Shown here: positions 1 to 64,000 of the stretch, piece after piece
How the letters are laid out: the number at the start of each line of letters is the position of its first letter
Numbering within the stretch: the stretch's first letter is position 1
Origin: Pirellula staleyi DSM 6068
GTDB taxonomy: Bacteria > Planctomycetota > Planctomycetia > Pirellulales > Pirellulaceae
Assembly (NCBI GenBank): GCA_945875845.1
Contig: CAMCMB010000028.1
Location: 1 to 64,000, forward strand
Direction: 5' to 3'
DNA: 64,000 nucleotides
The notes under the pieces: model-generated
Seen by the model: only the letters and a program-made list of their open reading frames with translations
What the model was told of the DNA's origin: nothing
Databases searched by the model: none
Made by a program: the position numbers and the translations under genes

Positions 1-633
1 GCCCAAAGGATCTATCAGGACCTCGTTTCCGACTATGGTTTTACCGCCAAGTACCACTCTGTTCGTCGCTTCGTCGGAACGCTTATCAATTGTAAAGAGC
101 TTCCCGTTCGACGCATCGAAGTCGAAGCCGGGCAAGAGATGCAGATCGATTACGGCCAGGGGGCTCGCGGCATGGACCACACGGGTAAACTTCGAAAGAC
201 CTACATCTACTACCGATCGATCTTCGATACTGTGCGAGACTTTTTGCATGACGAAGCGATGGAAGGACATGACCGTATACTGCAACGCTACTTAAAGCCT
301 GACTTACTCATCATTGATGATATGGGGATGAAGCAACTGCCGAAGCGATCCGGTGAATATCTCTTTGAGATCATCATGCGTCGACATGAACTGACGTCGA
401 CGATGATGACCAGCAACCGCCCATTAGAAGATTGGGGCAAATTGATCGGAGATGTACCCAGTGCGACAGCGATCTTGGACCGATTTCTGCATCGATCGGA
501 GCTGTTTCAGTTAACGGGTAGAAGTTATCGCTTGGGATCAAGTGAAAATAATTCAAAAGGGGTCAAAGCGCCCACCGGGTCCGATGCCGATACAAAGACA
601 GAAGACAAGGCATCAAAAGGGGCCAAGTCTTAG
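1..633 (+). pseudogene. IS21 transposase remnant: istA fragment fused in frame to istB C-terminal half
   Basis: The reading frame is open from base 1. Residues 1 to about 68 look like the middle of IstA, the IS21 transposase, with the typical segment IEVEAGQEMQIDYGQGA. From about residue 70 the protein becomes the C-terminal half of IstB, the ATPase helper: YRSIFDTVRDFLHDEA, then the Walker-B-like LLIIDDMGMKQLP, then MMTSNRPLEDWGKLIGD and ILDRFLHRSE. The switch lies near bases 203-213. The IstA remainder (most of the DDE domain) and the IstB N-terminus with its Walker A motif are missing, so neither activity should survive. IS21 normally has istA and istB as separate, adjacent genes, so an internal deletion explains the fusion. 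The 5' part continues outside the window. The first ATG in frame is at 139. Confidence 0.85.
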
Positions 634-708
634 GTAGCAATCAAAAAATCAACTAACGGCCCCTTTTTAAGCGATCATGAGTGGCCCCTTTTAAAGCGCC
701 CACTGACA
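555..708 (+). repeat. Probable right end of the IS21-type element with repeated terminal motif
   Basis: The motif aaaggggtcaaagcgcccac (556-575, inside the istB tail) recurs as gccccttttaaagcgcccac at 684-703, which runs on to ctgaca ending at 708. Related aaaaggggcc and ggcccctttt pieces lie at about 615-625 and 658-667. IS21 elements carry several copies of the transposase-binding motif at their ends and finish with a CA dinucleotide, so 708 is the likely terminus. The left end is outside the window, so the target duplication cannot be checked. Confidence 0.5.
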
Positions 709-964
709 ACCCATGCCAGGATGAATTCCGTTTCGTCGGATTCGTCCGTGAACTCGTCACCGAATAACTCTTCGGCGTCCGCGTCCGCTTTTCGCAGTTT
801 CCAGAGCTTGACAAAGCGATTTCATTCTTTGGTCGGCCAGTTTTTGTTTGTCGTTTTCTGTATTCAAGGGCCTGTAACACAGCCACAACATTTAGCCGTT
901 CAATACCTGTAGAATCTCAGACTTGTTGATGTCAGCTTTTTCTCCGATTAAAAGATGTTCCAGC
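709..964. other. Stretch between the IS21 end and the proline-rich ORF, possible broken gene remnants on the minus strand
   Basis: No convincing intact gene. On the minus strand two short frames look coding-like. One encodes an acidic tail (ADADAEELFGDEFTDESDE, about 720-800) that runs straight into the IS end. The other ends with LLIGEKADINKSEILQVLNG at about 911. They lie in different frames with stops between them. They could be a gene truncated by the IS21 insertion and then frameshifted, but this is a weak inference from composition only. Confidence 0.3.
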
Positions 965-1132
965 ATGGCCAAATCGACTCCAGTTCAACCGTCTCAGCCT
1001 GCCTCGCCAAGAAACCCGCCAACCGTCCCGCTGAAACGAAGTATTCCGGCAGCGAATCCGCCAACGCAAAGACCGCCAGCTCCACCCTCCATCCCTAAAC
1101 ACCTACCTCCCACGCCTAAGAAGAAGACCTAG
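965..1132 (+). CDS. Small proline-rich basic protein, hypothetical
   Basis: A 55-residue frame from ATG 965 rich in Pro, Ala, Lys and Ser, ending in TPKKKT. An in-frame ATG upstream at 923 would add 14 less convincing residues, so 965 was preferred because it begins MAKSTP, a common start for small basic proteins. No domain, membrane segment or signal peptide is visible. Its stop codon overlaps the end of the convergent membrane-protein gene by four bases. The low-complexity composition means it could also be a chance frame. No function can be assigned. Confidence 0.35.
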   Translation: MAKSTPVQPSQPASPRNPPTVPLKRSIPAANPPTQRPPAPPSIPKHLPPTPKKKT

Positions 1133-1698
1133 AATAGCGATGCAATCAACTTGATTACGCAAAGGGATATAATTGCCACATAAAACAAATAGATTGCATA
1201 GCTGAGCCGGTCTGCTTTTCTGTTGATGGACCATTCTTTGCCTTTTACTTCGCAATGTAGGCTAGCGGCCGTCAGCGCGTTTGAATTGCCATCCTCATTG
1301 AACTTAACAACGTCTTTGACATCCGAAGGCGTTGCAACCAATTCTGGAATCCTCGCCTTGAGTGCAAGGAAAATACTAACCAACAGCAATGCAATTGGAA
1401 TCGCAACTAATACGAATCCCATGGTGAATTTTTCATAGAAAGCCAAAAGGGCTCCGATAACTGCCGTGGCTGATCCAATTGCCCATTCCGCTTTCTTATC
1501 AATCAGATCGTAGGTTTCAGTGCATGCCTTGAATTTGGATTCGGCATATTTCAAGGCGTCAACGTATTTTGTATCGTCCTGCGGTTGGAACTGATGAAAC
1601 CACGCCTCAGCTTCTTGGTAATCTTTCGAATTCAAGTAGGTTTCTCGCGAGAATGAGAGTTCCCAGATTCGATTTAGATGTCCTGTAATCCATTTCAT
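1129..1698 (-). CDS. Hypothetical membrane protein with three predicted transmembrane segments
   Basis: A 189-residue protein. The N-terminal 70 residues are soluble, helical and rich in charged and aromatic residues. Two adjacent hydrophobic segments follow, at about residues 70-88 (WAIGSATAVIGALLAFY) and 92-114 (MGFVLVAIPIALLLVSIFLAL). After a hydrophilic loop of about 50 residues there is a third hydrophobic segment at the C-terminus (about 165-188). The lysine and aspartate pair just before the first segment (DKKAEW) and the overall topology resemble small membrane proteins, including SLATT- or Pycsar-type effectors, but no diagnostic motif is seen. The gene stands alone inside a region of mobile-element remnants, so it may be accessory cargo. 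Function unknown. Confidence 0.65.
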   Translation of the reverse strand: MKWITGHLNRIWELSFSRETYLNSKDYQEAEAWFHQFQPQDDTKYVDALKYAESKFKACTETYDLIDKKAEWAIGSATAVIGALLAFYEKFTMGFVLVAIPIALLLVSIFLALKARIPELVATPSDVKDVVKFNEDGNSNALTAASLHCEVKGKEWSINRKADRLSYAIYLFYVAIISLCVIKLIASLF

Positions 1699-1968
1699 TC
1701 CGTCACCATTTCCAGTTTAGCTCCGTAAACGATGTAAAGATAAACACAAAGCGGTACCAAGAAAACGTAGCCGCTCGCTGTCATGTTAGCAAGAACGACT
1801 GCACGGTCGATCCAGGGAAAGCCAAACCCAACCGCTGGTGAATTGATGATCGATCACCAGCTCTCACATGACATCTGCTGGTTGAACAACTGTACAATCG
1901 ACCATATGACAATACCAAGCCGTACGCATGTGACAAAGAAGAATTGGTCCTCAAAGGAGAACCGCGTT

Positions 1969-2895
1969 GTGATCGATGATGCGAATCAGCTAGGAATGCA
2001 GTGCCCTAAATGCAACGGTGCATTCACTCCTCCGAAGAACGTCGGTTTCCATGGGAAGAAAGGCAATTGCCCCGGATGCGGATGCCGAATACTGCTCTCG
2101 GATCAATTGCGCTGCACCGATGAACTACGCAGAGCCTTTGGGAAGCAGGTTGGCGTCCTCACTAACACGTCAGGGGAATTCAAGTGTCGCGCGGTGAAAC
2201 TCACGAATGATCTTTCAGGTATCACGGGAACGAAGAAGCCAGAGCCCCAAGAACTCTATTCGCATTGTTGGTTGGTTCCCGAGTCCAGCGAACAGGTTCA
2301 CATTTGTTTTGGGGCTATCGCAATCGCCCAACTTGCAAAGAACGATGCAATCGAGTTTGCGAAGGCACTAAGGAGTCTTGCTGAAACCACAATATTAGGA
2401 AGCGTGTGCAAACTAACTTCGTTTCCGCAACCGAAGGGAAACGACAAGTGGACCGTACATGTCGACATTCCTTTTTTGCAAATCCCCAAGCTTGATCCGC
2501 CACCCTCGATTCCGGTTGAGTCAATCCGAACTTTGGTGACGGGGCTTCGTGGCGCAACTCGAGATGGAAATGTGATGGAAGGATATCGTATAGACCGGGC
2601 GACGCTTGAGGAAGTCATCGAATACCTAACGTCTAGCGGCGACGAAGCGTACAGGCTGTTAGCGCTAGCAAGACAGGACCCCAATGGCCCTCGGTACTAT
2701 GGAAAGCCAAAGGAAATTCTATGCAATGAAATGGCAACATGGATCGACGACGACTGGAAGTACGAAGTAACGCTCCGGTGCCGAGGGTCAAAGTTCACAA
2801 TTGAAGAGGCAAGAAATCTGAGCCCCTATTTTCACCGGTGCGCGAGAACCCAAGTGAACGGTCTAAGAGGAGAACTCAAATTCAAGGTGCTTTAG
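1969..2895 (+). CDS. Hypothetical protein with N-terminal zinc ribbon
   Basis: The start chosen is GTG 1969, which has AAGGAG at 1954-1959 at good spacing and gives 308 residues. The frame is open upstream to 1783, but those extra residues look non-coding. Close to the N-terminus there are two Cys pairs, MQCPKCNG and NCPGCGCRI, about 22 residues apart, forming a four-Cys zinc ribbon or knuckle. The rest is a mixed alpha/beta globular protein with no motif I recognise. It has no signal peptide and no membrane segment, so it is probably cytoplasmic. It sits divergently from the neighbouring membrane-protein gene, within the accessory region. A DNA- or RNA-binding role for the ribbon would be a guess. 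Confidence 0.6.
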   Translation: MIDDANQLGMQCPKCNGAFTPPKNVGFHGKKGNCPGCGCRILLSDQLRCTDELRRAFGKQVGVLTNTSGEFKCRAVKLTNDLSGITGTKKPEPQELYSHCWLVPESSEQVHICFGAIAIAQLAKNDAIEFAKALRSLAETTILGSVCKLTSFPQPKGNDKWTVHVDIPFLQIPKLDPPPSIPVESIRTLVTGLRGATRDGNVMEGYRIDRATLEEVIEYLTSSGDEAYRLLALARQDPNGPRYYGKPKEILCNEMATWIDDDWKYEVTLRCRGSKFTIEEARNLSPYFHRCARTQVNGLRGELKFKVL

Positions 2896-3034
2896 GCCCA
2901 TCAAAACCTTCCGTTTGGAGTTGAAAAACAACTCTACTCGACTAACGTCCGAGTTCTGGCCTGGGCTTTTTACTTGTCGGAATAGAAAGACCCGCCCAAG
3001 ATCCTCATGGGAATCGAACCTTGATGGGTTTGCG

Positions 3035-3547
3035 TTAGGATTTTGGATCCAGATCCTTCCTGGCTTTAGCAAGTTGTAGTTGAAGTAGCTCATCGGTAAA
3101 TTTCTGGATTCGAATCCACCAAAGCCAGAAACCAAAAACAGAGATTCCTAAGCCTACAAGGGCAAAACAAAAAAAAGTAGATTTTTCAACACTATGTTCT
3201 CGGTCGTAATTCCCACGCTTCCATGTGTTTTCAACGAGCTCCTGAAAATTCGCTTCAATTTTTGGCGAAGTCGAACTGAAAATCTCCTCGACTCGAGCCA
3301 TTGTGTCCTCTAGGTTTTTAATTTCTCCTTTTTCAACTTCATCAGCCAAGTTATTAAATCCGCTTGCAAACAATTCCTTGAGAAGTTTTTCTTGAGTAGA
3401 AAGGAGACTAGAAAGGTCTTTTTCTAGATTCCAAGTTTCCATTTCAATTTTGACACGAGACCAGCCAAAAAACAAAGCTATCGCTAATCCAGAAATTGCA
3501 ATGAATTTGTAGAGGTTGTCAGTTGGGGGTGTAAGCGATTCGAGCAT
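3035..3547 (-). CDS. Hypothetical protein with two transmembrane segments and a helical middle
   Basis: A 170-residue protein. A hydrophobic segment lies near the N-terminus (about residues 14-28, FIAISGLAIALFFGW) and a second at about 125-144 (FFCFALVGLGISVFGFWLWW). The roughly 95 residues between are charged and likely alpha-helical, possibly coiled coil, and the C-terminus is short and basic (LAKARKDLD). GAGG lies 7 bases before the ATG at 3547. Its two-segment hairpin layout resembles small membrane sensors or anchors, but there is no recognisable domain. It is flanked by mobile-element remnants and no partner gene is evident. Function unknown. Confidence 0.6.
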   Translation of the reverse strand: MLESLTPPTDNLYKFIAISGLAIALFFGWSRVKIEMETWNLEKDLSSLLSTQEKLLKELFASGFNNLADEVEKGEIKNLEDTMARVEEIFSSTSPKIEANFQELVENTWKRGNYDREHSVEKSTFFCFALVGLGISVFGFWLWWIRIQKFTDELLQLQLAKARKDLDPKS

Positions 3548-3660
3548 TTATATCCTCGCAAAAACGAAATCTTCAAGTCGACGTTAAATGGAACATAAAT
3601 CGTCAATATTGAAAGGCAGATTTTTTTGACAAGCGAGGCGCTGCAACGCAGTTCAATGAT

Positions 3661-3940
3661 TTATCCCCTCTTCCTCTGGCTGACTGAATCGGCGGCCGCT
3701 TTTTGAAGTGGCTCCCCAAACTTTCCAAGATGGCCATAAACCTTCGCGACCATGGCTATATCCGAGTGATTCAGCAGCTCGGCAACCTGGACAATATCAA
3801 CGCCAGCCATCGGTGAATCGGTCGCGAAAGTATGCCGGTACGAATAGGCCGTCACATCGGATTCGATTTTGAGTTTGGTTTTCATTCGCTCGAGCCTGCG
3901 AACGATCCCGTCCTTTGTCCATGGCAGGCCCTGCGACGAT
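3661..3940 (-). pseudogene. C-terminal fragment of a tyrosine recombinase (integrase)
   Basis: The fragment carries the C-terminal catalytic box of the phage-integrase family: AYSYRHTFATD holds the Arg and following His of the RxxH box, and VAELLNHSDIAMVAKVYGHL holds the HxxR-like helix and the nucleophilic Tyr. Upstream the same frame reads GLPWTKDGIVRRLERMKTK, which matches the segment that normally precedes the box in planctomycete integrases. It then meets a stop, so about 250-300 residues of the core-binding and N-terminal catalytic parts are absent. The only ATG left (3885) would give 74 residues, too short for activity. It lies 1.3 kb from a tRNA-Pro gene, which fits the remains of an element that once integrated there. 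Confidence 0.75.
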
Positions 3941-4116
3941 GGTTGTTATCCTTTTGTTCGTTTTCAAGCTGCAGCGCAAGTTGTCTGAGTAGCGAATGTG
4001 GCCCTGCCAGCTCGGCCATAGACTGTTGCGACAGTTTCCTTTCATTCGCCTCGCGCGACTCGCGTCGGTCAATATTCCCGGGTGACTCAGTACTCCCGTC
4101 CCTAGTAGCACCGAGG
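3882..4116 (-). other. Coding-like fragment upstream of the integrase remnant
   Basis: A minus-strand frame with no good start codon stays open for about 78 codons. It encodes a charged, helical sequence that includes MAELAGPHSLLRQLALQLE and ends in a TGA that overlaps the ATG of the integrase fragment. The last 15 residues look non-coding. This suggests that an older gene end (about 3935-4116) was joined to integrase sequence by a deletion or frameshift. If translated on its own, ATG 4019 would give 45 residues. No family recognised. Confidence 0.3.
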
Positions 4117-4138
4117 TAAATAATTGCCTATCGGTTCG

Positions 4139-4234
4139 CTATTCCTCCGGCCCGTTTTTGCGTCCGTGTTTAAACCGTAGGTACAGACCGGCAGCGGCGA
4201 TTGCTATAGCAATCCAATCGGTAATGCTATTCAC
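4139..4234 (-). CDS. Tiny single-span membrane peptide (31 aa)
   Basis: From a GTG at 4234, preceded by GGGAG at good spacing, the frame encodes 31 residues: a hydrophobic stretch TDWIAIAIAAAGLYLRF followed by a basic and acidic tail ending NGPEE. This is the pattern of a single-span membrane peptide with the tail in the cytoplasm. It starts 13 bases after the stop of the next small gene upstream, so the two look like one transcription unit. Longer in-frame starts exist to 4333, but they overlap that gene and read as non-coding. Small peptides like this occur in phages, in toxin-antitoxin systems and as regulators; nothing allows a choice. Confidence 0.4.
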   Translation of the reverse strand: MNSITDWIAIAIAAAGLYLRFKHGRKNGPEE

Positions 4235-4247
4235 TTTGGAAGTCTCC

Positions 4248-4370
4248 CTAAGAAATACCCAAGGCTTTAAGGGCTTCGGAAGATTTCTTTGCGGCCGCTT
4301 CAAGAGCCTTGACCGCGTTTTCATTTGTCTCAACGAGCTTTCCGAAGAGAGCCGGAATCTGGTCTAACAT
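4248..4370 (-). CDS. Small amphipathic helical protein (40 aa), hypothetical
   Basis: ATG 4370 opens a 40-residue frame beginning MLDQIPALFGKLVETNENAV and continuing with an Ala/Lys-rich amphipathic helix that ends in LKALGIS. The frame is also open upstream for about 34 codons (including DEETWTPITDVGIELRI) without an ATG, so this may instead be the tail of a truncated gene. It lies directly upstream of the 31-residue membrane peptide on the same strand. Composition and helical periodicity look coding. No family recognised. Confidence 0.4.
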   Translation of the reverse strand: MLDQIPALFGKLVETNENAVKALEAAAKKSSEALKALGIS

Positions 4371-4424
4371 TGCGATTCGCAGTTCGATACCGACATCCGT
4401 GATGGGTGTCCACGTCTCTTCGTC

Positions 4425-4593
4425 ATGAAGAATCCGATTGAACAGGCCGCAATCGAGCTCGTCAAGGAGTTAAACTCAAGAGGAATGAGTCTCCGAGAAA
4501 TAGCTCACGGCGAGGGGATACCTGACTAAGAAAGGCAAAAACTGTTGGAACCACGTGACGATCAAGAACCTTTTGAACCGGAACGCTTGTTAA
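4425..4593 (+). pseudogene. Frameshifted C-terminal tail of a serine recombinase
   Basis: ATG 4425 begins a frame reading EQAAIELVKELNSRGMSLRE, which matches the helix-turn-helix part of the Recombinase domain in large serine recombinases. That frame stops at 4529. In the next frame, overlapping from about 4513, the match continues as YLTKKGKNCWNHVTIKNLLN and stops at 4593. Together they give the usual tail: a region of 'S-L-R-E-I-A' type, then a 'T-K-x-G-K-x-W' turn, then the 'T-I-K-N-L-L' helix. The catalytic N-terminal domain is absent and the tail is frameshifted, so it is a non-functional remnant of an integrating element. Confidence 0.6.
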
Positions 4594-4730
4594 GCGAGCT
4601 GTCGACCGATGAACTACTCGAAAGACTCGGTAGGGCATGCACGCAAGACGGCAAGCCCAACCTACCAATTGGCAAGCAGACGCTAGAGGACTACCTCAAA
4701 GCACGCAGCGATGACGACGAACAAGCTTGA
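4545..4730 (+). CDS. Small acidic hypothetical protein, coupled to an XRE regulator
   Basis: A 61-residue frame from TTG 4545, with AAAGG about 9 bases upstream. It is acidic at both ends (EPRDDQEPFEPE and ARSDDDEQA) with a helical centre LLSELSTDELLERLGRA. Its end overlaps the start of the helix-turn-helix gene by 20 bases, typical of translational coupling, and its first 49 bases overlap the recombinase remnant in another frame. No DNA-binding motif or membrane segment is seen. Proteins of this size paired with small XRE regulators are common on planctomycete mobile elements, so an element-encoded accessory role is plausible but unproven. Confidence 0.5.
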   Translation: MEPRDDQEPFEPERLLSELSTDELLERLGRACTQDGKPNLPIGKQTLEDYLKARSDDDEQA

Positions 4731-4908
4731 AGCAACGCTCCGTAAAGCGATTGAACGCAGTGACTCATCGCGTTATGCCATTAGCCAAGTCACTGGCGTC
4801 CCCCAGTCCGCGCTCTCTAGATTCGTGGCTGGAGAGCGTTCCATCAGTTTGGATTACGCCGACAAGCTCGCGAAATACTTCGAGTTTGAGTTGAAGCCGA
4901 AGCGTTGA
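4711..4908 (+). CDS. XRE/Cro-CI type helix-turn-helix regulator (65 aa)
   Basis: A 65-residue protein that is almost entirely an HTH_3 domain. The recognisable core is SSRYAISQVTGVPQSALSRF, in which the second and third helices form the DNA-recognition unit, followed by GERSISLDYADKLAKYFEF, the usual fourth and fifth helices. ATG 4711 lies inside the preceding gene, so translation is likely coupled. Members of this family bind operators as dimers and often repress their own element. A hairpin formed by cgttgat and atcaacg lies just after the stop (4906-4938) and may be a weak terminator or an operator. The adjacent recombinase and integrase remnants suggest that this is the surviving regulator of a decayed element. 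Confidence 0.8.
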   Translation: MTTNKLEATLRKAIERSDSSRYAISQVTGVPQSALSRFVAGERSISLDYADKLAKYFEFELKPKR

Positions 4909-5180
4909 TACATGCTTTATTCGGCATAATCATCAACGGAGCCTATCTCTATTTTGTTCGTCCGGTGGGATGATGCACCGATTGGCGGAAATCAAAGGAT
5001 TCAGGCCTGGGTCAAGCCACTTTGATTGCCCGACACTGCGGCTGCTCGAAGCTTTGCCATCACTACCACTCGTGGAAAGTTTCGTTGCACCAATGATTGC
5101 ACCTGCTCCAGTCTATTTGTGTCCTTTAGGGGCAAATTCTGTCACTTTAGAGTCTGACAGCCATTCGACCGAGAAACGAA
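4909..5180. other. Gap between the XRE gene and the tRNA terminator, possible small minus-strand ORF
   Basis: No secure gene. On the minus strand a frame from about 5141 to the stop at 5001 encodes about 46 residues ending VVVMAKLRAAAVSGNQSGLTQ, which has coding-like composition but no ATG, and may be the tail of a decayed gene. The plus strand has only a non-coding-looking frame. Confidence 0.25.
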
Positions 5181-5215
5181 AAAACCCTGCAATCCATTGA
5201 GAAATGCAGGGTTTT
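5181..5215 (-). terminator. Intrinsic terminator of tRNA-Pro
   Basis: The arms aaaaccctgca (5181-5191) and tgcagggtttt (5205-5215) form a perfect 11-bp stem with a 13-base loop, flanked by an A-tract on one side and a T-tract on the other. It begins 6 bases downstream of the tRNA-Pro 3' end, so it is placed to end that transcript and could work in both directions. Confidence 0.75.
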
Positions 5216-5221
5216 CGCTAA

Positions 5222-5296
5222 TCGGACCGGCGGGATTCGAACCCACGACCTCTACCACCCCAAGGTAGCGCGCTAGCCAGGCTGCGCTACGGCCCG
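5222..5296 (-). tRNA. tRNA-Pro, anticodon GGG
   Basis: Read on the minus strand, the acceptor arm CGGGCCG pairs with CGGTCCG, with one G-U pair, and the discriminator is A. The anticodon stem CTACC/GGTAG holds the loop TTGGGGT, giving anticodon GGG (proline CCC/CCU codons). The T arm contains GTTCGAATC. CCA is not encoded. The 3' end faces the accessory region with the integrase and recombinase remnants, the usual arrangement when a tRNA gene has served as an integration site; no second copy of the tRNA 3' end was found in the window. Confidence 0.95.
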
Positions 5297-5472
5297 ATTT
5301 ATTGTGTCGCCCCTGTCAGCAAGCGTATAATCAACGCCCGATTCAGGACCTCTCACAATCCCCAGAGTATACACCAGAGTCATCCATCGGCCAAGGTTCG
5401 TTCACTCAACCCACTTTCCTTGACCATTTTCGACACAAATTTTGACTTTAAGTTGATATTGCGCAACCGACT

Positions 5473-6636
5473 ATGACCATCGATGAATCCTTCGACGCCC
5501 TCTACAAACTGCTCCGCGGATCAAGATGCGCTTCGCCCCTTCTCCACGCACGGACTCTGTTCGACTCCGGAAACGAGGCTGAATCCATTTCGGAACTCAA
5601 GAAAATCCGTCATAACTACCAAGAGAGCCGCAAGAATGCCCTCGCTACCGAATTCGATGTCGCCCAACCCGCCGACAAAGAATCCAAACAACTTCTAAAA
5701 CGCCAATCCAAAGCCATCGATGCACTCGGTCAAATGGATGAACTTGTTTCGATGCTGACACTTCAAATCACGCAAGTTCAAAAACAAAATACCACCTTGC
5801 CCATCGCTGCCCCAAAGTCAATCGAAACCCATCGGATTTCTAGTCCATCGGATGATCTCGACAATTATTTGCGACAAAAACTCCCCTTTGCCACCTCCGA
5901 TGTCGATGTTCGACGCGTCCTCTGCGAACGCTGCAATTTGACGATGCTTCCGGAAGATCACGAACTTCGTGCCGGTGAACGCTTTGTCATTTTCTCGAGT
6001 GGGCTTGGATATGTTGTCGAAGTGGACGAACCACCGCTGGAAAACAACTCGGTCAGGATCCTGACCTGGCTCGATCGAAAGCGGATGCTGCCCATTCCTC
6101 TCTCGAAGTGGAATAAGTCCGCCTCCAAAAGTAAGGTCCTCAAGCTCGAACCGATCGCTCCAGAGGCTTTTCGAGCGATTTCAACGCCTGAATCGCACGT
6201 GAAGTTGCCCAGGAGGGACCGCAGCGATGAAAACTCGGACACGGCCGAACGGGACAAGATTTTGGACGTGGGGGCATTCTCCCAATTGCTGGACGCGGCC
6301 CAGCGGAGCGGCATCGTTCCAGGCTCCGGACTTATCATTCAAGTTCGCGATTGCGAGTTTCGCCTTGGAAGGTTTAACAAGGGTCTTCAAATGATGGAGA
6401 CGTTGTATACCACATTTATCGGCGCGGAATCGCAACGCAACCAACGCTTGCAGCGTGAGGAGGCGGAGATCGCCAGTGGGAGAAAGAAGATATCCCCTAA
6501 GGATCTTCTAGCGAAACGCGCTCAAGACAATCAAACAACTCAGGTAGTCGATCGAACTAAGGTGAGGTTCCAGCGTGTTCTGGAGGGACTTCGCGGGTTG
6601 CTCCCTCTGGAAAAGGCGTCCAATGAAATGGACTGA
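5473..6636 (+). CDS. Hypothetical protein, 387 aa
   Basis: A soluble-looking protein with no signal peptide or transmembrane segment. Residues 1-110 are helical and charged, with a possible coiled coil around 70-110. The middle (about 130-230) is mixed, with CERCNLTMLPEDHELRAGER, where the close Cys pair could bind metal but no second pair is seen. Residues 275-387 are helical and basic. I recognise no family; proteins of this kind appear to be lineage-specific in planctomycetes. It is the first gene after the tRNA and faces away from it, so it likely marks the return to the chromosomal backbone. Confidence 0.7.
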   Translation: MTIDESFDALYKLLRGSRCASPLLHARTLFDSGNEAESISELKKIRHNYQESRKNALATEFDVAQPADKESKQLLKRQSKAIDALGQMDELVSMLTLQITQVQKQNTTLPIAAPKSIETHRISSPSDDLDNYLRQKLPFATSDVDVRRVLCERCNLTMLPEDHELRAGERFVIFSSGLGYVVEVDEPPLENNSVRILTWLDRKRMLPIPLSKWNKSASKSKVLKLEPIAPEAFRAISTPESHVKLPRRDRSDENSDTAERDKILDVGAFSQLLDAAQRSGIVPGSGLIIQVRDCEFRLGRFNKGLQMMETLYTTFIGAESQRNQRLQREEAEIASGRKKISPKDLLAKRAQDNQTTQVVDRTKVRFQRVLEGLRGLLPLEKASNEMD

Positions 6637-6891
6637 GCCTCGGAGGACGATAAGGAGACGCGTAGCGGTCGATCCGTATTTCGCTGCTGCACGCTTCCTA
6701 TCAATCAAGGATAGGGCTAGCAATCGAACGCATCTTTCTCATTGTTCCTGTCGATCCTTATCCTGTTGGAGGAGGAATCGCTGCAGGATGCTGCGAAGTG
6801 ATCGAGGAATCGAGGTCACAACCCCACCAAACGATTTTCACGGAAGGAGCCTTTCAAACTGCCTATTTGCGAATCTTAACGGAGTGGACCG

Positions 6892-7227
6892 ATGGCCAAA
6901 AAAGATATTTTCCGGGTTGTGACTCGAGCCCAAGATGGTTCGCTCAAGATTCGCGATTTCCATAGCCCTGAGTTTATTCTCTCGACCCACTCTCAAGCCG
7001 GTATCGACGACAGTAGCACTGACTTGGATCTGAGAGGTATGCCGATTTTCCGAGGCCTGATCGGTCCGATTCCCGAGGGCAAAAACATCGTTCGGTACGA
7101 AAGTCCCGATGTTTTCGAAATCATGACCAAAGAGTGGGGGGCCAATAAACCACGCAGTCGTCGCGCGAAAGCCCCTGTGAATGTCGATATTCCCAGCGAA
7201 TGGGTCGCGCAGACCGAATCGACGTGA
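6892..7227 (+). CDS. Hypothetical protein, 111 aa
   Basis: ATG 6892 is preceded by GGAG seven bases upstream. The 111-residue product has no membrane segment, no cysteines and a basic patch near the C-terminus (KPRSRRAKAP). It appears to be a small cytoplasmic protein with beta-rich N-terminal sequence. It sits 81 bases upstream of the FHA-cyclase gene on the same strand, so the two could be co-transcribed, but no functional link can be read from the sequence. Family not recognised. Confidence 0.6.
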   Translation: MAKKDIFRVVTRAQDGSLKIRDFHSPEFILSTHSQAGIDDSSTDLDLRGMPIFRGLIGPIPEGKNIVRYESPDVFEIMTKEWGANKPRSRRAKAPVNVDIPSEWVAQTEST

Positions 7228-7308
7228 CAACCTATGATTCGTGATCTTGTTTGGCTACAGTAGTACGGACGCGTTCTTTTTCTTTCGACTACTTTCCTAT
7301 TTGTTCCC

Positions 7309-9177
7309 ATGCCCGATTTGATCGCTCAAGGGCCAACTCCCTCGGATCGTTGGCGCCGCCCTTTGCCGAAAGAAGGCTCGGGACAAGGTTCCATCGTGCT
7401 TGGTAGAACCGCGGTCGGATGGTCGGTTCCATGGGATGACCGAATTTCTCGCAACCATGTCAGCCTGACATGGAACGGTTCACGTCTTGAAGTCGCAAGG
7501 CACGTGGATGCTCGCAATCCTGTTTTCCACAAAGGACTGCGACAAGAAGTATTCGAAATTGGTATCGGCGATCACTTTGTCATCGGGCAAACCACGTTTA
7601 GCCTCGTCGACCAACGTGTGCGCATGCTTTCGCAATCCGATGAAGCCCCAGCGTTGACTGAGCAGTCGTACGCCCCAAATCAATTGCGCCAGGCTCGCTA
7701 TCGCGACGCTGACCGACGCATCGAAGTCCTGAGCCGCGTCCCTGAGATCATCTCAAGCAGCAGCAGCGATGAGGAGATGTGTGTTCGCGTCGTAAATGTT
7801 CTGATGCAGGGGATTCAACAAGCAGGCTTTGTTGCCATCGTTGCCGATCAACGTGACAGTGGGTTCCATTCAACCTCTTTTAACTCGGCGATTACCAAAG
7901 GCAAGGGACTCAGCGAGTCGAATGACTTTGGAATACGGCTCTTGCATTGGGATGCTCGAAATCTGACCGGGCATCAGTTCTCGCCATCGGCTCAGCTTAT
8001 CCAACAGGCAACCACGAGCCGCGAGAGCGTGTTGCATGTTTGGAGTCGAGCCATCGACGCAACTCAAGCATTCTTTACTCAAAGCGAGAATGTAGACTGG
8101 GCATTTTGCACCCCCATTAACAGCGAGTCCTGTCCAGGATGGGCCATCTATGTGGCGGGCGACTTTGCGAATTTGCATCCTCAGAACGCGAGGGACGCTA
8201 CCGCTGCGATCACGGTGGACTTGCAGGATGATCTCAAATTTACCGAGTTGACCGCGACCACGCTAGGCTCATTGCGTCAAACGCGAATGCTGCAGCGCCG
8301 GCAAGACTCCTTGCGCCCGTTCTTTGCACCCGTTGTTCAAGAAGCCCTTGCAACGCGTGATCCAGACGAAGTGCTTGCGCCGCGAGAGGCCAATGTATCC
8401 GTCTTGTTCTGCGATTTGCGAGGTTTTTCCAGACAAAGCGAGGAGTCCGGCGACAAGCTCTTGGAATTATTGCGGCGTGTAAGCGATGCGTTAGGGGTCA
8501 TGACGCACCACATACTCGATCGAAACGGTGTCGTTGGGGATTTTCATGGGGATGCCGCGATGGGTTTTTGGGGGTGGCCACTTGAGCAAAAAAGTTCGGT
8601 GCTGCAAGCCGCACAAGCTGCCTTGGCAATTCGAGCGGAGTTTGAGGCTGCTTCGGCAATCGAGAAACATCCGCTGGCGGGTTTCCGAGCAGGTCTCGGT
8701 ATCGCAACCGGCAAAGCCGTTGCGGGTCGCATTGGAACGGTCGATCAAGTCAAAGTGACGGTCTTTGGACCCGTGGTCAATCTGGCATCGCGTCTGGAGA
8801 GCATGACGAAACAATTGCGAGCCCCCATCTTGATCGACGAAGCGACGGCGAGCCGTGTGCGAAGCGAAGTCGCACCCCATATTGCTCGCACACGCCGAGT
8901 GGCGCGAGTATTGCCCATGGGGATGACAACGCCGCTAATGGTGAGTGAATTGTTGCCGCCCGAAGGCCCGAACGAATTGCTGACCAACGCACATATTTTG
9001 GCTTATGAAAAGGCGTTGGATGGATTGCAAGACGGGAACTGGAGCGAAGCGTTTCGATTGTTGCACCAAGTACCGGCTGAAGATCGGGTGAAGGATTTCT
9101 TAACGGTCTTCATCGCTCAGCATGGGCGCACGGCCCCACCGGATTGGCAAGGATTCATAAGGCTGCCCGAAAAATGA
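7309..9177 (+). CDS. FHA-GAF-class III nucleotidyl cyclase
   Basis: A 622-residue cytoplasmic signalling protein. Residues about 27-99 form an FHA domain (phosphothreonine-binding; core ISRNHVSLTWNGSRLEV). Residues about 130-310 are GAF-like. Residues about 361-545 form a class III cyclase domain. The metal-binding aspartates are present: D369 in LFCDLRGFS and D415 in FHGDAAMGF. The transition-state residues N491 and R495 are present in VVNLASRLES. However, the position normally occupied by the substrate-selecting Lys is D411 and the second selecting position (after FG) is P488, so substrate choice (ATP, GTP or other) cannot be predicted. The C-terminal 70 residues are helical. The gene overlaps the next by four bases (ATGA), which suggests coupled translation with the YdcF-like protein. 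Confidence 0.85.
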   Translation: MPDLIAQGPTPSDRWRRPLPKEGSGQGSIVLGRTAVGWSVPWDDRISRNHVSLTWNGSRLEVARHVDARNPVFHKGLRQEVFEIGIGDHFVIGQTTFSLVDQRVRMLSQSDEAPALTEQSYAPNQLRQARYRDADRRIEVLSRVPEIISSSSSDEEMCVRVVNVLMQGIQQAGFVAIVADQRDSGFHSTSFNSAITKGKGLSESNDFGIRLLHWDARNLTGHQFSPSAQLIQQATTSRESVLHVWSRAIDATQAFFTQSENVDWAFCTPINSESCPGWAIYVAGDFANLHPQNARDATAAITVDLQDDLKFTELTATTLGSLRQTRMLQRRQDSLRPFFAPVVQEALATRDPDEVLAPREANVSVLFCDLRGFSRQSEESGDKLLELLRRVSDALGVMTHHILDRNGVVGDFHGDAAMGFWGWPLEQKSSVLQAAQAALAIRAEFEAASAIEKHPLAGFRAGLGIATGKAVAGRIGTVDQVKVTVFGPVVNLASRLESMTKQLRAPILIDEATASRVRSEVAPHIARTRRVARVLPMGMTTPLMVSELLPPEGPNELLTNAHILAYEKALDGLQDGNWSEAFRLLHQVPAEDRVKDFLTVFIAQHGRTAPPDWQGFIRLPEK

Positions 9178-10070
9178 TGCGTTCTCAGTCCGAGTCGGAT
9201 GTTGCGTTCTCTGAGTTGAAGCCGAGTTGGATCAAGCCTGTGGTCTGGATCGGGTTCTGTACGGTACTCCTGCCGCTGACAACGACCGCCATGTTGAGCG
9301 GCAAGAGTTCTACGGAAAAAATGCTAACAGGCATGGTTCAGCCGTTGTTCGTGGCGATTGTGGCAGCAATGGCGATCGGAGCGACGTTGCTACGTCGCGG
9401 TGAGCGGCCAATGGGTTGGTTGCTATTGATAGGTGCTTGTATCCTATGGTTCATTAGCAGCGGCATGGTAGTCAATCGCGTTTTCTTGTATTGGGAATCG
9501 AGATTCGTGTCGGTCGAACCGTCCGCCGTTGAGCCATTCGACTACGTTGTGGTTCTTGGAGGTGGAACTGGGATAGCTCCCGATGGACGTGCGCAATTCG
9601 CGGGAGCAGGTGATCGAGTTGGGTATGCCGCGCAGCTTTTCCTGGCGGGCAAGGCAAAGAATCTGGTTACGACCGGTGACACGCTTGTTTTGACAGGGAT
9701 CTTGGCCCGCAAATTTGAAGCGAAGTATGATCCAAGCGAACAAACACGACAGATTTGGAAAGAACTTGGAATTCCCGAGGACGCGATCTTCGAACTCCCA
9801 GGTCAAAATACGTGGTCTGAAATGGCCGCTTTGAAAGAACATCCAGAATGGTGGAAGGGCAAGCGATGCGGACTCCTCACGAGTGCCTTTCACATGCCGC
9901 GCGCGTTGAAGTTGGCGGAGCGAGCAGGGGTTCAAGTCTCACCAATAGGTGCAGACTATCGAGCTGGAAAAGGGCATTTCATGATCAGTGATCTCGTGCC
10001 GGATATAGGCCATCTGGAGCGACTGCAGATCCTCATCAAGGAGTGGATTGGAATGACGGTTGGTCGCTAA
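9174..10070 (+). CDS. YdcF/SanA-like (DUF218) membrane protein
   Basis: Starting at ATG 9174, which overlaps the cyclase stop as ATGA, the product has 298 residues. An upstream ATG at 9144 would add ten residues. Three hydrophobic segments occur in the first 110 residues (around 19-41, 53-73 and 80-101). They are followed by a DUF218 domain beginning DYVVVLGGGTG. The family typically retains an acidic and His-rich pocket after this glycine motif; here the motif TWSEMAALKEH and LLTSAFHMPRAL fit the usual later elements. In E. coli, members (SanA, ElyC, YdcF) affect envelope or peptidoglycan processes, but the chemistry is unknown. Predicted membrane-anchored with the domain in the periplasm. 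Coupling to the cyclase is the notable feature. Confidence 0.8.
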   Translation: MMRSQSESDVAFSELKPSWIKPVVWIGFCTVLLPLTTTAMLSGKSSTEKMLTGMVQPLFVAIVAAMAIGATLLRRGERPMGWLLLIGACILWFISSGMVVNRVFLYWESRFVSVEPSAVEPFDYVVVLGGGTGIAPDGRAQFAGAGDRVGYAAQLFLAGKAKNLVTTGDTLVLTGILARKFEAKYDPSEQTRQIWKELGIPEDAIFELPGQNTWSEMAALKEHPEWWKGKRCGLLTSAFHMPRALKLAERAGVQVSPIGADYRAGKGHFMISDLVPDIGHLERLQILIKEWIGMTVGR

Positions 10071-10071
10071 G

Positions 10072-10564
10072 GCGGCGCTGGGCGGCGCTGCGGCCAGGGT
10101 TATGTAAGCCTGTTGGGCTAGGAATACGAACCGTGCGTGCTAACAAACGCTGGTCCGTGATGCTTGGCGGATCCATTTCGTTTGGGCGTTTGGAATTCGC
10201 CCAGAATGGGGCAGCAACAGCTTAGCCCAGGGCAGAGCGAAGCGCCGCCCTGGGTCCAATGCTGGGTCGCGTAATTCGCGTGTCGAATAGGATAAACGGT
10301 ACGTGTGGGAATGACGGTTCCGTTTAGCCCCTTCAGGGCAATTCGCACCTTTTTTGCATGGCGACCCAGGGCGGCGCTGCGCTCTGCCCTGGGCTAGGTT
10401 GTGTAAGCCCGTTGGGCTATCAAAGCCGTTAGCCCTGCGGGCTAACGCAAACCTAGGGCGTTGCTGTCTACCTAGGGCGTTGCTGTCTACCTAGGGCGTT
10501 GCTGTTACAATGCGTAGTGAGTCCCAGCCTGACTACTTTTCCACACTCCCAGAAGTGTTACTCG
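10072..10564. repeat. Repeat-rich intergenic region
   Basis: This gene-free stretch holds several planctomycete-style repeats. A 33-base element (tagcccagggcagagcgaag, continuing cgccgccctgggt) at about 10222-10254 recurs inverted at 10365-10397, so the two can pair across about 110 bases. A related G/C-rich unit starts at 10074, and the motif taagcctgttgggcta (about 10103) recurs as taagcccgttgggcta near 10405. These are probably dispersed noncoding repeats rather than regulatory sites. Confidence 0.6.
10452..10506 (+). repeat. Three tandem copies of a 19-base unit
   Basis: The unit cctagggcgttgctgtcta occurs at 10452-10470 and 10471-10489, and nearly completely at 10490-10506, where it runs into the region before the SbcC-like gene. 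The first two copies are identical, so the expansion is recent. Confidence 0.85.
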
Positions 10565-11884
10565 ATGATTTGCAAAATTGCGCTTTCCAATTTTATGGCT
10601 CATGCGCGTACCGAGCTTCATCTGGCGGAAGGACTCACCGTGCTTGTCGGCCCCAACAATATTGGGAAGAGCACCATCGCAGTCGCTCTAAAAATTTTGG
10701 CTCGCAATTCAAACTCGAACTTTGTCATGCAGCACGACCAAAAGGAATGCTCGATTTCCGTCGAAACGAGTGAGGGTCATTCCATTCAGTGGATCAAACG
10801 CAAAAGCCCTAGCTACATTATCAACGGCCAAACCAAAGATCGACTTGGGAGAGGTGGAACGCCGCCAGAACTCGACGAAACCCTACGTCTTGCCCCAGTC
10901 GAATTTGAAGACAAAGATTTCGATCCGCATTTTGGGGACCAAAAGTCCCCTATTTTTCTAATCAATCGGTCGCCAAGCCAGATCGCACAGTTCTTTTCGA
11001 CCACTTCGGATGCCGAGCGGCTCGTTGCCATGCAGCGTCTGCATCAACGCAAGCGTTCCGAGGCTCAAGCTCAGGCCAAACTATTAACAGAACAAAACGA
11101 ATCCATTCAGAAATGGATCGATGCGCTAGTGGATGTTCCATTTCTTGAACAACAAATGGGGAGTTTGGAGCGCGACGGAGAATCACTTATCCAATTCGAG
11201 CGTGAGATCGCTCAACTTGAGGCTCACGTTCAACGCGTTGCCGGTCTTACGATCGACCAACGACGCGAGGCGCATCGTATGTCTTGTCTTCAAGATTTGG
11301 AAGTCACTCCAACGCTACACCCGACCGAGTACTTGGCGAGCATCGTCGCTAGCTGGCACCTGAGTTCCACCAACCAATCCTGCTTTGCCGAAACGCGGAA
11401 CATTTTGATTGAAGTTGAGCCCGTACCGACCGTTGAGAATGTTGCTCCACTCGCAGAATCCACTGCACAGATCGAACGTTTCCATCGCGAGGTCGCATTC
11501 TGGAGCGAGTGCTTCCAGTTGCAATCCGAACTGGGTTCGCCCCCTTGTCTTGACTTGCGCACGGACGAGCTGCAAAAGCGAATTCAGGTGCTGGACGAGA
11601 CGACTCGCGACTTCGAGAAAACCAACTTGCTGGTAACGGTACTTGATCCACTTACGCAGGTGGCACCTGCTGCAACGATCGAGCCACTTGAAGATACCAT
11701 CAAGCGATGTTCGGAAATGCAAAGGTATCTTTCCGACACTTCTTCGACGCTTGAGCAAGTTCGAAGGACGATCGAGCAACTCGATGCAGAAGCGTCCGCT
11801 TGGCTCGAAACAGATCCCGTTTGCAGTACTTGCGGAGCGAAGATCACTCCAGACTCAATTCTATTTTCCTCCCGTGAGCATTAG
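10565..11884 (+). CDS. SbcC/Rad50-like AAA ATPase, N-terminal half ending after a zinc-hook motif
   Basis: Starting at ATG 10565 the product has 439 residues; a further in-frame ATG at 10499 lies in the repeats and was rejected. The N-terminus is a Rad50/SMC-type head with Walker A at residues 29-37 (GPNNIGKST) in the usual context SNFMAHARTELHL. A Q-loop-like region follows (FGDQKSPIFLIN), then about 250 residues of coiled coil. The protein ends 16 residues after a CxxC motif (DPVCSTCGAKI, C420 and C423), which is where the zinc hook sits in the middle of Rad50/SbcC. The second coiled coil and the C-terminal head with signature, Walker B and D-loop are absent, and no continuation is found in the 3' sequence. 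The adjacent SbcD/Mre11-like gene starts 9 bases later, so the pair likely works together in DNA end processing. Confidence 0.75.
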   Translation: MICKIALSNFMAHARTELHLAEGLTVLVGPNNIGKSTIAVALKILARNSNSNFVMQHDQKECSISVETSEGHSIQWIKRKSPSYIINGQTKDRLGRGGTPPELDETLRLAPVEFEDKDFDPHFGDQKSPIFLINRSPSQIAQFFSTTSDAERLVAMQRLHQRKRSEAQAQAKLLTEQNESIQKWIDALVDVPFLEQQMGSLERDGESLIQFEREIAQLEAHVQRVAGLTIDQRREAHRMSCLQDLEVTPTLHPTEYLASIVASWHLSSTNQSCFAETRNILIEVEPVPTVENVAPLAESTAQIERFHREVAFWSECFQLQSELGSPPCLDLRTDELQKRIQVLDETTRDFEKTNLLVTVLDPLTQVAPAATIEPLEDTIKRCSEMQRYLSDTSSTLEQVRRTIEQLDAEASAWLETDPVCSTCGAKITPDSILFSSREH

Positions 11885-11892
11885 GAAACTCA

Positions 11893-13008
11893 ATGAATTC
11901 AGTGGATCAAAATACCTCGCCGCACGTAGTGGAATCGAATCAAGCTGACATCATTTATGTTACGGTCAACGAAAAAAGATTTTCTGGATTGTTGTTTATT
12001 GGTGACCCTCACATCGAAGGGCGAACGCCGGGTTTTCGAAAGGATTACTACCCCGAAACCATTCTGAACAAGTTGCAATGGTGCGTTGAATACGCCATGG
12101 AGCATGACTTGCAGCCGATTCTACTTGGCGACATTTTTGACAAACCTCGCGACAATCCCAACTGGATCATCTCGCGTTTGCTAGACATTTTGGCAGACTG
12201 CACCATTCCGACGATCTTTGGTAACCACGACTGCGCGAATCCGCAGATGGATGAAAACGACACCTTAACCCTTTTGGCCAAGGCAGGTGTCGTGCAATTG
12301 CTCGACTCGCATCATCTCTGGGCTTGTCGTATCGAAGGCCGAACCGTGATGGTTGGCGGATCGCCCTATCGACACCCCATTCCAAGCGCCTGGTCACTTC
12401 CCGATCAGAATGTGGTACTCATGAATGAGACTCGTTCCCAACTCTCGGAACCAGACCAGGCAAGTTGGATTTGCTCTCGGACCAAGCCAGGATTAACGGT
12501 ATGGCTCACGCACCATGACTTGACATTCCCTAACCCCCATGAAGCGGTCGTCACGCAGATGAATGAACTGCCTGGCATCGACTACATTATCAACGGTCAT
12601 ATTCATCGACGGGCTTCTGCGGCCGTTGTTCGAGGGCAGACAACTTGGGTCAATCCGGGCAATATCGCTCGCCGATCTCGAACCGATTCCATCCGTGGTC
12701 ATGTTCCAGCCGTATTGAGAATGGACATTGCATCCGATGGACAGTGGCTCCACTACGTGAATGTTCCTCATCAGAGCGCGGACGCGGTCTTTTACGATCT
12801 CGAGTCGCTGAAAACAGAAGAGGCCGAGCACGAACAATCGAGCTTTGTGACCGGGTTGGCGATGTTGCAAACGCGAAAGACGGATTCAGGTGCTGGCTTG
12901 ATGCAGTTCCTGAAAGAGAATGTTGCGCAATTCGACGAAGACGTCGCAGCTGAGATTTTGAACTTGGCCAATGCCGTGCTACTCGTTCCTGAATGGGACC
13001 CCAACTAG
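11893..13008 (+). CDS. SbcD/Mre11-like metallophosphoesterase
   Basis: A 371-residue protein with all calcineurin-like phosphoesterase motifs in order: D38-x-H40 (GDPHIEG), G79-D80-x-x-D83 (LLGDIFD), N111-H112-D113 (FGNHDC), a His pair at 207-208 (LTHHDL) and G235-H236-x-H238 (NGHIHRR). These bind two metal ions and cut phosphodiesters; in SbcD and Mre11 the partner ATPase opens DNA ends for this nuclease. About 100 residues follow the catalytic core, as in Mre11 family members that contact Rad50. The gene starts 9 bases after the SbcC-like ATPase. Its TAG stop overlaps the opposing TAG of the DUF1559 gene within a shared CTAG. Other calcineurin-like enzymes have the same motifs, so the SbcD assignment depends on the neighbour. 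Confidence 0.85.
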
Positions 13009-13949
13009 TCGTTCAACGAAAAAATTTCCGAACCGGAACGTGTGCCGGCCGCGCTCCAAATAGACAGTTCGATAGCATCTGAGATGACTTGAACATGACC
13101 ATCTGCAAATACCGATTGGATCAAGCCAGTGTGACGAGAGCTGTACCCAAGCTCGATGTCTTCGATGAAGGTGAGTGGGCCCAATTTCCATGAATTGATT
13201 TTGATGGCGGTTGACCCAAGAGCTTCCGACATCTCACTAGTCCCCATGCCCGGCGAACCAATGCACCAATGGTCGATGATCTGAGGAGCACCGTTATTGT
13301 CTGGACCTGTGACGCCCGGTAGGAAAAGCGATTCCCCTACCAAGACTGTTTGGCTCAGGCCGTCCGCGAAATCGCGATGACGTGTTTGACTGTTGGTATA
13401 GAGCGATCCATCTAAGTTCAAATCTCCCATTAGCTTGCCTGAACCGGTTTCGTTTTGGACAAGCCCGGTTGCGCAGCCCAAATAGGTGCAGGTAGCCCGA
13501 TCCTCTACGAATTGAGGGTACTTTTCGGGAGCATTGGAAGAAGGGCATCGAAACATCGGAAGATTGCTTTGCAAGGCTTTGACATTCGGCAAGAAGCTGT
13601 CCCATGGCTGATTTGGATCGATGGAATTTCTCAGGTTTGTTTGTTCTAGAAAGGGCAACAATTCTCCGCTCCAAAAAAAACGATTCGAGTCGGATAAGGC
13701 CTTTGACGTCCAACATCCTGTCGGAAGTTTTCTATTGACATCCTCGTAAAGGAGCGCTGCCAGTCCAATCTGCTTCAGGTTGTTGGCGCATTGAAGCCTT
13801 CTCGCGGTTTCGCGAGCAGCTTGGACAGCGGGTAACAGCAGAGAGACCAAAATAGCGATGATGGCAATCACAACCAGCAATTCGACGAGCGACATGCCGC
13901 TGACTCGCCGAAAATTAAACGATTGCTTCCGCTTCAATTCGAACGTCAT
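13005..13949 (-). CDS. DUF1559 family prepilin-like protein
   Basis: A 314-residue protein with a type IV prepilin-like N-terminus: a basic leader, then [20 protein letters not shown] with Glu five residues after the processing glycine. A hydrophobic helix follows, then the conserved [20 protein letters not shown]. Near the C-terminus is the family hallmark H-x9-DG ([19 protein letters not shown]). DUF1559 proteins are abundant in planctomycetes, where each genome may have dozens; they are thought to be pseudopilins processed by a prepilin peptidase, with an unknown extracytoplasmic job. The gene is convergent with the SbcD-like gene, with overlapping stops in CTAG. It has no type II secretion neighbours here. 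Confidence 0.93.
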
Positions 13950-14112
13950 GACCCGCGCCTCCGTCTTTAGAATGTTGCACCATTCTATAGCTTAGAAACT
14001 TCGGGGCGATGAAGTGCGCGAATCGTGTCGAAAAAAAGACTTTCGCAAGAATGTAGCCAATGCGATAGGCTTTGAACGGCTTTAGGCGGGCGGCAGTCCT
14101 TAGAGATGATCC

Positions 14113-15807
14113 CTATTTCGGGGGAGTGTTTGCTTCGTCTTTTTCCAAGGCATCCTTCGATTTCTCGATTTCGGCTGCTTCGATCATGGACTGAATCACT
14201 TTGGACTGCGCCACCGCCTCGTCTTCCATCCCAATGGCCCTGTACGCATCGACCATTTTTTTTCGTGTCGACAATCGACTTTTATCCTGACGGATGGTCA
14301 TTTCATATTTATTGATCGCCTCTTTGGGGCGATTGGCGATCATCAAAACGTCACCTAGCGAATCCAGGATTTCCGGCTTGCTGGGTGCTAAGCTTAAGGC
14401 TAATTGAAGCAGTTCAAATGGGCGATCGAGATCAGCGGGATTGGTACGTGCCAATGCCAACGCCAAGTTATTCATTGCGGAGGTGTTGCGAGCGTCCTTC
14501 TGTAAAGCCACTTCCCAATTTCGAATGGCTTCCTTGATATTTCCGGAACCGAAATATCCTTCGGCAAGGTACATGTATGCTTGAGCCACGACGATGTCTT
14601 GGTGAATTTGCTTTTTCAGGATATCAATCAGTTTCTTGGTCGATTGGATCCCCATCGGCAACAGCTTTGCGATTTCAATTGAAATGTTTGGGTTATCTGG
14701 AGCTGTTTCGGCCGCCTTTTCGAGCAATGCAATATCGGCACGAAAAGTGCCGTCTGGTTGCCTGGCTATGGATGCGACATAGTGCAAGAGTTGTATTTCT
14801 GAGAGTTCGCGAGCAAGAAGTGTTCGGTCAGGTTTATTGAATAGACCCTCAGTCAAAACGGTGGATGCCTTATCCAGTTTCCCCATCAGCCTCCAAACTT
14901 CGGCTATCGCGAGACGATCCGTGTCTTCTTCTTCCGATGTGTTCAGTTTGCGACCATAGTATTCTTCCACTGCATAAGCGCAGTCGCTAAGCCCTTTTTG
15001 ATTGCCGACTCGGGCATAGAGTCTGGCTAAATCTAGATTCAATTCTGGCTTGAGGAACGCGGCTTTCTGGGCAACCACAATGGCCTTCTGAGTTTCCCCC
15101 ACCTGCTCAAGCTGTCGAGAGTAGACCCGCATGAGTCGAACATCACCATTTTTCCAAGCAACGGCTTTCTCGAGGTCCGCGATCAATTGCGCCAACGATT
15201 TTTCGTCGAGGTATGCCCCTGAAGAAATCGAGCTTTTTGCCAACCAAGCGTTCGCTTGCGGAAAATCATATTTCTTGCCTTCTGCTAACAAACGCATTTC
15301 GTCGGTCGCCGCTTGAGGATTGCCATTGATGAAATAAATCAGTCCCAAACGATAGTGAGCGGTTTGGTTGTCTGCATTGATCGAAAGAATCCGCTTGCAA
15401 AGCAACTCGACCTGTTTTTTGGTCAGTTCTGAGGTAACGATCGCGGACTTAGGATCTGCTTGAGGTGGAGCAAGCCCAAGTTCCTTGCAGAAATCCGGCT
15501 CAATCAACTGATCACACGCTTTCTCCAGAGTGCTGGTGGAGCACACCTTCTCGCTTTCCACAAGGTAGCGCTGGACCTCGCCGTCCGCAGTGTGAAATTG
15601 CGAGAAGCCATAAACGATGTAAACACTGGCAACGAAAACTGCGGAGGGCAAATTCACTAAAAGAGATCGCCAACTGCGAGAGAATTTCCAGCCTCGCACA
15701 GCATCCAATAATCCACCCAACACTCCGATCGGATTGCGAACAACCTTGAAGATTTCTTTCACGAACCAAATGAAATTAGAAAAAAAAGGCATCGAGTTCG
15801 AACTCAT
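14113..15807 (-). CDS. Membrane-anchored tetratricopeptide-repeat protein
   Basis: ATG 15807 was chosen because AGGAG lies 8 bases upstream and the stop of the exosortase-like gene ends only one base away; a longer frame reaches 15834. The product has about 564 residues. A single transmembrane helix is seen near residue 50 (NLPSAVFVASVYIVYGFSQF). The rest, from about residue 130, is a helical solenoid with TPR-like repeats: the best units read AHYRLGLIYFINGNPQAATD, AYMYLAEGYFGSGNIKEAIR and LGDVLMIANRPKEAINKYEM. The last 40 residues are charged. TPR proteins act as docking scaffolds; the domain is probably extracytoplasmic. Its tight spacing with the exosortase-like gene suggests an operon and a role in surface-protein sorting. 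Confidence 0.85.
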   Translation of the reverse strand: MSSNSMPFFSNFIWFVKEIFKVVRNPIGVLGGLLDAVRGWKFSRSWRSLLVNLPSAVFVASVYIVYGFSQFHTADGEVQRYLVESEKVCSTSTLEKACDQLIEPDFCKELGLAPPQADPKSAIVTSELTKKQVELLCKRILSINADNQTAHYRLGLIYFINGNPQAATDEMRLLAEGKKYDFPQANAWLAKSSISSGAYLDEKSLAQLIADLEKAVAWKNGDVRLMRVYSRQLEQVGETQKAIVVAQKAAFLKPELNLDLARLYARVGNQKGLSDCAYAVEEYYGRKLNTSEEEDTDRLAIAEVWRLMGKLDKASTVLTEGLFNKPDRTLLARELSEIQLLHYVASIARQPDGTFRADIALLEKAAETAPDNPNISIEIAKLLPMGIQSTKKLIDILKKQIHQDIVVAQAYMYLAEGYFGSGNIKEAIRNWEVALQKDARNTSAMNNLALALARTNPADLDRPFELLQLALSLAPSKPEILDSLGDVLMIANRPKEAINKYEMTIRQDKSRLSTRKKMVDAYRAIGMEDEAVAQSKVIQSMIEAAEIEKSKDALEKDEANTPPK

Positions 15808-15808
15808 T

Positions 15809-16834
15809 TCAGGACTCCTCGTCCATCGGACCAAAATCAGAATCTCGTTGCGGCAACGAAACGGTCAACTTGGGGAGTCCACACAGCCAGTTCCAACCCA
15901 TTGCAAATAATGGGAACTCGCTATTTAGGAATTCGAGCGGTATAGGCTGAAGCAATTCCGAGAAAAACTCCTGCAAACTAACAATCAAGAGGCCCCCTAC
16001 AATGAGAGATACGACCTCCATTTGAAAACTCCATTCGTACCACGTTCCATTCATTGCAGCCAAGCGTAATAAAATGACCCATGCAACCGCACGCACCGCA
16101 AGCCAAACGAAAATCGAAACAGCTATTGTGACGACCGCCGACAAAAGGTTCCGCCGGCGGACTAGCAAAAAGAAAACTCCGACGGCAATGAAGCTCAACA
16201 CGCTGTCAAGCTCTCCAATACTTGCAAAGCGATTCGCAACCCCATTCACGAAAAAAAGGTTGCTTCCCTCGCGAATGTGGAAAAACTTGGAAACGTCTGC
16301 GAGTCCCGAAGTCAAGTTCGCGGCAAACGATTCAATCAACGTACCCCAACCCATCCGATACACCCATTCGATCCCAGCAGGCAGCATGATCGCTGCACCC
16401 AAGGACAATGCGAATGCCAGACTTTCTCCCTTGATTCGCGCAGCACACCAACCAGCGAAAGCCAAACCGATTGCGACAAGAGGTTGCTTCCAATCCCATT
16501 GCTGATCGCCAAAACGCAGCCCGATCAGAACCAGCGCGAAAATCCAAAGAAGCACCGCCGACGCGATCCGCCATTTGCTTCGATCACCCCGCCAAGCCGC
16601 TTGAGCAATCGCAATGACTAGCCCGGCCCCGATACCGAGAGACAACCCAATTCTATCCGCAGTTGAAAACAAAGTTTGCCACAACCAAGGGGAGAGCAAA
16701 GCCGATCCCGCAATCAATGCAAGCGACACAAGTTCGATCCAACAACTAGCCCAATTGGGCGGACCGCTCCTATTCGCGTCGTCTCGATCATCCATTTCTA
16801 GCGCGATCGCTGAGACTGGTACTGCGCTGGTCAT
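15809..16834 (-). CDS. Exosortase-like polytopic membrane protein without a visible catalytic Cys
   Basis: A 341-residue protein with about eight hydrophobic segments between residues 30 and 290. The segment GVANRFASIGELDSVLSFIA corresponds to the exosortase stretch that normally contains the catalytic Cys (C-S-G-I/L), but here the position reads Ile. The Arg in the following helix pair is retained (WLAVRAVAWVIL). The His of the third motif is not evident in GTWYEWSFQ. Length and topology fit the exosortase U group of planctomycetes, although I cannot exclude another family. Exosortases process surface proteins that carry a C-terminal PEP-CTERM-like tail. It is the first gene of a pair with the TPR protein, divergent from waaA. 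Confidence 0.55.
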   Translation of the reverse strand: MTSAVPVSAIALEMDDRDDANRSGPPNWASCWIELVSLALIAGSALLSPWLWQTLFSTADRIGLSLGIGAGLVIAIAQAAWRGDRSKWRIASAVLLWIFALVLIGLRFGDQQWDWKQPLVAIGLAFAGWCAARIKGESLAFALSLGAAIMLPAGIEWVYRMGWGTLIESFAANLTSGLADVSKFFHIREGSNLFFVNGVANRFASIGELDSVLSFIAVGVFFLLVRRRNLLSAVVTIAVSIFVWLAVRAVAWVILLRLAAMNGTWYEWSFQMEVVSLIVGGLLIVSLQEFFSELLQPIPLEFLNSEFPLFAMGWNWLCGLPKLTVSLPQRDSDFGPMDEES

Positions 16835-16939
16835 GGCGATGATAACGTTTCTTTTTCTTTCATAGGTTATCTTTGGAAAAACAAACTACAACTAATCGGG
16901 AAAATCAGTCTTCAAAATCGACTCCTACCAACTCCAATT

Positions 16940-18274
16940 ATGTCGCGATTGCTGGATTTATTATACTTGTTCCTCCTGTTTTGCGTCAGCCCTTGGATCG
17001 TGTGGCGCAGATTGAGGTTCGGACGTTACCGCAACGGATGGAATGAAAAAATATTTGGACCCACATTCCCATTCCAGCCCCATTCGTCTGTTGTCTGGCT
17101 CCACGCAGTGAGCGTGGGCGAAGTACAAGTGATCCGAACGTTAGTCGAACGACTTGAACACGAACGACCAGACTATCCTCTGGCCATTTCCGTTTCAACG
17201 GATAGTGGAATCGAACTCGCCAAGAGACTCTTCCCAAAACACACCGTTTTCTACGCTCCATTCGATTTTAGCTGGGCCATCCGTCGAGCCATTCAACAAC
17301 TTCAGCCGAAGCTCATCATTCTAGCTGAGCTGGAGTTGTGGCCCAATTGGCTGCTAAATGCCGAACGCGCGAACTGCCCGGTGGCAATTATGAATGGAAG
17401 ACTCAGCCAACGCAGCTTTCAAGGCTACGGTCGTATCCCTTTCCTCGTGCGGAAATGCATGCAAAGTATTGACTGGGTGGGAGCCCAATCCGAAACCTAT
17501 GCGAAACGCTTTGAATTGCTAGGCGTTTCCGCAACCAATATCATGGTAACCGGAAACACCAAGTTCGATGGGGCCTCGGGAAATCGAACGGCCATGGAAG
17601 TTCTTGAACGAAAAACCTTGTTGCGGATTTCAGATACCGATTTGGTCTGGGTCGCAGGAAGCACTCAAGCTCCGGAAGAAGATCTAATACTGAGAACCTT
17701 TGTCGAGTTGAGTCAATCCTTTCCAAACCTAAAACTCATTCTGGTCCCTCGACACCCGGAGAGGTTTTTGGAGGTTGCCAAACTCATTGAGTCGACGAAC
17801 CTTCCAAGCGCGCGCCGCAGCGAAACTCCTGCAAAAGTTCTCGACCCAACGTGGAAGATTTTTCTTGGTGACTCCGTGGGCGAACTTCGTTGGTGGTGGG
17901 GATTGGCCGATATCGGTTTCGTTGGCGGGAGTTTTGGAGATCGAGGCGGTCAAAACATGATCGAACCATGCGCTTATGGTGTCGCGACATGCTTCGGCCC
18001 AAACACGAAGAATTTTGCGGATATTGTAAAGCTCTTGCTCGACGCAGATGCCGCCAAGGAACTACGTGGAGCAAATGAATTGAAGCCTTGGATGGAGAGC
18101 ATGATTGTTGATCCAAAACAAAGACAACGCATGTCCAAGTTAGCAATGGAAACGTGTCAATCTCAACGCGGTGCAAGCCAACGCACCTGGGAGCAAATCG
18201 ATTATTTGCTCCATTCCAAAACGAATCCCTCGTCGGTATCCAAACCGCATGCCAACGCGTTGCATCGCACTTAA
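16940..18274 (+). CDS. waaA: 3-deoxy-D-manno-octulosonic acid (KDO) transferase
   Basis: A 444-residue protein with the KdtA/WaaA architecture. It has an N-terminal hydrophobic anchor (LLYLFLLFCVSPWIVW), then the conserved acceptor-binding motif VVWLHAVSVGEVQ, whose Glu is the proposed catalytic base. The C-terminal GT-B half begins near GNTKFDG and contains WVAGSTQAPEEDLIL and NMIEPCAYG. The enzyme transfers KDO from CMP-KDO to lipid A on the inner face of the cytoplasmic membrane, so the cell should make lipopolysaccharide. The gene is single and divergent from the exosortase-like pair. Length is normal for the family (about 420-440 residues). The last 20 residues are not conserved. Confidence is high for the family. 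Confidence 0.93.
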   Translation: MSRLLDLLYLFLLFCVSPWIVWRRLRFGRYRNGWNEKIFGPTFPFQPHSSVVWLHAVSVGEVQVIRTLVERLEHERPDYPLAISVSTDSGIELAKRLFPKHTVFYAPFDFSWAIRRAIQQLQPKLIILAELELWPNWLLNAERANCPVAIMNGRLSQRSFQGYGRIPFLVRKCMQSIDWVGAQSETYAKRFELLGVSATNIMVTGNTKFDGASGNRTAMEVLERKTLLRISDTDLVWVAGSTQAPEEDLILRTFVELSQSFPNLKLILVPRHPERFLEVAKLIESTNLPSARRSETPAKVLDPTWKIFLGDSVGELRWWWGLADIGFVGGSFGDRGGQNMIEPCAYGVATCFGPNTKNFADIVKLLLDADAAKELRGANELKPWMESMIVDPKQRQRMSKLAMETCQSQRGASQRTWEQIDYLLHSKTNPSSVSKPHANALHRT

Positions 18275-18281
18275 ACCGTAC

Positions 18282-18416
18282 GCTAGCGGGCTGTTGATTG
18301 AGTGAAGTCGTTATTGGGTAAGGGCGGTACGACGGACTTCCTAGTCCGTCAATGGGGAATTCGACGGACTAGGAAATCCGTCGTACCATTAAACCAGCAG
18401 CCCGCTAGCGGGCTGC
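18282..18416. repeat. Nested inverted repeats between convergent waaA and glgC
   Basis: The arms ggtacgacggacttcctagt (18326-18345, extending to 18350) and actaggaaatccgtcgtacc (18368-18387) form a stem of about 25 bp with one mismatch and a short loop. An outer pair, cgctagcgggctgttg (about 18284) and cagcagcccgctagcg (about 18398), encloses it. The unit lies between two convergent genes, so it may act as a bidirectional terminator, but its sequence looks like a dispersed planctomycete palindromic repeat. Confidence 0.7.
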
Positions 18417-18431
18417 GGCTGATGGAGATAG

Positions 18432-19733
18432 TCACATCGTCCAGCCGTCCTTCAACGTCGCATCTTTGGTCACAATCGGAATCCCGTCGCGAATGTAGAC
18501 AGGCTCGAACTGATCCGATTCGTTCGTGCCCAATCGGTTGATCACTTGAACGTGGCGACCTATTCGGCAATTCTTGTCGAGGATTGCACCTTCGATCAAC
18601 GAACCTGCTCCAATTCCGACTGGCACTTCGTTGTTGGCTGCCAGGGTTGCAAGCGCAGAATCGGCTTCAATGTAGTCCGCGCCCATGATGATGCTGTTCT
18701 TGATCGTCACTCCTTCTCCAATAACGCAGCGAAGCCCGATAACGCTGTTCTCGATCCGAGCGCCCTTGCCGATGCGACACCCGTCTGCGATCAACGAACT
18801 CGAAATCGATGCGCCCTCCACCACGCTTGGTGGCAAAAATCTAGCCCGCGAGTAGACCGGTCGATCGGCGGAGAACAAATCGAAAGGCGGGTTGTTTTTC
18901 GTCAGTGACAAGTTGGCGTTGTAGAATGCGCGAATCGTTCCGATATCTTCCCAATATTCATCGAACAAATGGACTTGGACTTTCCGCGATCGGATCGCAG
19001 CTGGGAATACTTCTTTGCCGAAGTCGCTGTAGTTGGTTTTGTTGAGGACATCGAAAAGCAACTGCTTGTTGAAAATATACAAACCCATGCTTGCCAAGCA
19101 ATCACGGCCTTGAGACGGAATGCCGCGTGCATCGATCCAAGCTGGACTCGTCGTTACCATGTCGATCTCTTCCTCGGTCTTCGGTTTTTCGAGGAAACCG
19201 GTCACGCGTCCTGTGTCATCGCATCGCATAATCCCCAAGGCGTGAGCTTCGGAGCGAGCAACCGGGATCGCTGCAATCGTGACGTCGGCATTGGATTTGA
19301 TATGGGTGTCCAGCATGTGGCCATAGTCCATATGGTACAATTGATCACCGCTCAAAATCAGAACGTATTTGCAATCGTTTTCATCGAAATAGCGAAGGTT
19401 TTTTCGAACGGCATCTGCGGTTCCTTCATACCATTCGGTGCCTCCCTCCATCGTTTGCTGAGCCGCCAGCAACTCGACGAACCCCCCACTAAAGTTATCA
19501 AAACGATAGGTTTGTCGAATGTGCTGGTGGAGAGAGACACTCAGGAATTGTGTGACGACGTAGATTCGATTGACACCGCTATGAATGCAATTGCTGATCG
19601 GAATGTCGATCAGCCGGTATTTCCCGGCCAACGGGACAGCGGGTTTCGCGCGGATCTTGGTCAGCGGGAATAGCCGAGTACCTCGACCACCGCCTAGAAT
19701 CAACGAAATCACTTGACGCATATCATTGAGCAT
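18432..19733 (-). CDS. glgC: Glucose-1-phosphate adenylyltransferase (ADP-glucose pyrophosphorylase)
   Basis: ATG 19733 was chosen, with AAAGG about 12 bases upstream; a TTG at 19754 would add 7 residues. The product has 433 residues. The nucleotidyltransferase core starts ISLILGGGRGTRLFPLT with the ATP-binding glycines, followed by IRAKPAVPLAGKYRLIDIPI, a conserved GlgC segment. The sugar-phosphate region contains LSGDQLYHMDYG. The C-terminal part is a left-handed beta-helix with hexapeptide repeats (ENSVIGLRCVIGEGVTIKNS), which is the regulatory and oligomerisation domain. The enzyme makes ADP-glucose, the glycogen precursor. There are no glycogen neighbours in the window, so this gene stands alone. 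Length is normal. Confidence 0.95.
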   Translation of the reverse strand: MLNDMRQVISLILGGGRGTRLFPLTKIRAKPAVPLAGKYRLIDIPISNCIHSGVNRIYVVTQFLSVSLHQHIRQTYRFDNFSGGFVELLAAQQTMEGGTEWYEGTADAVRKNLRYFDENDCKYVLILSGDQLYHMDYGHMLDTHIKSNADVTIAAIPVARSEAHALGIMRCDDTGRVTGFLEKPKTEEEIDMVTTSPAWIDARGIPSQGRDCLASMGLYIFNKQLLFDVLNKTNYSDFGKEVFPAAIRSRKVQVHLFDEYWEDIGTIRAFYNANLSLTKNNPPFDLFSADRPVYSRARFLPPSVVEGASISSSLIADGCRIGKGARIENSVIGLRCVIGEGVTIKNSIIMGADYIEADSALATLAANNEVPVGIGAGSLIEGAILDKNCRIGRHVQVINRLGTNESDQFEPVYIRDGIPIVTKDATLKDGWTM

Positions 19734-19843
19734 CGAAAACACGCAACCTTTCAACCAAAATACGCATGGGAGGGATTACAAAGTCTCCCTAGAATACTCG
19801 AAACCGTAAAAGACGGACAGTTTACCTTAGATAAGAGCCTGCA

Positions 19844-21016
19844 ATGAACGGACGCCTATTCGAGAAGACCTTGCAATTGACCAAGGATTTGGTCGCTTAC
19901 CCGTCAGTCAGCCATGAAAGCAATGAGTTGGTCAGCCAATTCGTTGCCAATCAATTATCGGCTCAGAATTTCGAAATCGAATGGCACCGCTATGTCGACG
20001 AAAAAGGCAAAAACAAAGTGAGCGTCGTAGCAAAGCGAGGGGGAGGGCGAGGTGGCGTCGCGTATTTGGCCCATACGGACGTTGTACCCGCAGACGACTG
20101 GTCGTTCGATCTCAGCGGTCCCTTTGAACCCAAAGAACATGGCTCACGGCTTTACGGTCGCGGTTCGTGTGACATGAAAGGTTCGTTGGCCTGTGCAATC
20201 GTGGCTGCGAGCCAGATCGATTGCGAGCAACAATCAGGACCCATCTATTTCGTCGTGACGAGCGATGAAGAGATCGGCATGTTTGGTGCGAAACAAGTCA
20301 ATTCGGAATCGACTTATTTTCAAGAAATGGTGGATTCCGGGACCGTCGGAATCGTGGGGGAACCTACTTGCCTCAGCGTCGTTCACGCGCACAAAGGTGG
20401 GCAACGCTTGGCGGTCAGGTCGCGCGGGCGCAGCGCTCATACGAGCACCAACGAAGGGATCAACGCAAACTATCAACTCATCCCTGCCCTTCCAGAGTTG
20501 ATGGCGATCCGGCAAGAAAGCGAAACCAATCCGATCTATCGAAACAGCATGTTTGATCCACCCACGCTGTCATGGAACATGACCATCACCAATGAACCAG
20601 AAGCCGTCAACGTCACTCCATCGTTAGCTCAGGTAAACATCTTCTTCCGGGCCATGCCAAACGTAAATCATCAGCCATTGCTCGAAGCTACCCGGAAGCT
20701 ATGCACCCGATACGCGCTGGAATTCGACTTAAAGGATAGCGTTGATCCATGGCAAGTTGCGAGCGATGGCCCGTGGATTCAAAACATGCTTCGAATTGTA
20801 GGGCAGGCTGAATCTCACAGCGTCTGCTTTGCCACCGATGCCGGCATCCTGCAACGCCTGGAGAGGCTATTGATTTGTGGGCCTGGCGATATTCAACAAG
20901 CCCATCGAAGCGATGAATGGATCAGCTTCGAACAACTCGACCGAGGTGTCGATGCCTATCGTCGCGCATTCGAGTTTTGGGCTACGCCCTTGGGGGGGAA
21001 GCCACAGGGAGGGTGA
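19844..21016 (+). CDS. M20 family metallopeptidase (ArgE/DapE-like deacetylase)
   Basis: A 390-residue protein with the M20 zinc enzyme motifs in order: AHTDVVPAD (first His and Asp), GRGSCDMKG (bridging Asp), TSDEEIG (catalytic Glu plus Zn Glu), GEPT, and near the end GPGDIQQAHRSDEWI, whose His is the last zinc ligand. The middle of the protein (about residues 180-295) is the dimerisation lid with GRSAHTSTNEGINA. The terminal motif with IQQAH and DEWI resembles acetylornithine deacetylase (ArgE), which releases ornithine from N-acetylornithine. DapE and other M20 enzymes share the other motifs, so the substrate is not certain. The last nine residues lie within a palindromic repeat, so the natural end may have been extended by repeat sequence. 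Confidence 0.85.
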   Translation: MNGRLFEKTLQLTKDLVAYPSVSHESNELVSQFVANQLSAQNFEIEWHRYVDEKGKNKVSVVAKRGGGRGGVAYLAHTDVVPADDWSFDLSGPFEPKEHGSRLYGRGSCDMKGSLACAIVAASQIDCEQQSGPIYFVVTSDEEIGMFGAKQVNSESTYFQEMVDSGTVGIVGEPTCLSVVHAHKGGQRLAVRSRGRSAHTSTNEGINANYQLIPALPELMAIRQESETNPIYRNSMFDPPTLSWNMTITNEPEAVNVTPSLAQVNIFFRAMPNVNHQPLLEATRKLCTRYALEFDLKDSVDPWQVASDGPWIQNMLRIVGQAESHSVCFATDAGILQRLERLLICGPGDIQQAHRSDEWISFEQLDRGVDAYRRAFEFWATPLGGKPQGG

Positions 21017-21067
21017 GGCTCCTGCCGAACCATTGCGTAAATAGCTCGGCAGGAGCCTCGCTCTCCC
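21008..21067. repeat. Inverted repeat at the end of the M20 gene
   Basis: The arms gggagggtgaggctcctgcc (21008-21027) and ggcaggagcctcgctctccc (21048-21067) are nearly complementary, with a loop of about 20 bases. The first arm covers the last codons and the stop of the M20 gene. It could act as a terminator, though no T-run follows; more likely it is a dispersed planctomycete palindrome. Confidence 0.7.
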
Positions 21068-21205
21068 ATTGATTTTCAATCCATGAGAAACAGCAAAGAT
21101 GTTTTCAGTGCCTCCCCGGCAAATCACGAGTACAATGGCTCCTCGAAACGATTCACCCTGATGCGATGCTTTGACGCAAAACAATTGAACTAGCTGTGAA
21201 AAGCG

Positions 21206-23014
21206 ATGACTCCAAAGCCGATCCCGCCTGAACTCATTCCTCCATTACTGAATTCAGTCGGTCTAACAACGCTTCGAATGGATGCAAATCAACAGCCCCC
21301 GCGTTGGAAAAAACGAGCGCTAGCGATCGGTGTTGGGGTTTCGTTGCTCACCGCTCTTTTTTGGGAAACTTCGCCCCGGACTCAACTGTCTCGATCGACC
21401 GAGTCGATCTCGGGCGTTCTGGATCCAGCTATCCAATCGGTAGCACGACAAATTGATGCGGCCATCGATTCCGAAATTGAAAAGCAGCATTTGGTAAAAG
21501 CGCAGCCAGCGGACTGGCGCACCGTCGCACGACGCATCAGTTTGGCCATGATCGGCAACGGTCTATCTCTAGAGGAATTGCGAGTGCTCGAGCAAATCCC
21601 CGAGCCTCAACGCTTGATCTGGTGGACGGAATATTTGTTGCAAGACCGCCGCTGGGCAGACTATTTGGCAGAACGCTGGACCCGGGCAACCGTGGGAACC
21701 AATCAAGGTCCTTTTTTGATTTTCCGAAGACGCAAATACGTCGATTGGTTGGCGGATCAATTCGAAAAGGGGTCTCCCTACGATGTTATCGCTCGTCAGC
21801 TTCTCGAAGCACAAGGTTCCTGGACCGATGCGCCCCAGGTGAATTTCTTGACCGCAACCATGGACGATGCGGACAATAAAAAGCCGGACGCCATCCGATT
21901 AGCTGGCCGCACTTCGCGTGCATTCTTGGCTCAACGCATCGATTGTTTGCAATGCCATCAAGACTACTTGGGCAAGGTAAGTTTCAGCGAAAATTCGATG
22001 GAAACCGGGAACGAACAAGCCCCATCCGCAGAAGCTCCTAGCTCGCGGATGGGAGAACAAGCGGACTTCCATCAATTGGCAGCTTTCTTCGCCGGTATCA
22101 GGCTGGAGAACCCGTTCGTTGGGCTTCGCAATTCGACTCCGGAATATCGCGTCAAGTATTTGAACGAGGAGACGGAGACTGCGGTGGTACCATCGGTCCC
22201 GTATCGTCGCGACCTATTGCCGGAAACGGGGGACGCGAGACATCGCTTGGCGGTTTGGGTGACCCACCCCGAAAACAAAGCTTTCGCACGAGCAACCGTC
22301 AATCGGATGTGGGCCGTCCTGTTCGGGAAACCGTTGGTAGAACCTATCGATAGCATCCCTCTCTCGGGTCCCTTTCCGCCCGGCCTTGAACGCTTAGCCG
22401 ATGACTTTGCTGCCAATGGCTACAACTTGAAACGACTCATCCGAACAATTATCTGCACCGAAGTGTATCAACGCGACTCGCGAATCGACCAAGCATCCCC
22501 CGATGGGGAAATGGAACTCGACGAACGCTATGAGCAGCACTGGGCGATCTTTCCGTTGACACAGCTCCGCCCCGAACAAGTTGCGGCTTCGATCCATCAA
22601 GCATCGAGGGTCAAAGCCATCGACGAAAACAGTTCCATCCTTTCCCAGATCGAATTGTTCACGGGCGTCAACGACTTTACCAAGGCATATGGCGACCGAG
22701 GTGACGACGAATTCAACCCGCAGTCCGTAACGATTCCCCAGCGATTGTTGGTCATGAACGGTTCGTTTGTCAGCGAACGAATCAAGCATAATCCCGTCTT
22801 GAATGCTTCAACACGCATCGCCGAATTGACATCCGATGACCGAACCGCCATCGAAACGGCATTCCTGTCGGTGTTGAATCGACTTCCCAGCGAGTTGGAG
22901 CTCCGTGTTTTCGGCGAGCGACTTAGTCATTCGCGAGGGCTGACAAGGTCGGCCGAAATGAGCAGTGTTTTTTGGTCACTCATGAACAGCACGGAATTTC
23001 AATGGAACCACTAA
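21206..23014 (+). CDS. DUF1549/DUF1553 domain protein
   Basis: A 602-residue protein. A single hydrophobic segment lies at about residues 35-50 (ALAIGVGVSLLTALFW), so it is probably anchored and exported. DUF1549 covers roughly residues 70-300, with VARRISLAMIGNGLSLEELR and RRWADYLAERWTRA. Within it, AQRIDCLQCHQDYLG has a CxxCH motif of the kind used for haem c attachment. DUF1553 occupies the C-terminal half (from HRLAVWVTHPENKAFARATV). Most planctomycete members are longer and carry an N-terminal cytochrome module, which is missing here. It overlaps the following DUF1501 gene, the classic planctomycete pair, and these pairs are suspected to be secreted enzymes acting on polysaccharides, but no activity is established. 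Confidence 0.9.
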   Translation: MTPKPIPPELIPPLLNSVGLTTLRMDANQQPPRWKKRALAIGVGVSLLTALFWETSPRTQLSRSTESISGVLDPAIQSVARQIDAAIDSEIEKQHLVKAQPADWRTVARRISLAMIGNGLSLEELRVLEQIPEPQRLIWWTEYLLQDRRWADYLAERWTRATVGTNQGPFLIFRRRKYVDWLADQFEKGSPYDVIARQLLEAQGSWTDAPQVNFLTATMDDADNKKPDAIRLAGRTSRAFLAQRIDCLQCHQDYLGKVSFSENSMETGNEQAPSAEAPSSRMGEQADFHQLAAFFAGIRLENPFVGLRNSTPEYRVKYLNEETETAVVPSVPYRRDLLPETGDARHRLAVWVTHPENKAFARATVNRMWAVLFGKPLVEPIDSIPLSGPFPPGLERLADDFAANGYNLKRLIRTIICTEVYQRDSRIDQASPDGEMELDERYEQHWAIFPLTQLRPEQVAASIHQASRVKAIDENSSILSQIELFTGVNDFTKAYGDRGDDEFNPQSVTIPQRLLVMNGSFVSERIKHNPVLNASTRIAELTSDDRTAIETAFLSVLNRLPSELELRVFGERLSHSRGLTRSAEMSSVFWSLMNSTEFQWNH

Positions 23015-24366
23015 ATTCAGTCGGAATGTCCGCTGCATTAGAAAACTTCGGGTGCGACTCCTGGCGAGAGTTTCATCGCAGACGTTTTCTGAACGGGGCT
23101 GCAACGCTGGCTGGTGGGCTTTTCAGCCAAGGCATGTTGACGCGTGTGGCGGAGCGACTTGCCTTGGCCGCCGAATCGAAACAGTCGGATCCTTCCACTG
23201 CCACGAGCCTGATCGTTCTTTGGATGCAAGGTGGGCCAAGTCAGCTGGAAACGTTTGATCCGCATGCTGGTTCGATGATTGGTGGCGAGACCAAAGCCAT
23301 CCGTACCTCGGTAGCAGGTTTACAAATTGCGAGTTCGTTGCCTCGGACAGCCGAAATCATGCATCAAGCTACGCTCATTCGATCGATGATTTCTCGCGAA
23401 GGGGACCACGAGCGAGCGACGTACAACATGAAGACGGGTTGGCGGCCCGACCCAACACTGATCCATCCCTCCATCGGGGCGGTGATCTGTCATCAGTCGG
23501 AAAACAATATCGAAATCCCGCGACATGTCTCGATTCTTAGCGACCAATGGCCATCGCGAGGCGGCTATATGGGAAGCGATCTCGATGCATTCAAGATTGG
23601 AGATCCAAAAAATCCGCTCCCCAACTTAAAGAGTTACACCGATCCAAAGGTCTTTCAAAAGCGAGTTCGCGATCTTCACGAAGTGCTTGAGAAAGAGTTT
23701 CGGCGTGGACGGATTCGCGATCTCGACAAAACCAAAACGCTGCATGAGTCCTCGACGTCACGCGCCACAACGATGATGGCAAGCGAGCAGATCCAGGCTT
23801 TTGATATCGCACGAGAGCCGTCGAAGATTGTGTCCTCGTTTGGGGATACGCCTTTTGGACGAGGGTGTTTGGCCGCGGTCCGATTGATCGAAAACGGTGT
23901 TCGATGTGTCGAAGTGGAATTGTCCGGCTGGGATTCGCATGTCGAAAACCATACCCTGCAAAGCAATCGCTGTGCGATCTTGGATGCAGCCCTACACGCC
24001 CTCATCGAGCAGTTAGACGAACGCAACCTTCTCGACCGAACGATTGTGATGTGCGGTGGCGAATTTGGCAGAACTCCGCGAATCAACGTTGCCGGTGGCC
24101 GCGACCATTGGCCAACCGGCTTTAGTACTCTTCTGGCAGGCGGTCCATTTCGCCGAGGTCATGTTCATGGGCAAACCACACACGAGCTTCTCGAAAACGG
24201 CAAAGACCCTCTCACTGGCGTGCAAGATGCGGTTCGAGTGGAGGAGTTGCATGCGACGTTGTTGCACGCCTTTGGAATCGATTTTACCAAAGAGCTTCAA
24301 ACTCCAATCGGTAGACCGTTGGTGCTCAGCCAAGGGAAAGTGATTAGCACGCTTCTTGCGACCTAA
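23002..24366 (+). CDS. DUF1501 domain protein with twin-arginine signal
   Basis: ATG 23002 overlaps the end of the DUF1549/DUF1553 gene by 13 bases and gives 454 residues; ATG 22972 is also in frame but would enlarge the overlap. The N-terminus has a Tat-type signal (FHRRRFLNGAATLAGGLFSQ). The DUF1501 body contains LIVLWMQGGPSQLETFDPHA, MISREGDHERATYNMKTG and near the end MCGGEFGRTPRINVAGGRDH. The pattern of metal-binding-type His and Asp residues is related to the alkaline phosphatase/sulfatase fold. Such proteins are very often encoded next to DUF1549/DUF1553 partners in planctomycetes, and the two are probably exported and used together. Substrate unknown. Confidence 0.92.
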   Translation: MEPLNSVGMSAALENFGCDSWREFHRRRFLNGAATLAGGLFSQGMLTRVAERLALAAESKQSDPSTATSLIVLWMQGGPSQLETFDPHAGSMIGGETKAIRTSVAGLQIASSLPRTAEIMHQATLIRSMISREGDHERATYNMKTGWRPDPTLIHPSIGAVICHQSENNIEIPRHVSILSDQWPSRGGYMGSDLDAFKIGDPKNPLPNLKSYTDPKVFQKRVRDLHEVLEKEFRRGRIRDLDKTKTLHESSTSRATTMMASEQIQAFDIAREPSKIVSSFGDTPFGRGCLAAVRLIENGVRCVEVELSGWDSHVENHTLQSNRCAILDAALHALIEQLDERNLLDRTIVMCGGEFGRTPRINVAGGRDHWPTGFSTLLAGGPFRRGHVHGQTTHELLENGKDPLTGVQDAVRVEELHATLLHAFGIDFTKELQTPIGRPLVLSQGKVISTLLAT

Positions 24367-24560
24367 TTAGAACCTGGACTGTGCCTGCAAGACATTGGTC
24401 TTTGAACACTAATCGAACGCTAATCGAACGCTCATCTAAAAACGTGCAGGAACGGAAATGAGTATGGGCAGGAAAAAATAGGTTAAGAAAGTCTTTTAAA
24501 AATATTCTGGTATTGCTGTTTGTCGCACAGCCGGGCGAGACCTGGGCCGCAGTGCACGCG

Positions 24561-26198
24561 TCATTCGTATTGGTCTGTTAGTGCCATTTGTAAATCCTCG
24601 CGAACCTGACCTTGCCCAACCGATTTTTCGAACCAGTCCTTTACTTTCTTGTCAAAGATGTCGTTTCGGGTCGGCGAAAGGGAAAAGTAAACCGCTCGAG
24701 CGGCAATGTCGATCGGTGATTCCAGGCTGAGCGTCAGATCCGCTATGGACAGTGAGATTCCAGGCGGTAAACGATCCCAGGCGTACTTCTCATTTTTGCC
24801 TTGGATACGAATCGTCAATTCCGAACTGCTGATATCGACAATGTTGAACTTATTCTTTCCGACCGTGAGAACTTGATTCCCTCCCAACTTTGTTTTTCCT
24901 TCCTCGAGTGATTTGGTGAAGATCTCGTACAGTTGCCCTAATTGGTCCAATCTCGCACGCTTGGCAAGCATCTCGTCGTTCAAGGATAACGGCAAGGCGA
25001 TTTCCATTTGTTGGTGGAAATTAGCGAAGTCCGCCGCGTCGAGTGCTTCCCTGGATTTCTTCATGGCCAACGCCCAGTTCTTGGTGGACATGGCGTTGGG
25101 GTTCGTTTCCGGCACAGTTGCTGGCATGTCTGGCGGAGAGGAAGGCGATGGCGTGGCAGGCGGTGGCGTGACAGGCTGCGGAGTGACAGGCTGCGGAGTG
25201 ACAGGCGGTGGAATGACAGGCGATGGCGTGGCAGGCGGTGGCGTGACAGGCTGCGGAGTGGCAGGCTGCGGAGTGACAGGCGGTGGAGTGACAGGCGGTG
25301 GAGTGACCACTGGCGGAGTGTCGGGCGGAGTCTCGACGGGGTCGCTTGTTTCTTTATTTAGGCTGGGCAGCCCGGAAGAAACGACTTGAGATCCTTGATC
25401 CGATCGATCTTTTGAATTGTTGGTCGCGTTGGATGGCTTGGGACTTGTCTCCAGATTTGGAGGGATTGGATCGGAGGTTGGTTGGGCTGGAGCGGATTGC
25501 TGAGCGACTTGTCTGAGATTCAGGACAAATCTCAATCCGGAATAGCCTAGGAACAACATGGCGATGGCAAAGAGACCAGTTAAGACCAAACGCTGCTTGT
25601 TTCGTCGTGCACGTTTGAGCTGTTCGATGCGAGCGAGACTCGACTCGCGCTTGGATGCCTGTGATGGTTCGATTGCAGTTGAAGGCGAACTGGGAAAAAG
25701 TGGGTTGGCAAGAGTTTTCGCGGTTGATGGTGTAGGGAGCAAATCGAGTTCGCAAAGCGATGGGATAACCCGCTGGAGTTCGCGCCATCGCAATTGGCCA
25801 CTCCCAGGCGAGTGAGCCCAAATTTCGTGTGCATTGGCTGATGCTGCGCCGACCAGACAGGCTGCAGGGTCAAAGGACTCAAAGGGATTCTCATCAGGGA
25901 AGAAAATGTTGGCCGCAACGTGGGATTCGGCCGCGATATGCTTGTCATACTCGATCTTGGAAGCTGGGTTCAATAAGGTCGTTTGGGCTTGCTTAAGGAG
26001 CTTGGCGACCAGTTGTGCTGATTCCGGATTCGATTTTGTGTCGGAAGCATTCCAAGCGGCGGCCGTTGTTTTTAAGGCGCGCTTAATCTCATCCGCGTTT
26101 GCATTCGTCGAAAGGCCCAGCAAACGATAGTGATTCAAATCGTGCTCGGCAATTCGGCGTTGCAAGTGTTTTTCAATCGCCAGCGTTAACTTGGTCAT
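24561..26198 (-). CDS. J-domain-like membrane protein with Pro-Thr repeat linker
   Basis: A 545-residue protein. The first 90 residues resemble a J-domain (LNHYRLLGLSTNANADEIKR, then LLNPASKIEYDKHI), but the HPD tripeptide that activates DnaK is absent, so it is probably not a true Hsp70 co-chaperone. A transmembrane helix lies at about 204-226 (LVLTGLFAIAMLFLGYSGL). A low-complexity linker (about 290-357) consists of repeats of P-V/A-T-P-x. The C-terminal region (about 370-545) is helical then beta-rich, with LTVGKNKFNIVDISSSELTI, resembling SHD1-like domains. The gene lies 27 bases downstream of a small membrane-protein gene on the same strand, which suggests an operon. Planctomycetes often have such J-like proteins of unknown role. 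Confidence 0.75.
   Translation of the reverse strand: MTKLTLAIEKHLQRRIAEHDLNHYRLLGLSTNANADEIKRALKTTAAAWNASDTKSNPESAQLVAKLLKQAQTTLLNPASKIEYDKHIAAESHVAANIFFPDENPFESFDPAACLVGAASANAHEIWAHSPGSGQLRWRELQRVIPSLCELDLLPTPSTAKTLANPLFPSSPSTAIEPSQASKRESSLARIEQLKRARRNKQRLVLTGLFAIAMLFLGYSGLRFVLNLRQVAQQSAPAQPTSDPIPPNLETSPKPSNATNNSKDRSDQGSQVVSSGLPSLNKETSDPVETPPDTPPVVTPPPVTPPPVTPQPATPQPVTPPPATPSPVIPPPVTPQPVTPQPVTPPPATPSPSSPPDMPATVPETNPNAMSTKNWALAMKKSREALDAADFANFHQQMEIALPLSLNDEMLAKRARLDQLGQLYEIFTKSLEEGKTKLGGNQVLTVGKNKFNIVDISSSELTIRIQGKNEKYAWDRLPPGISLSIADLTLSLESPIDIAARAVYFSLSPTRNDIFDKKVKDWFEKSVGQGQVREDLQMALTDQYE
25146..25330 (-). repeat. In-gene 15-base repeat encoding the P-V/A-T-P-x linker
   Basis: On the plus strand, units of 15 bases such as ggcggtggcgtgacaggc and ggctgcggagtgacaggc repeat about twelve times. 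They encode PPVTP and PQPVTP units in the J-domain-like protein. The nearly identical copies suggest slippage and length variation between strains. Confidence 0.85.
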
Positions 26199-26225
26199 GT
26201 TAGGTTTTTCCGATGAATTGCTTCA

Positions 26226-26591
26226 TCAAACGAACGGGTTGTCTGGTTCGTCTTGTCCGTGTTTTGCGGCATAGAAATTCGTGAGTCGAACGTTGATCGA
26301 ATGCAGAATTCCAACCCACATTGCAAATAACAGTGGAGACGAATAGCAAAAAAGCAAAAAGATCAAATGCGTTGTTCTGTCCGGTTTGCCCTGTTTGGCA
26401 ATTTGCGGTAGTCCAAAAAATTCATTGATGCTGTTGGCGATCGTCGGGACGCGTGCTGCCAACATCATTAACATGGAAAAACCTGCAAACACGACCATGG
26501 AGAACATTAACATCCAAAGACTAATGGTCTTTCGCGACCGTCGCGATTCGGCGAAGGGGCCGGATTCCAGGTTCGAGTTCGACATTTGCAT
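26226..26591 (-). CDS. Small membrane protein with two transmembrane segments
   Basis: A 121-residue protein with a basic N-terminus followed by a hydrophobic segment at about 24-47 (LWMLMFSMVVFAGFSMLMML) and a second at about 75-100 (LIFLLFCYSSPLLFAMWVGI). The C-terminal tail is short and charged. It lies directly upstream of the J-domain-like gene, on the same strand and 27 bases away, so they may form a complex at the membrane. No domain recognised. Confidence 0.7.
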   Translation of the reverse strand: MQMSNSNLESGPFAESRRSRKTISLWMLMFSMVVFAGFSMLMMLAARVPTIANSINEFFGLPQIAKQGKPDRTTHLIFLLFCYSSPLLFAMWVGILHSINVRLTNFYAAKHGQDEPDNPFV

Positions 26592-26903
26592 TCGTGGAAA
26601 GATTTTGGGAGAAATCGCGGTTGCTGTGAAAGGAATGGCTTCTAAGCATCGTGACAGACGCAGTCCAGTAAATCAACTGCCACAAGTAGCGGAACAGCGC
26701 AAGCTGTCCGGTGAGGCTTCGGAAATTAAGTGGGAAGTCACCGGTCGGCTCGCGCCGATCCGCTACAAAAGATTGGTTCGAACGAAAAGGGAGTGCCGTT
26801 TGGCTTACGCCACTTGTTTTGACCGAAGGGTGCTCTGCGCCTCTGCGTTCCATTTCAAAAGTTAGCGCAGAGACGCAATGACGCGAAGTCGCAGAGAATA
26901 AAT
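26592..26903. other. Gene-free stretch with a Cgcagag-type repeat
   Basis: No credible gene in either strand, although longer frames exist. Near 26834-26900 it contains tctgcgcctctgcgttccat followed by gcgcagagacgcaatgacgc and cgcagagaat, which form an imperfect inverted repeat. This looks like the cgcagagacgcagag-type dispersed repeat found between genes in planctomycetes and some other bacteria. Confidence 0.4.
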
Positions 26904-27443
26904 TCACCGTCTAGGCGGGAAAAAAGATGCTTCGTGGTCGGAAAGGATAAGCTGCCAGGATCCGGGGGAGAAATCCGGTAGATTTTGGTTTCGATGAAGT
27001 TCTAGCGTTCCTGAAAAGGGAAGGGCAAAAAAACTCTCCTTGTTTCCCGAGTGTCGCCCCGCGAGTTTTTCGCCTTCGTATTCTTCCCATTTCGCCCATT
27101 TTAGTCGTAGGGTTAGCGAGCATTCGTTGGCATTTACCCATTCAAAGGAGCCTTGTAGGATCCGTTTTACATGTCCGCGATTGTTTGAGATTGGACCTTC
27201 GTAGGTCAAGTACGTAGGCCGATGGTCAGGCAGACGCGTCGCGGCAGTGGGGTTCGACCATTTTTCCGGCGGGACGAGCAATTCAAAGGAAAGCAAGGAA
27301 TTGTTGTTTGGGAGTGGGTGTTCGAGCAAAAGATCCCAATGCGTCGCCCTTGGAGAAGGGGTCGGCATAGTGTGATGTAAAACCACGAAAAGAGACGGTT
27401 TTAAAAAAATTCCTTTTTCTTCAAGACTTTCATTTCCACCCAT
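26904..27443 (-). CDS. LigD-type DNA ligase 3'-phosphoesterase-like protein (stand-alone)
   Basis: A 179-residue protein whose core resembles the 3'-phosphoesterase domain found at the start of some LigD enzymes: KPSLFVVLHHTMP, then ATHWDLLLEH (matching the H-x-D-L-x-L-E motif of the active site), then TRLPDHRPTYLTYEGPIS. In LigD this domain trims 3' ends in nonhomologous end joining. Here it stands alone without polymerase or ligase domains; single-domain homologs are known in planctomycetes and archaea and their partners are uncertain. The N-terminal 20 residues may be over-extended, but no better start is clear. It overlaps the upstream small gene by 43 bases, so the two are probably in one operon. 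Confidence 0.7.
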   Translation of the reverse strand: MGGNESLEEKGIFLKPSLFVVLHHTMPTPSPRATHWDLLLEHPLPNNNSLLSFELLVPPEKWSNPTAATRLPDHRPTYLTYEGPISNNRGHVKRILQGSFEWVNANECSLTLRLKWAKWEEYEGEKLAGRHSGNKESFFALPFSGTLELHRNQNLPDFSPGSWQLILSDHEASFFPPRR

Positions 27444-27673
27444 GTGGCTTGGAACCTTTCCAAGTGTTCGACATCCAAAGCGACGTCATAGGCCGCAAAT
27501 CCGTCGCATTGAGCGGTAATTGACCAGTGTGGTTGAGTTGTTTTGGTAAAATCTTCATCGTTTTCCGATGTGCTGGTAGGATCCGACCCATTCTTTAAGG
27601 TGGTTTCGGCTCGAATTCCATGTTCGTTGTGGGCGTATGGGGTAGCACAAGTTTGCATCCAAATCCGGCCCAA
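27401..27673 (-). CDS. Small hypothetical protein, 90 aa
   Basis: A 90-residue polar protein with Asp, Glu and Thr enrichment (SENDEDFTKTTQPHW) and a helical C-terminus ending VEMKVLKKKEFF. A shorter start at Met6 (27658) is also possible. It has no signal peptide or membrane segment. It overlaps the LigD-type phosphoesterase-like gene by 43 bases and precedes it on the same strand, which suggests coupled expression. No family recognised. Confidence 0.5.
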   Translation of the reverse strand: MGRIWMQTCATPYAHNEHGIRAETTLKNGSDPTSTSENDEDFTKTTQPHWSITAQCDGFAAYDVALDVEHLERFQATWVEMKVLKKKEFF

Positions 27674-27826
27674 CTATACTCGAAACTGAGTGTTATTCCG
27701 ACGGCCAGATTCTTAAGGTGGGTTTTTTTGCCTTAGTGTTCGGTTGGTCGGGACTCCATTTTACAGCCTTGCGAGGTATTTCATTTCGCGAGGAGTTCCT
27801 GGCTACCTTTGCACTGAGGGTTGGTG

Positions 27827-30800
27827 ATGACCATCCGCCGGCTTCGCAACAAGAATTTTTCCACCCGAACTATTGCTCCTCAAGACGCTGTTTCGAGCGA
27901 AGCAAAACGGTCCAAGCTCCGTCGCTGCCTGCTTGAAACCTTGGAGTCTCGGCAAATGATGGCTGCGGGACCTAGGTTGATTGGAATCCAGCCGAACAAT
28001 AGTGATTTAATCGAGAATGGCGTGGTGCGCAGCATCGCTCCTAGGGAGCTTACGTTCCGCTTCGATGATTCACAGGTCATTGATGCAAATACGCTCAGTG
28101 GCATCCGCATCACGCGGTCCGGAGGAGATGGATCCTTCGGTGTGGCTAGCGCGTCGAGCGATTTTGGGACGGCTGGGAAAGTCGAGCTGCAACTTAGCGC
28201 GGTTGACCAAGGAGCCACCTTCGATGTCAATGTTTCTAAAGGCACGAGTTTCGCTGTCTCGCTATCGAACAATATTCTCTCGGTGACTCTTGCGCCGAGC
28301 ACTACCGCAAAGCAGCTGGTAGATGCAATCAATACGACACCCACGATCAATACTCGGATCCGGGCGAAGATCAACGGGGGGCTGGAGTCCACGCTGCTCA
28401 GCAATGGCAACCCTGCCGCTTATTCGCCTATTCGACTAACGCAAACCAATGACATCATCGTCCAGCCAGGCATGCGGAGTGTTGGCGAAAATCCAGACGA
28501 GAACGAAGTTACAGTACGGTTCGCAGAGAATTTGGTCGACGATCAATATCGCATCGAAGTCTTTGGCTTTGACGACCCGACGTTAGGTATCGTTGGGTTG
28601 CGAAATGTGGGTGAGAATGGTCTGCCCGGAAACCTGCTGATTCCTTCGAAGCCCAATACCCGATCGGATACGGTTGATTTCCGGTTGGATCTCGGACCGC
28701 AAGTTATTTCGGTCGTACCGCAACCGGTTGTGCGTCTCAATGGACAGTTGAGTCAGCAACGCGACACCATCGTCGTCTACTTCGACCAAGAAAAGCTGTT
28801 GGTTGAAAACGACGCTCAAGGTCGTCCGACGTCGCGATCGGTTGAGAACCCAGATTTCTATCAATTGATCTTCACAAGGGACACGATCCGAAACACGGAT
28901 GATGGAGCGGCGTTCAAGCCCATTTCGGTACGCTACAACGTAGCCTCCAACACGGCAACTCTTGTCTTTGCAAGCGACTTGGATACGCTTCCGGGTTCGG
29001 GTGCTGGTCCAGTCACATACCGCTTAAGAATTGGTAGTCGCGAGACGCAGCCTCTCGCCCCGACCAGGAACGAAGCGGCCGCCAACGCCATTACGGATTT
29101 CAACACGGCGGGTGCCGTCAAAGTTCGATTCACGGCCAACCAAATCGGTGAAGAGGGCAGTGGAGTTCAGGTTGAGTTCGTGAACTCGCTCAACGGAAAT
29201 CCGCCGGCTGTCACGGTCGTTGGTCGCAAGATCACCGTGGATCTGGGGACTGCAACCGTTACGGCGAAAGAGGTCGTGGACGCGATCCTGCTTGTGCCAG
29301 CTGCGACGAGTTTGGTGAGCATCGACTATGAGCCTGGCAGTGTCCCGTCGACGGTCATTGGCGATCGATTGCTAAGCTATTCGCCGGTCACTTTGTTTGG
29401 GCTGGGGAGTTCGTTCAGCACCGCGATGAATTTAGGGTCGATTGGGTCTGCGAATCTGCTCCAGAGCAGTTTAATCCTATCGTCCTCGATCGATCCTGAG
29501 CCATTTGCGCTGGACTTGGAGGGTGCCAGCGATGACCCGGCTCATCGTACCTTGCCACAGAATCTAGTTGGCGGTTTTGAGAATCACGTCAATGCGGCCT
29601 TCGGAGCAGATCCGACGGCTGGAATCACGACGATCTATTACAACTTCAAAACGGTTTACGCTAACGACAACTTAAACAATCCTTTAGTTAACTCGATCAC
29701 CGAGGAGCAAAAAGGCCGAACGCGTGAGGCCCTCAATTTATGGGCGCACAAGATCGGTGTTCAGTTCGTGGAAACTGCCGATCAAGGTGTGACGATCGCG
29801 TTGGGCTCGTTGACTGGGCTGACGCCGGTTGCAGCGACTCAAATCAAAACGACAGCAATTCAAGTTGGTCTCAACAATACGATCAATTTCGGTGTGCGCA
29901 TCGATAAGACGTTTGCCAACTCATTGATCATTCTGGAAGCCACTCGCGCTTGGAATAATTCGTACGGTGAGGATTACTTCCGATCGACGATGGCGAGCAT
30001 TGGAATGGTTCTAGGCCTTGAGCATGCGGGCGATCTGCCTGAAAGCACGCTCATGCGATTGGATCCGACCTTCTTTGCGGGTACCGGTCCAACGATCAAT
30101 CCCAACGACGTGCAATTGACGGCAAGTGAAGAACGTTTCGAGCCAATTTTTCCAGGTAATCAGGACGTTCTCCACGGTCAGTACCTGCATCGACCGGATG
30201 GGTCGGACATCGATTTGTATCGTTTCGAAGTGAATTTAGGTGACCCCAGTCGAGAGGGCTTGTTCACGCTTGAAACGTATGCGCAGCGTCTAGCCAACAG
30301 CAGCGAGTTGGACACGAATCTGCATCTGTACAAGCAGACGCAAGCTAAGGGTGTGACCAACTTTGGCGTAAGCAATCTGTTGTCGGTCGAGTTCACCGCA
30401 GTGCGTCCAGGTAGCCAGGGAAATCAATTCCAGATTTACTTGACTCAGACTGTGCGAGGTGGAGCACCCTCCATTTCGGTGTATCCGAATGCGATCGGGA
30501 TCGATCTGAACGCGACGCCTGGCAGTGAGAGCACTGTCGATGAGATCATTGCGGCGATTCAGAGTTCGAGTGAGGCGAGCCGTTTGGTCACGGTCAAATT
30601 GGCCAAGGGAAGTGGTAGCACCAGGGTTGGTGGAAATCTGCTGACTCAGAATCCGATCATCACTTCGGGTGGAAAGATGGAGTTGATTTCACGGAACGAT
30701 GACTACTTCAGTCGCGATTCGGTGATCAAAGTATCGCTCAACAGCGGGGTCTATTTTGTTGGCGTTAGCGCCAGCGGCAACGACGACTACAACGCGGCCA

Positions 30801-33800
30801 TTCCTGGCACGGGTTTCGGCGGGCAATCGCAAGGCAAGTACGAAATGCGGCTCACGTTCCGTGGGCAAGTTGGCATCGATGACGCAATTCAAGACGTTTC
30901 CACAAATTCGCTGAGCGACCCGTCGGTCGGACTCGACGGTGACGGGGATGGAGTTGCGGGTGGAATCTATAATTTTTGGTTCGAAACCCGTCCGCTCAAT
31001 CGAACGTTGAACTTCAATGCTGGCGGTTCCACGGCAATCGAGAGCCGGATCGTCACGGTGGTGGGCGCGAATGGAGCGACACGCGTATTCGAGTTCTCCA
31101 GCGATGCCATCGTCAGTCCTGGTCGCATCCGCATCCCTTATGTGAATGGCAATACTGCGAGCGATTTGGCCAGCGCGTTAGCCAACGCGATTACCTCTCA
31201 ATCCACGCTGGGAGTCAGTGCCTCAGTCAACGGTAGCAGCCTCGTTTTGCAGGGTGAAAGATCGATCACCGTCGATCCCGCATTGCGTTTGATTGATGTG
31301 GTCGGCAAGAACATTTTCGTCGACAAATCCGCCGGTCCGAACGCGGACGGCAGCTTGAGTCGTCCATTCAACAATATCGCTGGAGCCGGAGTTCCCAACG
31401 CGTTTGCTTCGGCCTTGCCGGGTGACATCGTGCGCATCGTCGGCAACGGTGGTGGCGACGGAAAACTGGAAACCATTGGCGACAATATTGCCTACGAAAT
31501 TGGAATTGGTCTCTTGCCTGGAGCGATTCTTGCAGATGGGTTAACGATGGATGTCCCGAGGGGGGTCACCACGATGATCGATGCGGGAGCCATTTTCAAA
31601 TTTAGAAATGCGAGGCTGGGTGTCGGCAGTTCGAACCTGAACATCAATCGATCCGGGGCTGCATTGCAAGTTCTTGGTGCGCCGTCGTTGCTCGACGCGA
31701 ACGGAAACATGCTCAAGCAAGCGACGGGTGGTGTTGCTCCCGGAAGTGTGTATTTCACCTCTTGGCTGGATGAAACGATTGGGCTCGATACGTATGGCCC
31801 GAAAACGGTCCCCGGTGCCGGGGATTGGGGAGGGATTGCATTCCGACGGGATATCGATGTCGCGTCGGGTCGGCGCGATGGCGAGGACGAAGGAATTTTC
31901 CTTCAATACGTCAATAATGCCGACATGCGATATGGTGGAGGCAGCGTTGTCGTTGACGGGGTTGCACAAACCATCAATGCAATCCAGATGTTCGAAACGC
32001 GTCCCACGATCACGTACAATCGAATCACACGCAGTGCCGATGCCGCGATGAGCGCGCTTCCAAACAGTTTCGAAGAAACCAATTTCAACGAACCACGATT
32101 CCAACTGAGTGGCGCGTTTACAAGCGATTACGATCGAGTGGGACCAGAAATCCACCATAACACTCTGACCAACAACTCGCTCAACGGATTGTTCATCCGG
32201 GTCGACACACCTTTGGACGGGGCGCCCAAGACCCTCACGGTTCCAGGGCGATTCGACGATATCGATATCGTTCACATTTTGTCTGATAACTTGATTCTCT
32301 CGGGTGCGCCCGGTGGGTCGATTCTGGACGGTTTCACTCCCGCTGCGGACTTGGTCTCCGTTGCACCTGGAGTCGGCGGAACGCTTTTGCCGGACATCTA
32401 CAACTACAAGTTGACGTTTGTCGACCGGAATGGCAGCGAGAGCGTTCCTTCCAATGCGACGCGAAGCATCAGTCTCGTTGGCAATCAGACTGCGATTGAG
32501 TTATCCAGTCTGCCGTCGGCAACGGGTGATTTTGTGACTCGCCGATTGTACCGCAGCAGTGTGAGCGGAACGGGAGCGTACGAATTGATCGCATTGCTGG
32601 ACAAGTCAACCTCGACTTACTTGGATATTGGCAAGTCTTTAGGCGGGACGCTCGCTCGTGATCGCTTGGATGTGTCCGCTGTTTTGCTCGCAAATTCCGC
32701 AGGTGGGACATTGGCCGCCGGCCGATACAATTACCGTTTCGTCATGGTCGACGCGGCTGGACTCGAGGCGCTTGCATCCAACCCGACCAGCGACATTGTC
32801 CTGCCGAGTGGTCAATCGGTTGTGTTAACACAATTGCCGCAACCACTGCCGGGTTATGTGGCCCGACGCGTCTATCGAAGTGCAAGCAACGGCTCGGGAC
32901 CCTATTCGTTGATCGCTGAGTTGCCGAATGCAACGATGTCCACCTTAGCCTCGCTGACGGACGATGGTTCCGTTACAGGTGCTGCGCTTTCGCCTGAGTC
33001 ACTGGCTGTCAAGCGACCTCGTCTGAATTCATCCTTGGTGATCGATCCAGGTAGCGTTTTGAAGTTGGAAGGCTCGCGTATTGAGGCAACGTTTGGTACT
33101 CGTATCATCGCCGAAGGTACCGAGGATTTGCCGATTATCTTTACGAGCAAACTGGATGATCGATACGGTGCTGGCGGTACTTTTGACACCAACAACAACG
33201 GGACGAGCACACGTCCATCACCTCGCGATTGGGGTGGTATTTACGCCGCGCCGACGGCGTCTCTGAGCGTCGATCATTCGACGTTTGCGTACGCTGGAGG
33301 TGTGACTAGGTTGGACGGTACGTTCCGAGCGTTCAACACGATTGAGCTTCAACAAGCCGATGCTCGCATCGCGCATTCGGTCTTCGAAAACAACGCCGAC
33401 GGTTTTGGTGGGCAGGGTCCGGGTACTCGATTTGGTCGACTGCTGAATGAGCCAGCCACGATCTTTGTCCGCGGCACGCAGCCAACCATTCTCGGCAATG
33501 TGTTCCGAAACAACATCGGCGCAGCGATTGATATCGATGCGAACAGCATGAACGATGAGGTGATGGCGGATTCAGGACGGCAGACTGGAAATGTGGACAT
33601 CAATCCAAATTATTCTACGAACGTAGGACCATTGATTCGCGAAAACAGGTTCGCGAATAACACTCTGAACGGGTTAAAGATTCGCGGTGATACCTTGACC
33701 ACCGCCAGCGCTTGGGACGATACCGACATCGTTCACGTTGTGTATGACGGGATTTTCGTCGGGAACTACCAGCACGAGGGTGGCTTGCGTCTGCAGAGCG

Positions 33801-36800
33801 CCACCAATGAATCGTTGGTGATCAAGTTCGATGGATATGGTTCGAACTACAATCGCAACTTGGGCGCGGGGATCACAGCCAATGGCCAGTTGATGCCTGG
33901 CAATAACCGCGTCGGCGGCACGTTGCATTTGATGGGCCAACCGGGCTTCCCGGTGATCTTGACGAGCTTGAAGGACGATACCGTCGGAGCGGGCTTGCGT
34001 CCGGACGGACGATCGCAAAACGACACGAATAATGATGGGATTGGTTCTGTTCCAGGCAGTGCGGACTGGCGAGGTGTCTTGCTTGATCAGTACTCCAACG
34101 ATCGCAATGTCGGGCTCGTATTGGAAACCGAGGATATTGCGGCAGCGGCCCCTGGTCCGAATGGATCGATCCGCACGGCACAAGGCCTTGGAAGCTTGGC
34201 GGCCACGGCTTCGTCCGGCAGTGAAAACCTTCGGCTCGGATTTGTGATCAAGGGTGTGTTGAGTCAGGATCAGGACGTCGACCTCTACAGTTTTTCGGCC
34301 GAAGCAGGGACTGAGATTTGGCTGGATGTCGACTATACCAAGATCAACCTAGACACCGTTATCGAGCTCTTGGATGCGAATGGCGAGCTGATAGCGCGCA
34401 GCGATAACAGCACCGAAGAAACACTTGTTCCAGCGTTGCTTTACCGATCTCCGCAGATCGATCCGAGCAGTGTCAATCCCTTGCCAGTGCGTACCACGAA
34501 TGTGCGAACGAATCGAAGCGGGTTGGTCAAGGAAGATGGGACGACGAATGTTCGAGACGCGGGGATGCGGATCGTTTTGCCTGGCACTGTTGGGGCTCGC
34601 GGAACATTCTATTTCCGATTGCGAAGTGCGGGAACGGATATCGCCAACGAAAAGGCTGGACTGAGTTCTGGACCATATGAAATTCAGCTTCGACTGCGAG
34701 AGCAACAAGAGTTTGCCGGCTCAATGGTGAGCTACACGGATATTCGTTACTCCACCAACGGAGTGCACCTTCGAGGCTTGCCAACTTCTTCCCCCTTGAT
34801 TGGAGAAGCGGCCGAAGATGAGAGTGTTGAGTATGTCGACTCAGCGAACAATTTCCGCACCAACAGCAATGCAGAACTGACGGCATACAATGGAACGGCG
34901 GTTGGCCAACTCACGGTCGGCAATCGTCCGCAGTACATTGGCAATCTATTGAACACTGCCAATGGCGGAATCAGCCTAGCAGGCTCGCTCAGTACAAATA
35001 CCGATGTGGATTTTTATCGACTTGATATTCGTCAGCAAGATATCGTCGGCAGCATGAGCGGAGGTTTTGCTTCGGTCATGTTTGATATGGATTACGCCGA
35101 TGGACTGAACCGACCCGATACATCGATCAATGTTTTCATCGAAGAAAATTCGCTTCGATTTGGAAAACAGTATCGGTTGATCTACTCAGGTGATTCGAGC
35201 AATATCGCCGACGATCAAGCACGACCGTTGTTGGTCAACGACGCTTCGGATCTATCTCGCGGTTCTTTGGGAACGAAAGATGCCTCGATCGGACCTGTGG
35301 CGCTGGCCGAAGGGACGTATTTGGTCGCGATTTCGTCGGCCGGGTATCAACCGCGCACTCGGATCATCAACCAATTCAATACGGAGCCCATCAGCTCGAT
35401 ACTCCGAATTGTCGACGAGGATTTCGTAGCTGGGGCGACTACGGCGTTGCCGCCAGTGATCCGTAACTTTTTGCCGCAGCCCAATCCCAGCATTGGACCG
35501 ACCGGTGAGCTGATCTCCAAGGTCTTTAACCTGGGTGCCTATTCGGCGGCTGATCAACCGGCTACCTACATCGACTATAATTTCCCAGGTGGGAACTTCA
35601 GCATTTCCATCAGGGATTCCGCGGGTGTCGAGACTGAGGTCGCGAGATCCCAATTTGGTGGAACGCTCCAGGCTGGGACCAATTCGATCAAGATCCCTCT
35701 CAATCAGTTTGCGGGACAAGATGGGCTGACGATGATTTTCCGCAGCACACAAGCTGCGACAACGATCACCAATGTCATTATCGGTTTCGCCGAACGCGGT
35801 GAGAGAGTGGGAACGCCAGACGAACCTGTTTTGTCACCTGGCATGAACTTGTTTGGTGATTTCAATGCGACTCCTCCCGGCCCGTTGTCGCAGAATTCAA
35901 CTCGCACGTTCTCGTTGGCGACTTATACGTTTGCCGATGGACCGAGAGTGGCGTTTGACTACGAAGTCTTTACAGGGCAGTTGGACGTATTTATGCAGTC
36001 GGCATTGGGTCTGCAAAGAATTGCGACGACGGATAATGTCAATCGACCAGGGAACGTCGTTTTGCTGGTTGCAGGCTCCCCTCAACGAGCCTCGATCGAC
36101 GTGTCCCAGTACGCCGGCCAAGCTGGACTGGCTGTTGTTTTCCGTGCACGTGGTGCCGGCGATGGTCGCGTACGAATCGGGGCGGTAACCATGGAATTGG
36201 CCGATGGGTCCCGAATCTTCTCGGGCGAGCCGAATCCTACGTTCGTGAACGTGCCGGTTCCATCTACCACGATCACGCGTGGTGCCTATCAGTTGGAAGT
36301 GCGGTTAGGGGAAAATTTCTTTACGTCGAATTCAAGTGGGACACCAACGCTAACCAAGACTTTTGACACCAACGATCGATTTGCGGAACAGATCGCGATT
36401 GTTGCACCCGCTGGTTCGAATCTAACGGATGGAGATGTTTTTGAGATTTCCGACGGTGGTACGCGAATTGGTTTTGAGTTTTCCGTTGATAACGTCGTAT
36501 CGGCCGGAAATGTACCGGTTCGATTCACACCTGCGGATCCGGCTTACGTAGTGGCGAGAGCGATTCGTGACGCGATTAACAACCCGAACGTTCAGTCGCG
36601 ATTGCGAGTCAGCGCAGCCACATCCAGTGGAATTGCGACGGGGACCACGGGCCGAGATACGCGTATCAATTTGATTGGAAACGCAGCCGTGTTCCAGGTC
36701 AAGTCCGCGAAGCCGGCTGGCATGGTTCAAGTGATTTCGTATTCTGGGATCGGCGATCGCAATGTGACACGTGATCAAGGGCAGTTGATCGTTCAGAATA

Positions 36801-39800
36801 GCTTCATTCGCAATTCTCGCGACTATGCGATTTGGTCCGAGCCAGCGGCAAGGATGGCGGATCCTCGCGACACGGAAGACGCGGGCAACACGTTTAGCTT
36901 TAACGGGGGCAATTTCGGCGGATTTAATTTAGTCGACGACATTCAAGCGAAGCCCTCGCTCGCAGGCACTCAAGCGGTGCGCAATCTACCCGCGCTCAAC
37001 AACAGTGTTCCAGGTGGACTCGTATCGGGAGTCGTGATCCAGAATAACGTTCTTGAAGAAGGCGGACTCGGGGGAGTCAAGATCAACGGCGAGAATCCAA
37101 TATGGATGATCACGCCTCAACTAATCCCTTCCGAAGATAACAACCCGCTTGTCAACGGCAGTGCACCGGTCACGCACTTTGGCACGTATATCGACGACGG
37201 AGATGTGCTGGTCATCGATGCGGACCGAACACGATTGCGATTCGAATTCGACGATCTAGCTGGAGGTCCAGCTGCTGCTGGCGGTAGCACTCAAGTTGAG
37301 GGCAACGGTGTTGCGCTTGACAGTACCATCGCATGGTATCGAGACCTGGGTGGAAGCTACTATCAACGACTGACTTGCACCAACTGCCAGCCATTTGCGA
37401 CCAATGCATTTGAAACAATGCATGCCTTGCGAGATTCTATCTTGGGAAGCATCTTTGTTTCCAATGGAACCACGCAAATCATTCAGGCGACCATAGCTCA
37501 GAGTTTGCTCGGTCCTGATCCAGGCGCTCCGCCATCGAGTGCGGGAAATTTTTATCCCGAGTATTTCAATCGAGCATCGTTGTATCTAGAAGGGGTCACG
37601 GCGCTGGAGTATGTGGACACACCTGGCGGATTTTCAAACAGATTAGATATCCGTCGCCTTCCATTGGGCGAATCGCCGCAACCCCAAACCCGAATCGTGA
37701 ATAACACGATCATCGGCAAGGATGGTCGCGCAAGTTTCAACGGTGGAGCGGCAGGAGCGGAAACCAATGACACGCTAGACTCTGCTGTGCAAACGTGGCA
37801 AGGAACCTCGCACAATCCATTGTTCTATAGCGATGTGGGAATCATCGGTGACGCGGGCGTTGGAATCGCCGGAAACAATCCGGCCTCGACAGGGAACGGT
37901 AGCGGAGGAAATGGCGGCAGTTTCAACTACTCCTTGGCCAATCTCAGCTCCAATCGTTTCGTCTTGAGGTTTGAAGATGGGGTATCGCCTGAGCGTCAAG
38001 CCGAGATCTTGGCGGCCGAAGGTCTTGAAATCATTCGGCGATATGATTTTATCAATGCCTTGCTGGTGCGACGGCAGGACAATAACCTCACGATCATGCG
38101 ATTGCAGCAATTGGACGCGATGCCAGAGATTCGGTATGCCGAGCCGGATATGGACATGCATTTTCAGCGCGTGCCAAACGACCCGCAGTACCCGCAACAA
38201 TGGCAGTACGATAATCAAGGTCAAACGGGCGGAAAAATCGACGCAGACATCGATGCCCCAGAGGCTTGGGATTTGGTCACGGGTTCGACACAGACGGTGA
38301 TCGCCGTCATCGACTCTGGTGTTGACTACAATCACACAGATCTGCGTGCCAATATGTGGGTCAACCCAGGTGAGATCGCTGGGGATGGTATTGACAACGA
38401 TGGCAACGGTTACATTGATGACATCTACGGTATCGACCCATTCGACGGCGATTCGGATCCGATGGACCTGAACGGTCACGGCACCCACGTTGCGGGTACG
38501 ACGGCTGCGATAGGTAACAACGGTCGGGGAGTCACCGGGGTCAACTGGAACTCCAAGATCATGGCGCTCAAGATCGGTGCTGCCGGTCCGGCTGTTTCGT
38601 TCTTGGCCGCGGTCGAATCGTTGAACTACTTGGTGACGATGAAGACCCAGTACGGAATCAATATCGTTGTAAGCAACAACAGTTACGGCGGACCAGGAGG
38701 TTCGCAAGCCTTTCAAGATGCAATTCAAGCGACCATCGATGTCGGGATTTTGTTTGTGGCGGCGGCTGGAAACAATGGGACCAACAACGATCAGCAGCCG
38801 TTTTTCCCGACGAGCTTCCCGCTCGACGGAATTGTTGCGGTGGCAGCCACCGATCACAATGATCAATTGGCGAACTTCTCGAACTTTGGGGTGACTTCTG
38901 TCGATATCGCGGCTCCCGGTGTAGACATTTTGAGCACGACGCTCGGCGGTGGTTATGGACTCCTGAGCGGAACATCCATGGCTTCGCCGCACGTGGCGGG
39001 TGTGGCTGCACTCTTGGCGAGTTCCAATCCAGGCATGAGCGTTGCTCAGTTGAAGTCGGCGATATTGCTGGGTGCGGATCCGCTGCCTAACTTGAGCAAC
39101 GTGGTTCTATCCGAAGCACGTTTGAATGCAGCCAAGTCGGTTTTCGTATCGAATGCTGGGCTGGGTAGTTTCTTGGCAACCTCGGATGTGGATATCTACC
39201 AGTTCAAACTTGGGGTTGGAGAACGGGCGATCATCGATATCGATTCGGCCAACAGTGGGCTGGATTCGGTCTTGCAAATTTTCGACAGCCGAGGGGTCCC
39301 GCAAACGTTCATGAATGCCAACGGAATTTCGTTGACGGCAAGTGATAACGATGCGGCACCAGGCGAGCTATTGAGCTTGGATTCCTACGCAGACTTCACC
39401 GCGACCTCTCCGGGAGTTTACTATGCTGCTGTGAGTTCGGTCGGCAACTCAACGTACGATCCCCTTTCGTTCGCCAATCGCAAGGCTGGAAAAACGACGG
39501 GAGCCTATCGGATTACGCTGAGTGCTCGGCATATGCAGGATTTCGTTATCACTGCAGAAGATGCATCCGCCTATCGAGCAGGCGAAACATTCACGATCCA
39601 CGGCGTGCCGGATCTGGACGGTCAGCAAACCACGGGACGTACTTTCGAATTCGTCTTCGGTATCGGTGGCCAAGTTGCCCCGGGTAATATTCCCATTAAT
39701 CTCAATGCGAACTGGCGATTCCCAGACGTTGCCCGAGCGATTGCCAAGGCGATCAATGAGGGGCTAGCGGGCGGGCCGGCTGTCAGCAATGCACAGCAAT

Positions 39801-42800
39801 TGCCGAACGGCCAGTTTGGAACGGCCAGTCCGTTGCCGGCCGTGCATGCTCGCGCCATGGGTGGTCTAGCGAACATCTTGGATGCGGATTTCAATTCTAT
39901 CGTGGGTGATAGGGCTCCCTTGATTGAGCTTTTGGGTGATATTGACGAGCTAGGGACCAACGCAGTGAGTCCTCGCGAAATTCGCCGTCAACTGGGTGGC
40001 GACTTTACGGAAGTCAACCAGGGTCTCCGCGTATTCACGCGACGCTTTGACGGGTTTATCACTTTCACGACAACGGTCCTCAATAATTTGCCTCCATTCC
40101 TCAATGTGACGAGCTTATCGCACATGGGTTTTGGACACGACCGCTTGTCGACAACCCCACTCTCGCTGACTTCGATTGGCGACGGAACTTCGGAAAAGTT
40201 CGTGGTGGTCAAGAATGCGGCCTGGATCACGGGCAACAATACTGTGATCGTTAGTCCGGATGAAAATGAGGGGAACAACTTGGATTCGTTGTTGCCGGAA
40301 ACGGGAGTTCTCGCATCACGCGGGGCCAGCCCAACGATTCTCAACAACGTCTTCTTTAACCTGCAATCGCCGGTCATCAAAGAGGAGTCGCGACGTTATC
40401 CGGTTGTTGGGCCGTTCACAGGTGGGTTTGCACCCTATGGCTTCGATGGTGAAACGGTCGTTTCGAAGCCGAGCGAAGTGATCCTGGGCGGATCGGTCTA
40501 TCAGCACGATGAGCCGGCTGCATCCAAAGTGCGGTTCACCACGGGCATTGAGAAAGTCCCGACAAACATTCCGAATACTGCCTTGGACTTCAATTTCGAC
40601 GTCGCGGATGGTGTGAAACTTTTCGTGAACGCACAAGCAGGGCAATACCTGCCAGCGTCTGGTTCGATCTTGATTGATAGCGGTATCGATTCCTTGCCTG
40701 AGCGACCTTTGTTTGCGAATGTCAAGAAATCCGTTGGGATTTCGGTCTCGCCGGTGATCGCGCCAGACCGTGATGCCGTTGGCCAGTTGAGGGTGGATGA
40801 TCCATCGGTAGCGCCACCGAGCGGCTTGGGGCAAAATGTGTTTAAGGATCGCGGAGCGTTTGATCGGGCAGACTTCCTTGGCCCAACCGCCGTCTTGGTT
40901 AATCCTCTCGACAATGATGCCCTTGGTGTCGATAAGGATTCCGCGGTGTCGGTCGTCCAGCTTACGGAAGGTGTGTATTCCGAGTTTCGCATTCAATTAC
41001 GCGATTCCGATGAGACCTTCGGAGGCATTGGCGTCAACGATGATTCGGTAGTCACGTCCGAGGTAAGTGGCGTTCGAGCCACAGGAGCTTCGGTCGTCTT
41101 GTTCGAAAATGGACGATTGCTGGTAGAGGGAATCGATTACCGTTTTGCGTACGATACGACACGCAACGAAATTATCCTCACTCCGCTCGCGGGTGTTTGG
41201 AAAAACGATCGCGTCTACGATATTCTTTTGAACAACAAGGACCGCTTTGTTTTGGTCGCCCCATCCGGCGACACGATTCAGGACGGAGATCGAATGATTA
41301 TCCGAGATAGCCTGGGTGGCAATGTCCATTTTGAGTTCGAAAGTGGCTTCCGATTGCAAATTCCGCAGGGTTTAAAAATCCAGGTACCTTTGGCAGGTGG
41401 ACAAGCCGGCGGTGTCGTGGATGGCGATCGATTCACCATTACGCAAGGCACGCTCCAAGTGACCTTCGAGCTGGACAACAATTCCAATTTCCTAGCTGGA
41501 AATATTCCCGTCGTTTTCAGCAAGACGTCGTCGCGTGAGGAAATTGCCAACACGATTGCGGCAGCGATTCGAACGACCTCACTCGCGGTCAATCCTGTCG
41601 TCCAACCAAGTGGCAGTGTTTACTTGGGTGCGGCCGCGAACACACGCGTCAACACCGCTCTTTCCGCCCTGACACAACCGATTCAAACGGATGGGTTGCT
41701 GGTTCCGAATTTGGGTGCTGGCGTGGGAGGTGTTACGGATGGACAGCTCGTTTCGATCAGTGACGGTCGAGTCGAGATTGTGTTTGAATTTGATACCGAT
41801 GGTAGGTTCGATCCAGCCAACTTCCGAATTGATTCCTCGCAAGCGAGCAATGCAAACGACATTGCCAAGCTTTTGGTTCAATCGATTGTGGCCAGTGGTC
41901 TTAAACTGCAGCCGCGAATCATGGGTTCCGACGTGGTACATCTTGGCCTGTCACCGTCGGGTTCCGTTAATCTTTTGAATTCCAAACTGAGCCTGGTGGG
42001 TGTTTCACGTACGATTGCGGACGGCGAACAATTTACGATCTCAGACGGCAGCCTCACCAAGACGTTCGAATTCACGTTGGATGCGATTGTCAAGCCTGGC
42101 AGCATCCCCATTGCGTTCCAACTGACGGACACTCAAGATCAGTTGGGGGATTTGGTCGCGCAGACTATTAAGAACGCGGGCTTGAACTTGGATCCAAAAC
42201 ACATCAACGACGGCAACATTGCGATCGGTGGAAACGAACAGCATCGCATTGATGCATCGGCCGCTCCAAGCGTCGGGTTGTTTGGAAAGCCTGGTGTGGC
42301 GACCAACACGACTTTGACGATCGTCGGTTCGTTGCTGCTAGAGGTGCCACCGATTGTGGGACAAGATTTGCAGGACGATACGTTCCTAACCTTGACGAAC
42401 AATGGCGTGACATTGGTGATCGAGTTCGATGGTAATTCGAGTGGTTCGACTGTGCCCGGCAGTGTTGTGGTGCGGTTTAACCCATCCAGCACGGTTCCCA
42501 CTATCGTGCAGTCGATGATCAATGTCATCAACGCGTCGGGTCTCGGAATCGTTGCGAAGGGGGCTGGAGGGCCGTTCATTGATCTGGGTGCGGTTCCAGA
42601 TACGACGGTTGTCAGCAACACTTCCGCAATTAGGCAGTCGCGTAGCAACGTCGACGATGGACAGTACTTCTCGATCAACAATGGAACGAAGACGGTTACC
42701 TTTGAGTTCGAGAACGCAACCAACAACAATGGCTTTACGGCTGGTCGTATCCCAATATTCTTCCGCTCGTCAAGCACGAGGGCAGAAGTCATCGACGCGA

Positions 42801-45800
42801 TGAAGGCCGCCATCGAAGCATCGGGGCTTGGATTGCAAACCGAGGTTCTTTCGAACTCGTCGCTCAAGTTATTAGACAATCCGCAGTATACCTTTGTGAA
42901 CAACGGCACTAGCTTGGAGGTTTCGGGCGTACCCGGTGGAGCGACACCGATCCAATTCCTGCAGGATGTTGTTTTCACGGCAGAAATGATGCGCGATGCG
43001 ATTATCAAGGCCATCAACTCGGCAACTAACACGTCCCTGTTTGCTAAGAAACGGGGTGGCAACACTCTGTATGTTGAGAATGCGATCTCCATCGATTCGC
43101 CGGTTCCGAATTACTTCCAACGAGCCATCGAGGATTTGGCAGGGAATGATTTGCAACCCAATCGCATCAATAATGAAACGCAGTTTTCGATTCTGATGCC
43201 AGGGTCGCAGTTGGACTTCGGTGACGCCCCCGATCCAGTCTCGACAACTCCAGGCCGTTATCCAACGTCGCAAGGATCTGACGGAGCACGCCATGTTTCG
43301 AACGCAACGGATTTGCGACTTGGTTCCACGATCACCGGGGAACAAGATGGAAATCCGACACCCAAAGCCGATGGCGACATGGGTGACGATGGAGTTGCGT
43401 TCAAGTTCCAAGGACTCGACAAGCCCCTCTTCAATCGCAACGTTGACACGCTGGTGACAGTGACCTTGTCATCGCCCGGTATTGTAGATGGGTGGATTGA
43501 CTTCAACGCGGATGGAGACTGGACGGATCCAGGCGAGAATGTTTTGAACGGCGTTATTTTTGAAACCTCGACGCTGACGCAGACGTTCAGCATCCGAATT
43601 CCAACCACATCGCCCGTGCCGACGGTTAGCACCAATTCGTTTGCTCGGTTCAGGGCTTCCTCCTCAGGCAATCTTTTGCCCACCGGTCTAGCCTTGGACG
43701 GTGAAGTTGAGGATTACTTGGTCCGGATCGTACCCGGTGTTCCGCCGATCGGAACGTCGGATAGCTATGCCATGAACGAGGATCAAGTGGGTGGACTTGT
43801 AACGTCGGATCCGACGGGCCAATTGACTCCGGGATTTGTGGTCGACGACGGCGTGCTGGCCAACGATACCAGTCCTGACGGACGGACGCTATTCGCCAGA
43901 CTCCTGACTCCTCCACAACATGTGGCGGGCAATTCCTTTGTGTTCAATTCGGATGGGACGTTTAGCTATCAGCCAACGGCGGACTACTTCGGTGAGGACA
44001 CATTTGTTTACTTGAATTACGTCAATCTGGATGTGAACGAGAATGAAATTCTCGAGTCGCTGGTTCCGACGACCGTCACCATCACCATTCGCCCGGTGAA
44101 TGATGTGCCGACGGCATCGAACTTCGCCCGTGACACAGACGAAGACGTGTCAATGACACTGACGCAATCGGACATAGTGACCTTGAGTCAGGCGTTGGCA
44201 GGGCCAGCGAACGAATTCGGACAGACGTTACGAGTTTCCTTGCCTAACAATGTCACCGCTCAGGGTGGTAGTGTGAGCCTGTTGAACGGTGGCGTGATTT
44301 ATACGCCGCGAGCCGATTTTAGTGGCATCGACACGTTCGCATTCACGTTGACCGACAATGGCGTGACCGGTGATCTTGCAGATCCGTTAAGCGTGACACG
44401 TACCGTTACCATTACCGTGCGAGACAAGAATGACGCACCGATTACGACACCGAAGTCGTTTACGATCCCTGAAGATCTCTTGAATGGTGATACACGGCCA
44501 ATTTCGTTCTTCCTCGAAGGAGATACAGCCGGACCACCATCGGAAATCACTGGACCCAACGCGCAAACAATCACTTTCTCAGGTGTGGTCGCTACCAGCG
44601 AGTTTGGCGGAACGGTATCGTTTGCGAACGGAAATGTAACCTATCGTCCGGCTCCCGATTTCAACGGAGTGGACCGGTTCTTCTATCTTGTTACCGACAA
44701 TGGAACGAGCCAGGGAATAGCAGATCCGCTCACGTCGCGGGGCACCGTTACGGTTACGGTTACAGCGGTCGACGACGCTCCCCGGGTTGTTGCACAGTTT
44801 GGCACTGTCAACATGCTTGAGGATGCCCCCGAGCGCGCCTTCCCGCTTGCGAATTATTTCTTTGATCCGGATGTGATTCCTAATGATGACAGGCTCACTT
44901 ACCAAGTTTTGAGCAACACCAATCCTTCGCTGGTTGAACCAACCTTGGGTGCCAATGACATCTTCATCCGACCCAAGCCCGACCAAAACGGCACGGCCGT
45001 TATTGTTTTCGAAGCATCCGACCGCGCTGGGAACAAAGTTACCAATACGATGACGGTGATCGTTGCACCGGTTGCCGACAGTCCGCGATTGAATGCACCA
45101 TTGCCAAATCGGAGTGTTTTAGAAGATGAAATCATTCCTGACACGGTTTTGGCACCGACGTACTTCTACGACCCGGACGTGATCCTCAATGGAGATGTGC
45201 TGACCTACACGGTCACCAACTCGAATACGGATGTGGTGACTGCGTCGATTGTCAACGGAACGTTGCGGCTCGTTTTGGTTCCAGATGCTTCTGGAGTCGC
45301 GACGATTACCGTCCGAGCGGTTGACACGGCGGGCAATGCCATTGAAGACAGCTTCGATATTTCGGTTTCGCCCGTAAACGATGCGCCTCGCGTTGTCGAC
45401 GACTTGTTCTATCTCAATCCGCAGGGAGTCGAGTTGCGAACCACCGATGCCCGCGGGACGGCTACACCGTCTATTTTTGACGACGGCGTGTTGGCGAACG
45501 ATCGGGACATTGAGGGCAATACGTTTACAGCTCGTGTGACTCGTGCACCGACATTGGGCCAATTGACCCTCAACTTGGATGGGACATTCAGTTACATTCC
45601 AAATTCGAACACACTCGTGGGTGCGGTAGATACGTTCAAATACCAAGCGGTGGATTCGCTGGGTGCCGTGAGCGATGAGGCGACGGTCAATATTACCATT
45701 ACCGCTCCACCTGCATCGAAGCATCAAAATCCGATTCAGAAGTTGGATGTGGATGCGGACGGTTTTGTTTCGCCGATCGATGTTTTGCTGATCATCAATT

Positions 45801-46291
45801 TCCTAAACTTCCGGGGTGAACCGTCGGTTTCCATCGTTGGTCTGCCTGATCCACCGCCCTATCGGGACGTGAATGGCGACTATTTTATCAGCCCGTTGGA
45901 TGTGCTTGAAGTTATCAATTACATCAACCGTCGGGCGAATGGGAACGCTGGGGGCGAGGGAGAGGGTGAGGGCGAGGGAGCGACTGTTTCGTATGTAAGC
46001 GGGAACCTAGCGGCTCCGATGACTTGGAGCACGAATGTGATGCGAAATACACCGAATATTGGTACAACCATGGTTGACGTAGCATCGCGTAATTCGATGG
46101 AATACGCGGCACAACCGGCAAAACCGAATGCGGTCGCCGCACGTGGTGTAAGCGTGTCAGAATACCTCTCAAGCTTTGGAAATGATGCCGAAGACGAGGT
46201 CGAGCGACTGGCTGGTCTTGCGGCTGCCAAGAGCTCCCAAGAAGACCACGAATCGTTAGACTCGTTCTTTGCGGAAGTCTTTGGCCAATAG
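27827..46291 (+). CDS. Giant surface protein with embedded S8 subtilisin, GEVED domain and C-terminal dockerin (6154 aa)
   Basis: ATG 27827 was chosen because GAGGG ends six bases upstream; GTG 27824 and TTG 27821 precede it. Near residue 36 is a LEPR-XLL-like stretch (CLLETLESRQMMA), a planctomycete hallmark of large secreted proteins. Residues about 600-750 are a decayed matrixin-like region, with ASIGMVLGLEH at the zinc site. Beta-helix and PPC-like domains follow. An S8 subtilisin occupies about 3375-3777, with its own prodomain and catalytic D3496, H3551, N3649 and S3717 (GTSMASPHVAG). Five full copies of a module of about 95 residues lie at 41.4-43.0 kb, then a GEVED domain (43.2-43.7 kb), Ig/cadherin-like repeats, and two dockerin motifs (LDVDADGFVSPIDVLLIINF). 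The paralog downstream lacks the protease. Probably a secreted or surface-bound protein; function unknown. Confidence 0.9.
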   Translation: MTIRRLRNKNFSTRTIAPQDAVSSEAKRSKLRRCLLETLESRQMMAAGPRLIGIQPNNSDLIENGVVRSIAPRELTFRFDDSQVIDANTLSGIRITRSGGDGSFGVASASSDFGTAGKVELQLSAVDQGATFDVNVSKGTSFAVSLSNNILSVTLAPSTTAKQLVDAINTTPTINTRIRAKINGGLESTLLSNGNPAAYSPIRLTQTNDIIVQPGMRSVGENPDENEVTVRFAENLVDDQYRIEVFGFDDPTLGIVGLRNVGENGLPGNLLIPSKPNTRSDTVDFRLDLGPQVISVVPQPVVRLNGQLSQQRDTIVVYFDQEKLLVENDAQGRPTSRSVENPDFYQLIFTRDTIRNTDDGAAFKPISVRYNVASNTATLVFASDLDTLPGSGAGPVTYRLRIGSRETQPLAPTRNEAAANAITDFNTAGAVKVRFTANQIGEEGSGVQVEFVNSLNGNPPAVTVVGRKITVDLGTATVTAKEVVDAILLVPAATSLVSIDYEPGSVPSTVIGDRLLSYSPVTLFGLGSSFSTAMNLGSIGSANLLQSSLILSSSIDPEPFALDLEGASDDPAHRTLPQNLVGGFENHVNAAFGADPTAGITTIYYNFKTVYANDNLNNPLVNSITEEQKGRTREALNLWAHKIGVQFVETADQGVTIALGSLTGLTPVAATQIKTTAIQVGLNNTINFGVRIDKTFANSLIILEATRAWNNSYGEDYFRSTMASIGMVLGLEHAGDLPESTLMRLDPTFFAGTGPTINPNDVQLTASEERFEPIFPGNQDVLHGQYLHRPDGSDIDLYRFEVNLGDPSREGLFTLETYAQRLANSSELDTNLHLYKQTQAKGVTNFGVSNLLSVEFTAVRPGSQGNQFQIYLTQTVRGGAPSISVYPNAIGIDLNATPGSESTVDEIIAAIQSSSEASRLVTVKLAKGSGSTRVGGNLLTQNPIITSGGKMELISRNDDYFSRDSVIKVSLNSGVYFVGVSASGNDDYNAAIPGTGFGGQSQGKYEMRLTFRGQVGIDDAIQDVSTNSLSDPSVGLDGDGDGVAGGIYNFWFETRPLNRTLNFNAGGSTAIESRIVTVVGANGATRVFEFSSDAIVSPGRIRIPYVNGNTASDLASALANAITSQSTLGVSASVNGSSLVLQGERSITVDPALRLIDVVGKNIFVDKSAGPNADGSLSRPFNNIAGAGVPNAFASALPGDIVRIVGNGGGDGKLETIGDNIAYEIGIGLLPGAILADGLTMDVPRGVTTMIDAGAIFKFRNARLGVGSSNLNINRSGAALQVLGAPSLLDANGNMLKQATGGVAPGSVYFTSWLDETIGLDTYGPKTVPGAGDWGGIAFRRDIDVASGRRDGEDEGIFLQYVNNADMRYGGGSVVVDGVAQTINAIQMFETRPTITYNRITRSADAAMSALPNSFEETNFNEPRFQLSGAFTSDYDRVGPEIHHNTLTNNSLNGLFIRVDTPLDGAPKTLTVPGRFDDIDIVHILSDNLILSGAPGGSILDGFTPAADLVSVAPGVGGTLLPDIYNYKLTFVDRNGSESVPSNATRSISLVGNQTAIELSSLPSATGDFVTRRLYRSSVSGTGAYELIALLDKSTSTYLDIGKSLGGTLARDRLDVSAVLLANSAGGTLAAGRYNYRFVMVDAAGLEALASNPTSDIVLPSGQSVVLTQLPQPLPGYVARRVYRSASNGSGPYSLIAELPNATMSTLASLTDDGSVTGAALSPESLAVKRPRLNSSLVIDPGSVLKLEGSRIEATFGTRIIAEGTEDLPIIFTSKLDDRYGAGGTFDTNNNGTSTRPSPRDWGGIYAAPTASLSVDHSTFAYAGGVTRLDGTFRAFNTIELQQADARIAHSVFENNADGFGGQGPGTRFGRLLNEPATIFVRGTQPTILGNVFRNNIGAAIDIDANSMNDEVMADSGRQTGNVDINPNYSTNVGPLIRENRFANNTLNGLKIRGDTLTTASAWDDTDIVHVVYDGIFVGNYQHEGGLRLQSATNESLVIKFDGYGSNYNRNLGAGITANGQLMPGNNRVGGTLHLMGQPGFPVILTSLKDDTVGAGLRPDGRSQNDTNNDGIGSVPGSADWRGVLLDQYSNDRNVGLVLETEDIAAAAPGPNGSIRTAQGLGSLAATASSGSENLRLGFVIKGVLSQDQDVDLYSFSAEAGTEIWLDVDYTKINLDTVIELLDANGELIARSDNSTEETLVPALLYRSPQIDPSSVNPLPVRTTNVRTNRSGLVKEDGTTNVRDAGMRIVLPGTVGARGTFYFRLRSAGTDIANEKAGLSSGPYEIQLRLREQQEFAGSMVSYTDIRYSTNGVHLRGLPTSSPLIGEAAEDESVEYVDSANNFRTNSNAELTAYNGTAVGQLTVGNRPQYIGNLLNTANGGISLAGSLSTNTDVDFYRLDIRQQDIVGSMSGGFASVMFDMDYADGLNRPDTSINVFIEENSLRFGKQYRLIYSGDSSNIADDQARPLLVNDASDLSRGSLGTKDASIGPVALAEGTYLVAISSAGYQPRTRIINQFNTEPISSILRIVDEDFVAGATTALPPVIRNFLPQPNPSIGPTGELISKVFNLGAYSAADQPATYIDYNFPGGNFSISIRDSAGVETEVARSQFGGTLQAGTNSIKIPLNQFAGQDGLTMIFRSTQAATTITNVIIGFAERGERVGTPDEPVLSPGMNLFGDFNATPPGPLSQNSTRTFSLATYTFADGPRVAFDYEVFTGQLDVFMQSALGLQRIATTDNVNRPGNVVLLVAGSPQRASIDVSQYAGQAGLAVVFRARGAGDGRVRIGAVTMELADGSRIFSGEPNPTFVNVPVPSTTITRGAYQLEVRLGENFFTSNSSGTPTLTKTFDTNDRFAEQIAIVAPAGSNLTDGDVFEISDGGTRIGFEFSVDNVVSAGNVPVRFTPADPAYVVARAIRDAINNPNVQSRLRVSAATSSGIATGTTGRDTRINLIGNAAVFQVKSAKPAGMVQVISYSGIGDRNVTRDQGQLIVQNSFIRNSRDYAIWSEPAARMADPRDTEDAGNTFSFNGGNFGGFNLVDDIQAKPSLAGTQAVRNLPALNNSVPGGLVSGVVIQNNVLEEGGLGGVKINGENPIWMITPQLIPSEDNNPLVNGSAPVTHFGTYIDDGDVLVIDADRTRLRFEFDDLAGGPAAAGGSTQVEGNGVALDSTIAWYRDLGGSYYQRLTCTNCQPFATNAFETMHALRDSILGSIFVSNGTTQIIQATIAQSLLGPDPGAPPSSAGNFYPEYFNRASLYLEGVTALEYVDTPGGFSNRLDIRRLPLGESPQPQTRIVNNTIIGKDGRASFNGGAAGAETNDTLDSAVQTWQGTSHNPLFYSDVGIIGDAGVGIAGNNPASTGNGSGGNGGSFNYSLANLSSNRFVLRFEDGVSPERQAEILAAEGLEIIRRYDFINALLVRRQDNNLTIMRLQQLDAMPEIRYAEPDMDMHFQRVPNDPQYPQQWQYDNQGQTGGKIDADIDAPEAWDLVTGSTQTVIAVIDSGVDYNHTDLRANMWVNPGEIAGDGIDNDGNGYIDDIYGIDPFDGDSDPMDLNGHGTHVAGTTAAIGNNGRGVTGVNWNSKIMALKIGAAGPAVSFLAAVESLNYLVTMKTQYGINIVVSNNSYGGPGGSQAFQDAIQATIDVGILFVAAAGNNGTNNDQQPFFPTSFPLDGIVAVAATDHNDQLANFSNFGVTSVDIAAPGVDILSTTLGGGYGLLSGTSMASPHVAGVAALLASSNPGMSVAQLKSAILLGADPLPNLSNVVLSEARLNAAKSVFVSNAGLGSFLATSDVDIYQFKLGVGERAIIDIDSANSGLDSVLQIFDSRGVPQTFMNANGISLTASDNDAAPGELLSLDSYADFTATSPGVYYAAVSSVGNSTYDPLSFANRKAGKTTGAYRITLSARHMQDFVITAEDASAYRAGETFTIHGVPDLDGQQTTGRTFEFVFGIGGQVAPGNIPINLNANWRFPDVARAIAKAINEGLAGGPAVSNAQQLPNGQFGTASPLPAVHARAMGGLANILDADFNSIVGDRAPLIELLGDIDELGTNAVSPREIRRQLGGDFTEVNQGLRVFTRRFDGFITFTTTVLNNLPPFLNVTSLSHMGFGHDRLSTTPLSLTSIGDGTSEKFVVVKNAAWITGNNTVIVSPDENEGNNLDSLLPETGVLASRGASPTILNNVFFNLQSPVIKEESRRYPVVGPFTGGFAPYGFDGETVVSKPSEVILGGSVYQHDEPAASKVRFTTGIEKVPTNIPNTALDFNFDVADGVKLFVNAQAGQYLPASGSILIDSGIDSLPERPLFANVKKSVGISVSPVIAPDRDAVGQLRVDDPSVAPPSGLGQNVFKDRGAFDRADFLGPTAVLVNPLDNDALGVDKDSAVSVVQLTEGVYSEFRIQLRDSDETFGGIGVNDDSVVTSEVSGVRATGASVVLFENGRLLVEGIDYRFAYDTTRNEIILTPLAGVWKNDRVYDILLNNKDRFVLVAPSGDTIQDGDRMIIRDSLGGNVHFEFESGFRLQIPQGLKIQVPLAGGQAGGVVDGDRFTITQGTLQVTFELDNNSNFLAGNIPVVFSKTSSREEIANTIAAAIRTTSLAVNPVVQPSGSVYLGAAANTRVNTALSALTQPIQTDGLLVPNLGAGVGGVTDGQLVSISDGRVEIVFEFDTDGRFDPANFRIDSSQASNANDIAKLLVQSIVASGLKLQPRIMGSDVVHLGLSPSGSVNLLNSKLSLVGVSRTIADGEQFTISDGSLTKTFEFTLDAIVKPGSIPIAFQLTDTQDQLGDLVAQTIKNAGLNLDPKHINDGNIAIGGNEQHRIDASAAPSVGLFGKPGVATNTTLTIVGSLLLEVPPIVGQDLQDDTFLTLTNNGVTLVIEFDGNSSGSTVPGSVVVRFNPSSTVPTIVQSMINVINASGLGIVAKGAGGPFIDLGAVPDTTVVSNTSAIRQSRSNVDDGQYFSINNGTKTVTFEFENATNNNGFTAGRIPIFFRSSSTRAEVIDAMKAAIEASGLGLQTEVLSNSSLKLLDNPQYTFVNNGTSLEVSGVPGGATPIQFLQDVVFTAEMMRDAIIKAINSATNTSLFAKKRGGNTLYVENAISIDSPVPNYFQRAIEDLAGNDLQPNRINNETQFSILMPGSQLDFGDAPDPVSTTPGRYPTSQGSDGARHVSNATDLRLGSTITGEQDGNPTPKADGDMGDDGVAFKFQGLDKPLFNRNVDTLVTVTLSSPGIVDGWIDFNADGDWTDPGENVLNGVIFETSTLTQTFSIRIPTTSPVPTVSTNSFARFRASSSGNLLPTGLALDGEVEDYLVRIVPGVPPIGTSDSYAMNEDQVGGLVTSDPTGQLTPGFVVDDGVLANDTSPDGRTLFARLLTPPQHVAGNSFVFNSDGTFSYQPTADYFGEDTFVYLNYVNLDVNENEILESLVPTTVTITIRPVNDVPTASNFARDTDEDVSMTLTQSDIVTLSQALAGPANEFGQTLRVSLPNNVTAQGGSVSLLNGGVIYTPRADFSGIDTFAFTLTDNGVTGDLADPLSVTRTVTITVRDKNDAPITTPKSFTIPEDLLNGDTRPISFFLEGDTAGPPSEITGPNAQTITFSGVVATSEFGGTVSFANGNVTYRPAPDFNGVDRFFYLVTDNGTSQGIADPLTSRGTVTVTVTAVDDAPRVVAQFGTVNMLEDAPERAFPLANYFFDPDVIPNDDRLTYQVLSNTNPSLVEPTLGANDIFIRPKPDQNGTAVIVFEASDRAGNKVTNTMTVIVAPVADSPRLNAPLPNRSVLEDEIIPDTVLAPTYFYDPDVILNGDVLTYTVTNSNTDVVTASIVNGTLRLVLVPDASGVATITVRAVDTAGNAIEDSFDISVSPVNDAPRVVDDLFYLNPQGVELRTTDARGTATPSIFDDGVLANDRDIEGNTFTARVTRAPTLGQLTLNLDGTFSYIPNSNTLVGAVDTFKYQAVDSLGAVSDEATVNITITAPPASKHQNPIQKLDVDADGFVSPIDVLLIINFLNFRGEPSVSIVGLPDPPPYRDVNGDYFISPLDVLEVINYINRRANGNAGGEGEGEGEGATVSYVSGNLAAPMTWSTNVMRNTPNIGTTMVDVASRNSMEYAAQPAKPNAVAARGVSVSEYLSSFGNDAEDEVERLAGLAAAKSSQEDHESLDSFFAEVFGQ

Positions 46292-46400
46292 TTCCAAACG
46301 AAAAGCGGGCGGCGCCTCGACAACGGCGCCTGCTCCAATTAACTCTGAATCAAACCCATTTTCATTTTCAAGTCTGCAAAGTCTCCAAGGTTTATCCAAC
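46292..46400 (+). other. Spacer between the two giant genes
   Basis: 109 bases with a GGCGCC pair (ggcgcc, then eight bases, then ggcgcc) able to form a short hairpin, but no T-run follows. There is no clear promoter or strong terminator, so read-through from the first giant gene into the second is possible. Confidence 0.4.
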
Positions 46401-49400
46401 ATGGGCATTGACGCATCCAAATCTGCCAATCGTATTCGCTCCTCGATGAAGTCGCGGAGGAAGGACTTTCGCACGCTGATCTGCGAGAATCTCGAACGAC
46501 GCGACCTGATGGCTGTGGATTCGCCGAGACTCCTGTCGGTCGCCCCCAATTCGGGAGAGATTCTTTCGACGACGCGAGCGAACAGCCTACAGGAATCGCC
46601 TCGAGAATTGGTCTTTCGGTTCAGTGAAGCGTTGGATGCAACGACCATCGGGAGCGGCATCCGAATCACGCGTGCTGGTGGGGATGCTAGTTTTGGAACA
46701 GCGTCACCCTTGGCGGACGTAGTGGTTCAGCCTGCGTTTCAAAATTTTGGAGAAAGCAATCTCATTGTTGTAGCGCGCTTTTCCCAACCTCTTCCAGACG
46801 ATTTGTATCGGATCGAAGTGTTGGGATTGACAGTGCCCGGCGCCATTAAGGACTTGCAGGGGCTTACCCTGCAACCGCGACGCGACAAGACCGATCGCGA
46901 TACTTATGACTTTAATTTGGAGCTCGGTACCAAAATCATCGCGGTTGTCCCACAACCCATTGACCGCGCGAGCAATGGTGTCTTGACGCAGCGAAACAAA
47001 GATATCGAGATCTACTTCAACGACAATGAGTTGTTCTTCGATAGCCAGTTCCCTAACGCATCCATCACAACGGGCGCGGCGCCCAACCCAACCGTGGTGG
47101 ATCCAGCGTTTTACTCGCTGATACTGACTAAGGACACGGTGAGTCCCAACGATGATGTCGTGACGAACCCGCAGTCGATTACATTCGATCCAGTCGCCAA
47201 AAAAGCCACGCTAACCTTTGCGACCGATATCGATCAAATCGCTGGTGGAGCAGGAACCTTTCGCTTGAGAGTTGGTTCGAACGAGGCGGTTGCATCGGCA
47301 GCCAACCCGCTGAGCGTCAACTCGATCTCGCCGACGGATCCGGCCGGATTCTTGACTGGCGTCACGGGACAAGCCGACCTTGGGACCATTTCGGGAACAT
47401 TCTCGACCCTGATCAATCAAGAGATTCGTACCGTCAGCAACCCATTGCTGGCCGATTTCCCAGGCTCCGATTTTGAGCCGGGGCATCGCGAAATCCAAGA
47501 CATTAGTCACTTGGCGGGCGGTGCCGACACCGTCAACGGCATCACGACGATTTTTTATAGTTTTATGGAGACCGAGTCCTACGGAATTGACTCGGCGGGA
47601 AGGCCGCTTTTTACTTCGATCACGCCTGACCAAAAGCAACGCGTGCGAGAAGTCTTGGAGTTGTATTCAGCTCAACTGGGCATCGATTTCGTCGAGCAGC
47701 TTGGGTCGCTGGCGGCACCTGGCGTCAACCCCGCAACCAAACGAATTGTCGTTGGGGATATGACGCCCAACGGACGTATCAGCGGTCCCGGCGACATCAT
47801 CAGCTCCACCAACACGGCTCCCATTGGAGCCGTTCCAGCACTGAGTTTAGTGATTTTGGACGGTTCGGAAGCCTGGGACAATGGGTTCGGCAACGGATCT
47901 AACATTCCAGGTACGGAGAGTTTCTTCAAGACCGCCATGCATGAAATCGGTCAATCGCTCGGACTGGATAATGCGTTCGAGCTACCCATCGGTACGATCA
48001 TGCGGAATGATCTTGCTGCCCGACGAGCCACTGGGCTCGAGCAGATCTATCCAGGAAACCATGATGTCGTTCACGGACAACATCTCTACCGACCCGATAA
48101 TCGCGATGTCGATCTTTACAAATTTGTGGTTGCGCCCGGTGCTCAAGGCCAATTGAGAGCGGAAACAATTGCCGAACGGTTGAACAATTCAAGCAACTTG
48201 GATACGCACTTGACGTTGTATCGAAAGAATTCCGACGGAACGCTTGAGACGGTTGCCGCAAACGACAACTACTTCAGCGACGACTCGTTGGTGCGAGCAG
48301 ACCTCGTTCCCGGTGAATACTACTTGTCCGTCACTGCCAGTGGCAACGAAGATAACAATCCCTTGACCCTCAACTCAGGAAGCGGAGCGGTCAGCCAAGG
48401 GCTCTATCAACTGCGAATTGATTTTAAGAGCAACGTTGCCAATCAGATTTCCGAAGAGGTTCGTGGATCCAATGCCAAAGGAAGCGGGCTGGACGGGGAC
48501 GGCGACGGCATTGCAGGTGGTAATTTTGATTTTTGGTTTCGAGCCGCAACACCGTATACCGTCGCAGGCAACCCGCCGGTTCGGACTCTGTTCGTCGACA
48601 AGGCGTTTACAGGTACGACGCGAGATGGATCCTTGGCAAATCCGTTCAATCGAATCGATGCAGCGACCGCGGCCTCGCGTCCAGGGGACATCATCCGATT
48701 GGTTGGCGACACGAGGACGACTAGCCTGCTCGATGATGCAGCCTACGAAATTGGAACGGGTGGTGCATCCGGCGGATCGCTTTCCGACGGAGCAACCCTC
48801 GATGTGCCGCGCGGCGTCACGTTGATGATCGATGCGGGTGCGATACTGAAGTTTGGCGGAAGCAAGATTCTCGTCGGTAGCAACGACAGTACAACCAATC
48901 GCAGCAACGGCGCGATTCAAGTCCTTGGATTGCCAAGTCGGCCGGTCTACTTCACCAGTTACGACGATGAATCGTTGGGACGAGACACCAACCCCTTGTT
49001 GACCAATCCCGCAGCCGGCAATTGGGGCGGCATCGAAATCCGAAACGATTTCGACCGAGCCCAAGGTCGTGTTGATCGTGAGAGAGACGGTATTTTCCTA
49101 AATACCATCTCGAACGCAGACATGCGTTGGGGTGGTGGACAAGTCGGTGTGGGCGCACTTTCCAAAGTCGTCAGCCCGATCGATTTGACGGAAGTCAGGC
49201 CGTTGATATTGAACAACGTCATTTCGCGTAGCGCGGACGCGGCCATCACTGCGGATCCGAACAGTTTCGAAGAAACTCTGTTCACTGAATCTCGCTATCA
49301 AAACGTTGGTTCCTTTATCCCCGACTACTCCCGAATCGGACCGGACATCCGTTCCAATTCATTACTGAACAATTCGATCAATGGGCTGTTCGTTCGAATC

Positions 49401-52400
49401 GACACGCTGGCTGGTCAAAACTTAAAGCCTCTGAGCGTGCCTGGTCGCATCAATGATTCAGAAATCACGATCGTTCTTGGGGAAAACTTGATCGTCGAGG
49501 GGACACCGGGAGGTTCCGGTCGAGAACTGGCGCTGCCGGACTCGTCCCTCATCTCGATGAGCATTGTCCCTCCGACCGCTGGATCGGGTTTCGCTGCTTC
49601 GGTTGCCGTGAACTATCTCGTCACGTACATGGATCGATTTGGGCAAGAAAGTTTGCCGAGTCTGCAAAGATCGACGGTGACTGTGGCGGGGCAATCGGTG
49701 CGATTGACGAATCTTGCGCCCGCAACGCTGGACTATGTATCGCGTAAGATCTGGCGACAAGAAAATAATTCAGGACCGTTCCGGTTAGCAGCGGTCCTGA
49801 ATCGAGATGATACAACCTTCGTCGACAACGGAGTCACGCTCAGTGGCCAATTGCAAACGCAAGGTCTAACGAGCGTGCAGCGAGCGCGTCGCGATGCGAG
49901 TTTGGTCGTCGATCCGGGTGTGGTTCTCAAGAGCTTAGGTGGACGGATCGAAGTGGGCATCAGTGCAACCATGTTGGCTGAGGGAACGGAATCGAAGCCG
50001 ATTGTATTCACATCGAGACTCGACGATCGCTACGGAGCGGGCGGGAACTTTGATACCAACAATGATGCCGCCGCCTCGAGCCCTACCGCTGGCAACTGGG
50101 CCGGTATTGTGTCGCGTCATTTGGGCGAACTCAGTATCGACAATGCGTTGATAACCTTTGGCGGAGGAACCTCGCGAGTGCCTGGCGGTTTCGCATCCTT
50201 CAATGCGATCGAAATCCAGCAGTCCTCCGCTAGGGTTGCGAATTCGGTCCTTGAGAACAACTCATCGGGAACAACGACCCGTGGAACGACCAATCGGGAT
50301 TCGCGTGGCGTGAACGACGCCGCAGCCATCTACATCGTCGGTAGCCAGCCCGTGATTCTGAATAATGTCATTAGGAACAATTCCGTACGAGATGCGGGTA
50401 CGGCCAACTTCGTGAACGACACGGCTGCCATCAGTATCGACGGCAATTCGCTGAATTCGGAAAACGTGCGCGACTTCGGACGCCAAACAGGAACCAACCA
50501 ACGAGAAAACGTGGGGATTGGTAACTTTGGTCCATTGATCAGCAACAATCAGCTAGGTGGCAACGCGTTGAACGGTATGCGAGTTCGCCGTGCGACTCTG
50601 ACGACCGAAAGCGTATGGGACGACACGGATATCGTTCACATTTTGCAAAGCGAGATCGTTGTCCCGGACTTCCACACGTATGGCGGTCTGCGATTGACGA
50701 GCAAGTCGGATGAGAGTCTCGTTATTAAGTTGTTAGGCAACACCGCAGGCTTTACCGCCACGGGTCGTCCTTTGGACATCAAGGATCGCATCGGCGGCTC
50801 TTTGCAAGTTTTGGGTTCGCCCGGCTTCCCTGTCGTATTGACCAGTCTCAATGACGATTCGATCGGAGCAGGATTTGATTTCTCCGGGAAATCTCTGCTC
50901 GATACGAATGGCAATGGCAACGCTACATCCGCCGCACCAGGAAATTGGCGATCGCTTTTGTTCGAACCCTTTAGCAATGATCGCAATGTCGACGTCTCGT
51001 ACGAGAGGGAGCCTGACCAGATTGCTTCGCAGGGATTCAATGATTTTCCGTCCAATGCACAAGACCTTGGCTCCTTGTCTACATCTCTTGGCGGCGGCGA
51101 TGAAAATCTGCGGTTAGGAATGACCATAACCGGTTCGATCGCGTCCCCTAGCGACATTGATATTTATCGATTTACTGGAACCGCAGGGGCGATGGTTTGG
51201 TTCGATGTAGACCAAACGTCTGGGTCATTGGATTCCGTGATTGAGCTGGTGGATGGGAATGGCCAGATCATTGCCTTGAGCAATAATTCGATCGACGAAT
51301 CGACTGCAGGATCGGTTTATTCCGACACCAATTTGGTTTCGACCATTCGCGCTTGGCCCATGGATCAAAGCGCATTTACGCGACGAAATAGCGCCAATCA
51401 GACTCCGGTCGATTTCCTCGGTGTCAATCCTCTCGATGCAGGTTTTCGAGCAGTGCTTCCAGGCGTTTCCGGTAGCGTTAACAATTACTTCTTGCGCGTT
51501 CGCAGCAGCAATGTGACGCCAGAGATTACCAGTAGTGGGCCGGCGGCGGCGCTCGCCCGCTTGTTGGATGTGGCTGCGATTCGCCAAGGAATCACCGTTG
51601 GCCAATACAAATTGCAATTGCGACTACAACAAACGGACGAAGTTGCTGGCTCGACCGTACGGTTTGCGGACATTCGGTTCGCAGCCATTGGAATTGATGC
51701 CAAGGGGCAGCCACTGCATTCACAACTAGTAGGCGAAGCTGGGGAGCCAGACCCATCGGAACGCTCCAACGTCTATAATTCGGCGAACCCAATACTCCTC
51801 GGAAACATCTTCAATACCGATCGGGCGGGGATCTCCGTTGCGGGTCGACTTGCCCCAGATCCGAACAACCCAACTTCGTTGGTAACCGGCGACAACATCG
51901 ACTACTTTGATTTCCAAGTCTCTCGAGATTCTGTTGAACAGCCGAACGAAGTGAGCGACGTGACTCGTTGGCATCAATCGGTCATTTTCGACTTGGATTA
52001 CGCCGATGGCTTGGGACGCGCCAACACTCAGCTTTGGATCTATCAAAAGGTCGGAAACAATCTTACCCTCGTTGCCACCGGCGATGATTCGAATATTCAG
52101 GACGACCAGCCAGCGCCTCTTATGGGGAGCAACCTTTCCGATCTCACACGAGGTTCCGCAGGCCGGCGCGATGCTTATGTTGGACCGTTCGAACTGCCGC
52201 CCGGTAACTATGTCGTGGCGGTTTCCAACCGAGCCGTTTCGGATAGTTCGTTAGATGCATACACGTTGGTGGGAGGAAGTACGACCACCAGTGTTCGATT
52301 AGAACCACTTGAGTCCGTGCGACGAATTTCGGAAGATCGATTCGATACGGGTAATCCTGGTCGGCCAACGACAACCGCTGGACCTGTCATGCGAGCGTTC

Positions 52401-55400
52401 GGTGGGCTAGGGGCTGCGATGTCGCCGGCTGTACCGAACACGGATCCAACGGCGCTTCCAAACGCAGTACCATTCAATCTGTCGGATGTCACGTTGTTTG
52501 TTTCTGGGAGTGTTGATGGCGTACCGCGAATGCAATATGCCAATGCGTTGACCGGTGCAAAAGAAGCAGATGCAAGCAATTTGAACAACAACAACCGATT
52601 TGTGAACGATATCGCGGTATCGCCGGGCGGACGCGCCTTTGGTACACGTAGTCCAGACGCCGGTTTCATCACTGACGTGAATAGTGGCAGTGTGTTTGGA
52701 ATTGATATCGGGGATGCAAGCGCTGCGATTGGCGCGGGCGTTGGTCCTGGCTTGACCACTTTTGGTTTGTACCCTGTTGCCGGTGGTGGTGCTCCCGTGG
52801 TTAGGCAAAGCAATGCGCCGGGTACTACGACAGCGATCGGGGATGGCATGGTCTTCACCGCATTGACCTACACCAACATTGACCCAGACACGGCGAACAA
52901 TCCTGGCAGCGCTACGTTTTATGGAGTGGGAAGCCGACGAGGTAATGGATCCTTCAATGAAACACCACTCACCACCACCCCGCCGCTCATACTTAGAAAC
53001 ATCATCTATCGATTGAATCCCGACACAGGGGCGGTAATCGACTTCCGAGGTGGTCTACAGTCCAAGACAGCCAATGATGGCAACAGGCTTGCCGGCGCGG
53101 GTGCCAGCCAATGGGAATATGGCTATTTTGACGCGGCAACAGGATTGATAACGGGATTCGCCTCTGTCAATTCTCAATTTTTTGGCGTGTCGAACCTGGG
53201 AGAACTGGTGACGCCTAGCATCGGTCCTACCGTTACCGGAACAGGAATCCTTATCACGACCATTCGTGATCCCATTACCGGTGCTGCGATCAATTTTACA
53301 GGGATGACGGCAGGTCCACGCAACGTGGAGGGTGGGCGCTACGCCAATTTGCTTTTCGGAATCACAGCCGCCGGACGCATCTATGCGTTCAACACGGCGG
53401 GCGTACTTCAGCCGATTTTCCCAAGGGGGGAAAGTTTTGTTGACAGCGCTGGAATGGGCGGCATCACTGGAATCGATTTCTCATCGCTGGATGTGAACTT
53501 GTGGCATGCCAGCGATCGCGAAAATGGGACCGCAGGTCATGGTCGACCCGCCGACTTTAACAATTCTAGGGATGCGTTTGCCGGCAATCGCACTGCGAAA
53601 TTCGGATTTGCCAATCCGACCAGTCCGAACAGACAACCTGGAAACTGGTCAGGGATTTACAACACGTATGTATCGGATGCAGCCGGTGACAATGTGGCGG
53701 CGCCTGGCGGTGCCATGGGTGCCTTGGAAAGCGATTTGATCGATTTGCGAAGCTATTCCGCAGATGATCAACCCATATTGTATTTCAACTATACCTTGCC
53801 AACCCAAAACAACGCTGCCAACAACGATGGTACGGCTTTGGGAGACGGTCGACCTGCGCTCGATACGTTCCGAGTGTATGCTGCTGGCGAGAGTGGAAAT
53901 TGGGTGCTGCTCGGCACCAACAACTCGATCGATAACCGAAGCTATACCGACATAAACGGACAGGATGAGTTCGATATTTCGATCACGGGAAATCAGGACG
54001 CATTTGGTCGGACGCGGATTTCGTCGGAATTGTTCGACAACGCAGGGTGGAGACAAGCCCGGATCAATCTTGGTGCACTCGCGGGACAGCGAGATGTTCG
54101 CATTCGATTTGAGTTCAATACGGGCGGCGATTTCCGTACGGGTGATCCGTTGCGAGGTGGCCAGGAATTGGTAGCGATACCAGGCGATCGATTGACGGAC
54201 GGCAATACGTTTGTTGTGGCAGGCACCACGTTTGAATTTGATCTTGGACTGGTTCTGCAGCTGCCGAGCGGCGCGAGTGTTCGCGATGGGGATCAGATTT
54301 CAATCAATGGAACCCTGTACACATTTAAACTTACTAACACGCCAGCGGCTAGGGAGATTGGCTTTGCAAGTGGCGACACGCCGACGCAACTTGCGACGAA
54401 AGTTCGAAATGCGCTGACTCTGGATGGTCGAACGGTGGCAGCCAGCACCCAAACGCCCAATATCTTGAATGTATCCGGACTTCCGGCAGGCGGAACCTAT
54501 GCCATACTCGGCGCCGACCCAGCCATCATTATCGGTCGGCCTGGTGTTGTGGCAGGTCGAACAGCGGTGAACGTGACCAACGCGATGACTTCGATCCAAG
54601 TTCGAGATAGCATCGTCACATCCTTGGCCGCCGCGCTCAATGTCGCTGGTCAAACAACCAATACGAGCGTGTATCGAACCCGTGGTAACGTGATTTTGCT
54701 GCATGGTACAGGGATGACCGTCACGGATCCTGGACCGCTAGGTGCGACGACTTTCCGAGCCGGCGATGCCTTTGCAGACGGGGGATTTGCTGGTTCAGGT
54801 CTACGTACTCAGAGCAACAAGGCGGGCAGCGTTCACATTGACGATATTGTCATTGGATTTGCGGAACGAGGCGAAAAAGTCATCGGTGCCACGGCATCGG
54901 CGGCCCCAACCTTCAATCCAACAGGTGGTTATCAATTGACGGGTGATTCGGGTCCTCCACCAGGCGGACCGATTGATGAAGTGGAGGGTGGTACCTATCA
55001 GCTCGAAATACGCGAAGCGGCGGACTATGGAACGACAGCCGGCAATTCACTGCGTTTGGATTCCTTTCCTCCACCGCCACTGGGGCGAACGTATGACACC
55101 AATGATCGGCTGACCAAATCGAGCCGATTGATTTTCAATTCGCCAAGCGCAATCGCGGATGGGGCGACCTTCAAACTCAGCGATGGCGTGAATACCGCTA
55201 CGTTCGAGTTCGACGTTGCAACTTCGGCTGGGGACCGAGCGACGGGAACAACACCCGGCAATGTTCCTATCACGATTTCGCCGAGTGATACTCGCGAGCA
55301 AATCGCACGGAAAGTCCGCGATGCCATCAACAGCACCGCCGCTCAAGCCGTCATCAAGATCACCGCCTCGACCAGTGGCGATATGAAGGTGGGTACTGCC

Positions 55401-58400
55401 GATAGGCCGGCCAACGGACGGGCATTCGCGATCGACTTGCATGGTCCTGTTGCCAGCGATGAGCTTGGCAATGCGAGCTCGGCCTTGTTTTCGGCGGGCG
55501 GAGTTCCATTGACCCTCGTGAGCTTTGGATCCGAGTCTGCGTTTGGAGAAGATCTCGGCGATGCCAATATCAGGCGAGATCAAGGACAATTTATCGTCTC
55601 TTCCAATTCGATATCGAGATCCTCTGGCTTTGGTTTGAATATCGATGCTGCTCCACAGTCTCAAGGAAATTCCGGGAATCGGCCTTATCCTGGAGCCGTG
55701 AGCAACCTTGTTACATTGAATGCATCCAATCTCACGCCAGGTGTCGTGGTGATGAACAATGTCCTTGCTGGCAATCAAGCAGGTGGCATCAACATCAGCG
55801 GTGATACGGGTGGTACGATAGCCACTGGCATCCCACCACAGTCGGTAGCTCGCGTGATCAATAACACGCTCTATGGACGTGGGGGTGACATTGGGATCAA
55901 TGTTACCGAGGGGGCCAGCCCGAGCTTGTTAAACAATATCATCGCTAATTTTGGGACTGGTATCAATGTTGTCGGAGCGGCAAGTTTGGGCGGAACCATT
56001 CTCGGTGCAAACCTCTATCAGAGCAATGTGTCGACGGTCACCCCAGCATCGCTTGGCAACAGCGAATCGTTCCCGATCTTGCTTGCCGCTGGCGACCCGT
56101 TGTTCGTGGACGCACCGAATGGTCGTTTCTATCTGAGATCGCTGTCTCAAGCCATTGATTCGTCCTTTTCCGCGTTGGAAAACCGCGCGAGCATCGAACA
56201 AGTGAAGAGCGCGATTGGGTTACCAACAAGTCCAATCCTCGCCCCCTCTTTTGATATCAACGGACTGCGCCGCAGCGATGATCCTGCGGTGAGCCCTCCA
56301 TTCGGGTTCGGTCAGAACGTCTTCATCGACCGAGGTGCCATCGATCGCGTGGACTTTGTCGGGCCGATTGCCGTTTTACAACGGCCATTGGACAACGATT
56401 CCAATTTGCTCGATACCGATCCATTCAATACGTATGTTCGGCTCCGAACAGGGAACTACGATTTCTTTGAAGTTCTTTTGGATGAACGGACCGGGACTGG
56501 GACAAACGCAAATACCATCACGGCGGATTCGTTGATCTTGACCGAGAACGGTAGACCGTTGGTACAGGGCGTAGACTACATTTTCGGCTTTAGTGCGAAC
56601 AGCCGAACCATTCGCCTCACACCCTTGGCTGGCTTTTGGAGGCGCGACAGCATCTACGAAATGACGCTGATCAATAAGCCGACCCTGCGCGTTAATCCAC
56701 CTAGTGGCGCAACCATCTTGGACGGTTCCCGCATTACCGTAAACACCAGCAATGGTGCGCAAGCCGTACTGGAATTCGATAGTGGCTTTAAGCTCAATGT
56801 GCCGCAAACACTGACATTTAAAGTGCCGGCCACAGGCTCGGCCTCCACGGGCATTACCGATGGCCAAACATTCCAAATTTCGAATGGCGCGCTCAATGTG
56901 ACATTTGAATTCGATACCAATAGTTTGGTAACCGGCACGAATCGCCCCATCGCGATCATCGCGGACCAAACGGCCACCCAAGTTCGCGATGCCATTGTGG
57001 CGGCGCTCCAATCGGCAACGAATGCCGATCTCAATCTGGCGGTCAAAGGCTACGGAACAGATCTCATTCATTTGGGAACGCTTGCCGTGCATAACGCCAC
57101 GGTCGGGACCTCGAGACTGACACGGCAAGGGGTGGCATCCGGAGTTGCGGACGGTCAGACATTTGTATTCGATCCCGCCAATGGACCTGCCATCACGCTT
57201 GAATTCAACTTGACGGGCGATACGGTTTTTGGGGCTGGTAATAAACTCATCACGTTTGATCGAACCGACACCTACATCGATTTGGCAGGCAAGATTGCAG
57301 CGGTGATGGCGACTGTTGTTCCGAAGGGTTTTGCACCGGTCGAAGATCTCTTAGATGGCACCGTTCAAATTGGTGGCCAAGTTGGCGATTTATTGACAGT
57401 AACCGGTTCACAATTGACAGTGACTGGCATGCCGGGTGTGACGGGTTCCTTTGAGTTGGCCGTTCCTGCAGCGGGTGGTACGGCCATCGCTGACGCAACG
57501 CGATTCTCGATTCGAAACGCAGCTGGTCAAACCGTTGTCTTCGAATTTGACAAGGACGGGACTATCACCCCTGGCAATCGCGGCATCTCGATCCGCAACA
57601 CGGACACCGCAGATCAAATCGCAGTTGCAATAAGCACTTCGATCGCGGGATCAGGGCTGGGAATCACTCCAGCCACGACCACTCGATTCATTAGGCTCAA
57701 TGAACCGAGAGGCTCCATCGTAAATGTGTTGACTTCGGGGCTACTCTTAACGGGGGTTTCCGGCGGCGCGATTTCGGTTCCGTTTGTGTCCAGTTTCAAC
57801 AACAACAGCGTTTCGGCACAACTCGTCAAAGCCTTCAGCAGTATTGGCCTAGGGGTCAATGCCTATGCACTTGGCTATGGCACGTTTATTGTCGAAGGAG
57901 TCACGAGTATTACGGGAGTGGCTACCACTTCGATTGGACCCATCAGCGACTTAGCCGGGAATTGGCTGTTGCCGAATCGGGTCAACTCACTCACTCAGTT
58001 CACCATCTTGATGCCTGAGGTGAGTGTCGATTATGGCGATGCGATGGAGCGGCCCAATACAGGCTCAACCAGCAACACATTGCTTGTCAATAATGGTGTT
58101 CGACATGGACTTTATCCGACCGGTGTTCCGGTCCTTGCCCTTGGGCAATTCGCGGATGGGGATGTCGACGGTATGCCAAGTACCTCAGCAGACGGCGACG
58201 ATTTCAGCTCCAATTTTGCGTTTACCGCTGGCATGCCATTGACGCTGTCGCCAAAGGGACCTGCCCAACTGAGTGTGTCGGCTCCGACGCCGGCAATGTT
58301 GGGAACGCGAGTGACGATTTCGGATACCGTCAATAGGACGGTGACTTACCAGTTTTGGGACAGCAGCGTTCCGGCGAGTGCGGTTCCGACAGGCATTGTT

Positions 58401-61400
58401 GGAGTGGACCTAAACTTGGTCACCACCGCCAATGGTGCCGCCGCCGCCTTGCAGTCCAAGATATTGAATTCCATCTTGGCCGGTACGATCACGGAAATCT
58501 ACGCGATCGTCACAGGGAATGTCGTTTCTCTCGGTGGTTCGTTCGGGCACACGTTCGATTTGAGTTTAAGCGGAGGATTCGTCCAAAGAGTACCGAGGGG
58601 TTCGATAGGGCTTTCGGTCAACCCAACCTTGGCTGGACTCGCGGCCGGTCAAGTATTGACCATTCAAGATGGTTCAGGAAACTCGGTTACGTTCCAAATT
58701 ATCGACCAAGCCGTGCAGTCGGCATTGATCGCTGGAAACGTACCGCTGGTGATCAATTTCGCAACCGCAACGCAGGCCAGCTTTGCGGCCGACGTCGCCA
58801 AAGCAATCAATGATGAGATTCAGAAGGGCACGCTTGTTCTGCCAACGGCTACGGTGGTGGGCGGCACGGTCAATGTGAATGCCGACGACGAAGATGGCGT
58901 TCGCTTTGATGGCTTGTTCAATCCTTTGATCCCGCCTGTTCCCGTGGTCATCACATCGACCGATACGGGCTTTATCGATGCTTGGGTCGACTGGAATCAA
59001 GACAATGATTTCGACGACGCGGGCGAAAAGATCCTGTCGTCGGAGCCAGTGAACGCAGGCGAAAACACGTTCCTGATCAGCACACCACTCAACGCAACTG
59101 TGGGATACACCACAGCTCGATTTAGACTCAGCGCGACCGGCGGCCTGTTTACCTACGGATTGGCTATCGGTGGAGAAGTCGAAGATCATGTGATTGAGGT
59201 TTTGGCGGGAATTCCACCCGTCGCTGTCAATGACCCAGACCCGAGCAAGGCGGCTCTCTACCGTGTTGACGAAGACAATGTTCTTCTCGTCACGGCGGCA
59301 AATGGAGTATTGACCAATGACCAAGATGCCGACAATCCGCCCGTTGCACCTTCGACGACACCGCCGCTCGTATCCGTCTTTGATGAGGATCCGTTTGCGT
59401 CCGGAATTCAGCCGCTGACCAGCACTCAGAATGGAACACTTGTCCTGCTGGCCGACGGTTCGTTTACGTATACGCCCGCTCCGAATTTCTTTGGGACCGA
59501 TACGTTTGTCTACCGAGTTACCGATCGTCGCTTGGTCGGAAACCAACCCGCAACGGTAACGATTACGGTCAACCCGGTGAATGATGTTCCGTTTGCAAAC
59601 GATGACACGCAAACCATCGACGAAGATATCGTCCAAACTTGGTCTGGTGCTCTGTTTACTGGAAACGATATTCAGGGAATCACATTGCCATTGCCCGGCT
59701 CCGCTATTCCGAATGAAAATCCGCAAGCGTTGATTGTGAAATCCGCCCAACTCGTCGATGCCTCCGGGAATCCACGAACGGCTAGGATTGGAGAAGTTCT
59801 CCCTGCCGTGGTTGGCAATGTTGTCAGCTACACTCCAGGTAGCAATTACAACCAGGATATCGCTGGCAAGGTGTTCATTCGCCTTGAGATTGAGGACAAT
59901 GGAGTCACTGGTTTCTCGCAAACCCTGGACCCAAAGACAGCGTTTAGTATCTTGACGGTCAACATTCGGCCAGTCAACGATCGACCGTTGTTTGACTTCC
60001 CGCTGACCCAGACAGTTTCCTTGCTGGAAGACCCCGTCCCTGCAGGTCAAGATGTGGTCGTGCCCAACTTCGTTTCGAACGTATCCGCAGGTCCGATCTT
60101 GATTCCTGGACTCGTCGGTTCTGCGGACGATGAGCTTTTGGGCAGCACGTTGCCTACGCCAGTTGTCCCAGCCCAGACGGTTAGGTTCATCCTCAATACG
60201 CTCGCTCCCTACGTTTCTGCGTTTGAGACTCTGCCGACTATCGGCGCCACGGGCAGCAGTCGAGACTTGACATTCAAGCTTAAGGCTGATGTCAATCGAC
60301 TGGATTACGTCACAGACACCAATCCGGACGGCAGTCTTTTCGTCGAGGTCATTGCGGAAGATGATGGCCCTCAGGGGGGACTCAATTTGAATCGAACGGT
60401 CGTTCAGACCATCACGATCAACATCGACCCGGTCAATGATAATCCGGTCGTTACCAATGACTCAGAGACCATCGACGAAGATATCGTTCAATCATGGCCT
60501 GGCATTCGGTTTACCGCCAACGATGTTCCGGGTCCCGGCAACGAGTCCGTTCTTTCGCCCGATCCACGCGCTCAAACGTTGATCGTCAAGTCTGCTCAGT
60601 TGATTGATTCGACGGGCACAATACGAGCACCTAAAATTGGCGAACTACTACCAACTGTTTCCGGAAATGTCGTCAATTACACCCCGGGCAGCAATTACAA
60701 CCAAGACATTGATGGTCCAGTGTTAATTCGACTGGAAATCGAGGACAACGGGGTCAGCGGGTTCCCACCCGTTGTGACGCCGAAGAGTTCGTTCAGTACC
60801 CTGACGGTCAACATTCGGCCAGTCAACGATCGACCTTTATTTGACTTCCCGCTGACCCAGACAGTCTCCTTGCAGGAAGACTCCGTCCCCGCAGGTCAAG
60901 ATGTGGTCGTGCCCAACTTCGTTTCGAACGTATCCGCAGGTCCGATCTTGATTCCTGGTTTGGTAGGCTCTGCGGACGACGAGCTTTTGGGCAGCACGTT
61001 GCCTACGCCAGCCGTCCCAGCTCAGACTGTTAGGTTTATCCTCAACACGCTCGCTCCCTACGTTTCTGCGTTTGAGACTCTGCCAACTATCGGCGCCACG
61101 GGCAGCAGTCGAGACTTGACATTCAAGCTGAAGCCAGAAGTCAATCGACTGGACTACGTCACAGACACCAATCCGGACGGCAGTCTTTTTGTCGAGGTCA
61201 TAGCGGAAGACGATGGCCCTCAAGGTGGACTCAATTTGTTTAGAACCGTCGTTCAAACGATCACGATTAACATTGACCCGGTCAATGATAATCCGGTCGT
61301 TGCCAATGATACCGAGACTATCAACGAAGATATTCCACAATCATGGTCGGGCAGTCGATTTACAGCCAATGATGTCCCAGGTCCCGGCAACGAGTCGGGC

Positions 61401-64000
61401 CAGACGTTGATTGTCCTGTCTGCTCAGTTGATCGATTCGACGGGCGCAGTACGAGCACCCTTCCTTGGCGAATTGTTGCCACCCGTCACGGGCAATGTCG
61501 TCAACTACACACCTGGCACCCATTACAACAACCAGTTCACGGCAGGTCCGGTCTACATTCGGTTGGAGATCCAGGATAACGGCTTGAGTGGATTTCCGCC
61601 CTCTTCCGATCCGAAAACCAGCTTCAGTACCCTGACGGTGAACATCAACCCGATCAATGATCAACCTTTGTTCACGTTGCCGGTAACCAACATTGGTCTC
61701 TTGGAGGATCCGACTCCGGCCGATCAAGTGTATCCCAATTTCGTTACTGGAATCGCACCTGGCCCAACGGGTGCAGATGACGAACTCGGGAATGTTCCGG
61801 GGGTAGCCGCACAGGGACTCAGGTTCTTGGTGAGGGCTCTCAATCCGGCTAGTTTTGCGACGCAGCCAACGGTGGTAGGAACAGGTAGCAGTAGGGATTT
61901 TAGGTTCCGGCTTGCTCCCGACGTCAACTTCATCAACTCGGGCCCAATTGTCGTTGAGGTCTACTTGGAAGACTTGGGACCACAAGGCGGTCTCAATCAG
62001 TTCCAATCGCCTAGGCAGTTTATCACGATCAATGTGGTTCCTGTGAATGATCCACCGGAGTTCACACTGTCGACGAGCACATTTAGCACGACAGAAGATG
62101 CTCCAAAGACGATTATTCCTGGCTTCATGTCGGTACCGATTCCGGGTCCCGTAACCGCAGTGGACGAGATCAATCAAAACCTAACAACAACGGTCGTTGC
62201 GGCCAATCCAGCCTACTATTCGATTCAACCAAGGCTGACTGGGGCGGGGGATCTCGAGTTCCAACTCGCACCGGACGTCAATAGTTTGTTCTCGGGTAGC
62301 TTGGATATATTGATCACAGTTGTCGATGATGGATCACCGACCCCAGCTTCGACTACCAAGACGTTGACGATTACAGCCGCCGATATCAACGACCAACCAA
62401 CCTTTGTGCTGGAGACGAGCAATATCGTAGCCAGGGAAGACGAGGAATTCCTAGCGGGCACTACGCTGACCGAAGTGCCAGGTTTTGCGTCCAACCTACT
62501 CCCGGGACCCATCACGGCGCTCGATGAGTTCGGAAGTTTCGCGCCCACGACGCCAGCACAGATACTCACGTTTGTCAATATTTCTGTGTCCAATCCAACT
62601 CTATTCTCTCAGCTACCAGCCATCGACGGAACGGGCAAACTTTCGTTCAAGACGGCACCGGATCGCAATGGTTCGGCCGTGGTTGTTGTGCGACTAAGCG
62701 ACAACGGTCGAGCGGGTCCACCGCCCAACAACAGTTTGGGGCGAACGGCCACATTCACGATTACGTTGAATGCAATCAATGACGCACCCGAGTTCACGAT
62801 TCCAACCTCGACGACCGTGAATGAAGACCAAGGCGTGGTTTCGCTCCCTGGATTTGCAACGGGCATTCGACCTGGCCCTGGCACAGCGATCGATGAAAAT
62901 ACGCAAGTTCTTACGTTTGACGTGCGTGCGGAAAACCCAAGTGCCTTCCTGGTACAGCCAACGCTTCAAAGCGATGGGACTTTGGTGTTCCAAACAGCCA
63001 AGGATGTTAATAATAACACGGTTGGAATTCAGAGGCGTGTCTTTGTATCGCTCCGCGACAATGGGCTCAGCAGTCCGTTACCCAACGTCAATTTGTCAGG
63101 TGTACAAACATTCACGGTCAACATCAACCCCGTCAATGACCCGCCGATTCCGGATGCTTTGACATTGCAAGGATTTGAAAACGGCGTTGTAAACGCAACC
63201 GAAGCGGAAATTCTTGACGGGGACGTAGCCGGTCCACTCGACGAAGTCGCTGCCGGTCAACTCGTTCGAATCACTCAAGTCGAGCGAACAACGGACAATG
63301 GCGGGATTGTGACGCCGGTCTTTATTGGAGATCGAATTGTATCGTTCCGATATCAGACTCCGCTCAATTTCGCGGGCAACGATTTGATTCGATATGTTGT
63401 GTCCGACAATGGTGTGCCGCAACAGAGTGCAACGGGAACGATTACCATCACGGTTGGCGGAATTAATAATCCTCCCCAGTTCATCCCGGGCAGCGATGTC
63501 ACGGTTCCCGAGGACACTACGTCCTACTCGGCCAATTGGGCAACAAGCATTCTGCCTGGCCCACCAAGCGCTTTGGATGAGCTCGCGAGTCAAACCATTC
63601 TGCGTTTCGAAACACCGACGGATAACGATGCGTTGTTCTCGGTACTGCCATCTGTGAGCACGACGGGCGTGCTGACGTTCTCTCTTGCCAAAGATGCGAT
63701 CGGGCGAGCAATCGTCGATGTCACTGCAATCGATAGTGGCGCAAGCAACTTTCCAAACGTAAACCGTTCGGTCACTTCCAAGTTGACGATCGTAGCCAAT
63801 CCGGTGAATGATGCGCCTGGGTTCATCGTTATCGGTGATGTATCGGTAGCAGAAGATTCGAACCGTTACTCAGCTCCAGCGATCACAAACATTGTTCCTG
63901 CTGCAGGCATGAACAGTACGCCGCCAACGGGGCTAGACGAAGCGGGACAGTCGGTTTCGATCTTTACCTCGAACAATAATCCAAGCCTGTTCTCCGTACA
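46401..64000 (+). CDS. Second giant surface protein, paralog of the first, incomplete at window end
   Basis: The frame opens at ATG 46401 and has no stop to base 64000, giving more than 5860 residues. The N-terminus has a LEPR-XLL-like stretch (LICENLERRDLMA), then PRLLSVAPNSGEI, parallel to the first giant protein. A matrixin-like region lies near residues 375-535, with HEIGQSLGLDN at 514-524, where two of three zinc His are lost. PPC-like, beta-helix and DGQTFQIS-type modules follow, then a GEVED domain (about 58.9-59.2 kb) and many cadherin-like repeats with RPVNDRP and INPVNDPP linkers. It has no S8 domain, but contains a propeller-like insert at 52.4-53.5 kb. A near-identical tandem duplication lies at 59.96-61.3 kb. 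A dockerin, if present, is beyond the window. Confidence 0.9.
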   Translation, partial: MGIDASKSANRIRSSMKSRRKDFRTLICENLERRDLMAVDSPRLLSVAPNSGEILSTTRANSLQESPRELVFRFSEALDATTIGSGIRITRAGGDASFGTASPLADVVVQPAFQNFGESNLIVVARFSQPLPDDLYRIEVLGLTVPGAIKDLQGLTLQPRRDKTDRDTYDFNLELGTKIIAVVPQPIDRASNGVLTQRNKDIEIYFNDNELFFDSQFPNASITTGAAPNPTVVDPAFYSLILTKDTVSPNDDVVTNPQSITFDPVAKKATLTFATDIDQIAGGAGTFRLRVGSNEAVASAANPLSVNSISPTDPAGFLTGVTGQADLGTISGTFSTLINQEIRTVSNPLLADFPGSDFEPGHREIQDISHLAGGADTVNGITTIFYSFMETESYGIDSAGRPLFTSITPDQKQRVREVLELYSAQLGIDFVEQLGSLAAPGVNPATKRIVVGDMTPNGRISGPGDIISSTNTAPIGAVPALSLVILDGSEAWDNGFGNGSNIPGTESFFKTAMHEIGQSLGLDNAFELPIGTIMRNDLAARRATGLEQIYPGNHDVVHGQHLYRPDNRDVDLYKFVVAPGAQGQLRAETIAERLNNSSNLDTHLTLYRKNSDGTLETVAANDNYFSDDSLVRADLVPGEYYLSVTASGNEDNNPLTLNSGSGAVSQGLYQLRIDFKSNVANQISEEVRGSNAKGSGLDGDGDGIAGGNFDFWFRAATPYTVAGNPPVRTLFVDKAFTGTTRDGSLANPFNRIDAATAASRPGDIIRLVGDTRTTSLLDDAAYEIGTGGASGGSLSDGATLDVPRGVTLMIDAGAILKFGGSKILVGSNDSTTNRSNGAIQVLGLPSRPVYFTSYDDESLGRDTNPLLTNPAAGNWGGIEIRNDFDRAQGRVDRERDGIFLNTISNADMRWGGGQVGVGALSKVVSPIDLTEVRPLILNNVISRSADAAITADPNSFEETLFTESRYQNVGSFIPDYSRIGPDIRSNSLLNNSINGLFVRIDTLAGQNLKPLSVPGRINDSEITIVLGENLIVEGTPGGSGRELALPDSSLISMSIVPPTAGSGFAASVAVNYLVTYMDRFGQESLPSLQRSTVTVAGQSVRLTNLAPATLDYVSRKIWRQENNSGPFRLAAVLNRDDTTFVDNGVTLSGQLQTQGLTSVQRARRDASLVVDPGVVLKSLGGRIEVGISATMLAEGTESKPIVFTSRLDDRYGAGGNFDTNNDAAASSPTAGNWAGIVSRHLGELSIDNALITFGGGTSRVPGGFASFNAIEIQQSSARVANSVLENNSSGTTTRGTTNRDSRGVNDAAAIYIVGSQPVILNNVIRNNSVRDAGTANFVNDTAAISIDGNSLNSENVRDFGRQTGTNQRENVGIGNFGPLISNNQLGGNALNGMRVRRATLTTESVWDDTDIVHILQSEIVVPDFHTYGGLRLTSKSDESLVIKLLGNTAGFTATGRPLDIKDRIGGSLQVLGSPGFPVVLTSLNDDSIGAGFDFSGKSLLDTNGNGNATSAAPGNWRSLLFEPFSNDRNVDVSYEREPDQIASQGFNDFPSNAQDLGSLSTSLGGGDENLRLGMTITGSIASPSDIDIYRFTGTAGAMVWFDVDQTSGSLDSVIELVDGNGQIIALSNNSIDESTAGSVYSDTNLVSTIRAWPMDQSAFTRRNSANQTPVDFLGVNPLDAGFRAVLPGVSGSVNNYFLRVRSSNVTPEITSSGPAAALARLLDVAAIRQGITVGQYKLQLRLQQTDEVAGSTVRFADIRFAAIGIDAKGQPLHSQLVGEAGEPDPSERSNVYNSANPILLGNIFNTDRAGISVAGRLAPDPNNPTSLVTGDNIDYFDFQVSRDSVEQPNEVSDVTRWHQSVIFDLDYADGLGRANTQLWIYQKVGNNLTLVATGDDSNIQDDQPAPLMGSNLSDLTRGSAGRRDAYVGPFELPPGNYVVAVSNRAVSDSSLDAYTLVGGSTTTSVRLEPLESVRRISEDRFDTGNPGRPTTTAGPVMRAFGGLGAAMSPAVPNTDPTALPNAVPFNLSDVTLFVSGSVDGVPRMQYANALTGAKEADASNLNNNNRFVNDIAVSPGGRAFGTRSPDAGFITDVNSGSVFGIDIGDASAAIGAGVGPGLTTFGLYPVAGGGAPVVRQSNAPGTTTAIGDGMVFTALTYTNIDPDTANNPGSATFYGVGSRRGNGSFNETPLTTTPPLILRNIIYRLNPDTGAVIDFRGGLQSKTANDGNRLAGAGASQWEYGYFDAATGLITGFASVNSQFFGVSNLGELVTPSIGPTVTGTGILITTIRDPITGAAINFTGMTAGPRNVEGGRYANLLFGITAAGRIYAFNTAGVLQPIFPRGESFVDSAGMGGITGIDFSSLDVNLWHASDRENGTAGHGRPADFNNSRDAFAGNRTAKFGFANPTSPNRQPGNWSGIYNTYVSDAAGDNVAAPGGAMGALESDLIDLRSYSADDQPILYFNYTLPTQNNAANNDGTALGDGRPALDTFRVYAAGESGNWVLLGTNNSIDNRSYTDINGQDEFDISITGNQDAFGRTRISSELFDNAGWRQARINLGALAGQRDVRIRFEFNTGGDFRTGDPLRGGQELVAIPGDRLTDGNTFVVAGTTFEFDLGLVLQLPSGASVRDGDQISINGTLYTFKLTNTPAAREIGFASGDTPTQLATKVRNALTLDGRTVAASTQTPNILNVSGLPAGGTYAILGADPAIIIGRPGVVAGRTAVNVTNAMTSIQVRDSIVTSLAAALNVAGQTTNTSVYRTRGNVILLHGTGMTVTDPGPLGATTFRAGDAFADGGFAGSGLRTQSNKAGSVHIDDIVIGFAERGEKVIGATASAAPTFNPTGGYQLTGDSGPPPGGPIDEVEGGTYQLEIREAADYGTTAGNSLRLDSFPPPPLGRTYDTNDRLTKSSRLIFNSPSAIADGATFKLSDGVNTATFEFDVATSAGDRATGTTPGNVPITISPSDTREQIARKVRDAINSTAAQAVIKITASTSGDMKVGTADRPANGRAFAIDLHGPVASDELGNASSALFSAGGVPLTLVSFGSESAFGEDLGDANIRRDQGQFIVSSNSISRSSGFGLNIDAAPQSQGNSGNRPYPGAVSNLVTLNASNLTPGVVVMNNVLAGNQAGGINISGDTGGTIATGIPPQSVARVINNTLYGRGGDIGINVTEGASPSLLNNIIANFGTGINVVGAASLGGTILGANLYQSNVSTVTPASLGNSESFPILLAAGDPLFVDAPNGRFYLRSLSQAIDSSFSALENRASIEQVKSAIGLPTSPILAPSFDINGLRRSDDPAVSPPFGFGQNVFIDRGAIDRVDFVGPIAVLQRPLDNDSNLLDTDPFNTYVRLRTGNYDFFEVLLDERTGTGTNANTITADSLILTENGRPLVQGVDYIFGFSANSRTIRLTPLAGFWRRDSIYEMTLINKPTLRVNPPSGATILDGSRITVNTSNGAQAVLEFDSGFKLNVPQTLTFKVPATGSASTGITDGQTFQISNGALNVTFEFDTNSLVTGTNRPIAIIADQTATQVRDAIVAALQSATNADLNLAVKGYGTDLIHLGTLAVHNATVGTSRLTRQGVASGVADGQTFVFDPANGPAITLEFNLTGDTVFGAGNKLITFDRTDTYIDLAGKIAAVMATVVPKGFAPVEDLLDGTVQIGGQVGDLLTVTGSQLTVTGMPGVTGSFELAVPAAGGTAIADATRFSIRNAAGQTVVFEFDKDGTITPGNRGISIRNTDTADQIAVAISTSIAGSGLGITPATTTRFIRLNEPRGSIVNVLTSGLLLTGVSGGAISVPFVSSFNNNSVSAQLVKAFSSIGLGVNAYALGYGTFIVEGVTSITGVATTSIGPISDLAGNWLLPNRVNSLTQFTILMPEVSVDYGDAMERPNTGSTSNTLLVNNGVRHGLYPTGVPVLALGQFADGDVDGMPSTSADGDDFSSNFAFTAGMPLTLSPKGPAQLSVSAPTPAMLGTRVTISDTVNRTVTYQFWDSSVPASAVPTGIVGVDLNLVTTANGAAAALQSKILNSILAGTITEIYAIVTGNVVSLGGSFGHTFDLSLSGGFVQRVPRGSIGLSVNPTLAGLAAGQVLTIQDGSGNSVTFQIIDQAVQSALIAGNVPLVINFATATQASFAADVAKAINDEIQKGTLVLPTATVVGGTVNVNADDEDGVRFDGLFNPLIPPVPVVITSTDTGFIDAWVDWNQDNDFDDAGEKILSSEPVNAGENTFLISTPLNATVGYTTARFRLSATGGLFTYGLAIGGEVEDHVIEVLAGIPPVAVNDPDPSKAALYRVDEDNVLLVTAANGVLTNDQDADNPPVAPSTTPPLVSVFDEDPFASGIQPLTSTQNGTLVLLADGSFTYTPAPNFFGTDTFVYRVTDRRLVGNQPATVTITVNPVNDVPFANDDTQTIDEDIVQTWSGALFTGNDIQGITLPLPGSAIPNENPQALIVKSAQLVDASGNPRTARIGEVLPAVVGNVVSYTPGSNYNQDIAGKVFIRLEIEDNGVTGFSQTLDPKTAFSILTVNIRPVNDRPLFDFPLTQTVSLLEDPVPAGQDVVVPNFVSNVSAGPILIPGLVGSADDELLGSTLPTPVVPAQTVRFILNTLAPYVSAFETLPTIGATGSSRDLTFKLKADVNRLDYVTDTNPDGSLFVEVIAEDDGPQGGLNLNRTVVQTITINIDPVNDNPVVTNDSETIDEDIVQSWPGIRFTANDVPGPGNESVLSPDPRAQTLIVKSAQLIDSTGTIRAPKIGELLPTVSGNVVNYTPGSNYNQDIDGPVLIRLEIEDNGVSGFPPVVTPKSSFSTLTVNIRPVNDRPLFDFPLTQTVSLQEDSVPAGQDVVVPNFVSNVSAGPILIPGLVGSADDELLGSTLPTPAVPAQTVRFILNTLAPYVSAFETLPTIGATGSSRDLTFKLKPEVNRLDYVTDTNPDGSLFVEVIAEDDGPQGGLNLFRTVVQTITINIDPVNDNPVVANDTETINEDIPQSWSGSRFTANDVPGPGNESGQTLIVLSAQLIDSTGAVRAPFLGELLPPVTGNVVNYTPGTHYNNQFTAGPVYIRLEIQDNGLSGFPPSSDPKTSFSTLTVNINPINDQPLFTLPVTNIGLLEDPTPADQVYPNFVTGIAPGPTGADDELGNVPGVAAQGLRFLVRALNPASFATQPTVVGTGSSRDFRFRLAPDVNFINSGPIVVEVYLEDLGPQGGLNQFQSPRQFITINVVPVNDPPEFTLSTSTFSTTEDAPKTIIPGFMSVPIPGPVTAVDEINQNLTTTVVAANPAYYSIQPRLTGAGDLEFQLAPDVNSLFSGSLDILITVVDDGSPTPASTTKTLTITAADINDQPTFVLETSNIVAREDEEFLAGTTLTEVPGFASNLLPGPITALDEFGSFAPTTPAQILTFVNISVSNPTLFSQLPAIDGTGKLSFKTAPDRNGSAVVVVRLSDNGRAGPPPNNSLGRTATFTITLNAINDAPEFTIPTSTTVNEDQGVVSLPGFATGIRPGPGTAIDENTQVLTFDVRAENPSAFLVQPTLQSDGTLVFQTAKDVNNNTVGIQRRVFVSLRDNGLSSPLPNVNLSGVQTFTVNINPVNDPPIPDALTLQGFENGVVNATEAEILDGDVAGPLDEVAAGQLVRITQVERTTDNGGIVTPVFIGDRIVSFRYQTPLNFAGNDLIRYVVSDNGVPQQSATGTITITVGGINNPPQFIPGSDVTVPEDTTSYSANWATSILPGPPSALDELASQTILRFETPTDNDALFSVLPSVSTTGVLTFSLAKDAIGRAIVDVTAIDSGASNFPNVNRSVTSKLTIVANPVNDAPGFIVIGDVSVAEDSNRYSAPAITNIVPAAGMNSTPPTGLDEAGQSVSIFTSNNNPSLFSV
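52480..53500 (+). other. Region specific to the second giant protein, propeller-like
   Basis: Inside the second giant gene, this stretch encodes LSDVTLFVSGSVDGVPRMQY and DIAVSPGGRAFGTRSPDAGF followed by repeated VFGIDIGD-type and GRIYAFNTAGV-type segments. The pattern of repeated short strands resembles beta-propeller blades. The first giant protein has no matching segment at the corresponding place. Confidence 0.4.
59961..61320 (+). repeat. Near-identical tandem duplication inside the second giant gene
   Basis: The block from about 59961 to 60470 recurs at about 60810-61320, an offset of 849 bases (283 codons), with only a few scattered differences. The repeated protein part includes LTQTVSLLEDPVPAGQDVVV against LTQTVSLQEDSVPAGQDVVV. 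The preceding half-unit (59613-59960) and the following unit (after 61317) are more diverged copies of the same cadherin-like pair. Confidence 0.9.

Follow-up and report, generated by a model that had tools for sequence, protein, structure and literature searches.

On the forward strand of the window (the whole stretch of 64,000 nucleotides that was analysed), an open reading frame at 27821–46291 encodes a giant protein of 6,156 aa, P1, whose probable start is the ATG at 27827. Pfam searches, homology and by-eye reading gave its layout, which runs from a planctomycete-type N-terminal motif through a dead matrixin-like domain, a beta-helix and a PPC domain to jelly-roll-like and Big_9/cadherin-like domains, with a type I dockerin near the C-terminus (45746–45928, +; PF00404, 49.7 bits). 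For the matrixin-like and jelly-roll-like parts and most of the beta-helix, the names come from homology or visual inspection and not from Pfam, whose Beta_helix model reached only 16.4 bits, under its cut-off of 25.9, at aa 1744–1910. The name beta-helix is a reading of the first-pass annotation that we share.

The left flank of one turn of this beta-helix, NNTIIGKDG (aa 3294–3302), lies at 37700–37726 (+), and its right flank, ASPTILNNV (ASPTILNN at aa 4169), at 40325–40351 (+). Sequence comparison showed that the paralog P2 has the same turn without any insert at 55860–55937 (+), from NNTLYGRGG (aa 3198) to ASPSLLNN (aa 3216). The first-pass annotation had described this turn as short in P2 and separated by 2.6 kb in P1, and the motif positions were confirmed. 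In a third paralog, on contig C84, this turn holds yet another stretch, roughly 185 aa long.

Nested insertions in the beta-helix turn

Judging from sequence comparison, two nested insertions make up the 2.6 kb that separates NNTIIGKDG from ASPTILNN. The older one brought a PPC domain together with a module into the turn of the beta-helix; the later one placed a prodomain-subtilisin (S8) cassette, about 440 aa long, in the first loop of that PPC domain. The N-terminal part of the PPC domain (37736–37864, +; aa 3306–3348) was found by alignment and by our own profile, built from 20 S8-free PPC domains (E 1.4e-14), and S8 is placed inside the PPC domain because this part lies upstream of it. It is followed by a Gly/Ser/Asn-rich linker ahead of the cassette (37865–37948, +), by the cassette and by a short C-terminal cassette linker recognised by alignment (39128–39184, +). 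The C-terminal part of the PPC domain (39185–39538, +; aa 3789–3906) was matched by our profile at E 1.4e-49 and includes the part covered by PF04151 (27.2 and 28.9 bits, above the cut-off of 25.9); in three S8-free orthologs the same model scored 28.0, 34.5 and 42.0 bits. Behind it, comparison with orthologs delimited a module that reaches aa 4106 (39539–40138, +), the first half of which is found in S8-free orthologs as well.

The Pfam PPC model starts past the insertion point; our own profile and co-occurrence with the C-terminal part suggest that the N-terminal part belongs to the same domain. When the complete PPC profile was searched against solved structures, no PPC structure came up, and the one match was weak and unrelated (E 0.64). 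In the AlphaFold model the PPC parts form poorly modelled blocks of pLDDT 28–60, predicted there without aligned relatives, and it is sequence conservation that suggests a possible re-assembly of the PPC domain around S8.

The first-pass annotation had taken the 2.6 kb as one insertion event distinguishing the two paralogs. This is ruled out by the paralog comparison and by S8-free orthologs with PPC, since P1-type proteins of several genera have the PPC domain and no S8. The insertion of S8 itself was upheld, with other borders than proposed, namely S8 in PPC and PPC in the beta-helix turn. Likewise, the PPC-like domain reported after S8 is indeed there as a C-terminal part, but a simple downstream position is wrong for the domain as a whole. 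All borders are approximate. Target duplications and DNA-level insertion traces were sought in occupied/empty and S8/S1 host pairs, where the borders are unreadable to the base because such pairs already diverge by about 25% in DNA. An assembly artefact is an unlikely source of the arrangement, because genome G016 shows the same one in a single frame of 6,157 residues.

The cassette begins with a prodomain (37949–38164, +; aa 3377–3448), modelled at pLDDT of about 70–94 with the element order beta-alpha-beta-beta-alpha-beta. The I9-like prodomain described earlier resembles the Fervidolysin_NPro-like family PF22148, which scored 16.8 bits in the window, under the cut-off of 21, and 28.2 and 26.2 bits, both over it, in the cassettes of G036 and G075. 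The S8 catalytic domain follows (38165–39127, +; aa 3449–3769). It was identified by PF00082 (175 bits vs. a cut-off of 21.8, match at 38291–39076), by an alignment to deseasin MCP-01 with 51% identity and by Foldseek, which gave a TM of 0.97 (by target) against 3vv3_A. The prodomain and S8 are mostly at pLDDT 70–98. From the deseasin MCP-01 alignment the mature N-terminus of S8 would be near aa 3449, and the solved chain of that enzyme begins 3 residues ahead of the aligned stretch.

The active site of the cassette is intact. The catalytic Asp 3498 (38312–38314, +), His 3553 (38477–38479, +) and Ser 3719 (38975–38977, +) and the oxyanion Asn 3651 (38771–38773, +) are each invariant in all 21 cassettes compared; the first-pass annotation had picked the right residues with numbers 2 too low, because it counted from the ATG at 27827. 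Between the window and G016, dN/dS was 0.109 for S8, which is thus under purifying selection, 0.224 for the prodomain and 0.05–0.13 for the other parts. The earlier claim of an intact protease is well supported in this respect, and the cassette is predicted from its sequence to be a working protease.

Occupied and empty sites in related giant proteins

Among 21 same-genus P1 loci, to which the S8-carrying P1 of the window comes in addition, 15 have a whole PPC domain without S8, four carry S8 and two were assigned to neither class. In the 15, both PPC parts lie in one frame with 8–23 residues between their BLAST matches. In genus g38, all seven P1 loci fetched have the same PPC, short-looped and free of S8; they come from six genomes that lack a close S8 match and from G075, whose S8 is in another protein. 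These 15 and seven loci strongly support the insertion of S8; they are also the protease-free versions that had been sought together with matching borders, and both were found, the borders in refined form. The profile of the PPC N-terminal part gave 58 matches in the fetched open frames, with some genomes included twice. The C-terminal part follows at most 60 aa further in 47 of them, and the remaining 11, which lie 431–448 aa ahead of it, are exactly the 11 carriers with a cassette in the PPC loop. No remnants of S8 or of the linker were seen in the 17 empty loci aligned. S8 is dispensable, not essential, to P1, as most same-genus orthologs do without it.

Related cassettes were found in at least 21 giant proteins among 241 family genomes, 11 in the PPC loop (site A), seven in a loop of the jelly-roll-like domain (site B) and three before a matrixin-like domain (site C). 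The cassette is thus a recurrent module with relatives in other loops of homologous giants. The search used a threshold of E 1e-85, and the 20 stretches fetched comprised 18 carriers and the free-standing enzymes of G121 and G237. The 21 are a lower bound because other long frames of G231, G236, G237 and G238 (about 3,300–3,440 aa), like the majority of the frames between 1,000 and 1,900 aa, were left out of the carrier count.

In a tree of the 21 inserted S8 domains and ten of the free-standing ones, one clade per site was rejected by the AU test (p 0.04, 0.017 and 0.0007, marginal for site A). A single clade of all 21 was not rejected (p 0.21), and the module may have arisen only once. Within site A, the cassette tree did not disagree significantly with the host tree (AU p 0.078 and 0.068). 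The host tree was restricted to hosts that covered more than 450 query positions, and the rows of 13 near-duplicate genomes and one G036 duplicate were removed. Hosts with and without the cassette are interleaved in this tree, with G068/G076 and G067/G065 as occupied/empty sister pairs. At site B, G247 has a trypsin-like S1 domain (PF00089, 67 vs. a cut-off of 20.6 bits) in the position where its sister host G246 has S8. The same loops elsewhere hold PPC-like stretches, other stretches or nothing; for site B, PPC content was assessed with Pfam in G198 (18.7 bits, under the cut-off) and by eye in the other cases. It appears that the giant proteins acquire, lose and exchange built-in proteases.

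The HExxHxxGxxH zinc motif of matrixin-type metallopeptidases is lost in both P1 and P2 of the window. A table of 46 host rows (G036 entered twice, G211 without a motif reading) showed it intact in only two, the site-C hosts G075 and G115, and lost in P1-type rows both with and without S8. A role of S8 as substitute for the lost metalloprotease of the same protein was rejected, as the two hosts that keep the motif carry S8 too.

Proposed maturation of the giant and comparison with known systems

We favour, at a probability of roughly 0.55, the reading that a cassette was inserted in frame into the loop of a PPC domain itself lodged in the beta-helix, and that its maturation nicks the giant and leaves an anchored active protease. 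A prodomain before S8 is general among subtilases, and cleavage at the prodomain junction is known behaviour of the family. After export, the prodomain would fold the S8 domain and then be removed by a cut near residue 3449, in the manner of other subtilases; if S8 matures in this way, the same cut would leave the giant in two pieces, one of about 3,450 and one of about 2,700 residues. Both halves of the PPC domain that the cassette interrupts may hold these pieces together, so that an active protease would be anchored on the surface or in the matrix. The main substrate might be P1 itself, one or more of its paralogs, or proteins from outside. Self-cleavage after export, as suggested in the first-pass annotation, is plausible from the sequence.

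More tentatively, the loops of the giant exported proteins in this bacterial family could be interchangeable slots for built-in proteases, with a cassette that moves among them and can be swapped for an unrelated serine-protease fold, while maturation nicks the giant inside a domain whose split halves remain joined. Should this hold, processing would be encoded within the structural protein, with no separate processing enzyme.

Less probable than the favoured reading, we consider, is a displayed exoprotease, in which the giant is a long surface scaffold, S8 digests outside proteins and the processing of the giant, with the prodomain possibly removed, has no function. Its nearest solved relative is deseasin MCP-01, a subtilase of Pseudoalteromonas, and P1 has dockerin and cadherin-like domains; the protease is dispensable to its host, and its site and even its fold change while a protease stays. 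The scaffold would nevertheless still be cut by maturation unless the prodomain remains attached.

Accidental domain shuffling, in which insert-tolerant loops gather whatever recombines and S8 is of little or no use, would fit the varied contents of these loops and the occupied and empty sister hosts. We think it improbable, given that the catalytic residues are invariant throughout, the prodomain is retained and dN/dS is about 0.1; none of the 21 cassettes is decayed, though the search threshold would favour intact ones. An S8 in the common ancestor of P1-type proteins, lost cleanly in most lineages, would account for the interleaved host tree but is very improbable: in six of the seven site-B carriers, the PPC at site A shows no gap of the size of S8 (the frame of the seventh, G246, stops before it), the hosts at site C are different paralogs or, in the case of G075, come with an empty P1, and every loss would have had to restore the short PPC loop, also in the 15 S8-free loci of the same genus and in G032 and G036.

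On the favoured reading of an inserted, self-nicking cassette, a likely processing enzyme lies within the chain itself, at a known place, and the protease-free orthologs are natural controls. Whole enzymes repeatedly plugged into loops, with S8 or S1 at one and the same loop of sister hosts, would reveal loops that tolerate large insertions, which is useful for evolution and protein engineering.

No earlier description of such nested proteases in giant proteins was found in searches of open-licence papers. To our knowledge, subtilases of the deseasin MCP-01 type are small, free-standing enzymes whose additional domains follow S8. The P1 enzyme shares their S8 fold, at the identity given above for 3vv3; unlike them, it is nested whole in a mid-chain domain of a giant. 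Nested insertion involving S8 is also found in subtilases with a PA domain, as described in PMC5177683, but there the nesting is reversed, with a small domain inside S8, whereas in P1 S8 lies inside another domain. Giant genes and huge proteins of planctomycetes, as presented in passages of PMC5177795 and PMC11573180, are of the same size and surface-protein character as P1, and the latter names dockerin and cadherin-like domains in them. Those passages do not mention built-in proteases such as that of P1, and the word "peptidase" occurs in neither text; according to PMC11573180, it is unclear what becomes of very large proteins (over 5,000 residues) once they are made, and cleavage may befall some of them. 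Polymorphic toxins, as described in PMC3482391, are large modular exported proteins with built-in proteases, including subtilisin, and P1 resembles them in this; Pfam found no toxin domain in the whole of P1 or in P2 up to 56000. Unlike the proteases of those toxins, as described there, the cassette of the P1 family sits inside other domains and changes place.

Insertion of the S8 protease in the first giant protein

The first giant protein of the window (P1) is an open frame of 6,156 residues on the forward strand (27821-46291), and its paralog P2, the second giant, runs from 46269 past the window end. Analysis of P1 revealed matches to PPC, Big_9/cadherin-like, GEVED and type I dockerin domains and an S8 (subtilisin) domain at 38291-39076 (175 bits). 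The planctomycete-type N-terminal motif PF07595 (22 bits, cut-off 25.5) and Beta_helix (16.4 bits, cut-off 25.9) scored below their cut-offs. The sequence landmarks of the first-pass annotation were all found in place, and its residue numbers refer to the right positions with an offset of 2 that comes from the choice of start.

A search of 60 relatives took the P1 segment downstream of the insert as query. In 21 out of the 26 genomes of the window's genus the match reached the P1-specific part, and in the remaining five the matches started at about query residue 148 and were paralog-like. At 15 of these 21 loci the N-part and C-part of the PPC lay in one frame, without S8 and with 8–23 residues between the BLAST matches. 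Two others (G016 and G024) had S8 between the PPC parts, and the last four (G004, G015, G020, and G022) were interrupted by contig ends; other contigs of G020 and G022 carry S8 in this position. The empty PPC loop was also present in G032 and G036, hosts of other genera, and at seven P1 loci of g38, another genus of the same family, among them that of G075, whose S8 is in another protein.

The alignment placed the PPC N-part (NDTxxxAxxTxQG..., aa 3306-3348) upstream of S8 and the C-part (DVDIYQF..., aa 3789-3906) downstream. We built our own PPC profile from 20 empty domains and split it into both parts. In the fetched frames, which include some genomes twice, its N-part gave 58 matches. The C-part was at most 60 aa away in 47 of them and 431–448 aa away in the other 11, which are exactly the 11 proteins with the protease in the PPC loop. 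Since the insertion point lies ahead of DVDIYQF, where the Pfam PPC model begins, S8-PPC would look like a normal tandem in a scan with Pfam alone.

The beta-helix turn concerned runs from NNTIIGKDG to ASPTILNN in P1 and from NNTLYGRGG to ASPSLLNN in P2. Nothing is inserted there in P2, a third giant paralog of the same genome (L066, contig C84) has a different insert, roughly 185 aa long, and the PPC is found in P1-type proteins from several genera. This marks the turn as an insertion spot in its own right, with S8 as the later arrival, inside the PPC. The core idea of the first-pass annotation, that an intact protease was inserted, is right; its borders and its number of events had to be revised, to S8 nested in PPC and two events.

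Recurrence of the cassette in other proteins

The cassette, i.e. the prodomain plus S8 (query aa 3376-3785), was searched against 241 family genomes, of which 60 had a match at E 1e-85 or better. Around these matches 20 stretches were fetched, and 18 of them, together with the window, G016, and G024, were counted as carriers. The cassette was found inside at least 21 giant proteins, a lower bound since only part of the matches was inspected. The cassettes were 51–89% identical to that of the window, and the active-site D, H, N, and S were invariant in all 21.

Eleven lay at site A, the PPC loop of P1 (window, G016, G020, G022, G024, and, in g38, G067, G068, G069, G071, G072, and G074). Seven lay about 800 residues upstream at site B, a loop of a jelly-roll-like domain (G036, G106, G246, G228, G230, G232, and G239). 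This domain was named by eye, and a scan of the G036 stretch gave no Pfam match; the host backbone of site-B carriers showed mostly 30–50% identity, and up to 61% in a short N-terminal stretch. Three occupied site C, which immediately precedes the first strand of a matrixin-like domain: G075, with Peptidase_M10 (Pfam, 29.4 bits) directly behind S8; G115, with an intact zinc motif; and G211, with only a short matching stretch before the contig end. The zinc motif is intact in G075 as well, and is lost in the matrixin-like domains of both giants of the window (P1 aa about 724-736, P2 aa about 557-569).

Site B holds other inserts too. In a neighbouring region of the host tree G246 carries S8 there, G245 and G249 have 15–19 residues at most, and others, such as G248 and G191, have PPC-like stretches. 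G247, the sister host of G246 (SH-aLRT 100), has a trypsin-like S1 protease at this site (L238:7909-9132; PF00089, 67 vs 20.6 bits) with TAAHC and GDSGGP motifs; its host frame is broken upstream of site B in its assembly. A search at E 1e-15 detected no kin of this S1 in the genome of the window, nor in the 19 genomes of its genus that were listed without match. The recurrence of kin cassettes in several loops, with another protease fold in one of them, lifts the case above one odd protein. At site B of G215 (L278) we also observed a 614-residue insert without Pfam match.

Of 396 genomes of the order that were searched (family members included), 95 matched at E 1e-100 or better, and four long frames were fetched. 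In G443 (L303), a giant of another family, S8 is in the beta-helix itself, between the adjacent query positions 845 and 846 of the P1 helix segment, and the prodomain part of the window's cassette was unmatched. G331 (L305), an otherwise different protein, provides a second example, separate from P1, in which prodomain-S8 is flanked by PPC-like N- and C-parts (C-part 27.1 bits, N-part without Pfam match). In G510 prodomain-S8 is behind an apparent Calx-beta domain, read by eye, and G048 has an S8 of free-standing type near its N-terminus.

Apparent movement of the cassette and of its host gene

A tree was built from S8 domains, 21 of them inserted and 10 free-standing. In this tree, 20 of the inserted ones fell on one side of a branch whose support (91/78) is not strong, and that of G115 was placed among the free-standing ones. 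One clade per site was rejected (A, p 0.0415; B, p 0.0166; C, p 0.00067), and since these values are uncorrected for the number of tests, the rejection for site A is marginal. All 21 as one clade was not rejected (p 0.21). A host tree made by a quick method interleaved occupied and empty site-A hosts, pairing G068 (S8) with G076 (empty) and G067 (S8) with G065 (empty), and at least three changes were forced by well-supported branches. Mixed cassette trees of this kind would result from gene conversion among cassettes of different sites as well as from transfer. The G+C content at third positions, 0.62 in the cassette and 0.58–0.59 in its surroundings, gives no strong sign of recent foreign origin.

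The host segment next to the beta-helix of the window's P1 was 75% identical to that of G069 and 56–67% to ten other g38 genomes, but only 46–51% to 12 S8-free P1 of its own genus. A GlgC-like protein was 80–95% identical in 11 same-genus genomes and 69–76% in seven out of eight g38 genomes. P2 was 95% identical to that of G016, 57–65% to seven other same-genus genomes and 50–53% to six g38 genomes, with G020 (50%), G022 (44%), G015 (40%), G068 (45%), and G067 (nothing) as counter-cases. P1 is thus nearer to g38, while the GlgC-like protein groups with the genus, as does P2 in most of the genomes sampled. This pattern suggests that the P1 type of the window was transferred from one genus to another, although differential loss of old paralogs would be an alternative explanation.

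Structure and putative maturation

AlphaFold with 24 named S8 relatives predicted the prodomain and S8 mostly at pLDDT 70–98 and the PPC parts at 28–60. Between the window and G016, dN/dS was 0.109 for S8, 0.224 for the prodomain, and 0.05–0.13 for other parts, which shows that the enzyme is being maintained and not decaying. Self-cleavage is the mechanism that we hold most likely. Subtilases normally cut at the prodomain junction, and a cut near aa 3449 would leave two pieces of P1, one of about 3,448 residues and, after it, one of about 2,708 that runs from S8 to the dockerin region. This position comes from the best Foldseek match, deseasin MCP-01 (3vv3; TM 0.97 by target, 51% identity). 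Its solved chain begins 3 residues ahead of the aligned stretch, so the mature S8 would start near aa 3449 if the deseasin MCP-01 chain starts at its natural N-terminus.
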